DNA of 64,000 nt from a virus. The stretch covers positions 23,000-86,999 of the IMG/VR virus record IMGVR_UViG_3300032293_000813. The stretch is one strand, 5' to 3'. Shown one piece after another: positions 1 through 64,000 of the stretch. The position numbers were made by a program, and so were the translations under genes. Numbering within the stretch: the stretch's first letter is position 1; each line of letters starts with the position of its first letter. Below the pieces are notes generated by a model that saw nothing but the letters and a program-made list of their open reading frames with translations, did not search any database and had not been told where the DNA came from.

Positions 1-279
1 ATCCAACGCCGATGCTATGATTGGGTCGTTATCCATTGCATCATAATCTAAGAATAACTCTCTACGAATTACTTGATATGATAATTGGGTTTGATATACA
101 TCCTGCGTATATCCTGATTGCAATCTATAAAATCTATCCTTTAACGATTTTAAGTTAGTTACCTGTTGACTGTTTTCGGTATCAATAACTCTCGTTCTGT
201 TTCCTTCTTTTTTGACAATAACACCAGTCGAAAAGACCTTTCGTAATCTATCAAAAAAAGAATTGCTGTTTTCTGCCAT
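1..279 (-). CDS. Portal vertex protein, N-terminal part (runs off window)
   Basis: Translating the minus strand from the ATG at 279 gives 93 codons open to the window edge, so only the N-terminus is present. It begins MAENSNSFFDRLRKVF and contains LFLDYDAMDNDPIIASALD, the 'two days apart, several conformations' type segment typical of the start of gp20-like portal proteins of T4-like phages. The portal is the dodecameric ring at the head vertex through which DNA is packaged. It lies directly downstream of the terminase large subunit, the expected partner. About 100 AT-rich bases separate the two genes, and an ATATTTAT motif follows the terminase stop. The portal call rests on this short segment plus context. 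Confidence 0.75.
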   Translation of the reverse strand, partial: MAENSNSFFDRLRKVFSTGVIVKKEGNRTRVIDTENSQQVTNLKSLKDRFYRLQSGYTQDVYQTQLSYQVIRRELFLDYDAMDNDPIIASALD

Positions 280-374
280 TTTTTATATTATTTTCTATAA
301 TTCTTAAAACTATATTGTATATACATATATATAGAGAATTTACACTAAAACATTAATATATAAGTAAACTTATT

Positions 375-381
375 ATAAATA
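375..381 (-). promoter_or_regulatory. Candidate late promoter motif before portal gene
   Basis: On the minus strand the terL stop TGA is followed directly by TATTTATAATAAG, one of the recurrent (A)TATTTAT sites of this window. The portal ATG is about 95 bases further on. The rest of 280-381 is very AT-rich and shows no hairpin I would call. Promoter function is inferred from recurrence only. Confidence 0.35.
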
Positions 382-1968
382 TCAAAGTAACCATCTTATA
401 TCTTCTTTTTCGCTACCAAAATCCATTTCATACGGATTTTGTCTAAAAGTTTGATGATTATACACCCCCATTTCGTTTCCTGTGGATGCAAATGAGTTTA
501 ATCCTTGTTTAGCTAAATCCATTCTTTCTTGTCTTAAACGTAGTGCGGTATCCCTTACCCATAACCCAATCGCCAAACACATTGTTAAGTCGTCATTATA
601 CCCCCTCATAGCTTCCGCTCTGTTTGTGAACCATATAAAGGTAAATAACTCATCGATTGTTCTCATCGATTGGATTACTACCGATTTTTCTCTGAAGTAT
701 TCATCCAATTTAGATATCATAAGAGGACGGGTTTTAGATGATGTTGTAAATCCTGCTACCTGTCTTCTATCTTCTGCTCCGTGTCTGTTAGTATATTGTT
801 TTTCTACATCGATGTATGTATAATCCGATGTTTGATAATATAGATTGTTATATCCCCTATCTATTATCTGTTGTAGTGCCGCCCACCCAATATTTGCATT
901 CTCCACAACTAATAGTGCATTATTATAATCCGTTGCTACCGAAACTAAGAAATTACCAAATTCCTTTGTATCTATCTTACCTCTATATTCCGCAACCTGA
1001 ACATTGTTAACTACATCCATAACGTGGAAAGCTGAGTAATCCGATGCATCACCTCTGGCAACGTCGGCTACAACCATATAAGATTTATTGTAATCAGGAT
1101 ATTCCCATTTCCAATAGTTTCCATCCCACCCACCTTTTTCAACCGGGTCTTTAACAAATGTTTCCTTATACCACATTAGGATTTCAGGAGATATTACCGT
1201 ATCACCGGAAGATATAAAGTCACAATCACACTCTTGTGCTGCCAACTTTTCTCCCAATACTTTTGTTTGTTCATCTCTCCATCTTTGGTCTCTTTCAGGA
1301 TGAACGGTCCAATGTAGATGGATTGGATTGAACTCATTTGTTCCTTCCTCCGAACCTACCCATTGTTTGTGAAACCAATTACCCACACCATTCGGTGTAG
1401 AAAGTGCTATACAGCTACCACCCGTTGATAGGGCCGGAGTTGCAGATGCCCAAATCTCATTAATATCCGGTACGAAAGCCGCCTCATCGACAACCAGTAG
1501 TGATAGGGCTTCCGAACGACCTGCATCAGGTGAAGATGGAATAGCTTTTACTTGTGAACCATTTACTAATCGCAATGAGAGTTTGTTATCTTCCTGTGTT
1601 GCTACCTTTAAACAGCTCGGTAAGTTATCATACATAACCCTTAACTTTGTTACTAAGTTCTTAGCAACCTCCTGCTTAATCGCAATAACAAGTACGTTAT
1701 AATCTTGATTAAATATCATCTTCCACAAAGAATAACCTGCGGTTAGTGTGGAGATACCTGTTTGTCGGGATTTAAGAACTAAGTTGTATCGATGTTCTTT
1801 AAATTGCAATAAAGTTTTTTCCTGATATGGAAATAACTCAAACCTTAACTTACCTTTTGTAGGGTGTTGAATCTTACAATACTTACGCATGAAATATACG
1901 GGGTCTGCCGCACACTTAACATACTCTTGTCTGATTACATCCTTTAAAGATAATTGTTTATCCTGCAT
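382..1968 (-). CDS. terL: Terminase large subunit (gp17-like packaging ATPase/nuclease)
   Basis: This 528-residue protein is the motor and nuclease that packages concatemeric DNA into proheads. The N-terminal ATPase shows a Walker A motif SRQTGIST (67-74), Walker B plus catalytic Glu LLVVDE (157-162) and a coupling motif ALSTPNG (about 188-194). The C-terminal RNase H-like nuclease has its acidic residues at D302 (ADVARGD), E356 (VVENAN) and D460 (YNDDLT). Length and order match the T4 gp17 family. The ATG overlaps the stop of the upstream zinc-ribbon gene (TAATG), suggesting coupled translation. The portal gene follows. All key residues are present, so it should be active. Confidence 0.96.
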   Translation of the reverse strand: MQDKQLSLKDVIRQEYVKCAADPVYFMRKYCKIQHPTKGKLRFELFPYQEKTLLQFKEHRYNLVLKSRQTGISTLTAGYSLWKMIFNQDYNVLVIAIKQEVAKNLVTKLRVMYDNLPSCLKVATQEDNKLSLRLVNGSQVKAIPSSPDAGRSEALSLLVVDEAAFVPDINEIWASATPALSTGGSCIALSTPNGVGNWFHKQWVGSEEGTNEFNPIHLHWTVHPERDQRWRDEQTKVLGEKLAAQECDCDFISSGDTVISPEILMWYKETFVKDPVEKGGWDGNYWKWEYPDYNKSYMVVADVARGDASDYSAFHVMDVVNNVQVAEYRGKIDTKEFGNFLVSVATDYNNALLVVENANIGWAALQQIIDRGYNNLYYQTSDYTYIDVEKQYTNRHGAEDRRQVAGFTTSSKTRPLMISKLDEYFREKSVVIQSMRTIDELFTFIWFTNRAEAMRGYNDDLTMCLAIGLWVRDTALRLRQERMDLAKQGLNSFASTGNEMGVYNHQTFRQNPYEMDFGSEKEDIRWLL

Positions 1969-2636
1969 TAAAATATTCTGTTTATGATAGGATTATTGAG
2001 TTCCCTCAACTTAGTATCATATATAACTATATCTTCTTCTAATTCTAATAATCCTTTATCAATATTAGCAATTTCCAATTCCATATCAGCTTTCATTTCA
2101 TCCATTGGTTTTGGTAAATGCCATATCTCAGTTTGTCCATTTTCTAAGATATACTCATATTGAGGTTTGAGGTCTTTGATACCACTTTGTATTTGTTCTC
2201 TAGCCTCTTTTGCCTTAGCAATTGCTCTACCAAATACTCTATAGTTCTTATACTCTTCAAATACTCCTAGTTTGGTTGCTTCTGCATCTATTTCTACGTT
2301 ACAATCAATACATAGACCCGATTGCTTAATTAAAAACATATCGTTTGGTCCATATTTTTCTTTAGAACAATCTGGATTTTTACAATTATCCTTTTCCCTT
2401 AAAAATTCTCTTGCTGATTGAAATGCGTCGTGGTTCTTACCTGTTTTTAAAACGAACCCCTCTTTCTGTTCATAACGATGAATCTCGTCTTCCCATACCT
2501 CACCAATTTCCCTTTTAGTGTGTGGATTGGGTTTCTCATAACCAAATGCTTTACTAGGGTCTTCCCCTCTAAACACAAAATCCACCAATTCACGGCGGGT
2601 TTTATGCATTAAATCTTTTCTAAATTCTTTAGCCAT
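1968..2636 (-). CDS. Zinc-ribbon protein, candidate terminase small subunit
   Basis: A 222-residue protein that I do not recognise by family. A basic N-terminus (MAKEFRKDLMHKTRREL) is followed by a likely zinc ribbon built from CKNPDC (about 85-90) and CIDC (about 109-112). The C-terminal third (about 140-215) is charged and probably coiled-coil helix. It sits immediately upstream of, and is translationally coupled to, the terminase large subunit. That is where a small terminase often lies, so DNA recognition for packaging is a reasonable guess. However, small terminases of T4 type usually lack a zinc ribbon. Treat the role as positional inference. Confidence 0.55.
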   Translation of the reverse strand: MAKEFRKDLMHKTRRELVDFVFRGEDPSKAFGYEKPNPHTKREIGEVWEDEIHRYEQKEGFVLKTGKNHDAFQSAREFLREKDNCKNPDCSKEKYGPNDMFLIKQSGLCIDCNVEIDAEATKLGVFEEYKNYRVFGRAIAKAKEAREQIQSGIKDLKPQYEYILENGQTEIWHLPKPMDEMKADMELEIANIDKGLLELEEDIVIYDTKLRELNNPIINRIF

Positions 2637-2679
2637 ATAACCTATTTTTGTATATCTATATATATTATGGAAAATAAGA

Positions 2680-3504
2680 TTAAGGTAATTTTACAACCTC
2701 AATCTTAATCTTAGGAGTGTACCCATCTGGTAGTTCAACTCTAACTCCTTCGAATGATTCTACTTTACTTTCAAAGTAGTTTATCTGCAATATTCTATCT
2801 GTAAGATTCATCACCGTTTGAGAAGATGTCCACATTTCGTCGCTTTGTCTTCTCATATTTAATTGTGAATCCGTTTTAAAAAATTCTTTTCTCATTGCCG
2901 CCGCTATCTCAGTCCAATCACTTACCTTATCTACTGATTTTTCAGCAGTTGTCTTTCTCATCTTAGAAGATAAATACTTAATTCCGTTTGTATATCCTGC
3001 ATCTGTAAATACATGTCCATGATTAGTTCTAACTACAGGACTTTCAGTATTTTGTAGTTTAATATCAGGCTTATGTTTTGATGTAGTTTCAATACTAACC
3101 ATATGTTTTGGAGATGATACGAATGTATGACCTTTAAGTGAAAGCTTTGATTTACCCTTATATGTAAGTGCAGCTTTGATAGCATCCTTAAGAGTTGGTT
3201 GTTTAATGATGTTTCTCATTTTATCACCATCTGGTCCTTGTTTACCACCCTTCTTTACAATTTTATGTTCCGCTTCATCGTGTCCAACTAATAGTGCAGA
3301 ATTGATAACTCCTATACCATTTGCATTCATGCCTTCACTCCAATCGGTGATTATATCATGTAAGTATGCAACTTCTACACCATCTATAATGGTATGAACT
3401 ATTTCTAATTTAGGTTTATATGCTCTATCTCTATTCTTTGCTAGGATAAATTTATCATTAACCTCCTTAGATACAATAATACATTCGGTTACCGGTTTGC
3501 TCAT
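2680..3504 (-). CDS. Ntn-hydrolase-like protein (C45/choloylglycine hydrolase type)
   Basis: This 274-residue protein resembles amide hydrolases of the Ntn fold. A Cys at residue 8 (TECIIVSKE) is followed 16 residues later by NRDR (24-27), as in the C45 acyltransferase/acid-ceramidase group, where a propeptide is removed to expose an N-terminal Cys. Further family-like segments are EGMNANGIGVINSAL (about 58-72) and VRTNHGHVFTDAGY (about 159-172). If correct, it would cleave or transfer an acyl group on an amide. The seven residues before Cys8 would need to be removed. It stands alone between a 2OG-oxygenase-like gene and the packaging genes. The fold assignment is by motif reading only. Confidence 0.5.
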   Translation of the reverse strand: MSKPVTECIIVSKEVNDKFILAKNRDRAYKPKLEIVHTIIDGVEVAYLHDIITDWSEGMNANGIGVINSALLVGHDEAEHKIVKKGGKQGPDGDKMRNIIKQPTLKDAIKAALTYKGKSKLSLKGHTFVSSPKHMVSIETTSKHKPDIKLQNTESPVVRTNHGHVFTDAGYTNGIKYLSSKMRKTTAEKSVDKVSDWTEIAAAMRKEFFKTDSQLNMRRQSDEMWTSSQTVMNLTDRILQINYFESKVESFEGVRVELPDGYTPKIKIEVVKLP

Positions 3505-3521
3505 TAGGGAATATTATAGTA

Positions 3522-3528
3522 ATAAATA
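3522..3528 (-). promoter_or_regulatory. Candidate late promoter motif before Ntn-hydrolase gene
   Basis: On the minus strand the sequence is AATATTTATTACTA, 17 bases upstream of the ATG at 3504. It belongs to the recurrent ATATTTAT set. Confidence 0.4.
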
Positions 3529-3534
3529 TTAGAA

Positions 3535-4050
3535 TTAAACAAATAGATTATGTCTATCAAAACTATTTTCCAAAACATTTTTCATAGAACCCGCTTCCCA
3601 TTTCATATCCAATAAATAAGCAACCCTAATATTATCACCTGTATTAATTACATTATGTTCTATCCTCTGTGAATCAAACCAATGTATTTTACCATCTTCG
3701 AATCTAGTACTGTATTCAACTTCATCCAATTTAAACCAATTTATGCAATTTTCATTTGAGATAATAGGAAGTATAAATCTTCTATATTCATGCCCACCAT
3801 CTTTGTGCCAATCTAATTTACCAGAAGGATGTGTAAAAAATAAAAATATATTATCGATTTCTAACCCATCGAATATAGGTAATACTAATTCATTAAATTG
3901 TTTCAACTTAGGTAACTGATAATTACTATCTAAATTATGCATTGTTACCGTTGGGGTGTGCTCTGATATGGAACTCGTATCATACTGCGCCTTTATTTCC
4001 TTTAGTAACAAATCGGAATCGAATGTTATTTTAGATGTATATAATTCCAT
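3535..4050 (-). CDS. 2OG-Fe(II) oxygenase / aspartyl hydroxylase-like protein
   Basis: A 171-residue protein with the facial-triad pattern of non-haem iron, 2-oxoglutarate-dependent hydroxylases. HKD (H82, D84) lies in SGKLDWHKDGG, a distal His (H132) in SQRIEHNVINTGD, and an Arg (R142) that could bind 2-oxoglutarate. The layout resembles aspartyl/asparaginyl beta-hydroxylase-like cupins. Likely chemistry is hydroxylation of a protein side chain or a small molecule; the substrate is unknown. Its start overlaps the stop of the large NMNAT/ligase-like gene by one base. A second, divergent oxygenase-like protein is encoded at 16579-17109. Confidence 0.6.
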   Translation of the reverse strand: MELYTSKITFDSDLLLKEIKAQYDTSSISEHTPTVTMHNLDSNYQLPKLKQFNELVLPIFDGLEIDNIFLFFTHPSGKLDWHKDGGHEYRRFILPIISNENCINWFKLDEVEYSTRFEDGKIHWFDSQRIEHNVINTGDNIRVAYLLDMKWEAGSMKNVLENSFDRHNLFV

Positions 4051-7000
4051 TATCTACTAAATGTGAATATTCCTAAAATTTGATTCAATGGTGCAAAAGC
4101 TCCAGTTAATTTATAGGTTGCTCCCTTATAAGAAAATACAATACCTTCATTCGGTACAATCTTATCAAATCCACCTAATGCATTTAATCTAGTCAATTCT
4201 ATTTCTAATTTAGCTAAGTTTTTCGCATCACCGGTTGCTCTAATAGATGATATAGCAGTTTCTAGTCTACCCACCATTTCTTGTTTAGCCGCTTCCGGAT
4301 TTGCAGTTAATACTGATGTCATAAATGAAAGAACATCTGCGCCAACTCCTAAGAATATCTCTTCAAACTTAAGAAGATTATCCTTTGTTATTTTAGCCTG
4401 GTCTTTCTTATCAGTTTGGTCTGCCCACGCTTTTAGCTTTGTATCTTTGATATCAGCTAAACGGAAACTCTTATCTCCGAAAGCCCATCTCTTAACTAAT
4501 CCTATCTTTTGCTGTTCATCTAATGAAGGTGCGTTCTTATCTACAAATTGTCTCCACCAAGCCTGATGATAATCTGCTACACCATTTTTATCAGTTAATC
4601 CAAACTCACTTTGAAGTTTAGTTATCATTGCTAAGTAAATTGATTGCTTAGCTTTTAAATCTTTATTAACAGGTAGTTTTTGAATTGGAGGCCCTTGTAT
4701 AGTAAACTTAGATTGAACATCTGCGTTTATTTTCTTAACCATTGCCGCCAACTTAGCCCCTGCTGCAGGATTTTCTCCTACTGCATCTCCACTTTCGTTG
4801 TATTCCATTGTTCCATGAAATACTAATAATGATGTACCATATGGAACTACGTTTGTATTCTCTGGATAAATGATTTCACAATTCATAAAACATTTACCAT
4901 CTTTGAATATACCTTTCTTATCCGTATCAGATAATCCTCTTACCGCTGATTCTAAATCTTTAATTGCAAACGTAAACGCATCTGATACAGAACCTCTACC
5001 AGCAAACTTACTGATTACATCCTGAACTCCCATTGCATCTTTACCTTTACTCTTTAAATGTGATTTATTTCTAGCAGCTACTAATCTTCCGTTTACCCAA
5101 CTAATAGCCAATGCCTGTCCATCTGTTTTTTCTCTCGCTAATTCCAACTTACCATTTAATGCCTGTTTAACTATATTCTTTAAATCAGCGAATGTAAGAT
5201 TCATCTGTACATCAAATGGATGATTCATATGTCCGTATGCACCACCTTCCATTATTAAGGATTCAGTTGTGAATACTGGAGTAGCCGATTTGAAATCCGC
5301 TTTTCGCATCACCGTCTTAGCAATCAATTTATTAGCCACTTTGATAAATGCTATATTGATTTTAGAACGATTATCCGTTACAACAAACTCTCTATATTTT
5401 TGTAAGAATTCTAAGAATTTCTTTTTATTTTTTGCCAATCTTTTAAAGAATCCAGTTAATTCGGCGGGAGATATTTCCTTACCATTTCTAGGGTCGTTTA
5501 ACCTTTGAAAGAAATGGTCGGTTTCTTTTCCTAACTCTACATCCTCTGGACTCATTTGAGAATCTGCATATTTTTCAACAGCATCCATATCAGCTTTCGC
5601 CATTTCAAATGCTTTATTCTTAATCTTATACCATCCACCTCCTGGTGTTCTGAATATTCTTGCAGGAATTTTAAATGTAGAACCTATTGGTAATTTACTC
5701 TGATATTGCTTATCTATATGAATTACCTTTGTTATGAATTCTTTTGTTTTGTTATCCGCTCCAACTAATTCTACTTCTATTTTTACAGGTGTTCCCCCAA
5801 TCTTAATAGTTCCACCATATAAGCCGGCATTAAGTTCTGTTATAACACTTTCCTTTTCCATTTTTGCCAACTTATCGTAGTACTTAGGGTCTTCGTATAA
5901 ATGGTCAAATGCAATTTCTTTGGCAACATTAACATCTGTCGTATGTTCCATTTCTACCTTCATACCCCTTTTAAGGTCTTTAACAATAGTATCAACACTT
6001 ATATTGTGTTTTTTTGCAATATCATTAAGTGTCATTCCTTTTGCTAATCCTCCTGGTATCTTATCTTCTCTAAATGGTTTTACCGGCCCCTTTATGGTAG
6101 CATGGATTGAAGCCCATTTTTTAGCTAAATCTCTCTGTGCTATTCCTATATTAGAATCCTTTTCAGTTGGTTTAGTTATACCACCCATTACATTTCCATT
6201 AGGAGTATTTGGTGTCTTAGGTTGTCTAAGATAAGGATTGGGAACTTTTAAATCATCAACTCCCAATCCAGATGGATGGGGAATTTCTCTCGGATGTCTA
6301 ATATTATTATCGGCATCATCATCTGTATATTCAACTTTTCCTTCCCAAAATCTTTTAATCTTTTTTACTTTCTTACCCGCATCCACATTTTCCCAATCTT
6401 CTACTTTATGTGGCTGTGTCGCAGGGTCTAAATCCGTTCCTTTTATATTCTGAACCTTATAGTATAATTTTCTAAACTGAGATTCTTTATCTTTAGTTCT
6501 ACCCTTACCCCTCATATTATCCGCTCTAGGTTTGTCGATTTGTTTCATTCCTAATTGCTTTAACCAAGGCTCAGGCTTACCTCTATCTATAATTCTCAGA
6601 TTACCATCCGGTGTATATCCTGAATCCGGTTCTCCATCTGATTCAACTCCACCGGTTCTAGCTATCTCTGATATAACTTCTTCGGATAACTTAGATAATT
6701 TAAGTGTTATTAGTTTGAATATACTCTCATCAAATTTAGGATATGCTTTTAGAAAATCTTTCTTAGATTGCTCATCCCCAGCCTTTAACCAATTTCTAAC
6801 CTCCGTTCCACTAATTGGGTTTGATTGAGCAGGAGATGCATAAACATATCCTTTATCCCTATACCCCACTTCTACCTTACCCTTATATGGAGTAAAATAT
6901 TTACCACTTAATCTCATTTCATCCTTTTCACCAACTACTGTAATAAACCCAGTTGTTTCCTCCGGATATGAAGCTAACACCTCCATCGGTGCGTAAGGAT

Positions 7001-7271
7001 TTCTAACCTCTACGATTTTATTAGATGGTATCCCAAACATCTTCTGCATAATCATCTTTTTCTCCCTAAAATTAAATGGAGATTTTTGATTATCAGTTTT
7101 ATTAGATGTTGCAATATACACACTATCCTTACCAAATTTCTTTATAAGATTTTCATAGGTTGCAAAGTGTCCCTTATGAAATGGTTGAAATCTACCGGAA
7201 TATACCACTATGGTCTTCTCTATCCCTTCCAAAAGAATCCCATCTACTAAAAATTGAGTTAAACTATTCAT
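4050..7271 (-). CDS. NMN-adenylyltransferase-like / DUF5661-like / ligase-like fusion
   Basis: A 1073-residue multidomain protein. Residues about 18-190 are a nucleotidyltransferase with SGRFQPFHKGH (HxGH at 32-35) and the SPFNFREKK segment, as in NadM-type NMN adenylyltransferases. The middle (about 200-480) is low-complexity linker, then an HTH-like segment and a DUF5661-like stretch (AKEIAFDHLYEDPKYYDKL). The C-terminal domain (about 670-1073) starts GGAYGHMNHPFD. It has the covalent-nucleotidyltransferase motif KTDG (Lys about 714), a motif-III-like NCEIIYP, EGIVF (about 1039) and YKLTG, as in RNA/DNA ligases. The ATG at 7271 is preferred over an in-frame TTG at 7289, because the latter overlaps the previous stop and an ATATTTAT motif lies just before 7271. 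NAD metabolism or nick repair is possible; the fusion is unusual. Confidence 0.7.
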   Translation of the reverse strand: MNSLTQFLVDGILLEGIEKTIVVYSGRFQPFHKGHFATYENLIKKFGKDSVYIATSNKTDNQKSPFNFREKKMIMQKMFGIPSNKIVEVRNPYAPMEVLASYPEETTGFITVVGEKDEMRLSGKYFTPYKGKVEVGYRDKGYVYASPAQSNPISGTEVRNWLKAGDEQSKKDFLKAYPKFDESIFKLITLKLSKLSEEVISEIARTGGVESDGEPDSGYTPDGNLRIIDRGKPEPWLKQLGMKQIDKPRADNMRGKGRTKDKESQFRKLYYKVQNIKGTDLDPATQPHKVEDWENVDAGKKVKKIKRFWEGKVEYTDDDADNNIRHPREIPHPSGLGVDDLKVPNPYLRQPKTPNTPNGNVMGGITKPTEKDSNIGIAQRDLAKKWASIHATIKGPVKPFREDKIPGGLAKGMTLNDIAKKHNISVDTIVKDLKRGMKVEMEHTTDVNVAKEIAFDHLYEDPKYYDKLAKMEKESVITELNAGLYGGTIKIGGTPVKIEVELVGADNKTKEFITKVIHIDKQYQSKLPIGSTFKIPARIFRTPGGGWYKIKNKAFEMAKADMDAVEKYADSQMSPEDVELGKETDHFFQRLNDPRNGKEISPAELTGFFKRLAKNKKKFLEFLQKYREFVVTDNRSKINIAFIKVANKLIAKTVMRKADFKSATPVFTTESLIMEGGAYGHMNHPFDVQMNLTFADLKNIVKQALNGKLELAREKTDGQALAISWVNGRLVAARNKSHLKSKGKDAMGVQDVISKFAGRGSVSDAFTFAIKDLESAVRGLSDTDKKGIFKDGKCFMNCEIIYPENTNVVPYGTSLLVFHGTMEYNESGDAVGENPAAGAKLAAMVKKINADVQSKFTIQGPPIQKLPVNKDLKAKQSIYLAMITKLQSEFGLTDKNGVADYHQAWWRQFVDKNAPSLDEQQKIGLVKRWAFGDKSFRLADIKDTKLKAWADQTDKKDQAKITKDNLLKFEEIFLGVGADVLSFMTSVLTANPEAAKQEMVGRLETAISSIRATGDAKNLAKLEIELTRLNALGGFDKIVPNEGIVFSYKGATYKLTGAFAPLNQILGIFTFSR

Positions 7272-7278
7272 ATCTCTA

Positions 7279-7285
7279 ATAAATA
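7279..7285 (-). promoter_or_regulatory. Candidate late promoter motif before NMNAT/ligase fusion
   Basis: The minus strand reads TGATATTTATTAGAGATATG. The TGA is the stop of the preceding SGNH gene, and the motif ends 7 bases before the chosen ATG. Confidence 0.4.
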
Positions 7286-8116
7286 TCAAAAAGTATCGTA
7301 TTTCTCTTTTATGTAACCATCCAATAATTCTGCGAATTTGATATGGGAAAAATAACCTGGATGTAAATCCATAGTTAGTAAATCCGTATCCTCTGCTATA
7401 GTAGATTTAGTATCAACTGAAAATTGGTGGAAATCCGTATAAATTTTATTCCCTATTTTCAATTTTAACATATTATTCTGTTTGAATATAGAATCTATAC
7501 CTATATTGAACTCTCCTTCAAAAAATATAAATTTTATATTATTAAGCTTAAGAAATGATAAAAATGTATCCAATTCTCTGGTTATCTTTGTAAACTCTGT
7601 TTTTCTACTATAGAAGTTTTCTAAATAAACTCTAAGATTTTTAGCCCCAATTCTATCAAAATCCATATAAGTTTCTTCCGTTGAGTATTTTCTAGTTGCA
7701 AAAAGATGATTATATGTCTCATCACTATAATCGGTTGAGGTATATAGTATGTTACATATAATATAATCGTTGAGCTTTTTAGAAAACATATCCAATCTAG
7801 CTAATGATGGTAATTCTAATATAAGAAATAACTCATCCTTTTGTTTCCAATTCTTTTTGACAAACTCATACGCCATTCGAATACTTCTACCTGTACCTCC
7901 ACCACTTGTGGAATCATTTACCACATCACAACCAATTATATTAGCTAACCTATGTGAATAGGTAGTCTCTTCTTGAGTATCCCACCATACATTATATCTA
8001 TCTCTATAGTAGTCTCTAACAAAGGTTTTATTATCTGTCAGAGTAGAGGTTAATTCTAATCCTCCTCCTGCACTATGCGAACATCCGTTACAATAAATTA
8101 GCTTTATATTCTTCAC
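7286..8116 (-). CDS. SGNH/GDSL-type hydrolase-like protein
   Basis: A 276-residue protein with SGNH blocks. Block I is CNGCSHS (Ser13), a Gly-rich block is NDSTSGGGTGRS (about 68-79), and the C-terminal DLHPGYFSH (about 250) supplies the Asp/His pair. SGNH enzymes are esterases, O-acetyltransferases or deacetylases acting on lipids and glycans. No signal peptide is visible, so it probably acts in the cytoplasm on intermediates or virion components. The start is GTG, inside the 3' end of the upstream gene (29-base overlap). It is one of five SGNH-like proteins in the window and is the last gene of the sugar/lectin island. Confidence 0.65.
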   Translation of the reverse strand: MKNIKLIYCNGCSHSAGGGLELTSTLTDNKTFVRDYYRDRYNVWWDTQEETTYSHRLANIIGCDVVNDSTSGGGTGRSIRMAYEFVKKNWKQKDELFLILELPSLARLDMFSKKLNDYIICNILYTSTDYSDETYNHLFATRKYSTEETYMDFDRIGAKNLRVYLENFYSRKTEFTKITRELDTFLSFLKLNNIKFIFFEGEFNIGIDSIFKQNNMLKLKIGNKIYTDFHQFSVDTKSTIAEDTDLLTMDLHPGYFSHIKFAELLDGYIKEKYDTF

Positions 8117-9416
8117 CTAAAATTTCTTTACATAAATTAACTTCAGCCATTTCGTAATCGAAAGTAAGAAGTTTCATTTGGTTATATAATAAAATATCCT
8201 CTATTTCTTTAATCTTTATTTTTAACTCTTCTATTGGTATATTACAGATTCTATTGATTTCCGCATTTACCATAGATAACCGCTTCATATCATCGAATTC
8301 GATATCATAACTTTCATCTATAAATCCATCGAATGTTTTGAACCCCATTTCCCTAACCGCTTTTAAATATAATGGAGGAGCTGCTATTAAGAACGGCTGA
8401 AGATACATTATAGGTTTAAATATCTTTTCTGATATAAACCCCTGTTGTTTAAAAAATATAGTATCACTAATCAAACTTATAAATGATTTTTTATAAACTG
8501 ATATATCCTCAAAACCATACCCACTTATCTTAAGAGTTGTATCAAAATCTACCCTATGTTCTGGTAGTGTTAAAACATATTGATAATCCTCCCATAATCC
8601 TAATTCTTTTATTTGGTTTTCATAATCAAATCTATGTTCTCCCAAACTCTCATAAAACTTTGGATTAAATGAAATTAAGAATTTAGATTGCAAATCATTT
8701 TTAAACACATTTGTTATAATGTTTATACGATGATGATGTAACCATTGATTAAAACTTAAGAAATGAAATTGTTTTTGTGAGTAATCTAACAATTCAGGAA
8801 TGTAATTATCTTTCAGATTACTTTGAAAATATTTAGCACTTCTGTTTAGATAATAATTAAATGGAATAAAACTTATATTCTTAGATGCTATATTTGAAAA
8901 ATCATTTAGATAATCATTATAGATAAAAATAACCTTTTTATATTTTAATTTTTTTAATATTTCTAATATAAAAAATTCGTTTAAATGCCCTTCATGTGAA
9001 TAATTGATTAGTATAGTTGCATTTATCTTCTTTATCTTTTCAAATAATCCGTAACTTACACCTTCATAATTGTTCTTAAAAAAATTAATGTGACCAAACG
9101 GTTCTAATATATAGAAAAACTTCTGCCCTTTATATTCTCCCCATTTTTCTATTACATCATCTATATGATGTGTTTTCATCTTAACATCGTATTTCTGATT
9201 GTACTCATTCAATGTTAAAATCTGAAACCCCATATTATTACCCATTACGGTAATATCATTTGAAAATTTGGAGAATAGATGCTTTACCAAATGTCCACCA
9301 TCAGTAGATTTATTTTCGATAATCCACCTCATCGCCGCATCCAACACTTCAGGTGGTTGCCCGTTTGGTAGACATAAATCTTTTATCTTATTATCATATA
9401 CAAAATTAAGATGCAT
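8088..9416 (-). CDS. Putative glycosyltransferase (paralogue 1 of 3)
   Basis: About 442 residues from the ATG at 9416, which is preferred to an in-frame TTG at 9437. The C-terminal third carries the segment shared with the proteins at 12700-13920 and 13904-15172. It reads SEKIFKPIMYLQPFLIAAPP, then a Gly-Phe-Lys-Thr-Phe stretch and DESYD. A central motif FLSFNQWLHHHR (an Asn/His-Arg segment preceding a loop of variable length) is also shared. This pattern recurs in viral proteins annotated as exostosin- or fucosyltransferase-like GT-B enzymes. The acceptor and donor are unknown. It lies between the TPP-enzyme beta-like gene and an SGNH gene, consistent with glycan assembly. Confidence 0.5.
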   Translation of the reverse strand: MHLNFVYDNKIKDLCLPNGQPPEVLDAAMRWIIENKSTDGGHLVKHLFSKFSNDITVMGNNMGFQILTLNEYNQKYDVKMKTHHIDDVIEKWGEYKGQKFFYILEPFGHINFFKNNYEGVSYGLFEKIKKINATILINYSHEGHLNEFFILEILKKLKYKKVIFIYNDYLNDFSNIASKNISFIPFNYYLNRSAKYFQSNLKDNYIPELLDYSQKQFHFLSFNQWLHHHRINIITNVFKNDLQSKFLISFNPKFYESLGEHRFDYENQIKELGLWEDYQYVLTLPEHRVDFDTTLKISGYGFEDISVYKKSFISLISDTIFFKQQGFISEKIFKPIMYLQPFLIAAPPLYLKAVREMGFKTFDGFIDESYDIEFDDMKRLSMVNAEINRICNIPIEELKIKIKEIEDILLYNQMKLLTFDYEMAEVNLCKEILGEEYKANLL

Positions 9417-9948
9417 AGTATAGTTCAGGATATTCAACTAAACAATGTATTCCTACATTATCCATAGCATATTTGTAACCCAACTCTATATCTTGCCACG
9501 ATTTTAAATCGTGAAATTCTATATTCTTACATAGAGATTTAAATTCATCTAAGTAGTTTCCTTTATGTTGATGTCCAGGGTCTAATGGTTTATCAGAACC
9601 CTTTCCCAATCTAATTAAGATGTGAGGTTTAACTCCGGTCATCATTTCGTATTTATCCAAATGATTAACCAACTGATTAGTCGCTGATATAATGAAATCC
9701 CAACGTGGATAAAATGTAACCACACACTTTCCTGCCATAGCTAATCCTAAACTCATACCCATTTGCGTTTCCTCCATTACAGGCAATTCAATCATTAAGT
9801 TTTTATCTACATTATCCAAAGTAGTACTCATAGGATTCCCTCTATAGATAATCTGTTGTCCGATGAAAACGATATTATCTTTTTTGGAAAGTTCTTCCAT
9901 CGATTTACTTAACGCATCTTTATATGGTGTGTATTCTGGTTGACTCAT
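9406..9948 (-). CDS. Thiamine-diphosphate enzyme, E1-beta/transketolase PYR-domain-like half
   Basis: About 180 residues from the ATG at 9948, which overlaps the previous TGA as ATGA; the in-frame upstream extension lies inside the SGNH gene. It aligns by eye with the pyrimidine-binding domain of E1-beta proteins: YTPYKDALSKSMEEL, ELPVMEETQMGMSLGLAMAG (the catalytic Glu expected at 59/60) and IISATNQLVNHLDKYEMMTG. The C-terminal domain found in normal E1-beta (about 325 residues) is absent. Its partner, the pyrophosphate-binding half, is encoded 5.2 kb upstream at 15157-15786. Together they would form a minimal TPP enzyme able to transfer a two-carbon or acyl unit, perhaps to a keto sugar. 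The product is inferred only from the neighbouring sugar genes. Confidence 0.7.
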   Translation of the reverse strand: MSQPEYTPYKDALSKSMEELSKKDNIVFIGQQIIYRGNPMSTTLDNVDKNLMIELPVMEETQMGMSLGLAMAGKCVVTFYPRWDFIISATNQLVNHLDKYEMMTGVKPHILIRLGKGSDKPLDPGHQHKGNYLDEFKSLCKNIEFHDLKSWQDIELGYKYAMDNVGIHCLVEYPELYYAS

Positions 9949-10850
9949 TTTATATATTTTACCAATTCTTCGTTTACAAATTTTTTGTTTAAGATTGATG
10001 ATGGGTGTCCGTACCAATCAAAGTTTCCATCTAAGTTTTCACTAAATAGAACCTTCTTCAATCCATCATAGTTATCCACATTCTTTTGATTTCGAACTGC
10101 ATATTCATATAATCCTCCTTTCCTCAGACCTTCCTCTTCATAAAACCAAAATTTATGGAATGGGAGCTTATTCAAATATACGGAAAAATATTGAGAATTC
10201 CTAATAAAGTAATCCATATTTTCATTCTTATATATCTCACCATTATAAACATCAGTTGTTCTAAACTCTGGCTCATAGAATATATCCTTAAGTGTAAAGT
10301 ATGTATAATCTATTCTTTCCTTTTCTAAATAATTTGAAAGGTCTATTATAGTTTCCACTAAAGAATAGGAATGATTTTGGCTTAACATTTGATGATGAGT
10401 TTTCAATATCCCATCTAACCCAATATACTTTGAGTTATTGGTTTCATAATATCCACCTGTTAAATACCAAAACTCATCTTTGTAATTTTTAGGTGTAGGT
10501 AGATAGTTCACTGTATGCGAACCTATTTCCAATTCACCTTTGTAATCCTTTATTAAGAATGAATCTCTATAAGGTTGAGTCCATTGTGCAAATACTTTAT
10601 CAACTATACCACCATTCTCTCTGATATATTCTATCCAATATGTAATACTCCTTTTAATAGTGTTATTGTCGTTCGTAGGGTTGCCCAAATTTAAGACGAT
10701 GTATTCATCTCCTAACATATTTTGCAACCATTCTGGCCACTGCAAACCCTCTACATTGTAAAGGTCTTTTGTCATATGGTTCAATGGTCGTAGGTTAGTA
10801 AATGAACACCCGCCACAAAGAATATATTTCTTATTTTTTGAGATATTCAC
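9945..10850 (-). CDS. SGNH/GDSL-type hydrolase-like protein
   Basis: A 301-residue protein with block I CGGCSFT (Ser16), LNLGNPTNDNN (about 65-75, the Gly/Asn blocks) and a C-terminal FDWYGHPSS (about 278-286) for the Asp/His pair. It starts with GTG at 10850, overlapping the upstream SDR gene by 20 bases; no ATG precedes block I. It has no signal peptide. Its position between an SDR gene and the TPP beta-like gene suggests action on a sugar intermediate, such as acetylation or deacetylation. The target is unknown. Confidence 0.6.
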   Translation of the reverse strand: MNISKNKKYILCGGCSFTNLRPLNHMTKDLYNVEGLQWPEWLQNMLGDEYIVLNLGNPTNDNNTIKRSITYWIEYIRENGGIVDKVFAQWTQPYRDSFLIKDYKGELEIGSHTVNYLPTPKNYKDEFWYLTGGYYETNNSKYIGLDGILKTHHQMLSQNHSYSLVETIIDLSNYLEKERIDYTYFTLKDIFYEPEFRTTDVYNGEIYKNENMDYFIRNSQYFSVYLNKLPFHKFWFYEEEGLRKGGLYEYAVRNQKNVDNYDGLKKVLFSENLDGNFDWYGHPSSILNKKFVNEELVKYIK

Positions 10851-11790
10851 TCTTATACCAATTTATACTTTTTTCTAATCCTTCCTTAATTGAAGTTTTA
10901 GCAATCCATCCTAATTTATCAAAAATCTTAAATGAATCAATTAATCTTTTTGGAATCATAGGTGCTTTGTTATTCACATAATCAATAGGAGATTCTAATC
11001 CTTCTATTTCTTTAAGGTATTCTATTACTTCGTTTACCGAATATCCTGCATTAGAACCTACATTATAGATTTCATGATGTTCTTCTTTCTCCATTATGAT
11101 TTGAAGAGCCTCACAAAAATCTTCTACATAAAGAAGGTCTCTAATTTCAGTTCCATCCCCCCAAACAGGAATTGGGTCTAATCGAGTCGCCACTTTGATA
11201 ATTGAAGCAGGTGTAACATGACACTTATCTAAATCATACTTATCATGCGGCCCATATAGATTTGCAGGTCTAACGATTACAGTTTGCATTGGATTAATTA
11301 AAATCTCTGAATACATCTTGCATAATACTTCCGCATATCTTTTCATCCAACCAACTGGAAAATATGTTTTGTAAATTGATTCGTAGATGTTATCAGTTTC
11401 ACACACTGCTCTTTCACCACTCTCAGGATAGATTGTAGATGAAGATAAGAATATAAACTTCTTAACACCTTCTTTATATGCTTTCTCCATTGTTAAAGCA
11501 TTGATGATTACATTTGGAGTAACGTGAAGTAATGGTGCATAAATTGTATCTACTGCATTTGAAGTAGATGCTGCACAATGGTACACTACATCAACTCCCT
11601 TCATAATTTCCTCTACAAACTTATCATCTCTTAAATCACCCTGAACTGATTCTCCGAATCCTTCTAACTTTCTATTGAATCCGTGATTACGAAGGTTGGT
11701 ATATCCTTCTTTGTATAATCTCTCCGCTAAGTTTCTACCAACGAAACCTGTAGCACCTAAAATTAGGATTTTGCTATTTGTGTTTATCAT
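10831..11790 (-). CDS. Extended SDR (nucleotide-sugar epimerase/dehydratase-like), catalytic Tyr missing
   Basis: A 319-residue extended short-chain dehydrogenase/reductase. The NAD(P)-binding motif GATGFVG (12-18) and the FIFLSSSTIYPESGE segment (113-127) are typical of GDP-fucose synthase/UDP-sugar epimerase relatives, and VYHCAAS and YVEDFCEALQI are also family-like. The catalytic motif YxxxK reads VGWMK (146-150): Lys is kept but Tyr is replaced by Val. I checked this codon by codon. The protein may still bind NAD and a nucleotide sugar, or use another proton donor. It overlaps the next SDR gene (11774-12703) by 17 bases; the two are adjacent divergent paralogues. Confidence 0.8.
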   Translation of the reverse strand: MINTNSKILILGATGFVGRNLAERLYKEGYTNLRNHGFNRKLEGFGESVQGDLRDDKFVEEIMKGVDVVYHCAASTSNAVDTIYAPLLHVTPNVIINALTMEKAYKEGVKKFIFLSSSTIYPESGERAVCETDNIYESIYKTYFPVGWMKRYAEVLCKMYSEILINPMQTVIVRPANLYGPHDKYDLDKCHVTPASIIKVATRLDPIPVWGDGTEIRDLLYVEDFCEALQIIMEKEEHHEIYNVGSNAGYSVNEVIEYLKEIEGLESPIDYVNNKAPMIPKRLIDSFKIFDKLGWIAKTSIKEGLEKSINWYKSEYLKK

Positions 11791-12703
11791 AATATTCGTA
11801 TGTCTTTTTTAATGCTGATTCAAACCCCAATGTAGGTAATAATCCAATTTGTTCTTGTTTAGTTGTATCCATCTGTCTTCTCAAATCTCCGTTTGGTTTA
11901 GATGTATTCCAATTTATTTTTAAATCCTTTCCACTAATCTTAATAAGTGTTTCTATCATTGATTTAATTGTAATCTCTTCTCCTGCTCCAAAGTTAATTG
12001 TAGTATGAAGTTTACTTGTATATAATCTAAGAATCACATCTGCTACATCTCCCGCATATACAAAATCTCTAATAGGTGAACCATCTCCCCATGCTTCAAT
12101 CTCATCCGTTGCTTCTACAATCTTTTTAATAGTAGATGCAATTACAGTTCCGTTTCCTGTAAAATCATCATATTCCCCAAAGATATTAGCTGGTCGAATG
12201 ATAGCCCAATTGTGGTAGTTATATTGAACTGAATAGGCTTCCAATAAAATCTCACCCATTCTCTTACTCCACGATGGAAACCAATCTGCTTCTCCAGGTA
12301 GAGTTTTCCACACATCATCTTCTACAAACTTTTCAGCAGGTGCATATACTCCTACTGAACTTACAAATACTAACCAAATGTTTTGCAATGCACATTGATT
12401 GATTATCTCTGTATTAATTTTAAAAGATGGATAAAGGAAATCTACTGGCTTTTGTTTTGCTCTGATTGGCGAACCTTTTACCCCAAAGCAATTGAATACT
12501 GCATCGAACTTATGGTTCATAAATAGGTATTCTATTGCAAATGGTTTTGTTAAATCATCTTGAATGAATTCCCAGCCATTTGATGGAAGTTGTTTTCCTT
12601 TTTTCAAATCAACTCCTACAACCTGATACCCTTCGTTCAAACACTTTTTTAATAGGTGAGTTCCCACTAACCCATTTACTCCTGTAATTAAAACCTTTTT
12701 CAT
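11774..12703 (-). CDS. Extended SDR (nucleotide-sugar epimerase/dehydratase-like), catalytic Tyr missing
   Basis: A 309-residue extended SDR with GVNGLVG (8-14) for NAD(P) binding, VFVSSVGVYAP (112-122) for the Ser loop and a C-terminal FGAGEEITIKSMIETL segment. Where YGWSK-type catalytic residues are expected, the sequence is PSWSKRMGE (143-151): Lys147 is kept and Tyr is replaced by Pro. The same loss occurs in its neighbour at 10831-11790. The pair could be a heteromer, or both could be adapted to a reaction not needing Tyr. It lies between a glycosyltransferase-like gene and the second SDR, overlapping both, in one transcriptional unit. Confidence 0.8.
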   Translation of the reverse strand: MKKVLITGVNGLVGTHLLKKCLNEGYQVVGVDLKKGKQLPSNGWEFIQDDLTKPFAIEYLFMNHKFDAVFNCFGVKGSPIRAKQKPVDFLYPSFKINTEIINQCALQNIWLVFVSSVGVYAPAEKFVEDDVWKTLPGEADWFPSWSKRMGEILLEAYSVQYNYHNWAIIRPANIFGEYDDFTGNGTVIASTIKKIVEATDEIEAWGDGSPIRDFVYAGDVADVILRLYTSKLHTTINFGAGEEITIKSMIETLIKISGKDLKINWNTSKPNGDLRRQMDTTKQEQIGLLPTLGFESALKKTYEYYDKHK

Positions 12704-13920
12704 ATTATATTTTTATAACTTTCAGTTGAACTAAATTGTTTTTTTAAATCCCCTATTGTTTCCTTAATCATATCGGAGAACTTATATTCAAAAAACTTAC
12801 TCTTATTATGTTCTATTTTATCTATGTTCTTTTTATACCATTCTAAGATACCATTTCCTCCTATATTATATATTCGTTTTACTTCTTTTAATGCTGAATT
12901 TAACCTAATTTCGCTATCATCTATTGAATCAAATGAATAATCTATCAAATCCTCATATAATTCAAATCCTAAATCTTTTATATGTGTATGAGTGTTAACA
13001 TCACCTATTACCAAATATGGGTGGCAGTTTGCGATACCCTTAAAACTCTTCTCTGTTAGGTTTAAACTATTAGTATCACAGGTTGTCTCTGTTATTATGT
13101 TAAATACTGTATCCGCATAATGAGATTTGGTAGTGTATCTAAGACTAGAAAAAACATCATTTTGATAATTAGGATAATCCCAATCCAATATATTAAATCC
13201 TTTTTCTTCAAATTGGTTAAACCATGCTATTAAATCATATAGTTCATCTTTATCCGAACGTAATCTATTTCTATCAAAATTACCATTCTTTATTAGTATC
13301 GATACATAACTATCATCTATTATCCCCGTCTTCATCAACCATAATAATAATTGAACTCTAAATGGTTTAGTTGTATTCTTATTATAACTTAAGAAAAACT
13401 TCTTCTTTTCAGAATCTATATATTCATCGGTTGAAAGTAATCCAATGATGGTATTATTATGTTCAATTGGGGTATGTAATATATCTTTATAATGGTCAGC
13501 CAAAAACCCCAATAGATATGGTTTGTATATTACATCTATCATTTTTTTATACACACTTACATTTGCGTTATTAGTTATAATACACACTTGATGATTAGCT
13601 AATCCAACTCTATTTTTTAATTGAATTAGTTTTTCTATAAATTGATTAGGTGTTCCTCCTTCGTGAAAATTAGTAAATGTTAATTTTACATTAGGTTTAT
13701 CTTTCACCGATTCAAATACAGATTTAATATATTCTATATTTTCATCAAATATATGTGGTAAGAATCCACCCCTTATCGAGAAATTCCATATTATAGGCTC
13801 GTCTGTTAGTTTAATAGTCTTCATTTGAAACCCATACTCCCAGTCTAAATTTGATATCTCACAAAACCCATTTCCATTTGGAATATTACGGAAATCTTCA
13901 TTTTCATAATAAAACTTCAT
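12700..13920 (-). CDS. Putative glycosyltransferase (paralogue 2 of 3)
   Basis: A 406-residue protein sharing its architecture with 13904-15172 and, more distantly, 8088-9416. Common segments are FTNFHEGGTPNQF (an HEGG-type loop), FLSYNKNTTKPFRVQLLLWL (about 185-205) and TEKSFKGIANCHPYLVIGD (about 305-323), followed by LGFELYEDLIDYSFD. The last part resembles the nucleotide-sugar-binding half of GT-B enzymes in exostosin/fucosyltransferase-like families. The two adjacent genes overlap by 17 bases and are clearly duplicates. Function beyond probable sugar transfer cannot be given. Confidence 0.5.
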   Translation of the reverse strand: MKFYYENEDFRNIPNGNGFCEISNLDWEYGFQMKTIKLTDEPIIWNFSIRGGFLPHIFDENIEYIKSVFESVKDKPNVKLTFTNFHEGGTPNQFIEKLIQLKNRVGLANHQVCIITNNANVSVYKKMIDVIYKPYLLGFLADHYKDILHTPIEHNNTIIGLLSTDEYIDSEKKKFFLSYNKNTTKPFRVQLLLWLMKTGIIDDSYVSILIKNGNFDRNRLRSDKDELYDLIAWFNQFEEKGFNILDWDYPNYQNDVFSSLRYTTKSHYADTVFNIITETTCDTNSLNLTEKSFKGIANCHPYLVIGDVNTHTHIKDLGFELYEDLIDYSFDSIDDSEIRLNSALKEVKRIYNIGGNGILEWYKKNIDKIEHNKSKFFEYKFSDMIKETIGDLKKQFSSTESYKNII

Positions 13921-15172
13921 CTGCTAATTTTTTAAAATATTCTGTACAACTTTCTCTCTTCCAAAAATTGAAAGCAACACTTTGGTTATACTCTAATATA
14001 TCCTTTGCCTGAGAATATAGTTTATGTAATGTATCTCTGTCGTTTATATCCGTTATCAATTTAACTACTGCATCCATTCTATCTTTAGGAGATATAATAT
14101 CATCATAACTCTCATCCCATAAATCTCCAAATGTTTTGAATCCATAACTCCTTAATCTTTCCAAATGTTTATATGGAGCAAGAAATACTCCTAAATGTAA
14201 ATTAATAAATGGTTTGAAACTCTTTTCAGTTAAATGCTCTTCATTATTCTCAAACGATGTTTCGGTTACAATACTACAATAAGAGTTATCATAACTTTGT
14301 TTATAATGAGTAGTTTTAGTATCACCAAAATATTCAAATATATTTTTAGATTCAGGTTCATATATAGTTTTCTTTTTAGTAACAAAGAAATATCTTAATT
14401 CCTTTTCTAAACTATATAATTCTTTTCTATCAAAGTATTTTGAAAAATGTTGAACATCAAATATGTTTTTTCCTTTATGTTTTGTTTCACCGTAAAATGG
14501 CAAGAATTCATTAGGGGCAAACAACATAGACCAATCTGTGTTGGATATCACTCCTTCTTTTGTTAATTTTACCAACAATGAAACTCTATGTGCTTTTGGA
14601 ACTCTATTAAAACATAAAAAATTAAATTTACGAACTACATCCTCAAATGTTCTTTTTTCAAATTTGTATCCTAATTCGTTTACCGTATTATCTTCTATTG
14701 CTTTATTTAATTGAAGAGAGGTATGCTCTAATAACCAATCTGTAATATGTAGATTCATCCCAATATCACCTATTGATTCATCGTAGTATTTAAATAAGTT
14801 TTTGTTAGCAAAGTGAATATAAAAAGATTCAGTATGTAGATTATTATCTTTTATTAACTGATATAGTTTCTTAAAGAACTCCTTATGGTCTCCGCCACCC
14901 TCATGCTCTCTTAATAATAAAACTTTAATTTTTTTATTATGTAAGAGTGATAAAATATTTTGAGAGAAAAATCCTTTTCTAAAAATACAATTAAAATCTG
15001 AGTTAAGTGATATTGGATAATATACATTTATACCATTCAATCCATCAACCGATAAATTGCGCGTAGATATGTACTCGGAACAATATGGGAATGTACACCC
15101 ATATTGATTTCCGTTAGGAAGTGGATTTCCATTTTCCCACTTATCAAATAAAAGATTTAGAATGCTATCCAT
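13904..15172 (-). CDS. Putative glycosyltransferase (paralogue 3 of 3)
   Basis: A 422-residue protein, paralogue of the next gene. It has LLREHEGGGDHKEFFKKL (about 86-103), FLCFNRVPKAHRVSLLVKLT (about 186-205), then TEKSFKPFINLHLGVFLAP (about 313-331) and YGFKTFGDLWDESYDDI. The conserved HEGG, N-R-x-x-x-x-H-R and T/SEK-x-F-K-P blocks define this small family within the island. The GT-B-type glycosyltransferase call is by resemblance of the C-terminal block. It overlaps the TPP alpha-like gene by 16 bases, suggesting co-expression of sugar synthesis and transfer. Confidence 0.5.
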   Translation of the reverse strand: MDSILNLLFDKWENGNPLPNGNQYGCTFPYCSEYISTRNLSVDGLNGINVYYPISLNSDFNCIFRKGFFSQNILSLLHNKKIKVLLLREHEGGGDHKEFFKKLYQLIKDNNLHTESFYIHFANKNLFKYYDESIGDIGMNLHITDWLLEHTSLQLNKAIEDNTVNELGYKFEKRTFEDVVRKFNFLCFNRVPKAHRVSLLVKLTKEGVISNTDWSMLFAPNEFLPFYGETKHKGKNIFDVQHFSKYFDRKELYSLEKELRYFFVTKKKTIYEPESKNIFEYFGDTKTTHYKQSYDNSYCSIVTETSFENNEEHLTEKSFKPFINLHLGVFLAPYKHLERLRSYGFKTFGDLWDESYDDIISPKDRMDAVVKLITDINDRDTLHKLYSQAKDILEYNQSVAFNFWKRESCTEYFKKLADEVLL

Positions 15173-15786
15173 TTCCCACTTCCGTAATGCGGATATTTTG
15201 ATTTGTAAGTATAATGAATTACATCAGATGGTACTTCTCTTTTAATATTCCAAGTAGCATCTGTAGGTGTATAAGTTGATACTCCATTATCTTCAACTAC
15301 AAAGTATAATGGTAGGTCAAAGTTTCTGGCATACTTGTGAACTTCATAGAATATACCACTCTCAAAACTCATATCACCAACAAATACCCAAACCTTTTCA
15401 TTTCCCCCATCTTTCTTTATAGCAGATGCTACTCCTAATGCAATTGGCAAAGTTCCACCTACAATAGCGGATGCGTAAAATCTTTCTTCATGCTCACACA
15501 TTGTAATAGATTTACCTTCCTTAATTATTTCAGTAGCATAATCAGCTGATAATCCTTTCAATACCCAATGATAATGTGAACGCCAAGTTGAGAATACCCA
15601 ATCGGTTTCTTTAATTCTTTTAAAGATTTCAATTAATGAGGCTTCATTACCATTTGATAAATGTACCGGCCCTTTGATTTTACCAGCTTCCCATATATCA
15701 ACTATTGATTGCTCGAATCTAATCAGCTTTTCTTCTGTCCAATCGATATCTCTTACTATTGGATATTGTTCTAAATTTTTTATCAT
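15157..15786 (-). CDS. Thiamine-diphosphate enzyme, E1-alpha/transketolase PP-domain-like half
   Basis: A 209-residue protein matching the pyrophosphate-binding domain of E1-alpha. It shows STWRSHYHWVLKG (66-78, equivalent to the YRxHGHALARG region), GGTLPIALGVASAIKK (110-125) and the TPP/Mg motif GDMSFESG...EDN (137-144, 165-167). GDM stands for the usual GDG, and EDN for ENN. It is about 110 residues shorter than a normal E1-alpha. The PYR-domain partner is at 9406-9948, separated by five other genes. Such split minimal pairs can make two-carbon or acyl transfers; the sugar context suggests branched or extended keto-sugar formation. That role is inference. Confidence 0.75.
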   Translation of the reverse strand: MIKNLEQYPIVRDIDWTEEKLIRFEQSIVDIWEAGKIKGPVHLSNGNEASLIEIFKRIKETDWVFSTWRSHYHWVLKGLSADYATEIIKEGKSITMCEHEERFYASAIVGGTLPIALGVASAIKKDGGNEKVWVFVGDMSFESGIFYEVHKYARNFDLPLYFVVEDNGVSTYTPTDATWNIKREVPSDVIHYTYKSKYPHYGSGKWIAF

Positions 15787-16640
15787 ATTAAAAGGTCACT
15801 TATACAAACTCTATTTTTTTCAGAGCCTCTGTTTAAAGAATTATATTCATCTCCTCCGATACCAAACATTACACAATCGGTTTCTTCTAAATTAAGTTCT
15901 TTACAAACTTCAGAATACTTCCCCCCATATGTATCCCAATTGTAATCTACTGAGAAGTTATTCATCAATTCCAATCCCAATGCTGCTCCAAATCTGTTTA
16001 CCATTTGTTGCTCATTAAAAGCAGTTATACCATCATCTAATGTTCTGTATTCATTAACCATTCTAACTCCAACTCTCATGTGTTCCATCCCATAAAATGG
16101 CTTAGATAAAGAAAAACATATGGATTGAATACATTTATGATTTAAATTAACGTTTATATTTTTTGCCATTGGATAATATGCAAAATCTAATAAACATGGG
16201 ATACTATTTTCATCACAATAATTTAAAAAATCTTCCGTTAATAAAGGATGTTGTTTTCCGTAATCAGAAAATGGTACACTTAGGATAACCGCATCTCCAT
16301 TCTTAATTTCATCATCTTCTATATAAGCCCAATTCCAATCATGTCTAAATGAACATTTATGATAAAAGAATTCTCCTTTAAAGAAGCGGAATCTTTTCTT
16401 TTTTTGAATTAAGTAGAAATGGTCAAATGCTTGAACAGTTCCATGTATATAACTAACATCGTGGTAAACTTCTAACCCACTTAATTTGTTATTTTTACTA
16501 CTCTTAATCCAACTTACGAATTTAGATTTAAATTTATCTAAAACCAAATCATCGTAAATAAGGTCTGTTCTTTTAAAATCAGTAATGAACTTCTTTACTA
16601 ATGGATTTGGTATAGGTTTCGCTCCTCTTAAATTCTTCAT
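15783..16640 (-). CDS. PLP-dependent aminotransferase-like (fold type I)
   Basis: A 285-residue protein with the core of a class I/II aminotransferase. SVPFSDYGKQHP (121-132) stands where NPNNPTG usually lies, LLDFAYYP (150-157) provides the Asp152 that contacts the pyridine nitrogen, and FSLSKPFYGMEHMRVG (176-191) contains the Schiff-base Lys180 and Arg. It is shorter than the usual 360-400 residues, lacking much of the C-terminal small domain. It overlaps the TPP gene by 4 bases and the upstream oxygenase-like gene by 62 bases. Likely role: amino-group transfer to a keto sugar or related metabolite, or a related PLP reaction. The substrate is unknown. Confidence 0.65.
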   Translation of the reverse strand: MKNLRGAKPIPNPLVKKFITDFKRTDLIYDDLVLDKFKSKFVSWIKSSKNNKLSGLEVYHDVSYIHGTVQAFDHFYLIQKKKRFRFFKGEFFYHKCSFRHDWNWAYIEDDEIKNGDAVILSVPFSDYGKQHPLLTEDFLNYCDENSIPCLLDFAYYPMAKNINVNLNHKCIQSICFSLSKPFYGMEHMRVGVRMVNEYRTLDDGITAFNEQQMVNRFGAALGLELMNNFSVDYNWDTYGGKYSEVCKELNLEETDCVMFGIGGDEYNSLNRGSEKNRVCISDLLI

Positions 16641-17109
16641 ATAAACCTGTTATTTGCATTGTATATTTTGGCTCCATCCCCATATTTCCACTAAGGTGAA
16701 GTTCTCCATATCTAATTACTTTAAAATTCATTTTTCCCCATCCCACAAATGGTTCATCTAATATTTCAAAATAGTGACCACTTTTCCACGACTCCAAAAA
16801 GAAATTCAATCTACATACTTCCTCTTTACTACATCCATTCTTTTCTGAAAACTTATAGAATGTATCAAAATGAGAGGGTATTGTTTGACCCGGCATTTGT
16901 TTAATTACACTCAATGAATATTCTGAAAATATTGTTTTAGCAAAAGTATGATACTCCTCCGGTAATTCAAATGCCTGATAATACTGAGTGTTCTTATCCG
17001 TATATCCTGCCACTATGTAAGCAATATTCTGAGCATCATAGTTATCCGAATTACCTAAACTTACGTTATCCGAAAGTGTATCAAATTTTATGTTATGTAT
17101 TGTTAGCAT
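16579..17109 (-). CDS. 2OG-Fe(II) oxygenase-like protein
   Basis: A 176-residue protein with a probable iron-binding HxD in MPGQTIPSHFDTFYKF (H80, D82), a following RLNFFLESWKSGHYFEI beta-strand segment and a possible distal His at 138 (GELHLSGNMG). The order matches phage hydroxylases of the aspartyl/prolyl hydroxylase superfamily. It is only distantly like the protein at 3535-4050. Lying between an SDR gene and an aminotransferase-like gene, it may hydroxylate a sugar intermediate or an amino acid. Its 3' end overlaps the next gene by 62 bases, an unusually long overlap for this window. Confidence 0.5.
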   Translation of the reverse strand: MLTIHNIKFDTLSDNVSLGNSDNYDAQNIAYIVAGYTDKNTQYYQAFELPEEYHTFAKTIFSEYSLSVIKQMPGQTIPSHFDTFYKFSEKNGCSKEEVCRLNFFLESWKSGHYFEILDEPFVGWGKMNFKVIRYGELHLSGNMGMEPKYTMQITGLYEEFKRSETYTKSISKEVHY

Positions 17110-18061
17110 ATCCTAATGGGAATCCGTTTCTAAATTCAGATGTCATTCTAGGTATAAGTACTTGATAGGTTTTAATCAACTCTTCAATCCCATCATCTAA
17201 ACTATACTTAGGTTTCCAATCTGTTTTCTCTATCTTTTCATTCGATACTATATAATCTCTCTTATCAGGGTCTTCATAGAAATCCGAATAAGTGATTGCA
17301 AAATCAGGAATATATTGTTGTATCTTCTCTAATAATTCTTGTTTACTCAAATTAGCATCACTCAATCCTACATTATATACATTATGTTTCATAGTTTCAT
17401 AGTTATGCAATCCATGATAGAATACTCTACTAACATCTTGTATATGAATGAAATTTCTTTTAAAATGTCTTTCAAACACAACAATATATTTGTCGGTTAA
17501 TGCTTTATAAACAAATTCGTTTACTAATAAATCCGTTCTCATTCTCAGAGATGAACCAAATACGGTTGCTAATCTAAAACAAACTGCAGATGTTGATTCC
17601 ATTAATAACTTCTCCGCTGCAACTTTACTCTCCCCATAAACTGATATAGGATTCAATGGTGATTCTTCTGTGCAAAACTTACCATCTTCACCAACACCAT
17701 ATCCACTATTTGTATTTGGATATAATATCATCTGTTGGTCGGAAACTACTTTTGCGATATTTTCAATCTGATTGTAGTTTATTTCCCATGCTAACTTAGG
17801 GTCTTTTGCACACGCAGGAAATCCTACGATGGCAGCCAATGGTATTACAACATCATGTGTTCCCACTAGCTTCGTTAAAAGTGCTTCGTTCCTAACATCA
17901 CCATAGATGAAGTTATATCGTTTGTTAGCGGTAAACGCCAAAGGTGATATTTGATTGAATGATAGGTTATCTAATACTGTAACTTCGTGCCCTAAACTTA
18001 AAAAGTTATCGGTAATTACAGAACCTAAGTAACCTGCTCCTCCTGTTATTAAAATTTTCAT
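17093..18061 (-). CDS. NAD-dependent nucleotide-sugar epimerase/dehydratase (extended SDR)
   Basis: A 322-residue extended SDR with a complete active-site set: GGAGYLG (7-13) for NAD binding, YGDVRN (53-58), a Thr/Ser loop at YPNTNSGYG (114-122) and catalytic YGESK (Tyr142, Lys146). The C-terminal segment VYNVGLSDANLSKQELLE is typical of UDP-glucose epimerase/dTDP-glucose dehydratase relatives. Unlike the two SDRs at 10831 and 11774 it keeps the catalytic Tyr, so it is the best candidate for an active nucleotide-sugar-modifying step. It overlaps the LamG gene upstream by 4 bases. Confidence 0.88.
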   Translation of the reverse strand: MKILITGGAGYLGSVITDNFLSLGHEVTVLDNLSFNQISPLAFTANKRYNFIYGDVRNEALLTKLVGTHDVVIPLAAIVGFPACAKDPKLAWEINYNQIENIAKVVSDQQMILYPNTNSGYGVGEDGKFCTEESPLNPISVYGESKVAAEKLLMESTSAVCFRLATVFGSSLRMRTDLLVNEFVYKALTDKYIVVFERHFKRNFIHIQDVSRVFYHGLHNYETMKHNVYNVGLSDANLSKQELLEKIQQYIPDFAITYSDFYEDPDKRDYIVSNEKIEKTDWKPKYSLDDGIEELIKTYQVLIPRMTSEFRNGFPLGYANNT

Positions 18062-18795
18062 TCTCCTTTTATTTTATCTAAAATTCTATTTTGTATATCA
18101 TTTACATTATAATCTTGATATAAGAATCCATGATTCCCATTACCACTATAATCCCAAACTTTAAATCTGTTAATCTTATCTTTTAGGAATCTATATCTTG
18201 CTAAAGTAAATCTTCTAGTTATTTCACTATTAAACAAATCCATTTCTTCCTTTGATAATGCCTTTTCCATAATAACTACATCATCTATATTACCTTTATA
18301 CCACCAACTATATTGTTTCAAATGGTCTTCGATATAATGGGGTGCTCCTGCTCCTATATAGAAAGGTGTGTTATCATAATTTATAACTTCCGTTTTAAAC
18401 TTATGTTCTCTATCGATTCCATTAACTCTAATTCTAAAAACTTTATTAGTATAATCAACACTATAGAATACTTCATTCCACTCTCTATCGAAATCATATG
18501 GGTCTGAAAAAGAAATATTCTCTTTATCCAATACACCTGTCAGCCATAATTGATTTGATATTACAAATAAATCATCTTGCTTATTTATAAAACATCCACT
18601 ATGAAGACCTGATTTTGAGAATACTGCATATACCTCATTACCCTTTTCTTCTATCTTAGGAGTTCTAAACTTAGCATAGGCCGTAAAATCATGCTGAAAG
18701 AATGTTTTAAAGTTTGGTTTCTTAGATGTATTGAAAGATGAATTCTCCCATACTTTATAACTCAAATCTTTATCAAAATTTACATATTGTGTCAT
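18058..18795 (-). CDS. Stand-alone LamG/concanavalin-A-like lectin protein (second pair)
   Basis: A 245-residue protein that is essentially one LamG (Laminin_G_3-type) beta-sandwich. It has FTAYAKFRTPKI near the start, a long strand region, and the family signature YKGNIDDVVIMEKALSKEEM (about 166-185). A terminal DYSGNGNHGFLYQDYNV follows (about 218-234). There is no signal peptide or membrane segment. LamG modules usually bind glycans or proteins. It follows a radical-SAM gene with a 1-base overlap, repeating the arrangement of 20838-22232/20173-20841. A paired function with the radical-SAM enzyme, such as substrate presentation, is inferred. Confidence 0.7.
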   Translation of the reverse strand: MTQYVNFDKDLSYKVWENSSFNTSKKPNFKTFFQHDFTAYAKFRTPKIEEKGNEVYAVFSKSGLHSGCFINKQDDLFVISNQLWLTGVLDKENISFSDPYDFDREWNEVFYSVDYTNKVFRIRVNGIDREHKFKTEVINYDNTPFYIGAGAPHYIEDHLKQYSWWYKGNIDDVVIMEKALSKEEMDLFNSEITRRFTLARYRFLKDKINRFKVWDYSGNGNHGFLYQDYNVNDIQNRILDKIKGE

Positions 18796-20180
18796 TATCT
18801 AAGGTTTTTACATAAGTTCCAAAATTCTTCTAACTCTGGAAATGTTTTTAAGAAATCAGTTCCTCTTCTTCTATCATGCTCAGTAAAGAACCTAAAAAAA
18901 TCTTTTCTATCTCTTTTTAATGAGTGTTCTTCTTTCGGTGCAGTTACTACATCATATATTCTTCTTAATTTATGAATCTCCACATCGGTATATCCTATTG
19001 GATTTTGCGTTCCTAATGTTTCATAGAAATCCATTAATTGCGCTTGCTCATAAACTTCTTTGTGCCAATCATCTGTTATAATGTTTGCCGCCTGATGGTT
19101 TGGATGTCTTAAATAAGAACTATCCAATCCAATTGGGTAGAACCAATATCTATCTGTGTTGGTAAATTGTTGTTTCAATTTATACACATCTTCTATTAAT
19201 CCTTTATATGAAGGAATACTCAATACATTATAAGTTCCCATAATAGAAATAGTAAGTTTAGGAATCTCTTCCAATAACTCTGCGCATCTATCATACCATT
19301 GGTTATAATCAAACCCATTTCTAATATATTCCGATTGCTTACCTTTACCATCGCAAGATGTAAATAAGACAAACTCTCTAACCAATCCTTCTCCACTAAT
19401 TCTTTTAATCTTCTCCTTTGCCATTTGATATAACTTATCAGGTGCACCTAAGTTAGAATTGATTGCCAACTTTAACTTTGGATTAGGATTATCGATTACA
19501 TAATCAAATACCTTAAAGGTATCTTTGTGTAAAAGGGGTTCACCACCGGTAATTCTAAAGTTTAGAAGGTCTTTATATAAATCAGGCCACCACTTCCAAA
19601 ATGCTTCCACATAAGGATTATGTTCAGTTTGCTTAAATGGTTGCTTACCATCTCTGATTAATTGGTCTAAACTATTATGTCGGGTCGAAGTTGGATACGC
19701 ACCAAATTGTTCAATCTCATCCCACCATTGTGTAGAGAATTGTGGATAACAATATGAACATTTAAAGTTACATACATTTGAGAACGATACTTCAACGTAT
19801 GAAGGGTTTACATCCTCTAAGTAAGAACTATTTTTAATCTCTTCATAATAAGGTAATGCCCACTCTTCCGCAGATTTAAAAGTTCTATCTGAAAACTCAT
19901 TTGAGCTATCTTCAACTTTCCAACAATAATCGCATTCATTTGGTTTGATACCTTGCAACATTTCTCTTCTCAATTCCTTTTTGTATTTGGTATTGTGAAG
20001 TGCGGATGGGTTACCTTCCAATTCTTCAGGTACAATTTTATGTAATCCAGGATGGTGGCAAGAGTGATTCTGCCCTATATGTAAATGTAGGGTAACTTGT
20101 TTCCACTTAGCTAAACAAAATCCTTGTCCAACTGAATTTAGTTTTTTCCTTATTTCGGAATATCTCTCTATATTATCCAT
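18795..20180 (-). CDS. Radical SAM protein, twitch-type (second copy)
   Basis: A 461-residue radical-SAM enzyme. The [4Fe-4S] motif CNFKCSYC places Cys at 137, 141 and 144; the SAM-contacting GGEP is at 212-215. An N-terminal extension contains conserved Cys at 22 and 41 plus a CDYC pair (83, 86), suggesting an auxiliary metal or cluster site. The C-terminus resembles twitch-domain radical-SAM proteins found in other phages. It is closely paralogous to the protein at 20838-22232; many blocks are identical. These enzymes generate a 5'-deoxyadenosyl radical to modify peptides, sugars or cofactors. Here a glycan or LamG-associated substrate is plausible but unproven. Confidence 0.85.
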   Translation of the reverse strand: MDNIERYSEIRKKLNSVGQGFCLAKWKQVTLHLHIGQNHSCHHPGLHKIVPEELEGNPSALHNTKYKKELRREMLQGIKPNECDYCWKVEDSSNEFSDRTFKSAEEWALPYYEEIKNSSYLEDVNPSYVEVSFSNVCNFKCSYCYPQFSTQWWDEIEQFGAYPTSTRHNSLDQLIRDGKQPFKQTEHNPYVEAFWKWWPDLYKDLLNFRITGGEPLLHKDTFKVFDYVIDNPNPKLKLAINSNLGAPDKLYQMAKEKIKRISGEGLVREFVLFTSCDGKGKQSEYIRNGFDYNQWYDRCAELLEEIPKLTISIMGTYNVLSIPSYKGLIEDVYKLKQQFTNTDRYWFYPIGLDSSYLRHPNHQAANIITDDWHKEVYEQAQLMDFYETLGTQNPIGYTDVEIHKLRRIYDVVTAPKEEHSLKRDRKDFFRFFTEHDRRRGTDFLKTFPELEEFWNLCKNLR

Positions 20181-20841
20181 ATTTATTCGGTCTGGCTTTC
20201 GAAACGAAATCCATTATTTTATCGTGTTTAAATTTAACAGGCTCAGATATTAACCCATGATTACCATTTCCACTATTATCAAATATCTTAAAATTAGTTT
20301 TAGTATCCATATCCAACGAGGTATAAATTCCTTCTTCTTCTAATACAACATCTCTCTTTAAATTAAAAGATATTTCATGTGGTTCTAATGGTCTATCGTA
20401 TATAACTAATCTACTCAATTCACCTTCCAATAAATTTTCATCGGTTGTTTTCTCATGAATATTATCAGCTAAAAAAGTAAAGTAATTATTCTCATCTACT
20501 ACTTTTGGATAGTCAGGTTTGAAATCAAAACTAACTACTTTATTTCCATTAAAATAAGTAAATTTATGTCTCTTATAATCAATGTTAATAAAGAAATCAA
20601 ATTCGTTTCCAATATCATCTACTATATAAGAATGATATGTTCCCAAATCTTGAAACTGAAAGTGTAATTTATCTTCCGAAATAATAAGTGTTTCAGTTGA
20701 TAGATTTCTTCTATATAAGTAACCTACTTTCTTTGTGCAATTATGTGAACCAGTAAATCTAATAGAATACCCTGCAACTAAGTCTGTAAACTTTTTTGTG
20801 TTGGTTTTATTATTGGATTCATTTTGTATTGTGAATATCAT
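20173..20841 (-). CDS. Stand-alone LamG-like lectin protein (first pair)
   Basis: A 222-residue protein with a LamG-like fold signature. LVAGYSIRFTGS comes near the N-terminus, the strand-turn block LEGELSRLVIYDRPLEPHEI lies at about 141-160, and FDNSGNGNHGLISEPV is near the end. It is more divergent than the one at 18058-18795 but shares the same end motif. It overlaps the upstream radical-SAM gene by 4 bases and the downstream radical-SAM gene by 8, forming the middle of a radical-SAM, LamG, radical-SAM, LamG series. No export signal is seen. Confidence 0.6.
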   Translation of the reverse strand: MIFTIQNESNNKTNTKKFTDLVAGYSIRFTGSHNCTKKVGYLYRRNLSTETLIISEDKLHFQFQDLGTYHSYIVDDIGNEFDFFINIDYKRHKFTYFNGNKVVSFDFKPDYPKVVDENNYFTFLADNIHEKTTDENLLEGELSRLVIYDRPLEPHEISFNLKRDVVLEEEGIYTSLDMDTKTNFKIFDNSGNGNHGLISEPVKFKHDKIMDFVSKARPNKYG

Positions 20842-22232
20842 AGTTTTCCTTTTCTACATTTTTTATAAAGTTCATCGAATTCAGGGAATGTTTCTAAGAA
20901 ATTAGTTCCCCTTCTCATATCATGATGTCTTACAAAGATAAAGAAATCTTTTCTATTTTTCAAGAAAGTTGAATCATCATCGTGGTTTTTCATCCATTCT
21001 GCAATTCTCTTTACTTTAGTAATTTCAATATCTGTAAATCCATAACCATCTTCCCCTACTCTTACTTGCTCATAAAAATCCATAAGTTGAGCCTGTGAGT
21101 TTACTTCCTCTATCCATTCCTTATCTAATATCTTAACACTTTGATGCGGAGGCCATCTAAGATACGAACTATCTAATAATACCGAACTACCATAGTATCT
21201 ACTAGAACTATGATATTTCTTTTTCAATTCATATACATCTCTAATCAATCCTTTATAAGATGGAACTGATAAAGCATTATATGTACTCATTATGATAATA
21301 GTAAGTTTAGGATTTTCTGTTAATAAAATGTTTATTCTTTCGATAAACAAATCATAATTAAACCCATGTCTTATATAGTTTGCCTGCTCACCATGCGCAT
21401 CACAAGATGTGAATAGAATAAACTCATTAACTCTTTCTTCATCCATTAACTTTTTAATCTTCTCTCTGAACTCATTGAATATCTTTTCAGGAGCATTTAA
21501 GTTAGTGTTAATAGAAAGATTCAATGCCTTATTAGGATTAGGTTCACTATTGATGAAATCTAATACATCAAATGTATCCTTTGCCAAAAGAGGTTCTCCT
21601 CCTGTGATTCTGAATGTATGTAAATCCTTATACAAATCCGGCCACCATTTCCAAAACGCATCAACGTATGGATTCTTTTTATTATGAGGTATCGGCATCT
21701 GGTCAGTACTCTTCAAATAATCTAAGTTATTAAAATTAGTTGAAGTAGGGTATGAACCATGTTGTTGAATTTCGTCCATCCATTGAGATGAAAACGCAGG
21801 CCCACAATATGAACATTTAAAGTTACATACATTTGAGAACGATACTTCCACATATTTTGGGTTAATATCTTTTTCACCTTTTGTTTTCAATACCTCATCG
21901 AAATATTGCATCGACCAGGGTTCGGTAGATTTATATACTCTATCAGAAAACTCATTTGAATTATCCTCTATGTTCCAACAATAATCACACTCTTTAGGTC
22001 TTAATCCTTCCATCATTTCTCTTCTTCTATTCTTCTTATAGTTTGTATTGTGAAGAGCAGATGGATTCTGTGCCACCTCTAATTCAGAAATCTTATGTGT
22101 TACGGGGTGATGACACGAATGGTTATGACCCGTTTGCAGTTGAAGTGTAACCTGAGTCCACTTAGCTAAACAAAACCCTTTTCCAACTTTGTCTAACTTC
22201 TCTTTTGTTTTTTCGAAATGTTCGTTTAGCAT
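20838..22232 (-). CDS. Radical SAM protein, twitch-type (first copy)
   Basis: A 464-residue paralogue of 18795-20180. CNFKCSYC gives Cys136, 140 and 143; the GGEP segment follows at about 212. The N-terminal Cys pattern is the same: Cys21, Cys40 and CDYC (82, 85). Conserved blocks such as FCLAKW, NPSALHNT, ECDYCW and YVEVSFSNV are shared between both copies. It is followed by a LamG gene with a 4-base overlap. Both copies are intact, so the duplication has been kept under selection for function. The substrate is unknown. Confidence 0.85.
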   Translation of the reverse strand: MLNEHFEKTKEKLDKVGKGFCLAKWTQVTLQLQTGHNHSCHHPVTHKISELEVAQNPSALHNTNYKKNRRREMMEGLRPKECDYCWNIEDNSNEFSDRVYKSTEPWSMQYFDEVLKTKGEKDINPKYVEVSFSNVCNFKCSYCGPAFSSQWMDEIQQHGSYPTSTNFNNLDYLKSTDQMPIPHNKKNPYVDAFWKWWPDLYKDLHTFRITGGEPLLAKDTFDVLDFINSEPNPNKALNLSINTNLNAPEKIFNEFREKIKKLMDEERVNEFILFTSCDAHGEQANYIRHGFNYDLFIERINILLTENPKLTIIIMSTYNALSVPSYKGLIRDVYELKKKYHSSSRYYGSSVLLDSSYLRWPPHQSVKILDKEWIEEVNSQAQLMDFYEQVRVGEDGYGFTDIEITKVKRIAEWMKNHDDDSTFLKNRKDFFIFVRHHDMRRGTNFLETFPEFDELYKKCRKGKL

Positions 22233-23668
22233 TTACAATTTATTAATACTGAATTATTACCAATGTCTTCTATATTCAATAGTTCGTATTTCAAACTATT
22301 CATCCCATCATTCTGCCAATTATATTTTCCCTGCTGCATCTCTAACACATATCTCTTCTCATTTCTTGCAGTTGTTGCCCCTTTCTTCCATTTACCATTT
22401 ACCAATCCTTCGGTTTCATGTGGTAAACATTCAAACTTACCATTTCTTCTATAAGGTATAACGGTTGATGGTATCTCCATTTTCTCTTTGGTAAATGTAA
22501 CATTATGCATTTTACCATGATTACCATTTCCCGTTTTATCTTCAACCATCTCATCGATGAAAGAATCAAAATCATAATGAAGTTGTAAACCATCTTCTTC
22601 TAAATGAAATGGAATATCTGCTACCTCACCATCCGTCATACATCTATCATACATTCTAACTTCAGCAATTTCTCCCTTAAAAAACTTGTTCGGTTGATTT
22701 TGATTTATAGAAGGAGATGTTCCCATATAAAATCCTTCCGTTCCATATCTCTTTAAATCACCACTATATTCCATTGGAGAAGTTACACCTGTTCCAAATC
22801 TAGCATCTGTTTCTCTTCCGTTTAAATAGAAGTGAATCTTTTTATTATAAGCATCCACTTTCAAAGTTACCCATGTCCATAAATTCTCATATCGCTTCAT
22901 CCACATATATTGCATCTCCTTCTCACTATTCCATAACATCGAAGTAAATGCTCTACTATTGTTATATGATAATCCCCAATCATATCCTGGTCTTCTTAAG
23001 ATAGGATATTCCCAAAATCTTCTATTCTCATCTCCGATTAAGTAGATAGGAATCTTTTCTTCTTGTTGGTGTGCCTTTACTAATACTGAAATAGTATGAG
23101 AACGATTACACATAAATCGGATAGAACGAGATTGTGCGGTTTCTATATAGGATTTTATTCCATCAAAATTAGCCACACTAAATTCATTCTGTGGTTTGAT
23201 ATATGTTTGGTCTGCCATCCCATTTAATGCACATCTCCAAAACAAATCATCATCTTCCATACCCCAATCCCAATAATCATTTGAGTAACCATTGGTTTTG
23301 TAAACTTGTTCTTTTGTAAACAATACAGCGCCCCCAAAATACTCCTCATATTTGAGGTTATAATCTGTTTGAGATATTCTTACCGCCAAATGTTTTGGGT
23401 TCTCAGGATTGTAACTATAATCACACGAATCATCTTCTGGTATCATATCAATATCATGCCATACGATATAATCACATCCATCCTTAAATGCCACATCCGC
23501 TGCAATGTTTTTCATCTTACCTCTGTTAAAAAGTAAGTTATCACATTGGTGTGCAAAATATATTTTATGCTCAATACCTCTCTCTTCCAAAAATTTGTGA
23601 ACTCTCGGTGAGAACTGAGCTAAATGTTCTTCTCTGTTTCTATATGGTACACATACCCCTAACTTCAT
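22226..23668 (-). CDS. GT7 (beta-1,4-galactosyltransferase-like) with LamG domain inserted
   Basis: A 480-residue protein. Residues 1-162 match the N-terminal part of the GT7 catalytic domain: VPYRNREEHL, FNRGKMKNI, the metal-binding HDID (71-74), EYFGGAVLFTK and WDWGMEDDD (133-141). Residues about 163-400 are a LamG domain, with FFKGEIAEVRMYDRCMTDGE and TGNGNHGKMHN. Residues 405-480 look like the missing C-terminal part of GT7: GKFECLPH (His417, equivalent to the metal-binding His of bovine B4GALT1) and DGMNSLKYELLNIEDI (454-469). The lectin domain is therefore nested inside the enzyme. No membrane anchor is seen. It probably transfers galactose or a related sugar within the host cell. Confidence 0.8.
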   Translation of the reverse strand: MKLGVCVPYRNREEHLAQFSPRVHKFLEERGIEHKIYFAHQCDNLLFNRGKMKNIAADVAFKDGCDYIVWHDIDMIPEDDSCDYSYNPENPKHLAVRISQTDYNLKYEEYFGGAVLFTKEQVYKTNGYSNDYWDWGMEDDDLFWRCALNGMADQTYIKPQNEFSVANFDGIKSYIETAQSRSIRFMCNRSHTISVLVKAHQQEEKIPIYLIGDENRRFWEYPILRRPGYDWGLSYNNSRAFTSMLWNSEKEMQYMWMKRYENLWTWVTLKVDAYNKKIHFYLNGRETDARFGTGVTSPMEYSGDLKRYGTEGFYMGTSPSINQNQPNKFFKGEIAEVRMYDRCMTDGEVADIPFHLEEDGLQLHYDFDSFIDEMVEDKTGNGNHGKMHNVTFTKEKMEIPSTVIPYRRNGKFECLPHETEGLVNGKWKKGATTARNEKRYVLEMQQGKYNWQNDGMNSLKYELLNIEDIGNNSVLINCKC

Positions 23669-25101
23669 AACTCTACTGAAATCATTTTAGCCTTTTCAGA
23701 TAATTCTTTTTCTTCTACCTTTTTATATCTTAATGTATTCAATCCTTCAATCGAATAGAATAACACATCGTCTTTAATTGAATTGAATCTTAACTGATTC
23801 TTTCTAGTCTCTTCCCAAACCCATCTATTTCCTTCTACACTATTAGATGAATGTTTAAGTGTTTTGAACTTACAATCCTTTTTAGTTGGAATCGTAACCT
23901 CTACCATAAACTTACTATTCATCAATGTGTTAGCCTGGCAATTGATAATCTCAGCATCAAAGTTGTTACCGGATATATCAATCAATTTATCCTTTCTATA
24001 ATGTCTGAAATCGTAATATGTTTTTAAACTCTTAGATGATTTATATTTACCAAAATTATTCAATAGGGATTTCTTAGCTGAATCTTTATATATTTGATTG
24101 ATTTCAGGCAAACTTAATGCCTTATCAAATACCGCAAACTCAGAAATCAATCCTTTGAAATAATAATTCTCATAATTCTTAGATGGATTGGCAACTCCTA
24201 AATAGAAATCGGTTACATTGTAATCATACATATCTTCTATAAATTCCTCACCTATTAATTTACCATTGATAAACAACTCAATACTTTTACTACGATAGTT
24301 TCGTTTGATAACTGCGTGTACCCACATATCAGGACTAATATCAGATGTTATACTTCTACTCTTTTCTTCTTTATCCCATATATCCAATTTGTATCTATTG
24401 AAACTATTATAGGATAGAGAGAAGTTAAAACCAGGAATAGAGAATATTGTGTATTCATCGTATTCTCTGTTTGAGTTATTAACTAAATCCTCTGCTTTAA
24501 ATTTAATAGAGATACTGAAATCATCATTAAGTATCTTTTTAAATTGAGGAAATGGAATACTAACAAATGAATCAATTCCGTTAAAGTAGAAATAATTCAA
24601 TACAAAGTTTTCATCCTCTATACCAAATACTTTTTTATCCAATGTAAGATTACAACTCTCACATCTTTTTAAAAGGTCATCATCCTCAAAACCCCAACCC
24701 CAATATTCGTTAGAGTAACCATTAATAATTTTGAAATCTAATTTACTCAATATAGTAACTCCACCAAAATAGTTATAGAAACTTTCTTCGCCATTAAGAG
24801 TGTTAGCTAAGTGAGTTGGTACATCACAATACGAATAATCCGCATCGATAGGTAACATATCCACATCATGAAAACAATAGTAATCAAAATCAGGTCCACT
24901 TTCTTTATAACCTACATTCAACAACTTACCTCTATTAAAAGGTTTATCATCTTTTTGTTCAATGACAAAAACCTTGTAATCAACTTTAGTTCCTAAATAT
25001 TCTTCAATATATGGAATAAAGATGTTAAGGTGAGATTCCCTATTTCTGTAAGGAACTATTATTGCTAATTTCTTAGTTGTTGTTTTACTGCGGTCTTTCA
25101 T
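23665..25101 (-). CDS. GT7 (beta-1,4-galactosyltransferase-like) with LamG domain inserted
   Basis: A 478-residue paralogue of the next gene. The GT7 front half shows VPYRNRESHL, FNRGKLLNVGY, FHDVDMLP (DVD at 79-81), YFGGVTILSK and WGWGFEDDD (134-142), the best match to the canonical WGWGxEDDD. A LamG domain spans about 165-400 (YYFKGLISEFAVFDKALSLPE, then DISGNN). The GT7 rear half is CKFKTLKH (His417) and IEGLNTLRYKKVEE (451-464). The Met that precedes the metal-binding His in animal enzymes (M-x-x-H) is Thr here. It overlaps its neighbours by 4 and 17 bases. Transfer of a sugar onto GlcNAc-like acceptors is the family reaction; specificity here is unknown. Confidence 0.82.
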   Translation of the reverse strand: MKDRSKTTTKKLAIIVPYRNRESHLNIFIPYIEEYLGTKVDYKVFVIEQKDDKPFNRGKLLNVGYKESGPDFDYYCFHDVDMLPIDADYSYCDVPTHLANTLNGEESFYNYFGGVTILSKLDFKIINGYSNEYWGWGFEDDDLLKRCESCNLTLDKKVFGIEDENFVLNYFYFNGIDSFVSIPFPQFKKILNDDFSISIKFKAEDLVNNSNREYDEYTIFSIPGFNFSLSYNSFNRYKLDIWDKEEKSRSITSDISPDMWVHAVIKRNYRSKSIELFINGKLIGEEFIEDMYDYNVTDFYLGVANPSKNYENYYFKGLISEFAVFDKALSLPEINQIYKDSAKKSLLNNFGKYKSSKSLKTYYDFRHYRKDKLIDISGNNFDAEIINCQANTLMNSKFMVEVTIPTKKDCKFKTLKHSSNSVEGNRWVWEETRKNQLRFNSIKDDVLFYSIEGLNTLRYKKVEEKELSEKAKMISVEL

Positions 25102-25318
25102 CGTTAGGTCTTTCTGAATCTCTCATTGGTCGAGATACACTTCCTAAGTTTTTAGCTTTTAAAATAGTGTGAAATTCATGTAAGTACCATTCAACTCTTG
25201 TTCCCCAAGCTGATTTATCGATTTCAAACATCCAATCATTTAAATCTCTGAAAGATGAAGCAATATCTTCTAATGCTCTTACCTTTCTCTCTTCTAAGTT
25301 TTTTTCGTCTACTGCCAT
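25085..25318 (-). CDS. Small helical protein (tandem twin 1)
   Basis: A 77-residue protein of unknown function, paralogous to the neighbour at 25333-25566. Shared features are an EERKVRALEDIA-like helix, a DWM-E-D motif (DWMFEID), a RVEWYLHEFHTILKAK helix and an Arg/Pro-rich tail ending ERPQ. It is highly charged and probably all-helical, with no signal or membrane segment. It may be a small scaffold or regulator. Only 14 bases separate it from its twin, and its 3' end overlaps the GT7 gene by 17 bases. Confidence 0.65.
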   Translation of the reverse strand: MAVDEKNLEERKVRALEDIASSFRDLNDWMFEIDKSAWGTRVEWYLHEFHTILKAKNLGSVSRPMRDSERPNDERPQ

Positions 25319-25332
25319 AACTTAATGTTTAA

Positions 25333-25566
25333 TTATTGAGGTCTTTCAGTTCCCTTTTCAGGTCTTCCTGTGTTACCAATAGTTTTCGCTTTTGCAATCA
25401 TATAGAATTCGTTTAAATACCATTCTAATCTTTCCGACCATCCTTTGGTATCTAACTCATACATCCAATCTTGAATGTTTTCCAATGAACCTGCAATCTT
25501 TTCAAAAGCCTTAACAGCTCTTTCTTCGATGTTATCGGTTTGTTCTGGTTTTTTAGATGTTGCCAT
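25333..25566 (-). CDS. Small helical protein (tandem twin 2)
   Basis: A 77-residue protein of the same length and layout as 25085-25318: EERAVKAFEKIA helix, DWMYELD, RLEWYLNEFYMIAKAK helix and a tail ending ERPQ. It is clearly a tandem duplicate. Aromatic and acidic positions are conserved, suggesting a maintained fold. Function is unknown. It lies one base after the stop of the 82-residue gene. Confidence 0.65.
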   Translation of the reverse strand: MATSKKPEQTDNIEERAVKAFEKIAGSLENIQDWMYELDTKGWSERLEWYLNEFYMIAKAKTIGNTGRPEKGTERPQ

Positions 25567-25567
25567 T

Positions 25568-25816
25568 TTATTTATTTTTTAATTTATTTTCTGTTTTGTG
25601 TTGAAAGAATCCTGTTGGAAATGGAGTAGCCTGCCTCGATGAATAATATTCTCTTAATAATTCTAATGCAGAGAATATTATCGGTTGTACATATGAGAAG
25701 GTTTGAAGTGTTTTATTCTTTTCAAAAACTTCTAATGCTTCCGCTACTCTTTCCGCTTTACTAACAAATTCTTCGTTGTTAATAAGTTTTTTTACTATAG
25801 AACTATCTTTATCCAT
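25568..25816 (-). CDS. Small hypothetical protein
   Basis: An 82-residue, probably helical protein (KKLINNEEFVSKAERVAEALEVFEKNKTL, broken here as two helices) with no recognised family. It overlaps the upstream GT7-LamG gene by 22 bases and directly precedes the twin 77-residue genes. Three small genes thus sit between GT7 copies. The coding call rests on the tight packing and ATG start. Confidence 0.5.
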   Translation of the reverse strand: MDKDSSIVKKLINNEEFVSKAERVAEALEVFEKNKTLQTFSYVQPIIFSALELLREYYSSRQATPFPTGFFQHKTENKLKNK

Positions 25817-27282
25817 GTTGCTTTTTCATTTATTTGTTCTTCTGATAAAATCTTATAATTTAAATAATTCAATCCTACCTCTTTTGTATCCAATCTATTT
25901 GTTAATACTTCGTTGAAATATATTTGAGAGTTTTGTACAATATCCGGGTCCCAACTATAAAACTTCTCCGTTATTTGGTCATCACCTTCGTGGATTAAAG
26001 ATTGATACTTACCTAATATTCTAGATGGAACTGATAAACGGGATGTTTTTGGTATCGTATCCTTTTTAAGATACTCCGAATAGTTTCCGAATTCAGGTCC
26101 ATATATCTTAACGTGATTAAGAGTTAATGAATCATCTAAAATAAAATCTCTATATGTTTTATCAAACTTAATATTCAATACAGGCTCTAAATCTGTATTC
26201 TTTTTCTCATCATTATATCCTTCTAAATAAAGGTTATCAATTTCTCGTTGTTCTAACACATAATCAAATAACAATACGTTAGCCATCTTACCATTATATC
26301 TAGCGGTATTCAAACTACTACATCCTAAGAATAAGTGTTCGTTTGTATAATCATATAAAGGTGTTACGATGTAAGGTTGTTGGTCTCCTGTATAACTTAT
26401 CTTAACTGAGTTTAAATACATCTCAATTAATTCCTTATTATAATCAACAACAAATACTACATGATTCCAAACACCTGGTTCATATTTCTTATATGCAAAA
26501 CAATACTGTTTATCATTATCATAAACATTCACTCTTATTGTACCATCTTTCTGTAATGATATACCGGTATTAAATCCTTTCCAAGCAATTAAGTATTCCT
26601 CTTCTTCTACCATATCAGAATTGAACCATAATGCGGCAGTAAAACTATCTCTCGTAATATCTCTTAATTGAGCATTAGGAAATATCTTTAGGTACAAATC
26701 GTTACCACTAAAGTCCGCATAGTTTACCTGCTCAATATATTTCTTATCTGTTATCTTAATCTTTTCAAATTCATAATAAGAATCTATGCGAGGAAAAATT
26801 GTTTCTTCATCTAATTCAATTTCGTTTATTCTACATCTGTGAAGTAAATCTAAATCAGCAAACCCCCATCCCCAATACTCATTTGAAAATCCATTTATCT
26901 TTTCGAAATCTTCTTTACTAAACATAACAACACCACCCATATATTCTAAGTAAGGTAACTTAAACTTATGAGCAGATACTCTAGTTGCCATATGAACGGG
27001 ATATCCACCAATGTGAATGTAATTGTAATCACAATCATCACTTACAGGCAGCATATCAATGTCGTGGAAACAGAAATAATCAAATTTATCTTTCAATAAA
27101 GAGAATCCTATATTACAGATTTTTCCATAGTTAAATGGTTTATCATCGGTTTGCTCAACAATAATAATTTCATACTCTACATCTTTGTTCTTAAAGAACT
27201 CAATCATGTGAGGTACGAAAGTATCTAACTGCTCTCGTCTATCCCTATAGGGTACTATTATCGCTATCTTTTTTCCGTACAT
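25795..27282 (-). CDS. GT7-like glycosyltransferase with LamG inserted, degenerate EDDD
   Basis: A 495-residue third member of the GT7-LamG family. GT7 front half: VPYRDRREQLD, FNYGKICNIGF, FHDIDMLP (DID at 74-76), YMGGVVMFSK and WGWGFADLD (137-145). Compared with WGWGxEDDD, the Glu is Ala and the third acidic residue is Leu; the Asp corresponding to the catalytic base is kept. A LamG domain spans about 180-405 (YNGKMANVLLFDYVLEQREI). GT7 rear half: GKYQSLIH (His431) and VGLNYLNYKILSEE. It may have altered donor or acceptor use or reduced activity. It overlaps the GT2-like gene upstream by one base. Confidence 0.78.
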   Translation of the reverse strand: MYGKKIAIIVPYRDRREQLDTFVPHMIEFFKNKDVEYEIIIVEQTDDKPFNYGKICNIGFSLLKDKFDYFCFHDIDMLPVSDDCDYNYIHIGGYPVHMATRVSAHKFKLPYLEYMGGVVMFSKEDFEKINGFSNEYWGWGFADLDLLHRCRINEIELDEETIFPRIDSYYEFEKIKITDKKYIEQVNYADFSGNDLYLKIFPNAQLRDITRDSFTAALWFNSDMVEEEEYLIAWKGFNTGISLQKDGTIRVNVYDNDKQYCFAYKKYEPGVWNHVVFVVDYNKELIEMYLNSVKISYTGDQQPYIVTPLYDYTNEHLFLGCSSLNTARYNGKMANVLLFDYVLEQREIDNLYLEGYNDEKKNTDLEPVLNIKFDKTYRDFILDDSLTLNHVKIYGPEFGNYSEYLKKDTIPKTSRLSVPSRILGKYQSLIHEGDDQITEKFYSWDPDIVQNSQIYFNEVLTNRLDTKEVGLNYLNYKILSEEQINEKATWIKIVL

Positions 27283-28136
27283 TATATTGAAACTATGTGT
27301 TTAGATAGTTTATTCCAATTACTGAAAGATACGAAGGATTTTTCAGATTTCCAAGTGAATTCTTTGTATTTTTCCAAATCTATACAATATCCATAATCCT
27401 CTATACCATTCAACATTATCTGATATTCTCTTGAGTAAGAATAATCTTGTCCAATCTTTGCTACCGCTTTCAATCTATCTACTACACTCTTATCCCATTT
27501 GAAATGGTGAACTTGTACAAATCCCTTATTAATTGGATATCTCAATGGGTGATTCCAACCTTGCCATCTCCAAGTTGATTGCCCTTCTATTTGAGCATAA
27601 TGTTGACCGGATGTTACTTCAATTCTACCTTTACATAATGTAACTTTATTTGGACAGGCTCCACTCATTGGGTATCTAAAAAATGAACTGATAGGAAATG
27701 CTTCCCATAAATCCGTATTCTCATCTACAAATGGAAAACTACCATCTTCTCCAATCTTATCTATAAATCCACCGGTTACAAATTCCCATCCATTATGTTC
27801 ACACTCTTCTATTATAGAATTTACATCATCCCAATACAAATGTAATTCATCATCATCCGCTACTATCCACCAATCGTTGGGATATAAGTTCTTTATCTCA
27901 TTGTAGAAATGTGTTACTGAAATCCAATTGAATGCATCCGATTCTCTTTCGTGCACAATACATCCAAATTCTTCAGCAATCTCATTAACTCTATCGAATG
28001 ATTCTTTATTGTTTACATCAAGAGTTCTGTAATTAACCAAATGAATTTCACTCACTATATCTTTATAATGAGATAACATCTGTCGTAGAGTATTTGTTCT
28101 ATGACCAGTAACGGTTATTAATCTAGGTTTTTTCAT
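27282..28136 (-). CDS. Putative glycosyltransferase with DDD motif (GT2-like)
   Basis: A 284-residue protein with ITVTGHRTNTLRQML at the N-terminus, a Rossmann-like first half and WWIVADDDELHLYW (about 89-102), the DxD-type metal/nucleotide-sugar site of GT-A glycosyltransferases. Further conserved-looking blocks are GFIDKIGEDG and VQVHHFKWD. It probably transfers a sugar; donor and acceptor are unknown. It lies as second gene behind the host-type promoter, overlapping the methyltransferase gene by 4 bases. Confidence 0.6.
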   Translation of the reverse strand: MKKPRLITVTGHRTNTLRQMLSHYKDIVSEIHLVNYRTLDVNNKESFDRVNEIAEEFGCIVHERESDAFNWISVTHFYNEIKNLYPNDWWIVADDDELHLYWDDVNSIIEECEHNGWEFVTGGFIDKIGEDGSFPFVDENTDLWEAFPISSFFRYPMSGACPNKVTLCKGRIEVTSGQHYAQIEGQSTWRWQGWNHPLRYPINKGFVQVHHFKWDKSVVDRLKAVAKIGQDYSYSREYQIMLNGIEDYGYCIDLEKYKEFTWKSEKSFVSFSNWNKLSKHIVSI

Positions 28137-28891
28137 TTTCTTCGTATGAGTGTTAATCCAGTAGATGATGGTTTATTTTTTATGATACCAAAATTAAATA
28201 AGTTAAATACTTCCCAATCTTTACTATCTTTCAATTCTTTTACAAATTGAATAGGCCCACTCCAATCATCGTGGTCACCTCTATCTTTTATTTCATTTGT
28301 TATAATATAGTTATCAGCATATTTCGAATCAGTATCGTGTATTGAGATGATACCATTTTCTGATAATATTTGTGAGTATAAATCAAAATCTTCCTTAACG
28401 TTTTCATATGAATGTCCTGCATCTATGTGTAAATAATCAATCTTAATATCGTTTAATACAAAGTAATTGTGAAATGCCTCTTCGGTAGTTGTGTTAATAA
28501 TTCTAGGATGAAAAGTTCTTCTGTAAAATGATTCTTCTGCAAACCAATCTACATTACCACCAATACCATTCATTGCATCAACTACATAAGTTGTTCCAAT
28601 ATCTCCCCAATTATAATCAGCATTTCCTTCGAAGATTCCTTGCCTATGTAAATCGTATCTAGATTGTGTCATTAGACGAGGAATAAATCCTCCTCCACTA
28701 CCTAAACATACACATACTTTAGCTCTCATATATTGTATAATAGAATATATGATTAAACCATCGCCTAAGTGTACATCGGTTGCTCCGTGAGACCATCTAT
28801 AGGGAACAGGATGCTCCTCTTCTTCACCTCTAAAATCAAACTCTAAATTGTTAGTGAGGTACTTCTTTATGTAGTTTAAGTCTTGTAACAT
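28133..28891 (-). CDS. Class I SAM-dependent methyltransferase
   Basis: A 252-residue Rossmann-fold methyltransferase. Motif I is VCVCLGSGGGFIP (59-71), and the post-motif block reads IDYLHIDAGHSYENVKEDF (about 153-171), followed by GIISIHDTD. This pattern is that of the Methyltransf_24/TylF/cephalosporin-hydroxylase group, which O-methylates sugars and other small molecules. It is the first gene of the long sugar/lectin unit, directly behind a strong Bacteroidota-type promoter (28921-28951). O-methylation of an island sugar is a reasonable inference. Confidence 0.75.
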   Translation of the reverse strand: MLQDLNYIKKYLTNNLEFDFRGEEEEHPVPYRWSHGATDVHLGDGLIIYSIIQYMRAKVCVCLGSGGGFIPRLMTQSRYDLHRQGIFEGNADYNWGDIGTTYVVDAMNGIGGNVDWFAEESFYRRTFHPRIINTTTEEAFHNYFVLNDIKIDYLHIDAGHSYENVKEDFDLYSQILSENGIISIHDTDSKYADNYIITNEIKDRGDHDDWSGPIQFVKELKDSKDWEVFNLFNFGIIKNKPSSTGLTLIRRK

Positions 28892-28920
28892 CTATTGAAT
28901 ATAACTATTATAATATACTA

Positions 28921-28951
28921 CAAAGATACTAAAAATTCATCACTTTTCCAA
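28921..28951 (-). promoter_or_regulatory. Bacteroidota-type housekeeping promoter for the sugar/lectin island
   Basis: On the minus strand, TTG (28949-28951) is followed after 20 bases by TATCTTTG (28921-28928). This matches the Bacteroides/Flavobacterium sigma-ABfr consensus TTG, 19-21 bases, TAnnTTTG. It lies about 30 bases upstream of the methyltransferase ATG and would drive the island leftwards as an early or middle unit. Confidence 0.75.
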
Positions 28952-29921
28952 CTTTATTTTTCCAATTTTCTAAGGATGCAAACCCCCCCATATACTCTCT
29001 TAACTTATTGAATTCCAACACTTTAGAGTCATATGTTTCGATTGCAATTTCCTTCACAATTTCATCAAAATCTTCCTTAGTTTCTACCCTATATTTGTAA
29101 TCACATTCTACTCCCCAATCTTTATGAAGTATAGGAAGTTTACCATAGTTTACCGCATCAAATACTGAATACCCAAATGGTTCGTTTTTGTAAGCAGAAT
29201 GAAATGTTTGCCAACTCTTATCTATAAACCATTGACGGTGAATACTCATATCAAACTCATAGAACTTACATCTCTTAAAATCGTATTGCTCTGATATGTT
29301 ATAATAATCATATTTGTGAGTGAGAACTTTTGCAGTATGCCCACTTAACCAATGTGGATTCTTTCTACTTTCAAATCGTGCAGCGTATCCAATAGTTTCC
29401 GTATCTACATCAACCAATTCTCTATTCTCCGTAAATGTATAATAATTAGGTATAGTAATACAATCCCATTCATCTAAAAGTGAAGAGTGATTTAATCCTA
29501 TCCAAATTCTATTCTTACATTTTCTTAATAGTAGATTTTGCCATCCTAAATCAATCTTTGTTGGATATAATTTAAAATCAGTTCCAGCTTCTGTTATATC
29601 TTTTGCATATGCCTGAATGAATACTGAATTCCACTTATCCTGATATTCCATAAGGTACTCTCTATGTGAATACGGTGGGTGTAGGAAGATTATTCTATCA
29701 CATCTATCCAATGTATCCTCCACCATTTTGGGGTTCTCTAAACGGAAGATATGGGGTATAGAAATGGATGATTGAATATGTTTAGCAGGTCGTTTATTAT
29801 CGATTATCAAACATACTTCTTCTTCGATGGTAGGAACTATATGTTGAATAAAATTATTTACCCATATATCCCCTCCACCGATAATTTGATTACCCGCAGA
29901 TGTCGTAACAAATACTATCAT
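28929..29921 (-). CDS. Glycosyltransferase (GT4/GT-B-like)
   Basis: A 330-residue protein with a GT-B look: an N-terminal Gly-rich loop (IIGGGDIWVNNF, about 13-24), GYAARFESRKNPHWL (about 196-210) and the donor-binding EPFGYSVFDAVNYGKLPIL (about 257-275), equivalent to E-x7-E-type blocks of GT4 enzymes. It is the last step before the island's host-type promoter. Its gene follows the giant fibre gene after 6 bases, so it may be read from the fibre transcript (late) rather than with the rest of the island. Confidence 0.75.
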   Translation of the reverse strand: MIVFVTTSAGNQIIGGGDIWVNNFIQHIVPTIEEEVCLIIDNKRPAKHIQSSISIPHIFRLENPKMVEDTLDRCDRIIFLHPPYSHREYLMEYQDKWNSVFIQAYAKDITEAGTDFKLYPTKIDLGWQNLLLRKCKNRIWIGLNHSSLLDEWDCITIPNYYTFTENRELVDVDTETIGYAARFESRKNPHWLSGHTAKVLTHKYDYYNISEQYDFKRCKFYEFDMSIHRQWFIDKSWQTFHSAYKNEPFGYSVFDAVNYGKLPILHKDWGVECDYKYRVETKEDFDEIVKEIAIETYDSKVLEFNKLREYMGGFASLENWKNKVGKVMNF

Positions 29922-29927
29922 AACTTT

Positions 29928-32900
29928 TTATATCGAACCACTAAGTTGTGCCTCTAAATAAATAACTTTATCGTTTAATTCTTGAATAGCCTTAATCATT
30001 GGTGCAATTAACTCAGTATAATTTAATCCCATATACCCTTCTTTTTGATAATTAATATCTCTTTCAACCGATTCCCAATTAGATTGTGTTTTAAATTTTT
30101 CAATCTGCTCATCTGTATATTCTAATGATGAAGTATGTATAAATGAAACATCATCTGTTCCATGTCCATATTCTGATAACGATGAACTTATTTCTTGTGC
30201 CACAAAACCATAATGATATCTAGGTGTTTTTGATTCATTATATTTAAATTTCTTTGGTTTTAATTTATTAAGAAATTCTAATCCCAAATCACTATCCTCA
30301 ATTGAATTTTTTAATCTTTCATCCGAAATATTTAATGCATTATTCGTCCAAACAGTTCTCCATCTATTACCCGTAGTTCCTAAATCATTCGTATTACCAA
30401 CGAATGGATGCCATACACCATTACAATAACTAAATTGACCACTACCATTAGAATCAAAATAAACAGTACCTTTTAGTTTTATCTTATCCCCGACTCTGTT
30501 CATCTTTATATAATCATTTGCACTATCTGCAATTATTATTCCTTTATCCGATATTTCAGCAAGAGATACTGCTTTATTATATGTTTTACTACCCTGTGAT
30601 TCTTGAGAGATTGTATAATCTATGTATCCTGAATTTATAAATTTCATTACCTCAGTAACGGGTTTCATATAATATGTTCCAGCTGCAGGAAATGTAAATG
30701 ATTGGAATTGGCTCATCAATCCACTGTACACCGTACCCGAATCCATTGCGGTGAATGAATTAGCTGAATTTACATACATTGTTCCATAGACAGTTCCACC
30801 TGCATCGACAACATTTACATAACTATATAGGAATAAATATCCAGAAAAAGCTGGACTTGTTCCGTATTGTATATACGATGACCCCCAATTATATTTAACA
30901 GTAACAACATATGTTCCTGCTGCAGGAACCGAGAATGAAGTTGTTGTACCACTAGTCGTTACATTACCGGATGTAGTTATACCATATTCAGTAACAAGTA
31001 CTTGATTTATAGTTGCAGAAAAATTATCCGCTGATTCTGGGTCTGTAAGTGAACCAATTTTTATATTTAATTTTGTTTCACCTGTTGTATCCGCGTATTC
31101 AATATTTGGTGCACTCGGATTTAGTGTGATTTTTCCCGTTGAAGATGAACCTATTAACTTTCCTACATTATCAACTACCCATCCACCGATACTACCTGCG
31201 GTTGCAGTTACGGTACCGGTAATGTTTGCAGTAGTTGCACTAAGTACACCTGCAGTAGATACACTAAATGGAGCCGATGCGAATGAATTATTACCTAACC
31301 ATATTCCAGTAGTATCTGCTTTAAAGATATTAGGTGCAGTTCCAATTGCAATACTACCACCGGTTATACTTGCTCCACTAACAGTTCCACCACTAACAGT
31401 TCCACCACTAATAGTACCACCTGAAATTGTTGCAACGGATGTAATGTTTCCACTAAAGTATCCAGATGATGCACTTATGATACCATTAACGCTTAAAGAA
31501 CTACCATCCCATTTTAAAAACCCACTAGCTCCAACTAATGACATCCTATAATTGCCTGAATCATTACCTAACCAAATACCCGTTGAACCATATGTTTTAG
31601 TTGTTTGCCCAACTGAAATATAAGGATACGCATTTCCACCATAAATTGTTACGTTCGATGCATTTCCCGCTGCATTAGTACCAACATTTATTGTGTTTTG
31701 TACATAAGATTCTTCTGCAATTAAAAGACCCGTTGCTACTGCACTAAAAGAAGTAAATTCTTCCCAAGTTGCATCCCCTCCATTAGTTGGGGTTGAGGTA
31801 GCGTTAATCGTTGTTAAATCGGCTCCTCTGAAAGCGTAGAATTTTCCACTATGTTTTACCGCATCTTTTTTAGTTGCACTATTATTTAAAACAAATCCAG
31901 GTTCCGCTGCTTTCTTTGTTGCATAATCACCGATGTATAAAAGACCAGGACCCTGTCTACCATCTTTAACAGGAGTTACTTTATGAGTTCGAACTTCACT
32001 TCCCGCTACTCCTTCTGAATTTACATAGTTAACCGTTATAGTAGTTGTAGTACCTGCATCAGTTGTAGGAGTGGTAGGCGTAACGGTTCCATTATTATTG
32101 TTTGTACCACCTGTTACAGATACATAAAATGTACTATTACCATAAGGAGAACTATCATCATAGCTATAATCAGAAGATTCTTTTGCTTTAATTGTTACCA
32201 CCGCCGGAGCCGTATATCCTCCGGAAGATGATGCAACGTTTTGCCCTTCAGGTGTTATCGTTACTAATGTAGTAGGTGCCGCATTTTTAACTTTCGATAA
32301 TGATATACTATCTGTTACTACTCTAGTCGTTCCCTCACTATCTGTTATAGTAGCACTAACTGCAACGGTTGTACTATCAGTTGCCGATGCCAATGTTCTA
32401 CCATTTAATGTAATTATTCCTGTTGCAGGTGCTGTTCCGATTGTTGCTATATCGGCAGATGTTGCATTTAAAGTGGTTATTGTTTTTGTTGTAGTTGAAC
32501 CATCATATGTTTCACTCACTGTCACAACTGAATTACTAAATGCTCCAATTTGTGCACCCGTTGATTTCCCACTTACACTTTGTATTTTGTTTGTTATCTC
32601 TATCTTTAATACTGGTGCCGCTTTTCTTGCCTTTGTTACAGATGATTTTAATGAACCAGTTCCATAAGAACCTTCACCAAATGTATAATGAACTTCATCC
32701 AACGTTAATTGAACCGAATCACTACCGCTCACCATATTATTAAGTGTAACAGTGTTGGTTGATATCGCAGTAGTAATTGTAGTAACAGGAACTTGTGATA
32801 CGGATTTTATTCTATTAAATCTATCTGTTCCATTTTCAGTTGCAGTTACATTTAATGTTGTATATCCCGCAGTTGTATTACCACCTGCTACCGCACCAAT

Positions 32901-35765
32901 ACTATTTGCGGATAATGTTTGAGATGTTGGATTAACATTCAAATCAATTGTAGGAACTGAATTTCTTTGTTTCTTAAATGTAATTGTCTTTGTTGCAGTT
33001 TCAATTACACCTAATGCATCTCTGTAGTTTATATTTACCGTTACTAAACCTTGCTCATAAGAGTTGTTTGTAAAAGCACTAATACCAACATCAATTCCAT
33101 CCGCCGCTAAAGAACCCGTCGTAGTTGTAGCTAAACATCCACTTACCGCAGTTGTAATCCAAAATCTATTTGTAGTAGAAGATGCTGCTGGTACAATTGC
33201 TTCTCCACCAACATTCACCGTCACTTTTGCTTTTTGTGAAGTAAATTGTGCTGATTCCGTTACATCATTATTAGCAGTTGAAAACTGAGATGCATACAAT
33301 GATGATTTTGCTCTTAAAGTAAAATTATCATTTGATAGATTAACGGCTAATGGAGAATTAATAACAACCGGGTCAATAGTTACCGAACCCGTATATGCAA
33401 CTCCTCTTCTATCTAATTGTTGGAACACATATGTAGTAGAGTTATATCCGCTTCCTGTTACAAATTTATCAACTGGAGTAGTGCCAGCATCCAATACAAA
33501 TGTTATCGGCGATGTGTTCGAAGACCCACTTAATGAGGCGGTTATGTTTCCACCAATTTTAGATTGTGTAATAGGATATACGGATGATGATGGTAAATTT
33601 AATCTATCAACTGATAATACTATTCTTTGATTAGATGGGTCTGGCTCTAATGTAGTTCTCTTATATGTAAATTGATTTTTATTTGCTCTTACTAAAACTT
33701 GTTTATCTTTCTCACCATCGGATTGTCTAAATATTGTAAAGTTTTTAGTAGCCGGTAATGATGATGATGTTTCAGTTAAAGTATAAACAATTCTATCTAC
33801 AATAACTGATGTTGCAGCTGGTGGGTTTGCATGTCTACTTCCTGTGAAAGATGAAAGTGTTAATACTGCACTTCCACTATAAAGATTTTCAGAATAACTT
33901 CCAAATGCACCAGGATATGGAGATAAAACCGCTGAGTATGATGCGGGTGGAATAGGAACACCACCGGTATCAAATGCCTGAGATGTAATCAACAAATCAC
34001 CCAATACTCTATTCTTACTAATTGAGATATTAACTTGTTGTGAGGCGGGTATTGCAATTAAATCCGAATCAAATGAGAAATAATTTTTATCAGCATCTAC
34101 TATAATTTCTTTATCAATTAATTTTATATTTCCACTAACAAATTGTTTAGTAGCAAATACATCGATAGGAACATAGTTATTATTTATATCAAAAAATTCA
34201 AACTTAAAATCAAATGTTTCTTGTTCCAACTGTCTATCAATTGGAATTATAAAATTAAATGAATCAGGTGAATATCCTAATTCGTTTGATGATTTTAAAC
34301 TAACTGAACCAACTTGCCAATAAGCGTTTGCAGTAGAAGTAGTTGATTTAAAATTAAGAGTCCAATCATCTGTTCTGTACGGTATAAAATTAATCGAACG
34401 CTTTACTGAGTTTCTAAATTCATTAGAGCCTGTTAGATTTTCTAAACTCTGAGTTAGATAATAATTTGAAATACCACTTCCACTTCTTAAAGTAGAAGTT
34501 AGATATACACTCAAAGAATCATTAGCATTACTTGATGCGGAATCATATAAAGTGTAATATTCTAATGTGTATTCACTACCACTATACAATCTTAAATCAT
34601 TTCCTAAATTTGAAGAAATGGTATTATTTTTAAATTTAACCGCTTTGTATATCTTAGAAGAATCTAATGATGTGTTTGCACTACTAGCGGTATTCCAATA
34701 TGTGTTCCAATTTGTACCATCTAAATAAGAACCGGTAAAAAATCCAACTCTTTCAATAGAGCCAGAAATTACATTTGTTAATATTTCCGCTGAATCAACT
34801 CGTGTATCCTGAATAGTAGCATAATCTAAATTACTTGCTCTACTCTTTTTAAATACTTTCAATCTTTCAACATCACCGACAAATGTAGCTAAGTTACTTA
34901 CAGAAAATCTACCGAATGAACCTAATATTGGAGATTCGGTTGGGTTGGTAAAATATTGATAATTTAATGCATATGATGCACCGGTAAAAGATTGTATAGT
35001 TCCTTCTGAGCCTGTGTAAGGAACTCTCACAACAACCGTATTTTGATTCAGATATTCTAATACATCTGCATCTTGTATCCCAGTTCCAGCTACAGAAATA
35101 GTAGTTGCGCCATCTTTAAAATCACCCCCTTCATTTTCTATATAGTATCGTATAGCTCCTCTATATCCTCTTACAAATGTTCCTTCAGATGGAGTTAAAG
35201 CATATCCTCTTACGGTAGAAGATGATTGTGCAGTTGATACTAAAGTCTTTGCATAAAAACTCTCATCTAATTCTTCAATTTCAATTTCAGGTCTTTTGAC
35301 AAACCTTACTCTCGTTTCGTTTGGAATATTTTTATTTATCTTTACATTTCTCTCCCACTTTACATTATATATACCTTCCCAATCAGCAGGGACAGGTTGC
35401 TCAAATCCATTCTCATCCACATAACTCCTAAGCTCACCTAATATAGTAATCTTACCGATACCGATTGGAGTGTCTTGATAAACATGAGCAGTTATTAATT
35501 TAGATAACCCCTCATAATATTCTGGAATACCTTCACCTGCTTGCACAAATAATGGATTACCCTCTACATCCAATACCTCTATTTTAATTTCAGTATCCCC
35601 TTTTAAATAAGGTGAACCTTCTATAAGAAACCCATTTTTACCAGAGGTGAATGTATCAGCTAATTCTGATATTCTAAAATAATTAGATGAACCTATCGTA
35701 TCATTAATAAAAACTTGAAAGTTTTGTAGGTTAAGTAAAGGTGATATTTTTTCGATTTTTGCCAT
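29928..35765 (-). CDS. Giant tail fibre protein with S74 intramolecular chaperone
   Basis: A 1945-residue receptor-binding tail protein. The N-terminal 550 residues are beta-rich with tail-attachment character. The middle (about 560-1260) contains several repeats of roughly 100 residues beginning K-x-x-x-x-P-x-(I/L) with SQTLS- or GQNVA-type turns, probably Ig-like domains. About residues 1390-1480 hold SGGT repeats followed by IWLGN segments that would form a beta-helical shaft. The C-terminus is a peptidase S74 chaperone: ISDERLKNSI has catalytic Ser1814 and Lys1819, then HYGFVAQEI, ending in a coiled coil. Autocleavage before Ser1814 would release about 132 residues after trimer folding. 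Confidence 0.9.
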   Translation of the reverse strand: MAKIEKISPLLNLQNFQVFINDTIGSSNYFRISELADTFTSGKNGFLIEGSPYLKGDTEIKIEVLDVEGNPLFVQAGEGIPEYYEGLSKLITAHVYQDTPIGIGKITILGELRSYVDENGFEQPVPADWEGIYNVKWERNVKINKNIPNETRVRFVKRPEIEIEELDESFYAKTLVSTAQSSSTVRGYALTPSEGTFVRGYRGAIRYYIENEGGDFKDGATTISVAGTGIQDADVLEYLNQNTVVVRVPYTGSEGTIQSFTGASYALNYQYFTNPTESPILGSFGRFSVSNLATFVGDVERLKVFKKSRASNLDYATIQDTRVDSAEILTNVISGSIERVGFFTGSYLDGTNWNTYWNTASSANTSLDSSKIYKAVKFKNNTISSNLGNDLRLYSGSEYTLEYYTLYDSASSNANDSLSVYLTSTLRSGSGISNYYLTQSLENLTGSNEFRNSVKRSINFIPYRTDDWTLNFKSTTSTANAYWQVGSVSLKSSNELGYSPDSFNFIIPIDRQLEQETFDFKFEFFDINNNYVPIDVFATKQFVSGNIKLIDKEIIVDADKNYFSFDSDLIAIPASQQVNISISKNRVLGDLLITSQAFDTGGVPIPPASYSAVLSPYPGAFGSYSENLYSGSAVLTLSSFTGSRHANPPAATSVIVDRIVYTLTETSSSLPATKNFTIFRQSDGEKDKQVLVRANKNQFTYKRTTLEPDPSNQRIVLSVDRLNLPSSSVYPITQSKIGGNITASLSGSSNTSPITFVLDAGTTPVDKFVTGSGYNSTTYVFQQLDRRGVAYTGSVTIDPVVINSPLAVNLSNDNFTLRAKSSLYASQFSTANNDVTESAQFTSQKAKVTVNVGGEAIVPAASSTTNRFWITTAVSGCLATTTTGSLAADGIDVGISAFTNNSYEQGLVTVNINYRDALGVIETATKTITFKKQRNSVPTIDLNVNPTSQTLSANSIGAVAGGNTTAGYTTLNVTATENGTDRFNRIKSVSQVPVTTITTAISTNTVTLNNMVSGSDSVQLTLDEVHYTFGEGSYGTGSLKSSVTKARKAAPVLKIEITNKIQSVSGKSTGAQIGAFSNSVVTVSETYDGSTTTKTITTLNATSADIATIGTAPATGIITLNGRTLASATDSTTVAVSATITDSEGTTRVVTDSISLSKVKNAAPTTLVTITPEGQNVASSSGGYTAPAVVTIKAKESSDYSYDDSSPYGNSTFYVSVTGGTNNNNGTVTPTTPTTDAGTTTTITVNYVNSEGVAGSEVRTHKVTPVKDGRQGPGLLYIGDYATKKAAEPGFVLNNSATKKDAVKHSGKFYAFRGADLTTINATSTPTNGGDATWEEFTSFSAVATGLLIAEESYVQNTINVGTNAAGNASNVTIYGGNAYPYISVGQTTKTYGSTGIWLGNDSGNYRMSLVGASGFLKWDGSSLSVNGIISASSGYFSGNITSVATISGGTISGGTVSGGTVSGASITGGSIAIGTAPNIFKADTTGIWLGNNSFASAPFSVSTAGVLSATTANITGTVTATAGSIGGWVVDNVGKLIGSSSTGKITLNPSAPNIEYADTTGETKLNIKIGSLTDPESADNFSATINQVLVTEYGITTSGNVTTSGTTTSFSVPAAGTYVVTVKYNWGSSYIQYGTSPAFSGYLFLYSYVNVVDAGGTVYGTMYVNSANSFTAMDSGTVYSGLMSQFQSFTFPAAGTYYMKPVTEVMKFINSGYIDYTISQESQGSKTYNKAVSLAEISDKGIIIADSANDYIKMNRVGDKIKLKGTVYFDSNGSGQFSYCNGVWHPFVGNTNDLGTTGNRWRTVWTNNALNISDERLKNSIEDSDLGLEFLNKLKPKKFKYNESKTPRYHYGFVAQEISSSLSEYGHGTDDVSFIHTSSLEYTDEQIEKFKTQSNWESVERDINYQKEGYMGLNYTELIAPMIKAIQELNDKVIYLEAQLSGSI
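31375..31434. repeat. 15-bp tandem repeat encoding SGGTV units
   Basis: Four 15-bp units lie in tandem (31375, 31390, 31405, 31420). The first two are identical (ccactaacagttcca), the third differs at two positions and the fourth is divergent. They encode SGGT(V/I) steps of the fibre shaft in frame, so copy-number change would alter fibre length by five residues per unit. Confidence 0.7.
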
Positions 35766-35784
35766 TCTGTGTAATTTCTTATAG

Positions 35785-35791
35785 ATAAATA
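35785..35791 (-). promoter_or_regulatory. Candidate late promoter motif, proximal to fibre gene
   Basis: The minus strand reads GGTATTTATCTATAAG, with the motif ending 19 bases before the fibre ATG at 35765. A second copy lies upstream in the palindrome at 35807-35818. Confidence 0.35.
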
Positions 35792-35806
35792 CCGTTTTAT
35801 TGTATT

Positions 35807-35818
35807 TATTTATAAATA
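35807..35818. promoter_or_regulatory. Palindromic TATTTATAAATA, possible divergent late promoter or operator
   Basis: A perfect 12-bp palindrome lies between the divergent fibre gene (minus) and RHH gene (plus). On the plus strand it contains TATAAATA, the T4 late promoter consensus, 19 bases before the RHH ATG; on the minus strand it gives the same octamer and the window's ATATTTAT motif. It could drive both genes or be the RHH protein's own operator. Confidence 0.45.
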
Positions 35819-35837
35819 TACTAAAGAAATCTAAAGA

Positions 35838-36023
35838 ATGATAAAGAAATCAGAAAGATATGCAATGTTACAACTCCCAAAAGAGATTCATACTGCATTA
35901 AAAGACTATTGCGATGAGAGAGGTTATAAAATGAGTAGGTTCGTATCTAACCTAATTAAAGATAAAATACGAACCACTAATAAAGCTAGGAATGTTCTTC
36001 CTGTCGATAAAGTTAGAATTTAA
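35838..36023 (+). CDS. Ribbon-helix-helix DNA-binding protein
   Basis: A 61-residue protein, the only convincing plus-strand gene. It reads RYAMLQLPKEIHTALKDYC (beta ribbon then helix A) and GYKMSRFVSNLIKDKIRT (helix B), the Arc/MetJ/CopG layout, with a basic tail. Such proteins dimerise and insert the two-stranded ribbon into the major groove of palindromic operators. A palindrome (35807-35818) lies just upstream, suggesting autoregulation and control of the divergent fibre gene. Its 3' end overlaps convergently with the Mre11-Rad50 gene by 11 bases. It could also be a general phage transcription factor. Confidence 0.8.
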   Translation: MIKKSERYAMLQLPKEIHTALKDYCDERGYKMSRFVSNLIKDKIRTTNKARNVLPVDKVRI

Positions 36024-39000
36024 CTGAACTGAATCCGTTATCTTTTTTAATCTCCAATAAACTATCGACCACATCCCTCATTGAATCGATGTGTGAGATT
36101 ACTATTACAAACTCAAATTGAGTTTTAAGATATGCAAATGCCATAAATAGAGATTGTAAGTTCTCACTATCCAATGTACCAAATCCTTCATCAATTACTA
36201 AGAAGTTTGGACGAGGTAAGTTGCATATATTGATTAAAGCAACTCTAATTGCTAATCCACTTACAAATTTCTCCATACCACTACACATTTCTAATGGCCA
36301 CTTTCTGTTATCCCCATAATTAATATAAGCATTGACATTCTTACCATCCATTTGTAGGTTCATACTGAAATCTACAATCTGACCTAAAATGTTATTAATC
36401 TCACCTTCAATTGCAGGAAGTGTTCTACTGATTAATTCATACGATATACCATCTCTTTTTACTGCATCTAAATAGTAATCATATAATTTGTTAGTTTCTT
36501 CTAACTTCTTAATTTGAGCAATCCTACCTTCAATTCCTTCTTTTTCTTGCTTTGCTTTAGAAACTATACTATTGATAGATAATTTTTCATCATCAACTTC
36601 TTTGATTTGTTTTTTAATACCATTGATAACCTCTTTAGTATCAGTAATATCTTTACGAAGTTGTTTATTCAATTCTATTTGCTCTTTGTTTCTATGATAC
36701 TCTTCAATCTTAGAAGTTGAATCTTTTATACCATCCTCAGAATCTCTTATATCCAATTTAGTTTTAGAAATATACTCTTTGATTCTACTAACTAAAGTTT
36801 TAGAATCGTTTACCTCCTTATGCTTAGATTGATATGATTTGTATGCATCCTCAACATCATCCCATCTATCCAAAGTTTGTTGAATACCAGTAGTATCAAC
36901 TAATGCCTGTTTAACTATTGCTTCCAATTCAGGTAATGCATTTTTTGCAACCATCGCATCTTTAACAAATGTATTATCACAACAATATTTACAATTTGGG
37001 TCATATTCATGTTTATCCAAATGTTTTATCTTTTCTTCAGCTAAACTTAAATATAATTTTGCATTTGAATATACTTTCTCTGCTTCAATTAGTTTTTTCT
37101 GTTCTTCTTGATAATTTGAATATACAACTTCTATATCAATACCATTATATTTAGATAGATGGGATTGTGATTCAATTAACTCCGATACTATACCTTCTGC
37201 CTGTGTTAATTGTTCTTCCATCTTCACAAGTTTACCATTATCGGTTTCTAATGAACTTGTAAAAGATTCTAATCGTTTTGTCTCAACATCTAAATCAATT
37301 GAAAGAGTAGTTTGTTGAATTTGAGATTCTAAATTAGATAACTTCCTTTCTACTTCGGTTTTATCTTGCTCAAACTCATCCTTCTTTTCAACTAACTCAT
37401 TAAATACCTTTCCATTAGTGTTAACAATCTCATCTAATTCCGCCAATCTCAAAGAGAAATCATCCTTCTTAAAATTCTTTAATAGAATTGCAGCTTCTTT
37501 GTTATCTTCGTTTACAACATCAAATAACTTATCAAATACATTTACTCCTATATATTGTGCTAGAATATCTTTTCTTTCTGATTGTGATTTATCAATGAAT
37601 AAAGCATTGTTACCTTGCAATGAAAGCGAAGTCATTACAAAATCTTCATAAGTACCTAAATACTTTTTGATTACATCATTTGTATTTCGTCTCTCATCTC
37701 CGTTTAAAGATTCATCTGTTCCATCAACTACTCTCCAAAAATTAACATTTACCTTAACCTTTTCTGTTTTAGTTGTATGAGCCTCTCTTTCGATAAAATA
37801 ATCTATACCATCAATCTCAAAATTAAATTTACAACTGAATGTATCTTTTTGATTATTCATAATATGAGTAGCCTTAAATGCTCTACTACACTTATCGAAT
37901 ATACAAAATGAAAGTGAATCGAATAAGGATGATTTACCTTGTGTGTTTGGTGCAAATAAACCAATGATTCCTTTTGCTCTATCGAATTCTATTTTATTAC
38001 CTTCACCATATGAGAACATATTACTGAATTCAAACTTCTTAGGAATCCATAGAATATTATCCGTATCTTCGTGGGTAATCTTTGTGTTAACGTTATTGTT
38101 AATTTCAATTACTTTATTTACAGTCTCATTATCTAAAAGGAATTGCCTTTCTAAATACTCTTTAATTAATCCGTTCTGAATGTTTACATCCTTAACATTA
38201 CCCGCTAAGTTTCTGGCGTTTCTGTTTTTAGTTTTAAGAGAGTTCAATGTATCCTGTCTAGTAACGGTAATTTCAGATATATTAAACATCTTTTGTAATT
38301 CCGTTGATACTAACTTAATATCACCACCCTCTGTTTCCTGAAATCTAACTCTTAGTCGAGGTTGTTTAGGTAACTTAGTTCCTATCTCATCGTGAACCCA
38401 TTGTGGTATAACTCCATTAGTTACATCAATAGTTAAGTAACCATAATCATTATGAATATTAAACTCTTCAAAAGTTTCATTCTTTACATCCCATAATAGG
38501 TAACCATGATTCTCTAAGTATTCTCCGTGATTTTGTTGAACTATTGAACCTGCGTAAACTACAATTGGTTTACCATTTGCCTTATCTCTTTGTTGAACGA
38601 TTTGTCTTTTGTGAATATCTCCCATCAATACCATATCAAACCCATCAAACATATCGGGTGTGAAATTGTTAGATGATACCACATAACCAATATCGGTTCT
38701 AGCCGCATCTACAGGTCCATGAAAGAAACAAATCTTTTTCTTTCCTTCTACATCTTTACCCAAAGGCCAGTTTGCTTTCTTATCTAAAATTGAATAGACC
38801 GTAAAAGTTAATTCATCATTGATATGAGTTGTACCGGTATCTCTTAAGTAATATAAATTTGGATTGTTTAGGTTATCACAGATAGGAGTTAATACATCCA
38901 ATCTATCCATATTGTTTAAGTTACAATCGTGGTTTCCTGTGATTACGAATGTAGGGAAACGATTTGCACATTCATTGAAGAACCAAGTTATTTCTCTAAC

Positions 39001-39192
39001 TAATTCCGGACTCATTTCCGTTTTAGCGTGTGCAATATCTCCTGCTAAATAAATAACTGCGTTCTCCTTCTTTTGTGAATCTACATCCACTAAGAATTTA
39101 TTTAGAATCTCTCTATACTCCTTATGACGTTTTAAGTTACGGATGTGTAAATCCGCTAAGTGATAGATGTAATCTACTTTTATGTTAAGCAT
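36013..39192 (-). CDS. Mre11-Rad50 fusion (gp47-gp46/SbcDC-type nuclease-ATPase)
   Basis: A 1059-residue single polypeptide. Residues 1-340 are a Mre11/SbcD metallophosphoesterase: LADLHIRN (Asp14, His16), AGDIAHAK (51-57), GNHDC (86-90) and MGDIHKRQ (190-197). Residues about 385-1059 are a Rad50/SbcC ATPase: Walker A LFAPNTQGKSS (412-422), coiled-coil arms, a zinc hook CKYC (about 733-736), ABC signature CSGMEKF (about 970) and Walker B FLVIDEGF (about 995). In T4 the two are separate genes, 47 and 46. The complex resects or degrades DNA ends in recombination and host-DNA breakdown. It has its own Bacteroidota-type promoter at 39215-39246. Confidence 0.93.
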   Translation of the reverse strand: MLNIKVDYIYHLADLHIRNLKRHKEYREILNKFLVDVDSQKKENAVIYLAGDIAHAKTEMSPELVREITWFFNECANRFPTFVITGNHDCNLNNMDRLDVLTPICDNLNNPNLYYLRDTGTTHINDELTFTVYSILDKKANWPLGKDVEGKKKICFFHGPVDAARTDIGYVVSSNNFTPDMFDGFDMVLMGDIHKRQIVQQRDKANGKPIVVYAGSIVQQNHGEYLENHGYLLWDVKNETFEEFNIHNDYGYLTIDVTNGVIPQWVHDEIGTKLPKQPRLRVRFQETEGGDIKLVSTELQKMFNISEITVTRQDTLNSLKTKNRNARNLAGNVKDVNIQNGLIKEYLERQFLLDNETVNKVIEINNNVNTKITHEDTDNILWIPKKFEFSNMFSYGEGNKIEFDRAKGIIGLFAPNTQGKSSLFDSLSFCIFDKCSRAFKATHIMNNQKDTFSCKFNFEIDGIDYFIEREAHTTKTEKVKVNVNFWRVVDGTDESLNGDERRNTNDVIKKYLGTYEDFVMTSLSLQGNNALFIDKSQSERKDILAQYIGVNVFDKLFDVVNEDNKEAAILLKNFKKDDFSLRLAELDEIVNTNGKVFNELVEKKDEFEQDKTEVERKLSNLESQIQQTTLSIDLDVETKRLESFTSSLETDNGKLVKMEEQLTQAEGIVSELIESQSHLSKYNGIDIEVVYSNYQEEQKKLIEAEKVYSNAKLYLSLAEEKIKHLDKHEYDPNCKYCCDNTFVKDAMVAKNALPELEAIVKQALVDTTGIQQTLDRWDDVEDAYKSYQSKHKEVNDSKTLVSRIKEYISKTKLDIRDSEDGIKDSTSKIEEYHRNKEQIELNKQLRKDITDTKEVINGIKKQIKEVDDEKLSINSIVSKAKQEKEGIEGRIAQIKKLEETNKLYDYYLDAVKRDGISYELISRTLPAIEGEINNILGQIVDFSMNLQMDGKNVNAYINYGDNRKWPLEMCSGMEKFVSGLAIRVALINICNLPRPNFLVIDEGFGTLDSENLQSLFMAFAYLKTQFEFVIVISHIDSMRDVVDSLLEIKKDNGFSSVKF

Positions 39193-39214
39193 GTTTATAC
39201 TATGTGTTGTGTTA

Positions 39215-39246
39215 CAAAGATACGAAAAAAAGGTGAGAATACCAAA
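39215..39246 (-). promoter_or_regulatory. Bacteroidota-type housekeeping promoter for Mre11-Rad50 fusion
   Basis: On the minus strand, TTTG (39243-39246) is followed after 20 bases by TATCTTTG (39215-39222), an exact match to the Bacteroidota consensus. The ATG at 39192 is 22 bases beyond the -7 element. It overlaps the end region of the cupin gene unit, giving the nuclease gene its own early transcript. Confidence 0.8.
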
Positions 39247-39639
39247 TTATTTACCAATTAAATCCATTGGTGTATTGCGGAATATTCTATATGAATCCTC
39301 ATTAAAGTGTTGAGTACTAACCTCATATATAGTAGATAAATCATCTATAGCTTGCAGTTGATGTGGTAGCCCTCTTTCTATTGTAACCGAATCCCCAGCT
39401 TTAATTATTTGTGATACCAATTTACCGTCTTCTACATCTAACCAACTGAATATAAAACTACCCTGTTGAACATACCAACTCTCTTTTTTCTTTAAGTGAT
39501 AATGCATTGAGAACTTATCACCGGTATTATTGAATACTAATAATTTTCCACAATACTCTTCATCATTGTGAATCCATAATTCGTAACCCCATGCCTTTTC
39601 TACTTTAAGGGGTTGTTTAATTTCTACTTCTAATTTCAT
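39247..39639 (-). CDS. Cupin-domain protein (sugar-phosphate isomerase-like)
   Basis: A 130-residue single cupin with KAWGYELWIHNDEEYCGKLL, the metal-binding HYHLKKKESWYV (His about 42-44, Glu about 49) and GDSVTIERGLPHQLQAI (distal His about 92). This order matches type II mannose-6-phosphate isomerase/dTDP-sugar isomerase-like cupins seen in phage and sugar loci. It follows thyA by one base in the SGNH-primase-thyA-cupin unit. It may supply a sugar for the glycan pathway or be a metal-binding regulator. The metabolic step is unproven. Confidence 0.65.
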   Translation of the reverse strand: MKLEVEIKQPLKVEKAWGYELWIHNDEEYCGKLLVFNNTGDKFSMHYHLKKKESWYVQQGSFIFSWLDVEDGKLVSQIIKAGDSVTIERGLPHQLQAIDDLSTIYEVSTQHFNEDSYRIFRNTPMDLIGK

Positions 39640-39640
39640 A

Positions 39641-40687
39641 TTAATTACTTAATGGTGCTTTAATTTTTGGATGTGATTCGTATCCTATTAATTCGAAACA
39701 ATCGGGTCTATAACTTTTAAGTTTCTCATCTAAAGTTTTTTCACCTAATCTCTCTTTAACCAATTGATGTTGATACCAATTCCTTTCGGTAATTTGTATT
39801 GTTGGTAAATCAAATGATGTTCTACTGATTTGTTCTTTTGCCTGTTCGATATGATTTTTATACAGATGAACATCTCCTAAGTTTCCAATCAGTTCATCCG
39901 GAATCATATTAACTTCCTTTGCAATAATCTCTAATAACAATCCGTATGATGCAATGTTAAATGGTAATCCTAAAAATGTATCTACACTTCTTTGATTCCA
40001 CATTAGGGAGATTGCTCTATATTTTCCTGGATTAACTATCTTTTCTTCTCTTGTTGTTTTTCTCGTGTAAAGTTGAAATCCATAATGACAGGGTGGAAGA
40101 ACCATTTGGTCTAACTCACCTACATTCCAAGCAGATACCATCAATCTTCTACTATCTGGATTTGTTTTAAGTTCGTTGATTAGGTTTTGGATTTGGTCAG
40201 TATCTTTACTACTCCAATCTTCTTGCCAATATTGACTTGTATCTACACTTTCCCAATTTCTCCATTGCTTACCATAGATTGGTCCTAACTCACCCCATTT
40301 TTCAGCAAATGTTTCATCGGTTTTGATTTTGTTCGTGAATTGTTCTTTTGTTAAACAAACATTATCATATGGCCCAGAGAATGGTGGATTTTCTTTTAAC
40401 CATTCTGTTTGATAGTTTTTATAAGCATCACCATCCCAAATATGACAATCATAATCCAATAGGAATTTAATATTAGTATCACCTCTTAAAAACCATAGGA
40501 GTTCTGTTACGATAGAATTCCAATGCATCTTCTTTGTAGTAAGTAATGGAAACCCTTCACTCATTTTGTGTCGAAATTGATGTCCGAATTCTGATATAGT
40601 ACCAGTTCCGGTTCTATCTTCTTTCTCTACACCAAATTCAATTATATCACTTAATAGTTGTTGATATTTTTTGTCTAAGTTATTCAT
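39641..40687 (-). CDS. thyA: Thymidylate synthase
   Basis: A 348-residue folate-dependent thymidylate synthase that methylates dUMP to dTMP for phage DNA synthesis. Motifs are EDRTGTGT (22-29), FPLLTTKKMHW, WDGDAY, RRLMVSAWNV and the active-site LPPCHYGFQLY (Cys about 200), then SVDTFLGLPFNIASY and GDVHLYKNH. It is longer than the 264-residue E. coli enzyme because of an insert of about 50 residues in the small domain (around 90-150), as in some Gram-positive and phage forms. It overlaps the primase stop by one base, forming a replication/nucleotide operon. Confidence 0.97.
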   Translation of the reverse strand: MNNLDKKYQQLLSDIIEFGVEKEDRTGTGTISEFGHQFRHKMSEGFPLLTTKKMHWNSIVTELLWFLRGDTNIKFLLDYDCHIWDGDAYKNYQTEWLKENPPFSGPYDNVCLTKEQFTNKIKTDETFAEKWGELGPIYGKQWRNWESVDTSQYWQEDWSSKDTDQIQNLINELKTNPDSRRLMVSAWNVGELDQMVLPPCHYGFQLYTRKTTREEKIVNPGKYRAISLMWNQRSVDTFLGLPFNIASYGLLLEIIAKEVNMIPDELIGNLGDVHLYKNHIEQAKEQISRTSFDLPTIQITERNWYQHQLVKERLGEKTLDEKLKSYRPDCFELIGYESHPKIKAPLSN

Positions 40688-41616
40688 TATGTAAACGATA
40701 GTTTTAATCTTATTAAATCCTCAAATGATGAGGTTGTGTTTTGTTGTATTTGTTTTGTTACTTCTACAAATCCCATTTCCGAAGGGTCTTTCCCACTTAA
40801 TCTAACTAACTTACAATCGATTCCATTTGCAGTTAAGTATTCATAGTGTCTAATCGCATCTCCCATTGCATCATCATCTAATACAATATTGATTGATGGT
40901 TTTTCCGTTAGGATTTTATCGGTTAATTCTTTCGATAATGTTTTACCCAATACCGGAGAAGCATTTCTTTTGATTGCTATTGCATCAAATGCTCCTTCAC
41001 AAAGTGTTACGGGCATTTTCCAATTTATCATTGATTCAAATCCAATTATATTTTTTGATACAGGTGGATTCTTATATTTTAATTTCTCATCTGGATAAAT
41101 ACTTCTAGCCAAAAAGAAATTAAGTTGATGAAGTGAATTGTAAGATGGTACAATAATTCTCCCTTTATACATACCACCATCACAATATCCTATTTTATGT
41201 TTGAGAATATCTTTATCAGTTATACCTCTTTTCTTTAGGTAATTATACGCTACTCTGAACTCTATGATATGCTGATTATCCAAAAGAGTTTTATATTCCG
41301 ATGGTAAATGTATCTCTACAAACTCTTCATCTTCTGCTCTTGCTACATATCCAGACTCATCGTAGATTTTCATTACCTTTTGGATAACATCATAATCTAC
41401 ACTTAACTTCTTTAATAGAGAGTGAACCTTCTTACCCCTAGCATTACACACCCAACATCTCCATTTCTGTGATTCTAAGTTGACCTGTAATTTAGGTTTA
41501 TGGTGGGAACAAAATGGGCAATAGTATTGGATTTCGGAACTACCTAAGTTTCTTCCTTCTCCCAAAACTATATTCATTTGACCTAATACATATTGCTTAT
41601 CTATTTCCGATATCAT
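40687..41616 (-). CDS. DNA primase (zinc ribbon plus TOPRIM, DnaG-like)
   Basis: A 309-residue primase. A CHC2-type zinc ribbon is formed by CPFC (33-36) and CWVC (54-57). The catalytic core has KIGYCDGGMYKGRIIVPSY (about 140-158) and a TOPRIM domain with LCEGAFDAIA (about 203-212) and VLDDDAMGD (about 245-253). It is shorter than DnaG (581) and close to T4 gp61 (342). It would make RNA primers for lagging-strand synthesis with a phage helicase not in this window. It overlaps the SGNH gene upstream by 20 bases, and thyA follows. Confidence 0.9.
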   Translation of the reverse strand: MISEIDKQYVLGQMNIVLGEGRNLGSSEIQYYCPFCSHHKPKLQVNLESQKWRCWVCNARGKKVHSLLKKLSVDYDVIQKVMKIYDESGYVARAEDEEFVEIHLPSEYKTLLDNQHIIEFRVAYNYLKKRGITDKDILKHKIGYCDGGMYKGRIIVPSYNSLHQLNFFLARSIYPDEKLKYKNPPVSKNIIGFESMINWKMPVTLCEGAFDAIAIKRNASPVLGKTLSKELTDKILTEKPSINIVLDDDAMGDAIRHYEYLTANGIDCKLVRLSGKDPSEMGFVEVTKQIQQNTTSSFEDLIRLKLSFT

Positions 41617-42343
41617 ATCTTTCTTTTAACCAATTAATATACCATCTATTACCACGATTATTAAAGTGAATATCTAATTTAGATACAAAGTATTCTGGAT
41701 GATTTTCTGCTATATAAGATTGTACACTATTGAACTCACCAAACTTAATGTGATTACTATTTATTTCACGAAGAAGAACTCTATCCTTTCTAAATGGGTT
41801 GATTCCATTTAACGATACATCAAAATCACTTGAGTAGAAAAGGTATTCTAAATTAATACCAATCGATTTTGCCAGATTCTTTAATAGGTTTACTTCTAAC
41901 AGTAAATCATTTAATATATTCATTTCATTTCGATTTATAAAAAATCCCAAATAAGGCATGAATACCATTTTGATTAAATCCGAATCTTTTGTACCCATAT
42001 TTGGGTATAAAGTATAATATCTATTATTGAAAATATCACCATCTCCATATTGAGTGACGGATGTTTCATATGAATAAATTCTCCTTAGTAAATCTTTTTC
42101 ATGCGGAATATTTGATTCATTAACACACATTCTACTACAAACGGTTAATTGAACTAGTATCGTGCTACCACTTACATCAATGTTCTGTTCTAAAATTTTA
42201 GTAAGCTTTAGCTTAACCAATTTAAGGATATGTTCGTTTGATAACGAATGATGTGTATTAAATTCTATATCGTTTAGATAACAGTCTTTAATATCCTCAG
42301 TAAATAACGAGAATGAATCTCCGAAAAGATACAATTTTTTCAT
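41597..42343 (-). CDS. SGNH/GDSL-type hydrolase-like protein (predicted leaderless transcript)
   Basis: About 248 residues from the ATG at 42343; an in-frame TTG two codons earlier belongs to the -7 promoter element and is rejected. Block I is YLFGDSFSLF (Ser10), and a C-terminal LDIHFNNRGNRW (about 228-239) supplies Asp/His. The middle blocks are weak, so the enzyme call is moderate. It is the first gene of the SGNH-primase-thyA-cupin unit. Its promoter lies so close that the predicted transcript start coincides with the ATG. Function of an SGNH protein in a replication operon is unclear. Confidence 0.55.
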   Translation of the reverse strand: MKKLYLFGDSFSLFTEDIKDCYLNDIEFNTHHSLSNEHILKLVKLKLTKILEQNIDVSGSTILVQLTVCSRMCVNESNIPHEKDLLRRIYSYETSVTQYGDGDIFNNRYYTLYPNMGTKDSDLIKMVFMPYLGFFINRNEMNILNDLLLEVNLLKNLAKSIGINLEYLFYSSDFDVSLNGINPFRKDRVLLREINSNHIKFGEFNSVQSYIAENHPEYFVSKLDIHFNNRGNRWYINWLKERYDIGNR

Positions 42344-42346
42344 ACC

Positions 42347-42378
42347 CAAATATACGAAATTATTTGGAGATTTCCAAA
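42347..42378 (-). promoter_or_regulatory. Bacteroidota-type promoter for SGNH-primase-thyA operon
   Basis: On the minus strand, TTTG (42375-42378), 20 bases, TATATTTG (42347-42354), a perfect consensus match. It straddles the end of the upstream SGNH gene. Only three bases separate the -7 element from the ATG at 42343, so the mRNA is probably leaderless. Confidence 0.8.
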
Positions 42379-43184
42379 TATTTTTTGTAAAGCTGATTAG
42401 CTAACCAATTGTGTGATTCTAAACAAGGATGGTCATCATTTACTCCTATATTTTCTCTTAGAGTGAGAGAACACTTTCTATTCATTATATCCCAACTTTC
42501 ATAGGGAACATCATTGTATATGGTAGGTAGATAATGCTCATCATTCTTAACTATATCATATATAAGATTTCTCGAATACTCTTCAACTGAACCGAGTAGA
42601 AATATACATTTACACCCATATTTCTCCTCTAATATAGTGAATCTTTTTTTAACTTCCAAAAGCATTGTGTTAAATATTTTCACAAGTATTGGATTCATTT
42701 TTTCTATATCACCCTTTGTTTGAATATGAGTAGGGTTTAATCTAGCTACTGCATATTTTATATCTTCGTAGAGTTCAGCTCCGAATACTCCACCGGTATT
42801 TCTGTATTTACTCTGAGTATGCCCAATATCTCTAATGATATTAGTAAATTGAAATACACATAATTTTGGAGTTATTCCATTTTCCGATTTAAGATAATCC
42901 AACCATATATCCATTGTTTCTAATGCCCCATAATTACTACCCCCATTCCCAAAGTTAGATACTCTACTAACTCCCATAAGTTTTCCTAATAATCCACTAT
43001 AGTTATTATCCATTCTATATTCATAGAATTCCGAAAATGTTTCACTTACAGTTTGACATGGTTCATATGAAGTTTTACCTTTGAATTTATCAAATGTATT
43101 ACTATACTTATCTTTCCATAAATGAAATTGTAATCCCTCACCATAGGTAAATGAATCACCTATTGTAATTAATAAATCACTCAT
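42360..43184 (-). CDS. SGNH/GDSL-type hydrolase-like protein
   Basis: A 274-residue protein with ITIGDSFTYGEG (Ser11), NFGNGGSNYGALE (about 87-99, Gly/Asn blocks) and DDHPCLESHNW (about 254-264, Asp/His). All four SGNH blocks are readable, making it one of the clearer members here. No signal peptide is seen. It overlaps the GIY-YIG-like gene by 8 bases, and its 3' end contains the promoter of the next unit. Likely esterase or acyltransferase on a glycan or lipid; the target is unknown. Confidence 0.7.
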   Translation of the reverse strand: MSDLLITIGDSFTYGEGLQFHLWKDKYSNTFDKFKGKTSYEPCQTVSETFSEFYEYRMDNNYSGLLGKLMGVSRVSNFGNGGSNYGALETMDIWLDYLKSENGITPKLCVFQFTNIIRDIGHTQSKYRNTGGVFGAELYEDIKYAVARLNPTHIQTKGDIEKMNPILVKIFNTMLLEVKKRFTILEEKYGCKCIFLLGSVEEYSRNLIYDIVKNDEHYLPTIYNDVPYESWDIMNRKCSLTLRENIGVNDDHPCLESHNWLANQLYKKYLEISK

Positions 43185-43623
43185 ATGTTGGTAAATCTTT
43201 TCGGAAAAACTTTCCTAAAATGTTATCATTAAAATAAACATCTCCATTTTCCAATACTCCTAATGAGAATAGATACTTTGTTTCCAAATATGTAAGATGC
43301 TTTGGGGCAAAGGCAAATTCAATAATCGTTCTTTCGAATTCTTCTTTTTTACCTTCTTTTATAAGTTGCTTGATTTCAGAGTGAGAACCATAATATGATT
43401 TCCAATCACTCTCTTTTTGAACCTTCTTTTTCTTACTAGCTCTTTTATCAGTTATTTCAGCTAGTTCTTTTTTACCTAATGCTTTTGTAGTTACTGATAT
43501 AAGTTGTTTCCTTCCGATATATTTCTTACCAGATGGTTTATGTAATACCTCATATACAAACCCAAATGCTCCATAGGGAATCTCACTTATATCTGAGATT
43601 TCCCCTTTATCATATTTCCACAT
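43177..43623 (-). CDS. GIY-YIG-like phage protein (putative nuclease)
   Basis: A 148-residue protein of a family common in T4-like phages. FGFVYEVLHKPSGKKYIGRK (about 20-39) carries the GIY...YIG-like strands and Arg, followed by a Lys-rich helix, DWKSYYGS (about 72-79), an EFAFAPKHLTYLETKYLF helix and NDNILGKFFRKDL at the end. The fold matches GIY-YIG homing nucleases without a DNA-binding domain. Nuclease activity is not certain. An inverted repeat lies in its 5' coding region (43576-43604). It sits between a small structural-like gene and SGNH genes. Confidence 0.7.
   Translation of the reverse strand: MWKYDKGEISDISEIPYGAFGFVYEVLHKPSGKKYIGRKQLISVTTKALGKKELAEITDKRASKKKKVQKESDWKSYYGSHSEIKQLIKEGKKEEFERTIIEFAFAPKHLTYLETKYLFSLGVLENGDVYFNDNILGKFFRKDLPTYE
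43576..43604. repeat. Inverted repeat near 5' end of GIY-YIG-like gene
   Basis: Arms gggaatctca and tgagatttccc flank an 8-base loop, giving a 10-bp stem with a one-base bulge in the mRNA, about 20-50 bases after the start codon. It is not followed by a U tract on the coding strand, so it is not an intrinsic terminator. It may be a translational hairpin or chance. Confidence 0.4.
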
Positions 43624-43638
43624 AACCTTTATTTTTTA

Positions 43639-43872
43639 CTATCTCTTTACAGTAGAAGTGTAATTAATTCCGTTTACTTTACCTTTTCTAGCTGCTTCCA
43701 ATACTTTATCATCTAATCTAAAATCTGTGATTCCTTGTACAGCTTTGGGAGTAAACCCATTAACTGCTATTTGTCCACCTACTTTAGGTTTAATAAAATC
43801 TACCGATTGCCCTGAAGCGTTCTTCTCCTTTATTCTAGAGGTTTTGTATAAATCAATAATTTGCTTTGCCAT
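43639..43872 (-). CDS. Small hypothetical protein, probably virion-associated
   Basis: A 77-residue basic protein (KPKVGGQIAVNGFTPKAVQGI in two parts, then a short helix and NGINYTSTVKR). It has no recognised family. It is preceded by the candidate late promoter motif at 43890-43896 and follows the structural block, suggesting late expression. It might be a small structural or maturation protein. Confidence 0.5.
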   Translation of the reverse strand: MAKQIIDLYKTSRIKEKNASGQSVDFIKPKVGGQIAVNGFTPKAVQGITDFRLDDKVLEAARKGKVNGINYTSTVKR

Positions 43873-43889
43873 ATGTGTGTATGTTTTAT

Positions 43890-43896
43890 ATAAATA
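43890..43896 (-). promoter_or_regulatory. Candidate late promoter motif before small gene
   Basis: The minus strand reads AATATTTATATAAAAC, ending 17 bases before the ATG at 43872. It closely matches the site at 59383-59389 (AATATTTATATAAACA). Confidence 0.45.
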
Positions 43897-43911
43897 TTAC
43901 TTCGTAACGGA

Positions 43912-45453
43912 TTAAGTATCAAAACGAACTACTATATTAACTGGGTAATCAGGTGTTGATTTTGGTTTGGAAGGTAACTTTGCTACTGCAACTAAATTCA
44001 TCTCATCATCGTACAATCCAACCGTAGTTATATATGGTGCCAGATACGAACCTGTTGGGTCTAGCGAAGAGCTAAACTCATACTCACCAAATCCTATTGA
44101 ACGAGTAACCGAAGTGCCAGGTGCCCCCCACGATGAGGTATAATTAAATACATTCTCTGATTTAATTCTGAAATCTAAATCATAGAAAGAACCACTATCT
44201 CCTAATGAAGCGGGTTGGTTTTCTATATACTTATTTATATACAATCCTCCACTATAATGTGTTGTTGCAGATGGATTTGTTGATGTGTTAAATTCGGTTG
44301 GATGTACCTCTAAAAATACTTCATTTTCAAATATTGTTTTGGTAGATTGAAAACTCATTTGATATCCCTCACTTCCAAACTCAAAATTTGTACCTTCCAT
44401 ATATACACCACTACTTGTAGTAAACCCGGTTTGCCAAGTTACAGTAGCTATACCATTTGCATAAAATATATTACCTAATGATTTTTTAGGATTCTGAATT
44501 GGGTAGGGTAAATTCCATTCTACATCTGCGAACATAGTTCCGGACATAACATCTATTTCATCTATATCTCTACTATCAATTCCATATGGTCTATCATTTT
44601 GGTACTGATATGATATAACTTCATCATTATTAACCATATCATCTCCAAAATCATTTTCATATAAATTAAATGTATAATCTAATCCTTCAGTAGTTCGTAT
44701 AGTCATACTGCCAGTATCGTTACTTCCACTAAAATCTAACTCCACAAATCCTAAGAAATCCCTATCATTATCTATTAAATTTGATTTACCATCATCTACA
44801 ATAGTTACAAATTCACCTTTTTTTCCTTTTGAATTTCTTTTTCTACCATAATCCACTACTCTGAATGAGCCTGGTTTGATACCTTCTCCTACAAATTTTT
44901 GTGGTATATTCCATAAGAAAAATCTATTACCGATGTTTCTCTCTTGTACAGAACCTAAGTTATTCATAGCTCCATACATCTTAGTAATATCCGTAAATTT
45001 ACCCGCTAATATCTGTCCTCTATCACTAACAATATAACCATGATTATCCAAATAAGATTGAAATTCATCTATATAAGAATCTGTTGTGGAATCATAATAG
45101 TATTCATATGTAATTGTATCATTTGTAGAATCATTAATATCTTGTATATTGTAATATCTTTGTTTCTTTGCTTTATGCTTTTCTAAATTCCAATTGGTTA
45201 CAACCGCTACTAATTTAGGTGCATTGTTATAAAACATCGCCCTAACACTTCTATCGGTTGCATATTCATTATAGGAATATTGGAAATCATAATTACTACC
45301 TGAGCCAAATAATTTAAATCCCTCATAATCCTCAAACGCACCTTCTCTATGTTGAATAGCGTGGAGATTAATGGTATCTTCATTAAAAGACCAGTTTTTA
45401 TAGACCTTAAACGGTCTTATCGTAATATCCGATTTAGAAATTGATTTAAACAT
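43912..45453 (-). CDS. Tail/fibre structural protein
   Basis: A 513-residue protein of a phage structural type. The N-terminus (SKSDITIRPFKVYKNW, EDYEGFKLFGSGSNYDFQ) resembles virion proteins of large Bacteroidota and cyanobacterial myophages. The C-terminus (YITTVGLYDDEMNLVAVAKL, then a VNIVVRFD ending) is shared with the adjacent protein at 45566-46813, pointing to a common attachment or trimerisation module. Exact position in the tail is unknown. A late-type motif precedes the ATG by 6 bases, and an intrinsic terminator of the upstream gene lies just before it. Confidence 0.7.
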   Translation of the reverse strand: MFKSISKSDITIRPFKVYKNWSFNEDTINLHAIQHREGAFEDYEGFKLFGSGSNYDFQYSYNEYATDRSVRAMFYNNAPKLVAVVTNWNLEKHKAKKQRYYNIQDINDSTNDTITYEYYYDSTTDSYIDEFQSYLDNHGYIVSDRGQILAGKFTDITKMYGAMNNLGSVQERNIGNRFFLWNIPQKFVGEGIKPGSFRVVDYGRKRNSKGKKGEFVTIVDDGKSNLIDNDRDFLGFVELDFSGSNDTGSMTIRTTEGLDYTFNLYENDFGDDMVNNDEVISYQYQNDRPYGIDSRDIDEIDVMSGTMFADVEWNLPYPIQNPKKSLGNIFYANGIATVTWQTGFTTSSGVYMEGTNFEFGSEGYQMSFQSTKTIFENEVFLEVHPTEFNTSTNPSATTHYSGGLYINKYIENQPASLGDSGSFYDLDFRIKSENVFNYTSSWGAPGTSVTRSIGFGEYEFSSSLDPTGSYLAPYITTVGLYDDEMNLVAVAKLPSKPKSTPDYPVNIVVRFDT

Positions 45454-45459
45454 ACACCA

Positions 45460-45466
45460 ATAAATA
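45460..45466 (-). promoter_or_regulatory. Candidate late promoter motif before structural gene
   Basis: The minus strand reads GATATTTATTGGTGTATG, with six bases between motif and ATG (45453). It lies directly downstream of the terminator at 45479-45497, where a fresh promoter would be needed. Confidence 0.5.
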
Positions 45467-45478
45467 TCACAATTAAAA

Positions 45479-45497
45479 AAACCCGCCGAAGCGGGTT
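45479..45497 (-). terminator. Intrinsic terminator with UUCG tetraloop
   Basis: On the minus strand, ACCCGC-TTCG-GCGGGT is followed by a run of seven T. It is a six-bp GC-rich stem closed by the stable C(UUCG)G loop plus U tract, downstream of the gene ending at 45566. It should separate that gene from the next structural gene. It is the clearest terminator in the window. Confidence 0.88.
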
Positions 45498-45511
45498 CTA
45501 TTAAAATTAAG

Positions 45512-45576
45512 GTTTAAAAATAAAGTTTAAAAGCAAAGTTTAAAAATGAAGTTTAAAAATAAAGTTTAAAAGTCAA
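45512..45576. repeat. 13-bp tandem repeat overlapping a stop codon
   Basis: Five 13-bp units lie head to tail from 45512 (gtttaaaaataaa and variants with gcaaa, atgaa, ataaa, gtcaa). The array begins inside the last codons of the gene 45566-46813 and extends through its stop into the intergenic region before the terminator. On the coding strand each unit reads like aaac-tt-N-ttttt. It looks like slippage or duplication of the gene's terminal codons. Confidence 0.85.
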
Positions 45577-46813
45577 GTTTTACCTTAATCAACACCTCCT
45601 TATCGAAGGATTTTGCTATTGGTTGGGAAGTTTTAGCCACCGCCAATAATTCGTTAGCATCGTTGAATAAACCAACTGCTGTAATGTATGTTTTAGGGTC
45701 TGTTTCAAAAGAAGGTTCTCTTAAAGTACCATCTGAACCACTTGTGAATGTAGGATTATTAGAGAAGTTAAACTCTCTATTTGTTGCTCTTACAAAGAAG
45801 TGTTGAGTTGATACGTTTTCAGTTCTTCTCATTTCAAAATCAGCTCCACCTTTAATTGCGTTAAATATTCTTCTGTGATTATAAGTTTCAGCCGTAGGAG
45901 TTGTAGCGATAGATGGTGATAATTCTGAACCTACTACGGTTGCAATCGCCGCTGGATTTAATAAAACTATACCTAATTTAGGGTAGAATTTACCAAATCC
46001 TTGTTGGTTAGAAGCAGTATATGTATTAATCGTTGCATCTAATTCAGTTCCTAAGTTATTAGAACCTGATACAATATTAAATACAGTTCCAGCTTTACCA
46101 GCTTTATCAGAGAACTTTTTACCACTATCATCTATAAAAGTAAATGAAGTACCATTAGAACCACTTAATGTAATTTTAATGTTACCAGCATCAGCTTGTT
46201 GTCTATATCTAGCTCTAGCTAAGTTAATAACATAAATTTGGTCAGATTGATATCCATCTTCTACTGAAGAAGAATAAAAAGTAAAGAAATCATCTGCTAC
46301 ACCTTCGTAGTTATCATTTAAGAGAATTCTATACTGAGAGTAGATTGCTTTAGTAGGTAATAATGCCGCATCAGATGTTGTTAACTGAACTGAACCACTA
46401 CCATTTTTATGTCCATATGCTACCGCAAATTCTATTGGTGCAGATGAACCTGTGTTAGAACCTGTTAAGAATACATTTAAGTAATATTTCGATGCATCCG
46501 AACCACTATGTCCTGCTATAGTTGTAGTAGAACCGGTTGCAATTGCTCCGTTCAAACTACCACTACCATTACTCCATAATCCTTCAGTTACTACTTCAAT
46601 TTTATTTGAAATAACATCAAAATCTCCGAATTTTTTATATATTCCGTTTGAAATAACCCCACCACTTGTCAAACCTACTTTTTCATTAGCAGGAAGATAT
46701 TGGTTTAATAAATTAGCTACTGTAGTAGAATCTATTAATCCAGCATTATCCACTAAATATTGGGAAAGTTTCTGGGTTAAATCTGCTCCTTGTGCTCCTG
46801 TAATTTGTGCCAT
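45566..46813 (-). CDS. Tail/fibre structural protein
   Basis: A 415-residue protein. The N-terminus (ITGAQGADLTQKLSQYLVDN, split) is helical, and the rest is beta-rich with Ser/Gly linkers. The C-terminus (YITAVGLFNDANELLAVAKT, then KEVLIKVKLDF) is homologous to the end of 43912-45453. Probably a baseplate- or tail-associated fibre protein. The last codons and stop are embedded in a 13-bp tandem repeat, and an intrinsic terminator follows. The upstream gap of 17 bases has no ATATTTAT motif, so it is probably read through from 46831-47445. Confidence 0.7.
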   Translation of the reverse strand: MAQITGAQGADLTQKLSQYLVDNAGLIDSTTVANLLNQYLPANEKVGLTSGGVISNGIYKKFGDFDVISNKIEVVTEGLWSNGSGSLNGAIATGSTTTIAGHSGSDASKYYLNVFLTGSNTGSSAPIEFAVAYGHKNGSGSVQLTTSDAALLPTKAIYSQYRILLNDNYEGVADDFFTFYSSSVEDGYQSDQIYVINLARARYRQQADAGNIKITLSGSNGTSFTFIDDSGKKFSDKAGKAGTVFNIVSGSNNLGTELDATINTYTASNQQGFGKFYPKLGIVLLNPAAIATVVGSELSPSIATTPTAETYNHRRIFNAIKGGADFEMRRTENVSTQHFFVRATNREFNFSNNPTFTSGSDGTLREPSFETDPKTYITAVGLFNDANELLAVAKTSQPIAKSFDKEVLIKVKLDF

Positions 46814-46830
46814 CTTATTATATTATATTT

Positions 46831-47445
46831 TTATGCTACATAGTTTACTGTCACCGGAATAGAAATCGAACCACCTGTTTCGTTTCCATAAACTGTCAAT
46901 GTTGTTACCACTGCCGAAGTTAAATTCGGATTAGGGATGAATTCGAAAGATAAACCTTTCTTAACATCCGCCGTAGCAGTTACGTTATCACTAACAGAAA
47001 TTTGTCCTGATGTTGCTATACCTAACCCTACCAATGTACCTGCTGTCTTATCAGCTAATACCGCTGTGTAACCACTTGTAGTGTTACCCGCTGGTGAAGT
47101 TGTAGGTGTAATAGAAACCTTACCTCTCGTCTGATTAGTACTAATAGCAGTTGTGCCGATTGATACTTGAGGTATTTTAGTTGTGTTTTTTGGAAGAGTT
47201 ACAAGTTTGTATCTCAAAACCTGTGTTTCATCTGGAGAAGCTTCTAATATAGGGGTGGCTTTAATTGCTGCATCGTAATAAGCAGAACCCTTTGGGTGTG
47301 CTGCATCAAACAATTGGTAATCAATCTCATCATCACCCAATGCGAATTGAGTAATACCTAAGCTTTGACCTGCTGCCAATTTCTCTCTACCTTTTTTAGT
47401 TAGAATAGCATCTACAATGATTTCCGAGTTATCTAAGTATGCCAT
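46831..47445 (-). CDS. Virion structural protein (baseplate/tail type)
   Basis: A 204-residue protein. The N-terminus SEIIVDAILTKKGREKL, GITQFALGDDEIDY and the later DETQVLRYKLVTLP form a pattern I recognise from conserved tail proteins of large phages. The C-terminal half is a beta-rich, Thr/Ser-rich Ig-like segment. It lies between the 1625-residue tail protein and the fibre-like genes. It has its own candidate late promoter 29 bases upstream. Confidence 0.7.
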   Translation of the reverse strand: MAYLDNSEIIVDAILTKKGREKLAAGQSLGITQFALGDDEIDYQLFDAAHPKGSAYYDAAIKATPILEASPDETQVLRYKLVTLPKNTTKIPQVSIGTTAISTNQTRGKVSITPTTSPAGNTTSGYTAVLADKTAGTLVGLGIATSGQISVSDNVTATADVKKGLSFEFIPNPNLTSAVVTTLTVYGNETGGSISIPVTVNYVA

Positions 47446-47474
47446 ATGTTGGTTTTCTTTTTGTTATTTCTATT

Positions 47475-47481
47475 ATAAATA
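47475..47481 (-). promoter_or_regulatory. Candidate late promoter motif before structural gene
   Basis: The minus strand reads ATATTTATAATAG, 29 bases before the ATG at 47445, in a 65-base AT-rich gap. On the plus strand the same site reads TATAAATA. Confidence 0.45.
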
Positions 47482-47510
47482 TATAACTTATTCGTTTTAT
47501 ACAAAATCTT

Positions 47511-50500
47511 TTAATCTACTTCTAATATTGGTTCTCCACTACCTCTTCCAGCTGCTCCAACTCTTAATCTATTAGGGTTGGTTGTGAAGGTTTCTACAGC
47601 AGAAGTTCCATCTAAAGTTGTACGAGATGTTTGCTTAGAACCCTCATAAAAACTATTTTCTAAACCTCTACATGTATCCTTTGTATTACTATAGTGACCA
47701 GATGTTAATCCTACAAATGGTTGAATTGCAGTTATCACACCATTTTTATATGGATATGTTCCTACCCCAGCTAAAATATCTATATAAAATGAATGTTGTA
47801 ATGGGCTTCTAAACGCGGGAGTAACCAATGAATAATCTATTGGGTCAATTAAAATTAATTTCTTTTCATATCTCTCCACTTTCTCCAATACTACTTTATC
47901 CGTAGCACTCAATTTAGTTGTATTAAATAATGAACTAGATAATCCATTTGCAGGAACTCTTCTAGGGATACTTCTAGTATATTTTACAGTTATAATATAT
48001 GAGTTATATCTCTGAGTTAAAACTAAATTACCATTATCATCGTAATACGTTCTATCAACCGCTCCATTGAATCCTACTAGCCCAAACCCTTTATTAAATG
48101 GAGAATCCGCATCATTACCTATTTGTTGGTATGAATCTTCTAAATCAACTTCACCTAAAATAGTAGGATTTTTCAATCCGCAATCTATTTCTATTACAAT
48201 ACCCCCTGCATTTGGTAAATTTGATAATATAGATGCACTAGATGTAATATTTCCAATAACACTATAATTTCCTCCAAAAGTAGGATATTCGGTTGTTATA
48301 TTTAAATTTTCAATTATATCATAACTTCCTGAATAATATGGAATAGTTGCTTCAAATCTTATACCTTCATTCATATTAAGTGAACCTGTATATGAAGGAA
48401 CACTCATTTCTATTAAAGTGGTCTCCATTGTGTTAATAGAAGCAGTGTGTAAAATATTTTCAGCTACCGGTTTGGTAATCTTAATTTTACTTCTCTCTAA
48501 TAACGATGGTTCAATTAATAATCCTTTTGATACGTTAGCTCTGACAGGTATTACCTGAGTAAGCATATCAAATAATGATTTATCTATTGATTTTATTAAT
48601 TTAATATACTCATCAAAATTTAGCTGAGTTCTTTCGAAATAATAGTTTCTAAGTTGGTCCAAATCTCTATAAGTATCAGTTCCATATTCCTCATCCCAAT
48701 CACCAATATAATCTCCAATATTAATAGGGCCTAATGAACGAAGAATATCCAAATTTATTTCTTTAACAGGTGAGAAGAATAATCCCAATCTGTTTGAATC
48801 AATCGGTGCTCTATCATACGCTTTTTTAGTTGCTCTTTGTTTATATGATAGCTGACCGGTTAATGTGATATCTTCTGTTCGTACTTTATCCTTTCCTACA
48901 AATCCTATTGATGGCACTTCAGCAGTTACAAATCTTTCATACACATCATAATGATATGGATACGAACTTGCAGTTGTAAAAATACTAGCAGTTATATAAC
49001 CACTATATCCACTTACAACAATTTGTTTATTATTAGTATCTAAAGAAGATGTATATGTTACAAATGGTGCTACGTTCTTTATAAATTTATCACCACTTCC
49101 AGTTTGTCTATTTTTAGGATATTCAAAATCTGAACGGAAAAAAAGGTCTGATGTGGATGAATAAACATCATTACCAAATATTGTATCTGGATTTAATGTA
49201 TGTGATGTTATTACTGATTCGCTCAATGCTCCACCCCAAATTCTTACCTCATCTATTGAACCACTAATACCACCTGCATTTTGCCCACCAAAGTTAATCG
49301 TACTACCACTTAACCAAGATATAGCAGTATAATATTTTGCATTAGAAACTAACGAACCTGAGTTAGATGTTACTAATAAATTTAATTCATCCGATTCACT
49401 AATATTGATTCTATCTCCATTAGCTTGTTTATAATACATTGTGTATTGTTCATAATCTAAACTTCTAGTTAATGTATTGCCTATATACTCATCTCTACTA
49501 ACAACTTCTCTTTGAATAGTAAAGTGTTTATATGAGTTATCAAATATAGGAACATTTTGAATACTCATTGATACTAATTCAGAACCCGAAGTTACTACTC
49601 CAGGAGAAATGTAAACATTACTACTAGCACTCATTTGGAATACTATATCACCATATATGGTAGAACCCGATGGTACTAACTTAACATTCCATATACCACT
49701 ACCATTTCCGCCGATGTTTACTAAACTTTGTGTATGGTAAAGAGTTGTAGAAGGTGGAAATAAATAAGGTAATACAGATGTTTTAAATCTAAGTTCGATT
49801 GCATCAGGGTCATTGAATGATGTTCCTTCTTTCCAATCAACGGTAAGATATTCATCTCTAGAAATGTTAAGTGCAGCAGTTCTATCTTCGTATGTATATT
49901 TAGTACTCTGAGACCCGCTATTTGCAGGCCCTCCAAATTCAACTATTGTTAATAATGAAGATGGTACACCATAACAAGCCATAATTGCATTAATAGCTTT
50001 CTTAGTTCCTTTATGTTTTAAAAGGTATGGTAAGTTATTTAGTATTCTTCTCCAAACTTGATTTCTTGCTTGCTCAGGAGTAAATGAAGAACCAACATCG
50101 TTTCCTAAAACATTCGAATTTGAATTAGTGCTACCATCTTCGTTTAACCCAAATGCCTGTTTCCATAATTGGTGACCACTAAATGGTTGTTTCGGGTCCC
50201 ATCCAAATGATTCCAATAAAGTATAAACCAACTTATCTGATATGCCATCGGTTGATTTATTTGATATTTTTCTTATTCTATTTATACCATTTATATATGA
50301 CCAGATAACATCAAAATGCTGTCCAATCATTTCCATGAATATTAAAAATTCATTACTCGAAGTATCTTCCTGAATATATTGAGGTAAATGTTTTACTAAA
50401 TAATTCTTATTGTTTCTATCATATACATCTCCGTAATCAGTTTGTATTTCAAAAAATTGAGCATTAGATGAACTAATTCCATAATCAAAATACATCTTTT

Positions 50501-52388
50501 TTTCAAACCCATCAAATCCATTTCTAATAGCTTTTATCTTATCATTATAAGATGCACTTGTTAATAATGAAATTGAAGATGTTGATAAAACCGATGATGA
50601 GTATAATGTACTGGTTATTTTAGTTTCCCAGTTTTCTATCGTTTCTATTTTATATTGAAAATTCTCTATTCTAGTTTTAGCGCTTGAGAAATTAACAAAG
50701 TTATCAAACACCACAAAATACGAAGATGTAACATCACTGCCACTTGTGTAATCTATATTAAGGTCTTCTAAGCTAAATTGTGATTTTGATAAATACTGAT
50801 TTACTATATCAGTAGATGTTACAGAACCACTTGATACGATTTGATTAAAGAATTCATATCCGGTTTCATCTACTACATCTACTGTAAAATTTGGTGTTAA
50901 TGCAATACATTCGTTAGTATCGGTATCATTTATTATGATAGTTTCTACAATAGAAGGTATGATTTGTTTACTTATCCATACCAATTGATTCTCAACTACA
51001 TTTTCATCAAGTGGTTCTAATAGCTTAACTACTAAAGAGTTGTATGTACTTTGGTTTCTTACTTTTTTTGTACTACCATTTTCAGGGTCTTCCTCAAATC
51101 TAGATGGAACTATTTTACCATTTTCCAAAGAAAATGTAACATCATCTACAGCAGTATTTGTTATTACAAAAGAAGAATCATTATCAGTTTTTACTTGATA
51201 GTATAAATGTTTATCATCTTCGAAAATAATCTTATCTTCGAAATTTGCCTTAGTATCATTTCCAGAAAATAATTGTGAGAAAACTCCAGTGAATATATCT
51301 AATACTTCTCCACTTGATATTAAGTATTTAGCTCTATCAACAAATATTGTAAAACTTTCTTTCTTACCAACTATCTTTCCCCCTATACCATTGAAATACG
51401 GTTGGAGTCCAAATGTAATTTCATAATTACTATCACTTTCATTGAAGAAAGTTTTATAAGAATTATATAAACTTTTAGCAGGTAATTTAATCTTAGCTTC
51501 TCCATTTACTATAGGAGTATTAAAAACTAAATTATCCCCTAAGAATACATCTACTCCTTCTGAGTTTACAGTATCTATTTCAAAGTTAAAATCAAAATCT
51601 AATGGTCGTAAATCCGCTTCTGTGATATTTCTATCAAATATAATATTCGTTACATCTGGTTGGCCATATGTTTTTTCTCTTATTACATTTATACGGGTTC
51701 TCTGCTCATCACCATCTTTCAGTATCTCATTACCTGCGATAATTATTAATTCATATATTCCAACCGCATTTGGGTTAGAAAGTATAATATTAACACTACC
51801 CTCCGTTACAGGAGCAATTTTAGCTCCGTTTGAATCAGCTCCAGGTTGATTCGGAAAATAATATTTTACATATGATGCGTTTTTAGTTGCAACATTTATA
51901 GTAAATTCATTTTCAATTTCAGTATTAAACTTATAAGCACTATCTAATACAGTTATAAATCTAGCTAAATTTTCAGTTGTTAATATCTTCTGACTTGTAA
52001 TTTCTATAGTCTGAGGTCGTTGGATATTTTCTAAATCAAATAAGTTGGCATTAGTATCCTTTAATAAAGTTCCATTTTCAGATTTAACCTTAATGTTAGT
52101 TATATTAAATAATAAAGGATTACTTCTTCCAATTGAAACTTTTGTATTCTTTAGTACCTCTAAATTTGCACTTTGATATAATATAGCAGATGAATCTACA
52201 TTATTAACATTTTTATAATATACGATTGCAGTTCCGTCTGATAACGAATTACTTATAGTAATAGTAACTACTTCATTTATGGCTTGGATAGGAGCATCCA
52301 TAGGGATATTACCATCGAATCCAACATCAAGTGTTAAATCTGCTCTATAATCATTAAAAGCTACTTTTATTTCCCTTGTCTCTGCCAT
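47511..52388 (-). CDS. Large tail structural protein with internal LamG domain
   Basis: A 1625-residue virion protein. Residues 1-560 hold repeated beta domains. About residues 680-830 contain LPQYIQEDTSSNEFLIFMEM and LPYLLKHKGTKKAINAIMAC, a motif of large-phage tail proteins. About 840-1065 form a LamG domain (AIELRFKTS; SGSIDEVRIWGGALSESV). The C-terminal 500 residues include several IEDCG/SYT-type beta repeats (VPSYTGSLNMNEGI, IPYYSGSYDIIENL). Probably a baseplate-rim or side-tail-fibre component that may bind surface glycans through LamG. LamG modules also occur five times in the enzyme island. Confidence 0.75.
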   Translation of the reverse strand: MAETREIKVAFNDYRADLTLDVGFDGNIPMDAPIQAINEVVTITISNSLSDGTAIVYYKNVNNVDSSAILYQSANLEVLKNTKVSIGRSNPLLFNITNIKVKSENGTLLKDTNANLFDLENIQRPQTIEITSQKILTTENLARFITVLDSAYKFNTEIENEFTINVATKNASYVKYYFPNQPGADSNGAKIAPVTEGSVNIILSNPNAVGIYELIIIAGNEILKDGDEQRTRINVIREKTYGQPDVTNIIFDRNITEADLRPLDFDFNFEIDTVNSEGVDVFLGDNLVFNTPIVNGEAKIKLPAKSLYNSYKTFFNESDSNYEITFGLQPYFNGIGGKIVGKKESFTIFVDRAKYLISSGEVLDIFTGVFSQLFSGNDTKANFEDKIIFEDDKHLYYQVKTDNDSSFVITNTAVDDVTFSLENGKIVPSRFEEDPENGSTKKVRNQSTYNSLVVKLLEPLDENVVENQLVWISKQIIPSIVETIIINDTDTNECIALTPNFTVDVVDETGYEFFNQIVSSGSVTSTDIVNQYLSKSQFSLEDLNIDYTSGSDVTSSYFVVFDNFVNFSSAKTRIENFQYKIETIENWETKITSTLYSSSVLSTSSISLLTSASYNDKIKAIRNGFDGFEKKMYFDYGISSSNAQFFEIQTDYGDVYDRNNKNYLVKHLPQYIQEDTSSNEFLIFMEMIGQHFDVIWSYINGINRIRKISNKSTDGISDKLVYTLLESFGWDPKQPFSGHQLWKQAFGLNEDGSTNSNSNVLGNDVGSSFTPEQARNQVWRRILNNLPYLLKHKGTKKAINAIMACYGVPSSLLTIVEFGGPANSGSQSTKYTYEDRTAALNISRDEYLTVDWKEGTSFNDPDAIELRFKTSVLPYLFPPSTTLYHTQSLVNIGGNGSGIWNVKLVPSGSTIYGDIVFQMSASSNVYISPGVVTSGSELVSMSIQNVPIFDNSYKHFTIQREVVSRDEYIGNTLTRSLDYEQYTMYYKQANGDRINISESDELNLLVTSNSGSLVSNAKYYTAISWLSGSTINFGGQNAGGISGSIDEVRIWGGALSESVITSHTLNPDTIFGNDVYSSTSDLFFRSDFEYPKNRQTGSGDKFIKNVAPFVTYTSSLDTNNKQIVVSGYSGYITASIFTTASSYPYHYDVYERFVTAEVPSIGFVGKDKVRTEDITLTGQLSYKQRATKKAYDRAPIDSNRLGLFFSPVKEINLDILRSLGPINIGDYIGDWDEEYGTDTYRDLDQLRNYYFERTQLNFDEYIKLIKSIDKSLFDMLTQVIPVRANVSKGLLIEPSLLERSKIKITKPVAENILHTASINTMETTLIEMSVPSYTGSLNMNEGIRFEATIPYYSGSYDIIENLNITTEYPTFGGNYSVIGNITSSASILSNLPNAGGIVIEIDCGLKNPTILGEVDLEDSYQQIGNDADSPFNKGFGLVGFNGAVDRTYYDDNGNLVLTQRYNSYIITVKYTRSIPRRVPANGLSSSLFNTTKLSATDKVVLEKVERYEKKLILIDPIDYSLVTPAFRSPLQHSFYIDILAGVGTYPYKNGVITAIQPFVGLTSGHYSNTKDTCRGLENSFYEGSKQTSRTTLDGTSAVETFTTNPNRLRVGAAGRGSGEPILEVD

Positions 52389-52394
52389 TAGTTA

Positions 52395-52401
52395 ATAAAT
52401 A
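52395..52401 (-). promoter_or_regulatory. Candidate late promoter motif before 1625-aa gene
   Basis: The minus strand reads AATATTTATTAACTAATG, with six bases between motif and ATG (52388), the same spacing as at 45460-45466. Confidence 0.45.
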
Positions 52402-52404
52402 TTT

Positions 52405-53064
52405 TTATTGTAGGTTTTCTCTCTGAGTTACATCAGCTAATCCAAAACCTGCTCCTCTGAAGTCATTTGGATTAATTTCTCTCATTCCGCCACCTCCACC
52501 GAATCCTCCGGCAGTACCTCCACCAGAGCCTCCTCCGCTGCCATCGAACTCCCCACCACGAGTATCAACCGTTCCACCACCACCAACTCCACTGTAAATC
52601 GGTGTTCCAATTGGAGATACCGGTGATGTTGATAAATCTTCTTTGGTGCTGTATTCTATAACAGAAACTTCATTTTGAAAGTCTTTCCTACTTTGTATTA
52701 AGAAATATTTATCTGCTTTTAAATCTCCACTAACTATAGTTAACGCAGATGGATTCAATAACCTCTGTTCATTTATAGTAAAAGTTATTTTACCTTTATT
52801 AACAGTCTGGTCTTCAACTTCAATTCCATCTAAAAATGCTTTTGCTAATACACCATTTCTACTTAAACTTGCGTATGTGTTAATAGTAAAAACTACAACT
52901 CTAGGTTGTATATATGGGCTAGTATATGGGTCAATAGAATATGGAGGAACATAAGTGTTACCACCACCACCTCCTCCTCCTTGCGCAAAAGAAGTTGTAT
53001 CAAACGAATTTGCACCGGTGGAGGTAAAATCGTTAGCTAATTCTTCTATAGTTCTTTGTGCCAT
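52405..53064 (-). CDS. Glycine-rich structural protein
   Basis: A 219-residue protein with a poly-Gly run near residue 29, a central beta segment (PRVVVFTINTYASLSRNGVL, INEQRLLNPSALTIVSGD) and a long Gly-rich tail (about 160-205). Probably a virion protein with flexible linkers; no enzyme motif. It lies between two tail genes with gaps of 16 and 8 bases. The role is inferred from context. Confidence 0.6.
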   Translation of the reverse strand: MAQRTIEELANDFTSTGANSFDTTSFAQGGGGGGGNTYVPPYSIDPYTSPYIQPRVVVFTINTYASLSRNGVLAKAFLDGIEVEDQTVNKGKITFTINEQRLLNPSALTIVSGDLKADKYFLIQSRKDFQNEVSVIEYSTKEDLSTSPVSPIGTPIYSGVGGGGTVDTRGGEFDGSGGGSGGGTAGGFGGGGGMREINPNDFRGAGFGLADVTQRENLQ

Positions 53065-53072
53065 TTTATAAA

Positions 53073-54449
53073 TTATTTAATTCTATTTTTTCTAAGTATT
53101 CCAGATATTGATGAAGGAACTCCGCCTCTTTCAGTACCTAAATCACTTGCTATACCACCTAATGGAGATGCGCCTCCCGTTAATCCTTCCGCCTTTTTAG
53201 CTCCAAAAAACTTAGATATTTTATTTTGATTTAAATCTCTACCTAAGAATCCTGTTCTCTTTTTTCCTTTCAATCTTCCAAAGAATCCACCTCTTTCATT
53301 TACAACATCGGATACATCTGTTGCAGGTGTATCCATAACAGGTGTTTGAATTATTATAGGTTCTTCAACTCCAGGAACAATAACTTCTTTTTTAATTATA
53401 GCAGTAACCGCATCTTTAACCTCTCCATATGTTGGGATTGATACAGATACCCTTTCTACTTTAACATTTTCCGAAACTTTATCTGATTCTAATTTTTGAA
53501 TTAAATTAGTAAGATTATCTATACTCTGCTGTGTTGTTGCATCTATTACAACCTCTTCTAATAAAGTTCTGGTAGGAAGATGGAACTCACATGATTCTCT
53601 AAACTTTTTTCCTAATAGATTGATAATATCATTTTTATTATAATAAGTAAAATCTATCTCATCACCAAGCGGTTGTCCAAATTCACTTCCTCCTATTACT
53701 GCATTTTTATGTAGCAAAGTATGTCTAACCGATTCTTTCATAGATTCTAAAATCTTTGTAAAAAATTGGTCATAGTTTTGGATACCAAATTCATATTGTA
53801 TTCTATCTATATAATCCTTAGATTTAGATTTTGAAAAAGATGTTTGTAAATCTGCTACGGTCAATCTATTTATTATTTCATCTATCTCCGAATAAACTTC
53901 ATCTCCACTAAACTTACCATTTACGAAACTACTATAAGCTTGATTTAAATCAATCATTATATCAACTTCATATGGATTACTTTCATTGAAGTTATTATAT
54001 GGCAATAATCTTAGCTCACTTCTAGATGGAGAAATCTGATGTATCCACAATCTATCCATTTCTATGTTACTACCTACTCTGTTATTTACAAAGTTAAATT
54101 GTACTCTAAATATTCCTGTATTATATCCAGCTTCTTTAACTAATCGCTTTACATCTATTAAAAACCCACCTCCATCATATACCTTATCTAAAATATTTTC
54201 ACTTCTTATTATATAATCTTGAATTTCGGAAGATGGTATGTATCTAACATTCCCATAATCTTTTTGTTCCAAGACATTATTACTAGAATCATATAATAAA
54301 AATTCCAATACATCATTATTACCTATATCAAATGGAGTTGGTATAAATCCCTTATCTATCAACTTAAGTTCGATTGAACTAAGCTCCGTAGTTAAGGAAG
54401 TTCCCTTCTTTAATACATCATCAATATTTTTAAATTTACTTAATGCCAT
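53073..54449 (-). CDS. Virion structural protein
   Basis: A 458-residue protein. The first 330 residues form a structured domain (LKNIDDVLKKG-like start SKFKNIDDVLKKGTSL, MDRLWIHQISPSRSELRLLP at about 140-159). The rest is a linker and a basic, Gly-rich C-terminus (GRLKGKKRTGFLGRDL). The segment on sensing 'HQISPSRSELRL' occurs in phage baseplate/tail proteins that stack on gp6-like wedges. No catalytic motif. It is part of the baseplate cluster by position and packing. Confidence 0.6.
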   Translation of the reverse strand: MALSKFKNIDDVLKKGTSLTTELSSIELKLIDKGFIPTPFDIGNNDVLEFLLYDSSNNVLEQKDYGNVRYIPSSEIQDYIIRSENILDKVYDGGGFLIDVKRLVKEAGYNTGIFRVQFNFVNNRVGSNIEMDRLWIHQISPSRSELRLLPYNNFNESNPYEVDIMIDLNQAYSSFVNGKFSGDEVYSEIDEIINRLTVADLQTSFSKSKSKDYIDRIQYEFGIQNYDQFFTKILESMKESVRHTLLHKNAVIGGSEFGQPLGDEIDFTYYNKNDIINLLGKKFRESCEFHLPTRTLLEEVVIDATTQQSIDNLTNLIQKLESDKVSENVKVERVSVSIPTYGEVKDAVTAIIKKEVIVPGVEEPIIIQTPVMDTPATDVSDVVNERGGFFGRLKGKKRTGFLGRDLNQNKISKFFGAKKAEGLTGGASPLGGIASDLGTERGGVPSSISGILRKNRIK

Positions 54450-54451
54450 AA

Positions 54452-55462
54452 TTAACCTCTGGTTTTATTCATATTAGCTGAAAAAGAAACTTCTCCGTTT
54501 TTTGTCTTAAAAACAAGTGTACCAGTGTATTCTTTAGCCGAACCTCCGCCGAAGAATAAAAACTTTCTAGGAGTTGGCTCCAATCCATTGATTTTATTTA
54601 TATCCAATTGAAGTGTTACCTCAACCTTTTCCTGTGGTTTAAGATTTACAATAGATGGTCCACTTATCCAAGCTTCAGTATTCTTCATGCTAATAGTAAC
54701 GGTTTGGTCTTCTAACGTAGTATTAAATAATTCAACCGTAGGCCCATTTATCCATTTACCTGCTTCGTTACCAACATTATTTTTGAGTTCTATATCTTTT
54801 TTAAGAGGGTCGGATTTCTCTACTACTCTAGCAGTTATGTCTGCACCTGCTTTCGCCCCCTCCGCTAATCTTGCATTTTTACCATTCAATTGTTGGGTTA
54901 AACTATCTACTTGCTTTGAAAGAGATTGAACAGTCGCTCCCTGACCTTCATTTCTAGCTTGTAATGCAGTTCTATCTATACCCTCTAAAACAGAACGTTG
55001 TAGTGATGTTTGCAATGTATCATTTACTAATGCAAATTGTTTTCTAAGTTGTTCCGAATTCGATTCTGCGGTTACTCTAAGTAATCTCTCATTATCCAAT
55101 TGAACATCCAACGATGCTGATATGGATGTTAGCTCTGATACCTGTGATTGTAGGTCTCCTATTTCAATCGATTGTGATGCTATTGTTCCGTTGGCAAACT
55201 CTAATGAACGAGTTACCTCATTATAGATTGGCCTAGGAACTAAATCTAATTCAGTTTCCTGTGCCGCGGGTATCAATTCGAAAACAGTTACATCAATTGC
55301 TTTTTTTAATTCATCGGTATTATATACTCTTTTTTTAGATGGAGCATATACAAACCCACCTTTAGCATCATTTATAGATGTTTCAAAGTATGGCGATTTT
55401 TTGTCTCTAGCAGCAAAAGAACCACTATCCTGTAAAGATTTTTTAATTAATTCAAATTCCAT
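54452..55462 (-). CDS. Virion structural protein with coiled coil
   Basis: A 336-residue protein: a short N-terminal domain, a heptad-rich coiled coil at about 95-200 (QSQVSELTSISASLDVQLDN, SLSKQVDSLTQQLNGKNARL) and a C-terminal Ig-like beta domain (about 235-336; WINGPTVELFNTT, WISGPSIVNLKPQEKVEV). The duplicated W-I-(N/S)-GP phrase suggests two related strands. A trimeric spike or connector in the baseplate is plausible. One-base overlap with its upstream neighbour. Confidence 0.6.
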   Translation of the reverse strand: MEFELIKKSLQDSGSFAARDKKSPYFETSINDAKGGFVYAPSKKRVYNTDELKKAIDVTVFELIPAAQETELDLVPRPIYNEVTRSLEFANGTIASQSIEIGDLQSQVSELTSISASLDVQLDNERLLRVTAESNSEQLRKQFALVNDTLQTSLQRSVLEGIDRTALQARNEGQGATVQSLSKQVDSLTQQLNGKNARLAEGAKAGADITARVVEKSDPLKKDIELKNNVGNEAGKWINGPTVELFNTTLEDQTVTISMKNTEAWISGPSIVNLKPQEKVEVTLQLDINKINGLEPTPRKFLFFGGGSAKEYTGTLVFKTKNGEVSFSANMNKTRG

Positions 55463-56427
55463 TACTTAATTATAAAAGTTAAATCATCTTCAATAAATTC
55501 ACTTATACCATCCCTAACTATCTTAAACAATAATCTATAAACTCTATTCTTAGCGAAATTAGAAGTATCTAAATTAATGTAATTACCATTCGCATCACAA
55601 CTGATTTTTGTGTAATCTGAAAAATCTATTATATTAACTTTTGTTATCTCATCTCTAATTCCATAATATGAGGTTTGAGGTAGATATTTAATATCATCAT
55701 ATGAAAAAGCGTTTGTAAAAGTTTTAGTTGGATACAAACTTCTTCCTATTATTTTTATCTTAACTTTATTACCCTCAGTATAATTATCCCTTAATTCTTT
55801 ACTTCTAACTATAATTTGTGAATCAGTTAATGCAGTAAGTGAACCGGTTATAAATTGAGAATCATCCCATCCTAATTTAAGAAGGGGCTGGAATATAGTA
55901 TTAGTTTCTTTTGAATAATATTTAAGAACACCATAATCCAATGAAGAACTTTCAGCAGATGATGTGTGTGATAAACGTATTCCATAATTAGCCGAACCTG
56001 TCCAATAATCATATATTGGTTTAATATTCATATTTAAATCAGAATCAAAATATGTAAATGATTGAACCGATTCTATTGTGTAATCTACTCCAGTTTGATT
56101 AGTCCAATTTATACCATCTGTATTAATATTTTCGGGCCAAGTACCTCTCCCCATATCCCAGCTTTCAGTTACCGGATATCCATATACCGAATAACTTACT
56201 GCCAACTCTTCAGGCTGAGTAAGTTTTAAATGTAATGTAGCTGATGATGCTGTTACATATGATGGAACATTTTCTATATCAAAATTAATAAATGTTCTAG
56301 CGTTATCTCTTTCCGCAAAGCGTGAGTAATGTTTGGATATAGTTAATATCTCATCCAAACCTGTGTTTTTATTCACATATAAACTATAAACAGATGCATC
56401 TTTTGATGCCGTTACAAAATATATCAT
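55462..56427 (-). CDS. DNRLRE-like beta-sandwich virion protein
   Basis: A 321-residue protein whose first 190 residues resemble DNRLRE carbohydrate-binding/adhesion modules: SKDASVYSLYVNKNTG, RTFINFDIENVP, SATLHLKLTQ, VTESWDMGRGTW and DYWTGSANYGIRLSH. The C-terminal part is an additional beta domain. Likely sits on the baseplate and may bind glycans or proteins. It overlaps neighbours by one base on each side (gp6-like upstream, coiled-coil protein downstream). Confidence 0.65.
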   Translation of the reverse strand: MIYFVTASKDASVYSLYVNKNTGLDEILTISKHYSRFAERDNARTFINFDIENVPSYVTASSATLHLKLTQPEELAVSYSVYGYPVTESWDMGRGTWPENINTDGINWTNQTGVDYTIESVQSFTYFDSDLNMNIKPIYDYWTGSANYGIRLSHTSSAESSSLDYGVLKYYSKETNTIFQPLLKLGWDDSQFITGSLTALTDSQIIVRSKELRDNYTEGNKVKIKIIGRSLYPTKTFTNAFSYDDIKYLPQTSYYGIRDEITKVNIIDFSDYTKISCDANGNYINLDTSNFAKNRVYRLLFKIVRDGISEFIEDDLTFIIK

Positions 56428-58463
56428 TATATCGCTTTACCTTTAATGTCTTTATCAGGAAACTTAACTTCAAAGACAGACGGGTCTAACGATGGATAGA
56501 TAATCTTATTCTTTGTTGCTGCTTTTATATCGTAACTATTTCTAGCATATATTCCACCACATCTATTAACTATCTCTACACTTTGAACAGATGCAACACC
56601 TTCTACCATAGCAAGTGTTAATTCTATATCAGAAAGATTAATTGGTTGGTTGAACTGCCAGTTGTTTACATCAAAGAACGATTTTAACTCATTAATACAA
56701 GTCAAAACAATCTCTCTTTGATTAAAGTTTTTATATGTAGTTATCTCAAAATTAACACCGATATTAATAATAAATCCATCTATTATATTAATACCATCAG
56801 TTAACATCCTATATTCATTTATATACGTCTTTAAATTTTCTTTAACCGCTCTATTAAGATTAGTTAGGTTTCCATTAGAATCATATCCCAATGTATATAA
56901 GTTAATTGCAAACGGATTTACCAATTCAGTATTCTGAGTTGTTTTCTGAACAAAACTTCTTACTATATCTTTAATTTCAGTAGTCGATGGTAGATTACCT
57001 CCCTGAGAAATTGCATATGTTGAAATAGTTTTAACTATGTTAGTAAACTCATCCAAATTATCAGTTGAATTTAAAATACTTTCAGGTGAATTAGAATTTA
57101 ATGAATTATCACCTATAGCAAATACTTTAGCAATAGAACCAAACTTAGAAGGCATTGCTAATGCTCTAACTTGATAATCTTTTGCGGTTACTGCTCTATT
57201 TTGAGATGCAAAGTTAGCCAATGCACTTTCTCTAATTTCTTCGATAGTATCAACCCCTCTTCCACCTTTTGCAGGTATCTCGTTTTCTACAGCTACTGAA
57301 TTCTTAACAAATGTTAATATCGTTTCATCTAAATCAGAAGTAGTAACCGAAGTATCATCGAATACAATTTTAGATATAGTCGTTAAATCTCCCTGAGAAA
57401 CGTTTGAACTAATTCCTCCTCCTACTAAGTAATTGACAGTTATAGTTGTATTAGCCGGAGCCTGGCCATATGTTTTTGTTTTAAGAAAATTAGTTGGGTC
57501 ATATGATTCCCCAATTCTGTCTATAGAACTATTTAATCCAAGACCTACATTTTTTATATTAGGTATAATTAATTCATCGGATAAAGAACTATCTCCTCCA
57601 CCAAAATTAATTGATGTGGTAAAATCATCGTTTACTTTAGTTGTGAATCTTCTACTTGTTTTTAATAATTTAAGTAAATATGGAACGGTATCTCTAAATT
57701 GATATAAATCGGGGTCGTTTTGTTCTACGTTAGGATAATCAATATATATGGTTTCCTGTGCCAAATATGGAACTTCATACCATTTATTACCATCTTCATC
57801 TGTAACAGATTCAATTGAAATTACATTTGTGTCTTCTAACATAATAGAAGAGAATGCTTCAGCTGAACTGAATATTTTGGTAGCATTAGCTTCTGTTGCA
57901 GATATCGCCTGTATTTGTTTCTTTATTAAAAAATAATCTGGAGTATTTGTTAGTTCATTTATGCTATATACACTTATCTCTCTGTTAGTAGGGTCGTTAA
58001 AATCTAAGTTTTCAACGGTTCTAAATGTTACATCTCCGTTTGAAGTTGATTTAACCGTCAAACCTGAATTTATTTTAAGTAAATACCTCGTATCAACTTG
58101 TCCTCCTGTATCCGATTTACATAACTGATAAACGGATATAGTAGTTACTGCTGGAGCCGTTGATTTAGGTTTATATCCCAATAAGTTAGCTAATGCAAAT
58201 ACATTTTTTTCCTCCCCCGCATATTGTATCAAACTTTCCTTTAATGAGGAATCCGTATAGTATCCCAATACATCTCCTATATACGATGCCATTTCTATGA
58301 ACATCATACCAGGAGAGGTTTCATTAAAATCATTATAGGTGTTAGGAAAATAAGTTTTAGAATATTCAATTAGATTATTTCTAAATGCTTCGAAATCTTT
58401 ACCCAAATAGGATATATCCCTACTATTTTTACCTATATTCTTATTTGTTACTTTGAATGCCAT
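56427..58463 (-). CDS. Baseplate wedge protein, gp6/J-like
   Basis: A 678-residue protein of the baseplate J-like/gp6 family. The N-terminal block is DFEAFRNNLIEYSKTYFP and TSPGMMFIEMASYIGDVLGY, with ALANLLGYKPKSTAP after it; the middle has RGVDTIEEIRESALANFASQ and VTAKDYQVRALAMP. It forms the wedge ring that holds the baseplate together and changes shape on contraction. T4 gp6 is 660 residues, so the length fits. It lies directly after gp25-like, the usual partner order. Confidence 0.9.
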   Translation of the reverse strand: MAFKVTNKNIGKNSRDISYLGKDFEAFRNNLIEYSKTYFPNTYNDFNETSPGMMFIEMASYIGDVLGYYTDSSLKESLIQYAGEEKNVFALANLLGYKPKSTAPAVTTISVYQLCKSDTGGQVDTRYLLKINSGLTVKSTSNGDVTFRTVENLDFNDPTNREISVYSINELTNTPDYFLIKKQIQAISATEANATKIFSSAEAFSSIMLEDTNVISIESVTDEDGNKWYEVPYLAQETIYIDYPNVEQNDPDLYQFRDTVPYLLKLLKTSRRFTTKVNDDFTTSINFGGGDSSLSDELIIPNIKNVGLGLNSSIDRIGESYDPTNFLKTKTYGQAPANTTITVNYLVGGGISSNVSQGDLTTISKIVFDDTSVTTSDLDETILTFVKNSVAVENEIPAKGGRGVDTIEEIRESALANFASQNRAVTAKDYQVRALAMPSKFGSIAKVFAIGDNSLNSNSPESILNSTDNLDEFTNIVKTISTYAISQGGNLPSTTEIKDIVRSFVQKTTQNTELVNPFAINLYTLGYDSNGNLTNLNRAVKENLKTYINEYRMLTDGINIIDGFIINIGVNFEITTYKNFNQREIVLTCINELKSFFDVNNWQFNQPINLSDIELTLAMVEGVASVQSVEIVNRCGGIYARNSYDIKAATKNKIIYPSLDPSVFEVKFPDKDIKGKAI

Positions 58464-58894
58464 TATTGGATTACATTAAATGTTACTGTCTCTAAATTTT
58501 GTTGACCTGAAACTCTAAATTTAAGTGTAACTGTAAAGAAATATGTATCTCTACTTGTGTTTGATTGGTCTACCTCTATATCTTCAATAGATACATACGG
58601 CATCCATTTTTCAACAGCATCTTCTATAGATGATTCAATTTCGGTTTCCAAATCATCTGTATTTGATGAAAAAAGTGCATCATATAGGGTTGTACCGAAA
58701 TCCGGTTGCATAATCCTCTCACCTTTTCTTGTTAGAATGAGATTCTTAATATTAGATTTAACCTGCTCCGAAGTTTGGTAAGATTGGGCAAAGAATCCAC
58801 CATTCCCTCTTTGGATTGGGAGAGTGATTCCTATTGCCACCCTATCCTTTTCAGGTAGGTCTTTTACTAACTTAGGGCCGGTTATGATTGCCAT
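58463..58894 (-). CDS. Baseplate wedge protein, gp25-like
   Basis: A 143-residue protein with the gp25/W-like sheath-initiator fold: QSYQTSEQVKSNIKNLILTRKGERIMQPDFGT and LYDALFSSNTDDLETEIESSI (each longer than can be quoted; key positions about 40-95), then WMPYVSIEDIEV. Gp25-type proteins nucleate sheath polymerisation on the baseplate. The E-x-R of the EPR-like core is represented by GERIMQPDFG. It has one-base overlaps with gp6-like and with the upstream gene. Confidence 0.9.
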   Translation of the reverse strand: MAIITGPKLVKDLPEKDRVAIGITLPIQRGNGGFFAQSYQTSEQVKSNIKNLILTRKGERIMQPDFGTTLYDALFSSNTDDLETEIESSIEDAVEKWMPYVSIEDIEVDQSNTSRDTYFFTVTLKFRVSGQQNLETVTFNVIQ

Positions 58895-59364
58895 TATCTA
58901 TTTTTGTCTTTACTTGCTGCCAAAACCTTAGCACTTCGTGCGATTGCTTTATCTAATATATCGTTTCCTGTACTGATTGGAGCAGATGGATTAGCATATT
59001 GTGTTTGCATACCCATTTGTGGATTACCATATCCAATCATATCCGGTGTCATAGTACCATACTCACCATCTGTTCTTGAGAAATTAGGTCTAATAGAGGT
59101 TTCGTTTAAAACCTGGTTTAACAAAGGATTACTAGAGTATTGTTTATCTTCTCTATCTCTGCTTAAAATTTTGTTAGCTAAATCGAACGGGTCAGCACTT
59201 TCCTCTACTAATGATTTAAGAGAAGATTGTTGTTTAACCGGTTGTGATTTTTTAACCTCCGCTAACACCTCTTTTCTTATTTCTTCTTTAATAAGAGAAA
59301 TTTCTTTTTTTACTTCCTCCTGAACGATTATTTGAATTGCTTTAAATAGTTTGTTCGTGTCCAT
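58894..59364 (-). CDS. Hypothetical baseplate-cluster protein with coiled coil
   Basis: A 156-residue protein. Residues 1-45 are a charged helix with many Glu/Lys heptads (IIVQEEVKKEISLIKEEIRK). The rest is polar and low in structure (GYGNPQMGMQTQYANP). The C-terminal helix DILDKAIARSAKVL follows. Could be a chaperone, tail-assembly or tape-associated factor. Its own late-type motif lies 18 bases upstream of the ATG, so it begins a transcriptional unit for gp25 and gp6. Confidence 0.55.
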   Translation of the reverse strand: MDTNKLFKAIQIIVQEEVKKEISLIKEEIRKEVLAEVKKSQPVKQQSSLKSLVEESADPFDLANKILSRDREDKQYSSNPLLNQVLNETSIRPNFSRTDGEYGTMTPDMIGYGNPQMGMQTQYANPSAPISTGNDILDKAIARSAKVLAASKDKNR

Positions 59365-59382
59365 ACATTGTTTGTTGTTTAT

Positions 59383-59389
59383 ATAAATA
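59383..59389 (-). promoter_or_regulatory. Candidate late promoter motif before baseplate unit
   Basis: The minus strand reads AATATTTATATAAACA, ending 18 bases before the ATG at 59364. Confidence 0.45.
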
Positions 59390-59417
59390 TTTAGTTTTAT
59401 TATTTGGTAAAATTAAT

Positions 59418-60899
59418 CTAACCAACTATAGTTTTAGTTGGCGTAGAAAGGGGTGTAGAGACTTTTGCCACCGGATTTACACCATCGTTTAAACCTAATT
59501 TATCCCAATTTTCTATAAAGTAATTGAAATAACCATCTTTTACAGCTTTAATGTTAGCCACATTAAATCCAGTTCTATCTCTAGCTGCTATATAATAAGC
59601 TTGAGGTTGTGCGTTTGCTGATACTTTATTTTGTCTTTCTACTCTTTCTTTATAAAACTCGGTGGCTACTTTAACAGATACATCTAAACTATTAACTAAC
59701 AATTTTGGATTATTTAAAATATCTACTCCCGCTAATTTACCATAATGTTCATATGCTTCTCTACCCGTAAGTTGAATCAATCCTCTTCCTATAAATTTAC
59801 CACCATCATCTGGTTGAGTATTACCCACTAGTTTACCATTTCTCTGTGGGGCATATATATAGTTTGCCAAACCTTTTGGTCCAGGAGTACCTCCTGGTAT
59901 AAAATTATATGCTTCTGGTTTTGGAATAGCAATTTTCTTACCTGGTTTGGTAGTTGTATCCCATCCTTGTCTAAATATACTAAATACTTCAGCTAATCTT
60001 TCTACTTTAGTATAGTGGAATCCCTCTTCTCTCATAGACCATAAGTTTTCTCCACCTGATATTGCTAATAAAGATGCAATTCTCGCTCTTCCTGTCCATC
60101 CATATTTTACACATATCTCTGCAATTTGTCTAATTCTATCTATATTAGCCTCAACAGCTCCTTTTGATGTTCCATCTCCATAGTTTACCTTATCGATGCT
60201 ACCACCTCCGTCAGCATCACCGGTGGCTCCAGATTGATACGCATTTACTAATTCATCGATAGTTTTAAAACCTCCTAATTCGTTTAATATGTTTGCTACT
60301 TCAATTTCATTGGCTGCAATTACTTTACTCGCATCTATTGTGTATCCAACCCACGGGACTATTCCAGGTCCAGAAGTGGCGGTTGGAAGAAATCCATACA
60401 TAGAATTTACATTATATTCACCACTAATGGTTTTAAAATGCATTTCTGCTGCTTGAATAAAATTTTCTATAAAAGGTCCTACTGTACTCTCAGGCTTAAT
60501 TAATTCAGTAGGAAATGGTACTGTTTGTCCAGGATTTGAACAAACTACAGTTAAGGTTGATAGATTCGCAGATGCACCCGGAGCTAAAGGAAATAGACAC
60601 GGTCTAACTACTTGTAAAGTAGAACCTGCCCAATAAGCCTGTAATCCTGCGGTGAATAGTTCAAATAAATTTAACTGTTTGGGACTTACTGCCTGTAAAT
60701 TGAATACATTTTTTATTACATTTTCTAATGCTGCTACATTTCCGTTCATTACAGCGTTGCCAACCGCCAAATCGCCTGCAGGTGGAGTTTTTACCGCCAT
60801 ATCATATGCACTAGCTAATACTTTAGCTAAGTCATCCGAATCTTTCGGCATTAACTCCATCGTCATTTTAACTTGCTGTCTAAATGTATCCCATGACAT
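59418..60899 (-). CDS. Tail-associated protein with GH19 chitinase/muramidase-like domain
   Basis: A 493-residue protein. Residues 1-190 are a structural part (KPESTVGPFIENFIQAAEMH and similar), a Gly/Asp linker follows (about 225-245), and residues about 255-430 are a glycoside hydrolase family 19 domain. LLAISGGENLWSMREEGFHYT holds the likely catalytic Glu284 and Glu291/292, and FIGRGLIQLTGREAYEHYG (369-387) is the GH19 hallmark. GH19 phage enzymes cleave peptidoglycan. Being fused to a structural part in the baseplate cluster, it probably opens the cell wall during DNA injection rather than acting as endolysin. Confidence 0.82.
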   Translation of the reverse strand: MSWDTFRQQVKMTMELMPKDSDDLAKVLASAYDMAVKTPPAGDLAVGNAVMNGNVAALENVIKNVFNLQAVSPKQLNLFELFTAGLQAYWAGSTLQVVRPCLFPLAPGASANLSTLTVVCSNPGQTVPFPTELIKPESTVGPFIENFIQAAEMHFKTISGEYNVNSMYGFLPTATSGPGIVPWVGYTIDASKVIAANEIEVANILNELGGFKTIDELVNAYQSGATGDADGGGSIDKVNYGDGTSKGAVEANIDRIRQIAEICVKYGWTGRARIASLLAISGGENLWSMREEGFHYTKVERLAEVFSIFRQGWDTTTKPGKKIAIPKPEAYNFIPGGTPGPKGLANYIYAPQRNGKLVGNTQPDDGGKFIGRGLIQLTGREAYEHYGKLAGVDILNNPKLLVNSLDVSVKVATEFYKERVERQNKVSANAQPQAYYIAARDRTGFNVANIKAVKDGYFNYFIENWDKLGLNDGVNPVAKVSTPLSTPTKTIVG

Positions 60900-60903
60900 A
60901 TTA

Positions 60904-60910
60904 GTAAATA
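60904..60910 (-). promoter_or_regulatory. Candidate late promoter motif (variant) before GH19 gene
   Basis: The minus strand reads AATATTTACTAATATG, four bases before the ATG at 60899. It differs from the consensus at the last base (C for T), so it is the weakest member of the set. Confidence 0.3.
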
Positions 60911-62194
60911 TTAAGGTTTAAATCCAGATGCCACATCAACTGCAGTAGATTTCATCTTTATCAAATTCTTTTTTAAATCCTTGAGTTCAGTTAGTGTTCC
61001 TGGTTTAATCAAGCTCGTTGGTCCAGCGGGCGTAAGTAATCCACCATCTGCCAAGTTTATAATAGCAGTGAGTACATCTTCTAAAATTTGATGTAGAGTA
61101 TTCCCTAATACTGCTGGTTGCATATATGTATCACCCAATGAAATAGTACCACTCTTACCATTATATATAGTAAATTTGGTATCAGTTGATTGAATATCTA
61201 TATTTCCTTTTGAATTTATTGTAACTCCCAAATTTGTATCCACAGAAAATATACCATCTGTAATTACACCATAATGTTTTTTTGACCAAAATATCATCTC
61301 TCCTTTTCTTGAAGAAAATACTAATCTATCAGATGTGATTAGTATTTGATTTCCATCTAATTTAGGAGGATATGCTTCAAACGCATCAGATTTATTATCC
61401 AGTAATCCAGGAGCTAATGTTGCTCCTTTAGAAGGATTCATCTCAAAATCAGTTCCTAGTAATGGTTTTGGTGAACCAGGTATAAAATCTGATTTATATT
61501 TACCACTTGTTATTGCAATTGTAGAACCATCTTTATTTACATTCTCCTCTGTATCCCCTCCGCCTAATAATCCACCTAATAATCCACCTTCAGATTGTTT
61601 ATTTCGTATTATAATCGTTGGGGAAAAATTATTACTACCATTATTATACCCACTCATTCTGATTGATTGGCCGAAACGAGATTGTATTATAGTATCGCCT
61701 TCATATAGTTTTAATCTTTTAATTTTTGTATTAGGTTTAAAATAACCACCTGGATTCAACAAACTGGACACACCTGTATTAGATGATAATGCCATTGTTT
61801 TAAAATCTTTTATAGATTTACTTGGGTTTACTAGATTACCCAATGAATTTGCTCCAGCTTGTTTAGTATTTGAATTATTTATACTAGGATTGAAATTATA
61901 TCTCCTATAATATGGAACTACTGAATCCCCAAAACACTCGACTATTTCGTTTTGAAGTGGGATATTTAAAAACATCTCATCTAATGGATATACTAATAAT
62001 GGCTGTTGTGCGCTTGTAGCAATAGGTTTAACTAAACATACTCCAGGTGCAATAGGGTTACCGTTTTGGTCAGTATCCGCCTCTAAATATACTGTTTGGA
62101 CGGTGGCCAAATAAGTAGTACTTTTTTTGGGATTTATTCTATCACTTGATGTGTTAGGTTGGAATCCCGATACCGTTCTTAAAAAATCACTCAT
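60911..62194 (-). CDS. Baseplate hub/spike protein, gp5-like OB domain
   Basis: A 427-residue protein. The N-terminal part (YLATVQTVYLEADTDQNG, PGVCLVKPI, LNIPLQNEIVECFGD) resembles the OB-fold of gp5/VgrG-type hub proteins. The middle binds LRYGD-type strands (IKRLKLYEGDTIIQSRFGQS) and the region about 300-350 (DRLVFSSRKGEMIFWSKKHYG, IDIQSTDTKFTIYNG) is the repeat-rich beta-helix-like needle base. Unlike T4 gp5 it has no lysozyme domain; the adjacent GH19 protein may supply it. The ATG overlaps the upstream stop. Confidence 0.75.
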   Translation of the reverse strand: MSDFLRTVSGFQPNTSSDRINPKKSTTYLATVQTVYLEADTDQNGNPIAPGVCLVKPIATSAQQPLLVYPLDEMFLNIPLQNEIVECFGDSVVPYYRRYNFNPSINNSNTKQAGANSLGNLVNPSKSIKDFKTMALSSNTGVSSLLNPGGYFKPNTKIKRLKLYEGDTIIQSRFGQSIRMSGYNNGSNNFSPTIIIRNKQSEGGLLGGLLGGGDTEENVNKDGSTIAITSGKYKSDFIPGSPKPLLGTDFEMNPSKGATLAPGLLDNKSDAFEAYPPKLDGNQILITSDRLVFSSRKGEMIFWSKKHYGVITDGIFSVDTNLGVTINSKGNIDIQSTDTKFTIYNGKSGTISLGDTYMQPAVLGNTLHQILEDVLTAIINLADGGLLTPAGPTSLIKPGTLTELKDLKKNLIKMKSTAVDVASGFKP

Positions 62195-62625
62195 TATTTT
62201 TTAGTTTGCTCTAGTTTCCTTTGGATTTCTTCCAATTCATATTCAATATCATCTACTTTATCCATAGTTTTTGCTTGAACATCTTTTGAAATCTTCTCCA
62301 ATTCACCTAATAACTCTTCCTTTTCTTTGTCGGATAACAATCCTCCATCGTTAGTTCCTTTATATTCCATAGCAACAAATCGTTGTCCAATTGTTGCTAA
62401 TCTAATCAATATGTCATCATTCTCTACTGAGAACTTAACCAAATCTTTAATAACCGGTCCAATTGATGCTATATCACCCGCATGTCTGATTTGTTTTTTG
62501 AATTCCTCAATCAAATCACTTATTTTCTGTTTTTTTGAATGTTGGTTGGAATATATCTCACCGAATAAGTCAGATAACTTCTTTTCCCCAAACATTACAA
62601 AATCTGTAGATTGTTGTTTTGCCAT
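62194..62625 (-). CDS. Conserved helical phage protein (unknown)
   Basis: About 143 residues from the ATG at 62625 (MAKQQSTDFVMFGEKKLSDL). A longer in-frame version to 62763 overlaps the SGNH gene by 122 bases and is rejected, because the late-type motif and a clean 16-base gap support 62625. It is all-helical with a strongly charged C-terminal coiled coil (MDKVDDIEYELEEIQRKLEQ). It may be a tail-assembly or hub-associated factor. It is the first gene of the structural block. Confidence 0.6.
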   Translation of the reverse strand: MAKQQSTDFVMFGEKKLSDLFGEIYSNQHSKKQKISDLIEEFKKQIRHAGDIASIGPVIKDLVKFSVENDDILIRLATIGQRFVAMEYKGTNDGGLLSDKEKEELLGELEKISKDVQAKTMDKVDDIEYELEEIQRKLEQTKK

Positions 62626-62629
62626 ACTA

Positions 62630-62636
62630 ATAAATA
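62630..62636 (-). promoter_or_regulatory. Candidate late promoter motif before first structural gene
   Basis: The minus strand reads GTATTTATTAGTATGG, with four bases between motif and the ATG at 62625. Its presence supports that start over the upstream one. Confidence 0.4.
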
Positions 62637-62641
62637 CCTTA

Positions 62642-63424
62642 TTAAATAATTTTTTGTGTATCGATAAATTTATAGAATTCATCAGATAGTAATTGGTATC
62701 CTTCCGAATTAGGGTGCTGTGTTCCACGAGTATCCCATCGTTCTGTATGCTCCCATAAATCAACCCTGTTAAACGTATTTAAATACCCCCTAGCGGTTTG
62801 TTTTCTGAATTCCCAATAAACTCTACCATCTATCAAATCCGTCTTATCATAGTGAGGCAGAATACCCATAAACATATCTTCTATACCATCTATAAAGATG
62901 TGAGATATCTTATAGTGTTTAAAAAATTCCTGTAAAAATACTATGTAATTTTGGTTAACTATACTATAATAGTTTTCGTTATATAGATTAAGTAAATAGA
63001 ATTTCTTATAATCCTCCATAAAGAAATCATAATATCTATTTTGCGTTTGGGTTGAAGTGAAGAATCTATCAGGAGTTTCCATAAGATGTTTCGTACTCCA
63101 ACTTAACCACTCACCTTTTGGCCCCTTTGGGAAAAATGGTAAGTAATCTCTTAAGGATGAACTCCACATTATGACTACTAAATCATTTTTAGTTGTTTCA
63201 CCACTTTTTATATCATCTACTATTTGATTGAATATAACATTATTGGGGTTGCCACTTATCGCATTATTTTGATAAGGTAACCCCAATTTATCACTTAAGC
63301 GTTTAACCCAACTATTTTCTTTTTGATAGATTATCTTTTCGTGTTTAGAGAGGGTATCCTCGATTTCTCGATTACATCCCTCTCCAACTGTCCAACTATC
63401 TCCGTATGCAACTATTCGTTTCAT
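62642..63424 (-). CDS. SGNH/GDSL-type hydrolase-like protein
   Basis: A 260-residue protein with AYGDSWTVGEG (Ser10), NNAISGNPNNVIF (about 53-65, Gly/Asn) and GTQHPNSEGYQLLSDEF (about 236-252, His). The catalytic layout is complete apart from an unclear Asp. It overlaps the carbamoyltransferase gene by 4 bases. The pair suggests joint decoration (carbamoylation plus acyl change) of a glycan or metabolite. No export signal. Confidence 0.7.
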   Translation of the reverse strand: MKRIVAYGDSWTVGEGCNREIEDTLSKHEKIIYQKENSWVKRLSDKLGLPYQNNAISGNPNNVIFNQIVDDIKSGETTKNDLVVIMWSSSLRDYLPFFPKGPKGEWLSWSTKHLMETPDRFFTSTQTQNRYYDFFMEDYKKFYLLNLYNENYYSIVNQNYIVFLQEFFKHYKISHIFIDGIEDMFMGILPHYDKTDLIDGRVYWEFRKQTARGYLNTFNRVDLWEHTERWDTRGTQHPNSEGYQLLSDEFYKFIDTQKII

Positions 63425-64000
63425 TTCTTAGTTATAACATAATCCTCTATTACTAACATATCCAATTCAACATCCAAAAATGTATCTATTGCAGTTTTGG
63501 GGTCTCTAATCATTGTCTGGTCTTTAATATTGAATGATGTATTAAGAACTATTGGGTATTCGTTTTGTTTTTCTAATTCGGTAAGTAAATCGTATATTCT
63601 AACACAATCTTCTCTATTTAAAGTTTGTATCCTAGCAGTTCCATCAACATGAGTAATCGCAGGTAACATATCTCTGTATTCTTTTTTAACACCTACTATT
63701 TGGTTCATATATGGAACTGATTTATCCCACTCAAAATATGTAGAAACATCTTCCAACTTTACAATTGGTGCGAATGGTCTAAACCCTTCTCTTTTCTTTA
63801 CTATCTTATTTATTCTATTTTTCATTTCCCCATTTGTAGGGTCAGCCAAAATAGAACGATGCCCAAGGGCTCTAGCACCAAACTCCAATCTACCTTCAAA
63901 CCAAGCCACAACTTCACCATTTGATATTGCGTTTGCAACAACTGAAATAATTTCATCATCGGATAATTTATTGTATATTAATTTTTTATTGTAATTTTGT
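63421..64000 (-). CDS. Carbamoyltransferase C-terminal part (NodU/CmcH/TobZ family; runs off window)
   Basis: The minus-strand frame stays open to the window edge, so at least 193 C-terminal residues are present and the N-terminus is missing. NGEVVAWFEGRLEFGARALG and HRSILADPTN are the family hallmark of carbamoyltransferase C-terminal domains, followed by FRPFAPIV, HVDGTARIQT and PIVLNTSFNIKDQ. These enzymes transfer a carbamoyl group from carbamoyl phosphate via carbamoyl-AMP to a hydroxyl group, e.g. on sugars or antibiotics. In phages they accompany glycan loci. The start lies outside the window. Confidence 0.9.
   Translation of the reverse strand, partial: QNYNKKLIYNKLSDDEIISVVANAISNGEVVAWFEGRLEFGARALGHRSILADPTNGEMKNRINKIVKKREGFRPFAPIVKLEDVSTYFEWDKSVPYMNQIVGVKKEYRDMLPAITHVDGTARIQTLNREDCVRIYDLLTELEKQNEYPIVLNTSFNIKDQTMIRDPKTAIDTFLDVELDMLVIEDYVITKK

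Follow-up and report, generated by a model that had tools for sequence, protein, structure and literature searches.

Predicted phage galactosyltransferase-type enzymes with a LamG domain nested in the GT7 catalytic domain

Introduction

The animal Golgi enzyme B4GALT1, which works with a metal ion and a nucleotide sugar, is a GT7 glycosyltransferase without a nested domain, unlike the proteins described here. Its acceptor is changed by a separate protein, alpha-lactalbumin, which comes closest in function to an added module. Several glycosyltransferases are encoded by jumbo phages, together with sugar-nucleotide genes (Iyer et al, 2021; PMC7824862), and by the large phages termed moraphages (PMC12619734). 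A term search gave no hit to "galactosyltransferase" or "radical SAM" in these two texts, nor to "lectin" or "laminin" in PMC12619734.

Here, we analyze a window of 64,000 nucleotides from a large aquatic phage (IMG/VR record IMGVR_UViG_3300032293_000813, positions 23,000 to 86,999). Three minus-strand ORFs in this window encode galactosyltransferase-type enzymes whose catalytic domain is split by a LamG domain. Placing a lectin-type domain inside a catalytic domain, and not at its end, is an unusual coupling of binding and catalysis.

Results

Domain architecture of the three enzymes

The three ORFs, named w1 to w3, and their parts are as follows:

22226-23668, minus strand: w1, GT7 with nested LamG, 480 aa; has DxD, EDDD and the tail His
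23192-23668, minus strand: w1 GT7 front half, residues ~1-159
22463-23191, minus strand: w1 nested LamG, residues ~160-402, approximate boundaries
22226-22462, minus strand: w1 GT7 rear block, residues ~403-480, with His417 and DGMNSLKY
23665-25101, minus strand: w2, GT7 with nested LamG, 478 aa
24607-25101, minus strand: w2 GT7 front half, residues ~1-165
23902-24606, minus strand: w2 nested LamG, residues ~166-400
23665-23901, minus strand: w2 GT7 rear block, residues ~401-478, with CKFKTLKH and EGLNTLRY
25795-27282, minus strand: w3, GT7 with nested LamG, 495 aa; acidic motif altered to ADLD
26752-27282, minus strand: w3 GT7 front half, residues ~1-177
26032-26751, minus strand: w3 nested LamG, residues ~178-417 by homology (Pfam match 195-348)
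25795-26031, minus strand: w3 GT7 rear block, residues ~418-495

A first-pass annotation of this DNA had given the three coordinates exactly, leaving the strand unsaid, and had described each paralogue as a GT7 front, a LamG domain and a GT7 rear. Pfam searches agree, with GT7N, Laminin_G_3 (PF13385) and GT7C each above their curated cut-offs in all three proteins (E-values for GT7N, GT7C and Laminin_G_3, respectively: w1, 9.5e-19, 1.1e-19 and 3.5e-10; w2, 1.8e-24, 2e-17 and 6.2e-15; w3, 1.7e-21, 9.5e-20 and 1.6e-16). The rear block carries the conserved His and GLN-type end that the annotation had noted: His lies in GKFECLPH (w1), CKFKTLKH (w2) and GKYQSLIH (w3), and is followed by DGMNSLKY, EGLNTLRY and VGLNYLNY, respectively. 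The acidic motif WGWGFEDDD, which had been assigned to all three, holds for w2 but reads WDWGMEDDD in w1 and WGWGFADLD in w3. By sequence, w1 and w2 thus have DxD, EDDD and the metal-binding His, and w3 has ADLD in place of EDDD.

Structural models of the nested fold

AlphaFold models of w1 and w2 (mean pLDDT 94.5 and 95.1 for the pair) were compared with bovine B4GALT1 (PDB 1tvy) using VIA-align, the source of the end-to-end match, which gives ranges and not residue pairs. The match covers residues 1-480 of w1 (Z 27.8, 214 aligned) and 4-478 of w2 (Z 27.8, 212 aligned); since the front half has only ~160 residues, about 50 or more aligned residues would lie behind the LamG domain. In both models, the GT7 fold is complete, with the rear block as part of it. 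Foldseek alone aligned w1 with B4GALT1 mostly over the front 150-157 columns, and in plain phmmer searches the rear block surfaced as a second, insignificant piece; profile comparison by hhalign relates the C-terminal ~80 residues to the rear of compact bacterial GT7s (E 1e-18). In the same structure-match lists, LamG/pentraxin chains match residues 166-400 of w2 and ~160-400 of w1, so that the LamG sandwich of the insert is found by both Pfam and fold. In our alignment, the insert rejoins GT7 in a short loop just before Met344 and His347 of bovine B4GALT1.

The models and sequences together show, for w1 and w2, a predicted GT7 catalytic domain into which a complete LamG sandwich is inserted just ahead of the metal-binding His; for w3, the same nested order is predicted from Pfam and from homology of the insert and tail. 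For w1 and w2, a tail fusion is ruled out by the rear block, which aligns as part of the GT7 fold and also with the tails of compact GT7s. For these two proteins, this upholds the first-pass proposal of a nested domain in which the two GT7 halves form one fold: both models align end to end, and neither of the outcomes named as refuting it, a C-terminus that fails to complete GT7 or a missing LamG sandwich, appears. The further idea of the annotation, that the insertion would set a lectin beside the acceptor site, is conjectural. The motif YDF...DxSGN at the C-terminal end of the insert had suggested a permuted LamG, an idea that was dropped because PAPP-A and pentraxins cover the same span. 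The annotation knew of no described GT7 with a LamG insertion. Likewise, we found no description of one in the open-access literature searched, and no full-length match to w2 among 50 listed viral structure models.

Distribution and origin of the insertion

Among 377 complete GT7 ORFs (13 partial ORFs were left out of the spacing count), 286 have 200-340 residues between the two halves, 89 are compact, and none has intermediate spacing. The remaining two are unclassified: one stops before the GT7 tail (L052, 5465-6655), and in the other the GT7 part sits further in (L076, 5197-6657). In Pfam scans (E ≤ 0.01), GT7N and GT7C were both matched in all 97 relatives scanned and Laminin_G_3 in 90 of them. 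Chance, frameshift or assembly artefacts are ruled out as the source of this architecture, because 286 complete, unique ORFs keep a common spacing and 90/97 relatives match Laminin_G_3. The design is frequent in uncultivated aquatic phage contigs, where 227 stretches matched one query. Searches of 50,697 deposited phage records, a set from which near records may be missing, gave no tblastn match to w3 (E ≤ 1e-5), w1 (E ≤ 1e-3) or the compact GT7 L230 (E ≤ 0.01). For the terminase, the closest relatives are those of phages of Flavobacterium and Microcystis.

In a tree of the GT part, all inserted forms fall on one side of a single branch, corresponding to one change (SH-aLRT 94, or 99 after removal of four long-branch rows); trees of the front half or of the tail each need two changes, not one. 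Among the sampled sequences, a single origin of the insertion fits the GT-part tree.

Residue conservation and domain divergence

All 140 of 140 w1-like proteins keep the two DxD aspartates, the whole EDDD motif and the tail His. The w2-like proteins keep the DxD Asps, the His and, within EDDD, the Glu plus the first and third Asp in 96 or 97 of 97, and the middle Asp in 83/97. Among 49 w3-like proteins, the Glu is kept in 23, the first Asp in 37, the middle Asp in 3 and the His in 32. Judged by these residues, w3-like proteins often lack catalytic residues, which we count against our preferred explanation (see Discussion).

Mean pairwise identities of front, insert and tail are.64/.38/.48 in the w1-like group, which has the highest identity of the three,.59/.33/.38 in the w2-like group and.54/.27/.35 in the w3-like group. 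As the front exceeds the tail and the tail the insert in each group, the insert is the fastest-varying part. Such fast divergence of LamG would be in keeping with docking-type evolution, and we count it in favor of a docking module. None of the three proteins has a hydrophobic segment (top 19-residue Kyte-Doolittle mean 0.47-0.97), and the GT core begins within their first ten residues, leaving no room for a signal or anchor.

A conserved cassette next to a tail fibre gene

Across 80 contigs, the enzymes lie in a cassette of conserved order: methyltransferase, c2, GT7-LamG genes, radical SAM, LamG-like protein and sugar enzymes. In the window, their neighbors are:

29928-35765, minus strand: tail fibre protein, 1945 aa, S74 chaperone near the C-terminus, Ser+Thr 23%; upstream of the cassette
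28133-28891, minus strand: methyltransferase (Methyltransf_24, Pfam)
27282-28136, minus strand: cassette protein c2, without significant family match
25102-25794, minus strand: small ORFs between w2 and w3, ~73-81 codons stop to stop
20838-22232, minus strand: twitch-domain radical SAM protein (NF033640), first gene after w1
20173-20841, minus strand: stand-alone LamG-like protein adjoining the radical SAM gene; Pfam below cut-off, E 0.031
18795-20180, minus strand: second twitch-domain radical SAM protein (NF033640)
18058-18795, minus strand: second stand-alone LamG protein, PF13385 above cut-off
17093-18061, minus strand: NAD-dependent nucleotide-sugar epimerase/dehydratase

The first and second radical SAM proteins score 328 and 324 bits against the NCBIfam NF033640 cut-off of 170. 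A LamG-like protein adjoins a radical SAM gene in 75/80 loci; outside Pfam matches, this label comes from a profile built in this analysis, and among five representatives of other loci PF13385 was above cut-off in one, below it in one and unmatched at E ≤ 0.05 in three. Two of the small ORFs between w2 and w3 fall in a cassette small-protein family present in 77/80 loci.

Of 25 long contigs chosen from the 80, 19 have an S74 match on the cassette strand, 3.1-7.4 kb upstream of the cassette. Random placement would give ~1.2/25, an expectation that ignores phage module order and contig kinship. The other six contigs have no S74 match in the 8 kb upstream: three lack it altogether, and in three it lies ~46-56 kb off. 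Proximity to a fibre gene is no proof of an enzyme's substrate.

Discussion

We propose, with a probability of a little under one half (about 0.45), that these proteins are soluble phage glycosyltransferases with a nested, acceptor-docking LamG domain, which probably glycosylate the fibre or a linked glycan. They would act in the infected cell and are predicted to rely, like B4GALT1, on a metal ion and a nucleotide-sugar donor. The LamG domain would be a built-in docking module and candidate acceptor holder, and the acceptor would most likely be the neighboring S74 tail fibre or a glycan that it carries. By holding the acceptor, LamG could let successive paralogues extend the same chain. The sugar enzymes encoded nearby and the S74 match upstream in most of the long contigs count in favor of this proposal. 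By sequence, w1 and w2 retain the catalytic residues; w3, with its altered acidic motif, may act on another acceptor or be less active. A broader assembly line is also conceivable but quite unlikely: with LamG nested in each GT7 and present as a separate partner of the radical SAM enzyme, the GT7s, radical SAM and methyltransferase would share the S74 fibre as acceptor, and LamG variation would retarget decoration as fibres change.

The same enzymes could instead remodel host surface polysaccharide (O antigen or capsule), for example blocking superinfection, with LamG docking there. Genes for an epimerase, a dTDP-sugar isomerase and TPP enzymes, located within the cassette or close to it, suit this possible, if doubtful, alternative, and glycosyltransferase clusters of jumbo cyanophages have been read in this way (Iyer et al, 2021; PMC7824862). 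However, hydropathy reveals no clear membrane protein among the 24 island ORFs (top value 1.76, an E1-type TPP enzyme), and the fibre gene is nearby in 19/25 contigs. Over the 80 loci, 27 of 1058 ORFs exceed a hydropathy of 1.8, and 26 of these 27 belong to the E1 and epimerase clusters. Sugars are only one of many kinds of ligand for LamG/pentraxin-like domains, and the insert might be a protein-protein module that gathers the cassette enzymes, much as pentraxins oligomerise, and not a glycan binder. Pentraxins and PAPP-A are indeed among its nearest folds, besides a putative carbohydrate-binding protein, and a LamG-like protein recurs beside the radical SAM gene; but a scaffold is less expected to be the part that varies fastest, and we consider this unlikely.

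Two further readings concern other substrates. The cassette could make a modified peptide or small glycoconjugate, its widespread small protein being the substrate of the twitch radical SAM enzyme, methyltransferase and GT7s that accompany it. The consensus of that protein is conserved centrally and not in the tail, with no evident leader/core pattern, which makes this very improbable. Modification of phage DNA is barely credible, since the acceptors of GT7 enzymes are sugars and glycoconjugates, and sugar-nucleotide enzymes and a fibre gene lie nearby. It is nevertheless mentioned as a role of the core moraphage glycosyltransferases (PMC12619734).

The GT7-LamG design recurs in many uncultivated phages, often near tail-fibre genes, and may help these phages to add sugars to their fibres or to the surface of the host. 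The conserved cassette that it marks opens phage-encoded glycosylation of fibres or surfaces to direct testing, and the design could offer a starting point for studies of acceptor specificity.

Comparison with known systems

B4GALT1 (PDB 1tvy, 6fwt) shares with w1 and w2 the GT7 fold, DxD, WxWGxEDDD, the metal His and the DGLNSLxY end, and its rows show 31-36% identity to the w1 and w2 models over 192-214 aligned residues. Compact bacterial and viral GT7s, of which our set holds 89 (such as L230 from Parachlamydiaceae and L260 from Pelagibacteraceae), have the same two halves in the same order but join them directly, at ~214-277 aa in simple cases and longer with N-terminal extensions. Among giant-virus GT7s, a Mimivirus LCMiAC01 protein (315 aa) and an Aureococcus anophagefferens virus protein (805 aa) match the GT7 part of the w2 model over 158-170 alignment columns, a match that spans the GT7 front only. 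The sandwich of the insert resembles those of BACOVA_03559 (4dqa), PAPP-A and PTX3 (184-205 aligned residues, Z 17-22), LamG/pentraxin-like domains that have differing ligands and do not lie inside a glycosyltransferase. Finally, polypeptide GalNAc-transferases combine a glycosyltransferase with a lectin module that guides acceptor use, as proposed here for GT7-LamG; they belong to another GT family and have another lectin fold, and their lectin is appended at the C-terminus, not nested.

Nested architecture of the three GT7 proteins

Each of three ORFs of the window, named w1, w2 and w3, carries Pfam matches over cut-off to GT7N, GT7C and Laminin_G_3, which correspond to a GT7 front half, a LamG insert and a rear block. 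The first-pass annotation had placed the boundaries of w1, w2 and w3 exactly. Together with the small protein family between w2 and w3, they are:

22226-23668, minus strand: w1
23665-25101, minus strand: w2
25102-25794, minus strand: small protein family, consensus LEERKVKALEKIA...W...YLxEFH
25795-27282, minus strand: w3

w1 and w2 overlap by 4 bases, and the gap of 693 bases between w2 and w3 holds small ORFs. The motif WGWGFEDDD, previously assigned to all three proteins, is exact in w2 and reads WDWGMEDDD in w1 and WGWGFADLD in w3. The virus record containing the window comprises 164,499 bases; its T4-type terminase, baseplate wedge gene and SbcC/SbcD-like matches mark the source as a T4-like tailed phage. 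The nearest deposited kin of the terminase are from Flavobacterium phage immuto (56% identity) and Microcystis phage Mel-JY01 (54.6%).

In a phmmer search of w1 against PDB sequences, B4GALT1 was matched over residues 2-152 (E about 1e-30), and the rear block appeared only as an insignificant second piece. The rear block was therefore compared by profile. Here, 151 family tails (100 kept by the program; 41, including w2, off the cutting motif and cut by length) were aligned with tails of compact GT7s, in which the halves are joined directly (33 of 50 used, 17 without the simple motif being left out). The two sets matched with an hhalign probability of 99.1 (E 1e-18), whereas the LamG insert reached a probability of 0.6 with the same 33 tails. 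Furthermore, the match between a profile built from 17 compact GT7s and human B4GALT1 reaches the DGLNSLTYQVLD end of B4GALT1, and thus links family tails, compact tails and B4GALT1.

AlphaFold2 models of w1 (97-row alignment; mean pLDDT 95.1, pTM 0.89) and w2 (115-row alignment; 94.5 and 0.91) were both aligned to 1tvy by VIA-align with Z 27.8, over 214 residues for w1 (rmsd 2.0; model 1-480 to chain 180-398) and 212 for w2 (rmsd 2.5; model 4-478 to chain 174-398). Lower down in the same lists, the inserts (residues about 160-400 in w1, 166-400 in w2) match 4dqa, PAPP-A and pentraxins at Z 17-22. The predicted GT7 fold of both models hence spans the two ends, with a LamG-like match between them, as the first-pass annotation had proposed; its assignment of the block after LamG to the GT7 rear is borne out by the tail profiles and by these end-to-end alignments. 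From VIA-align and the compact-GT7 profile, we place the insertion at about residues 334-340 of bovine B4GALT1, directly ahead of Met344 and His347.

Catalytic residues

Each family member was placed in the paralogue group that gave it the highest summed BLAST score. All 140 of 140 w1-like proteins retain both DxD Asp, EDDD and the tail His. In the w2-like group (n = 97), the DxD Asp are found in 97 and 96, the E in 96, the EDDD Asp in 97, 83 and 97, and the His in 96; the corresponding counts in the w3-like group (n = 49) are 45 and 45, 23, 37, 3 and 47, and 32. Compact bacterial GT7s (n = 50) are also non-uniform (His 35/50, first DxD Asp 38/50, middle EDDD Asp 24/50). Judged by these residues, w1 and w2 look active and w3 is drifting.

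Spread and origin of the inserted form

Scans of viral contigs returned 73 loci with w2 and 72 with w3; w1 matched 227 stretches, of which the best 80 were analyzed, so the family is larger than the analyzed set. Compact-GT7 queries (best 80 matches kept) recovered both compact and inserted kinds in viruses. Among 97 scanned members, GT7N and GT7C were matched in 97/97 and Laminin_G_3 in 90/97. Of 377 complete unique GT7 ORFs (13 partial ones dropped), the two halves are separated by 200-340 residues in 286, while 89 belong to the compact form and 2 are unclassified; no intermediate spacing occurs. Since most derive from LamG-carrying queries, the counts are not a measure of natural frequency. 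One GT7-LamG ORF (L052:5465-6655) stops short of the rear block, and is a truncated or broken copy.

The genome-contig scan gave 57 loci, seven of inserted-form length (L224-L229 and L234, the last partial). Cassette genes accompany L224-L227, and the contigs of L229 and L234 do not extend far enough for their setting to be judged. L228 has a bacterial-looking setting: at L228:4956-11091, the LamG-bearing GT7 is followed by GT2 and an ABC transporter, both over cut-off, and a weak HlyD match below it. This GT7 is among the tree rows nearest w1, and was thus possibly acquired from phage.

Built from the GT parts alone, a tree with 43 inserted and 44 compact representatives requires one state change (SH-aLRT 94; 99 with four long-branch rows removed, leaving 41 and 42); front-only and tail-only trees each require two. 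The tree is unrooted, and we read the change as a gain of LamG because compact GT7 is the usual cellular form. The inserts are closely related across the three paralogue groups (hhalign E 1.8e-35 to 3.5e-53), and stand-alone LamG-like clusters are more distant from them (E 0.004 to 8.5e-23; probability below 60 in 4/24 comparisons, three of these with one cluster, c25). This pattern fits a single insertion followed by duplication.

Cassette and fibre neighborhood

The genes lie in a cassette with a methyltransferase, c2 (a protein without significant family match), radical SAM and LamG-like proteins, and sugar enzymes. Among 80 contigs found with w1, which include near-copies, 78/80 loci have two or more GT7-LamG-cluster genes, a radical SAM-cluster gene directly follows the last GT7 gene in 76/80, and a LamG-like gene adjoins a radical SAM gene in 75/80. 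Within the bounds of 6-kb flanks, methyltransferase was counted in 72/80, c2 in 76/80 and epimerase in 53/80 loci. The small protein family (about 80 aa), a possible partner protein, lies among the GT7-LamG genes in 77/80. Both radical SAM proteins of the window match NF033640 (twitch domain), a comparison confined to these two proteins. Separate LamG-like proteins were labeled with a profile built in this analysis; 1/5 representatives, and 1/2 in the window, exceed the Pfam cut-off. Pfam also identified an E1-type TPP enzyme and a dTDP-sugar isomerase among cassette representatives.

Both twitch radical SAM genes of the window have their own adjacent stand-alone LamG-like gene (18058-18795 and 20173-20841, minus strand), and four loci (L183, L209, L211, L221) contain four to six radical SAM-cluster genes. 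In the same island of the window (9406-10017, 15157-15786 and 4050-7289, minus strand), there are pieces of a transketolase-like enzyme (below cut-off) and of an E1-type TPP enzyme, as well as a cytidylyltransferase-like domain; these hint at an unusual sugar that the phage may make.

In the window, the gene order is S74 fibre gene, ORF 28929-29921, methyltransferase, c2 and w3. Among 25 of the 80 contigs, picked for length (74.6-287 kb), GT7 is present in 25/25 and an S74 match in 22/25; in 19/25 the latter shares the strand of the first GT7C match and is located 3.1-7.4 kb upstream of it, where random placement would give about 1.2 of 25 (2.3 ignoring strand). Elsewhere, a 1625-aa protein (47511-52388, minus strand) has a LamG match near 49209-49358, below cut-off at 21.7 bits; if it is a virion protein, a related module may be on the virion.

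Proposed function and comparison with known systems

Beyond the predicted fold, nesting and catalytic residues, and the observed single-branch distribution and synteny, a function can be proposed. As GT7 members, the enzymes would use a nucleotide-sugar and a metal, and, since w1, w2 and w3 contain no hydrophobic segment, would be cytosolic. The insert diverges fast and lies in the loop ahead of the metal His, which suggests that LamG may be a docking module, and the gene neighborhood points to the tail fibre as the putative acceptor. Virion glycosylation of phages has a precedent in mycobacteriophages, as cited in PMC12619734. The main rival is that the enzymes remodel the host surface, as glycosyltransferase clusters of jumbo cyanophages are interpreted in PMC7824862.

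The nested GT7-LamG combination was found neither in literature searches aimed at the architecture, nor among the PDB matches listed for the w1 and w2 models, nor among 50 viral models listed (best query TM-score 0.41). GT7 and LamG are each known by themselves; within the searched literature and the PDB and viral-model matches listed, what is new is LamG nested in GT7.
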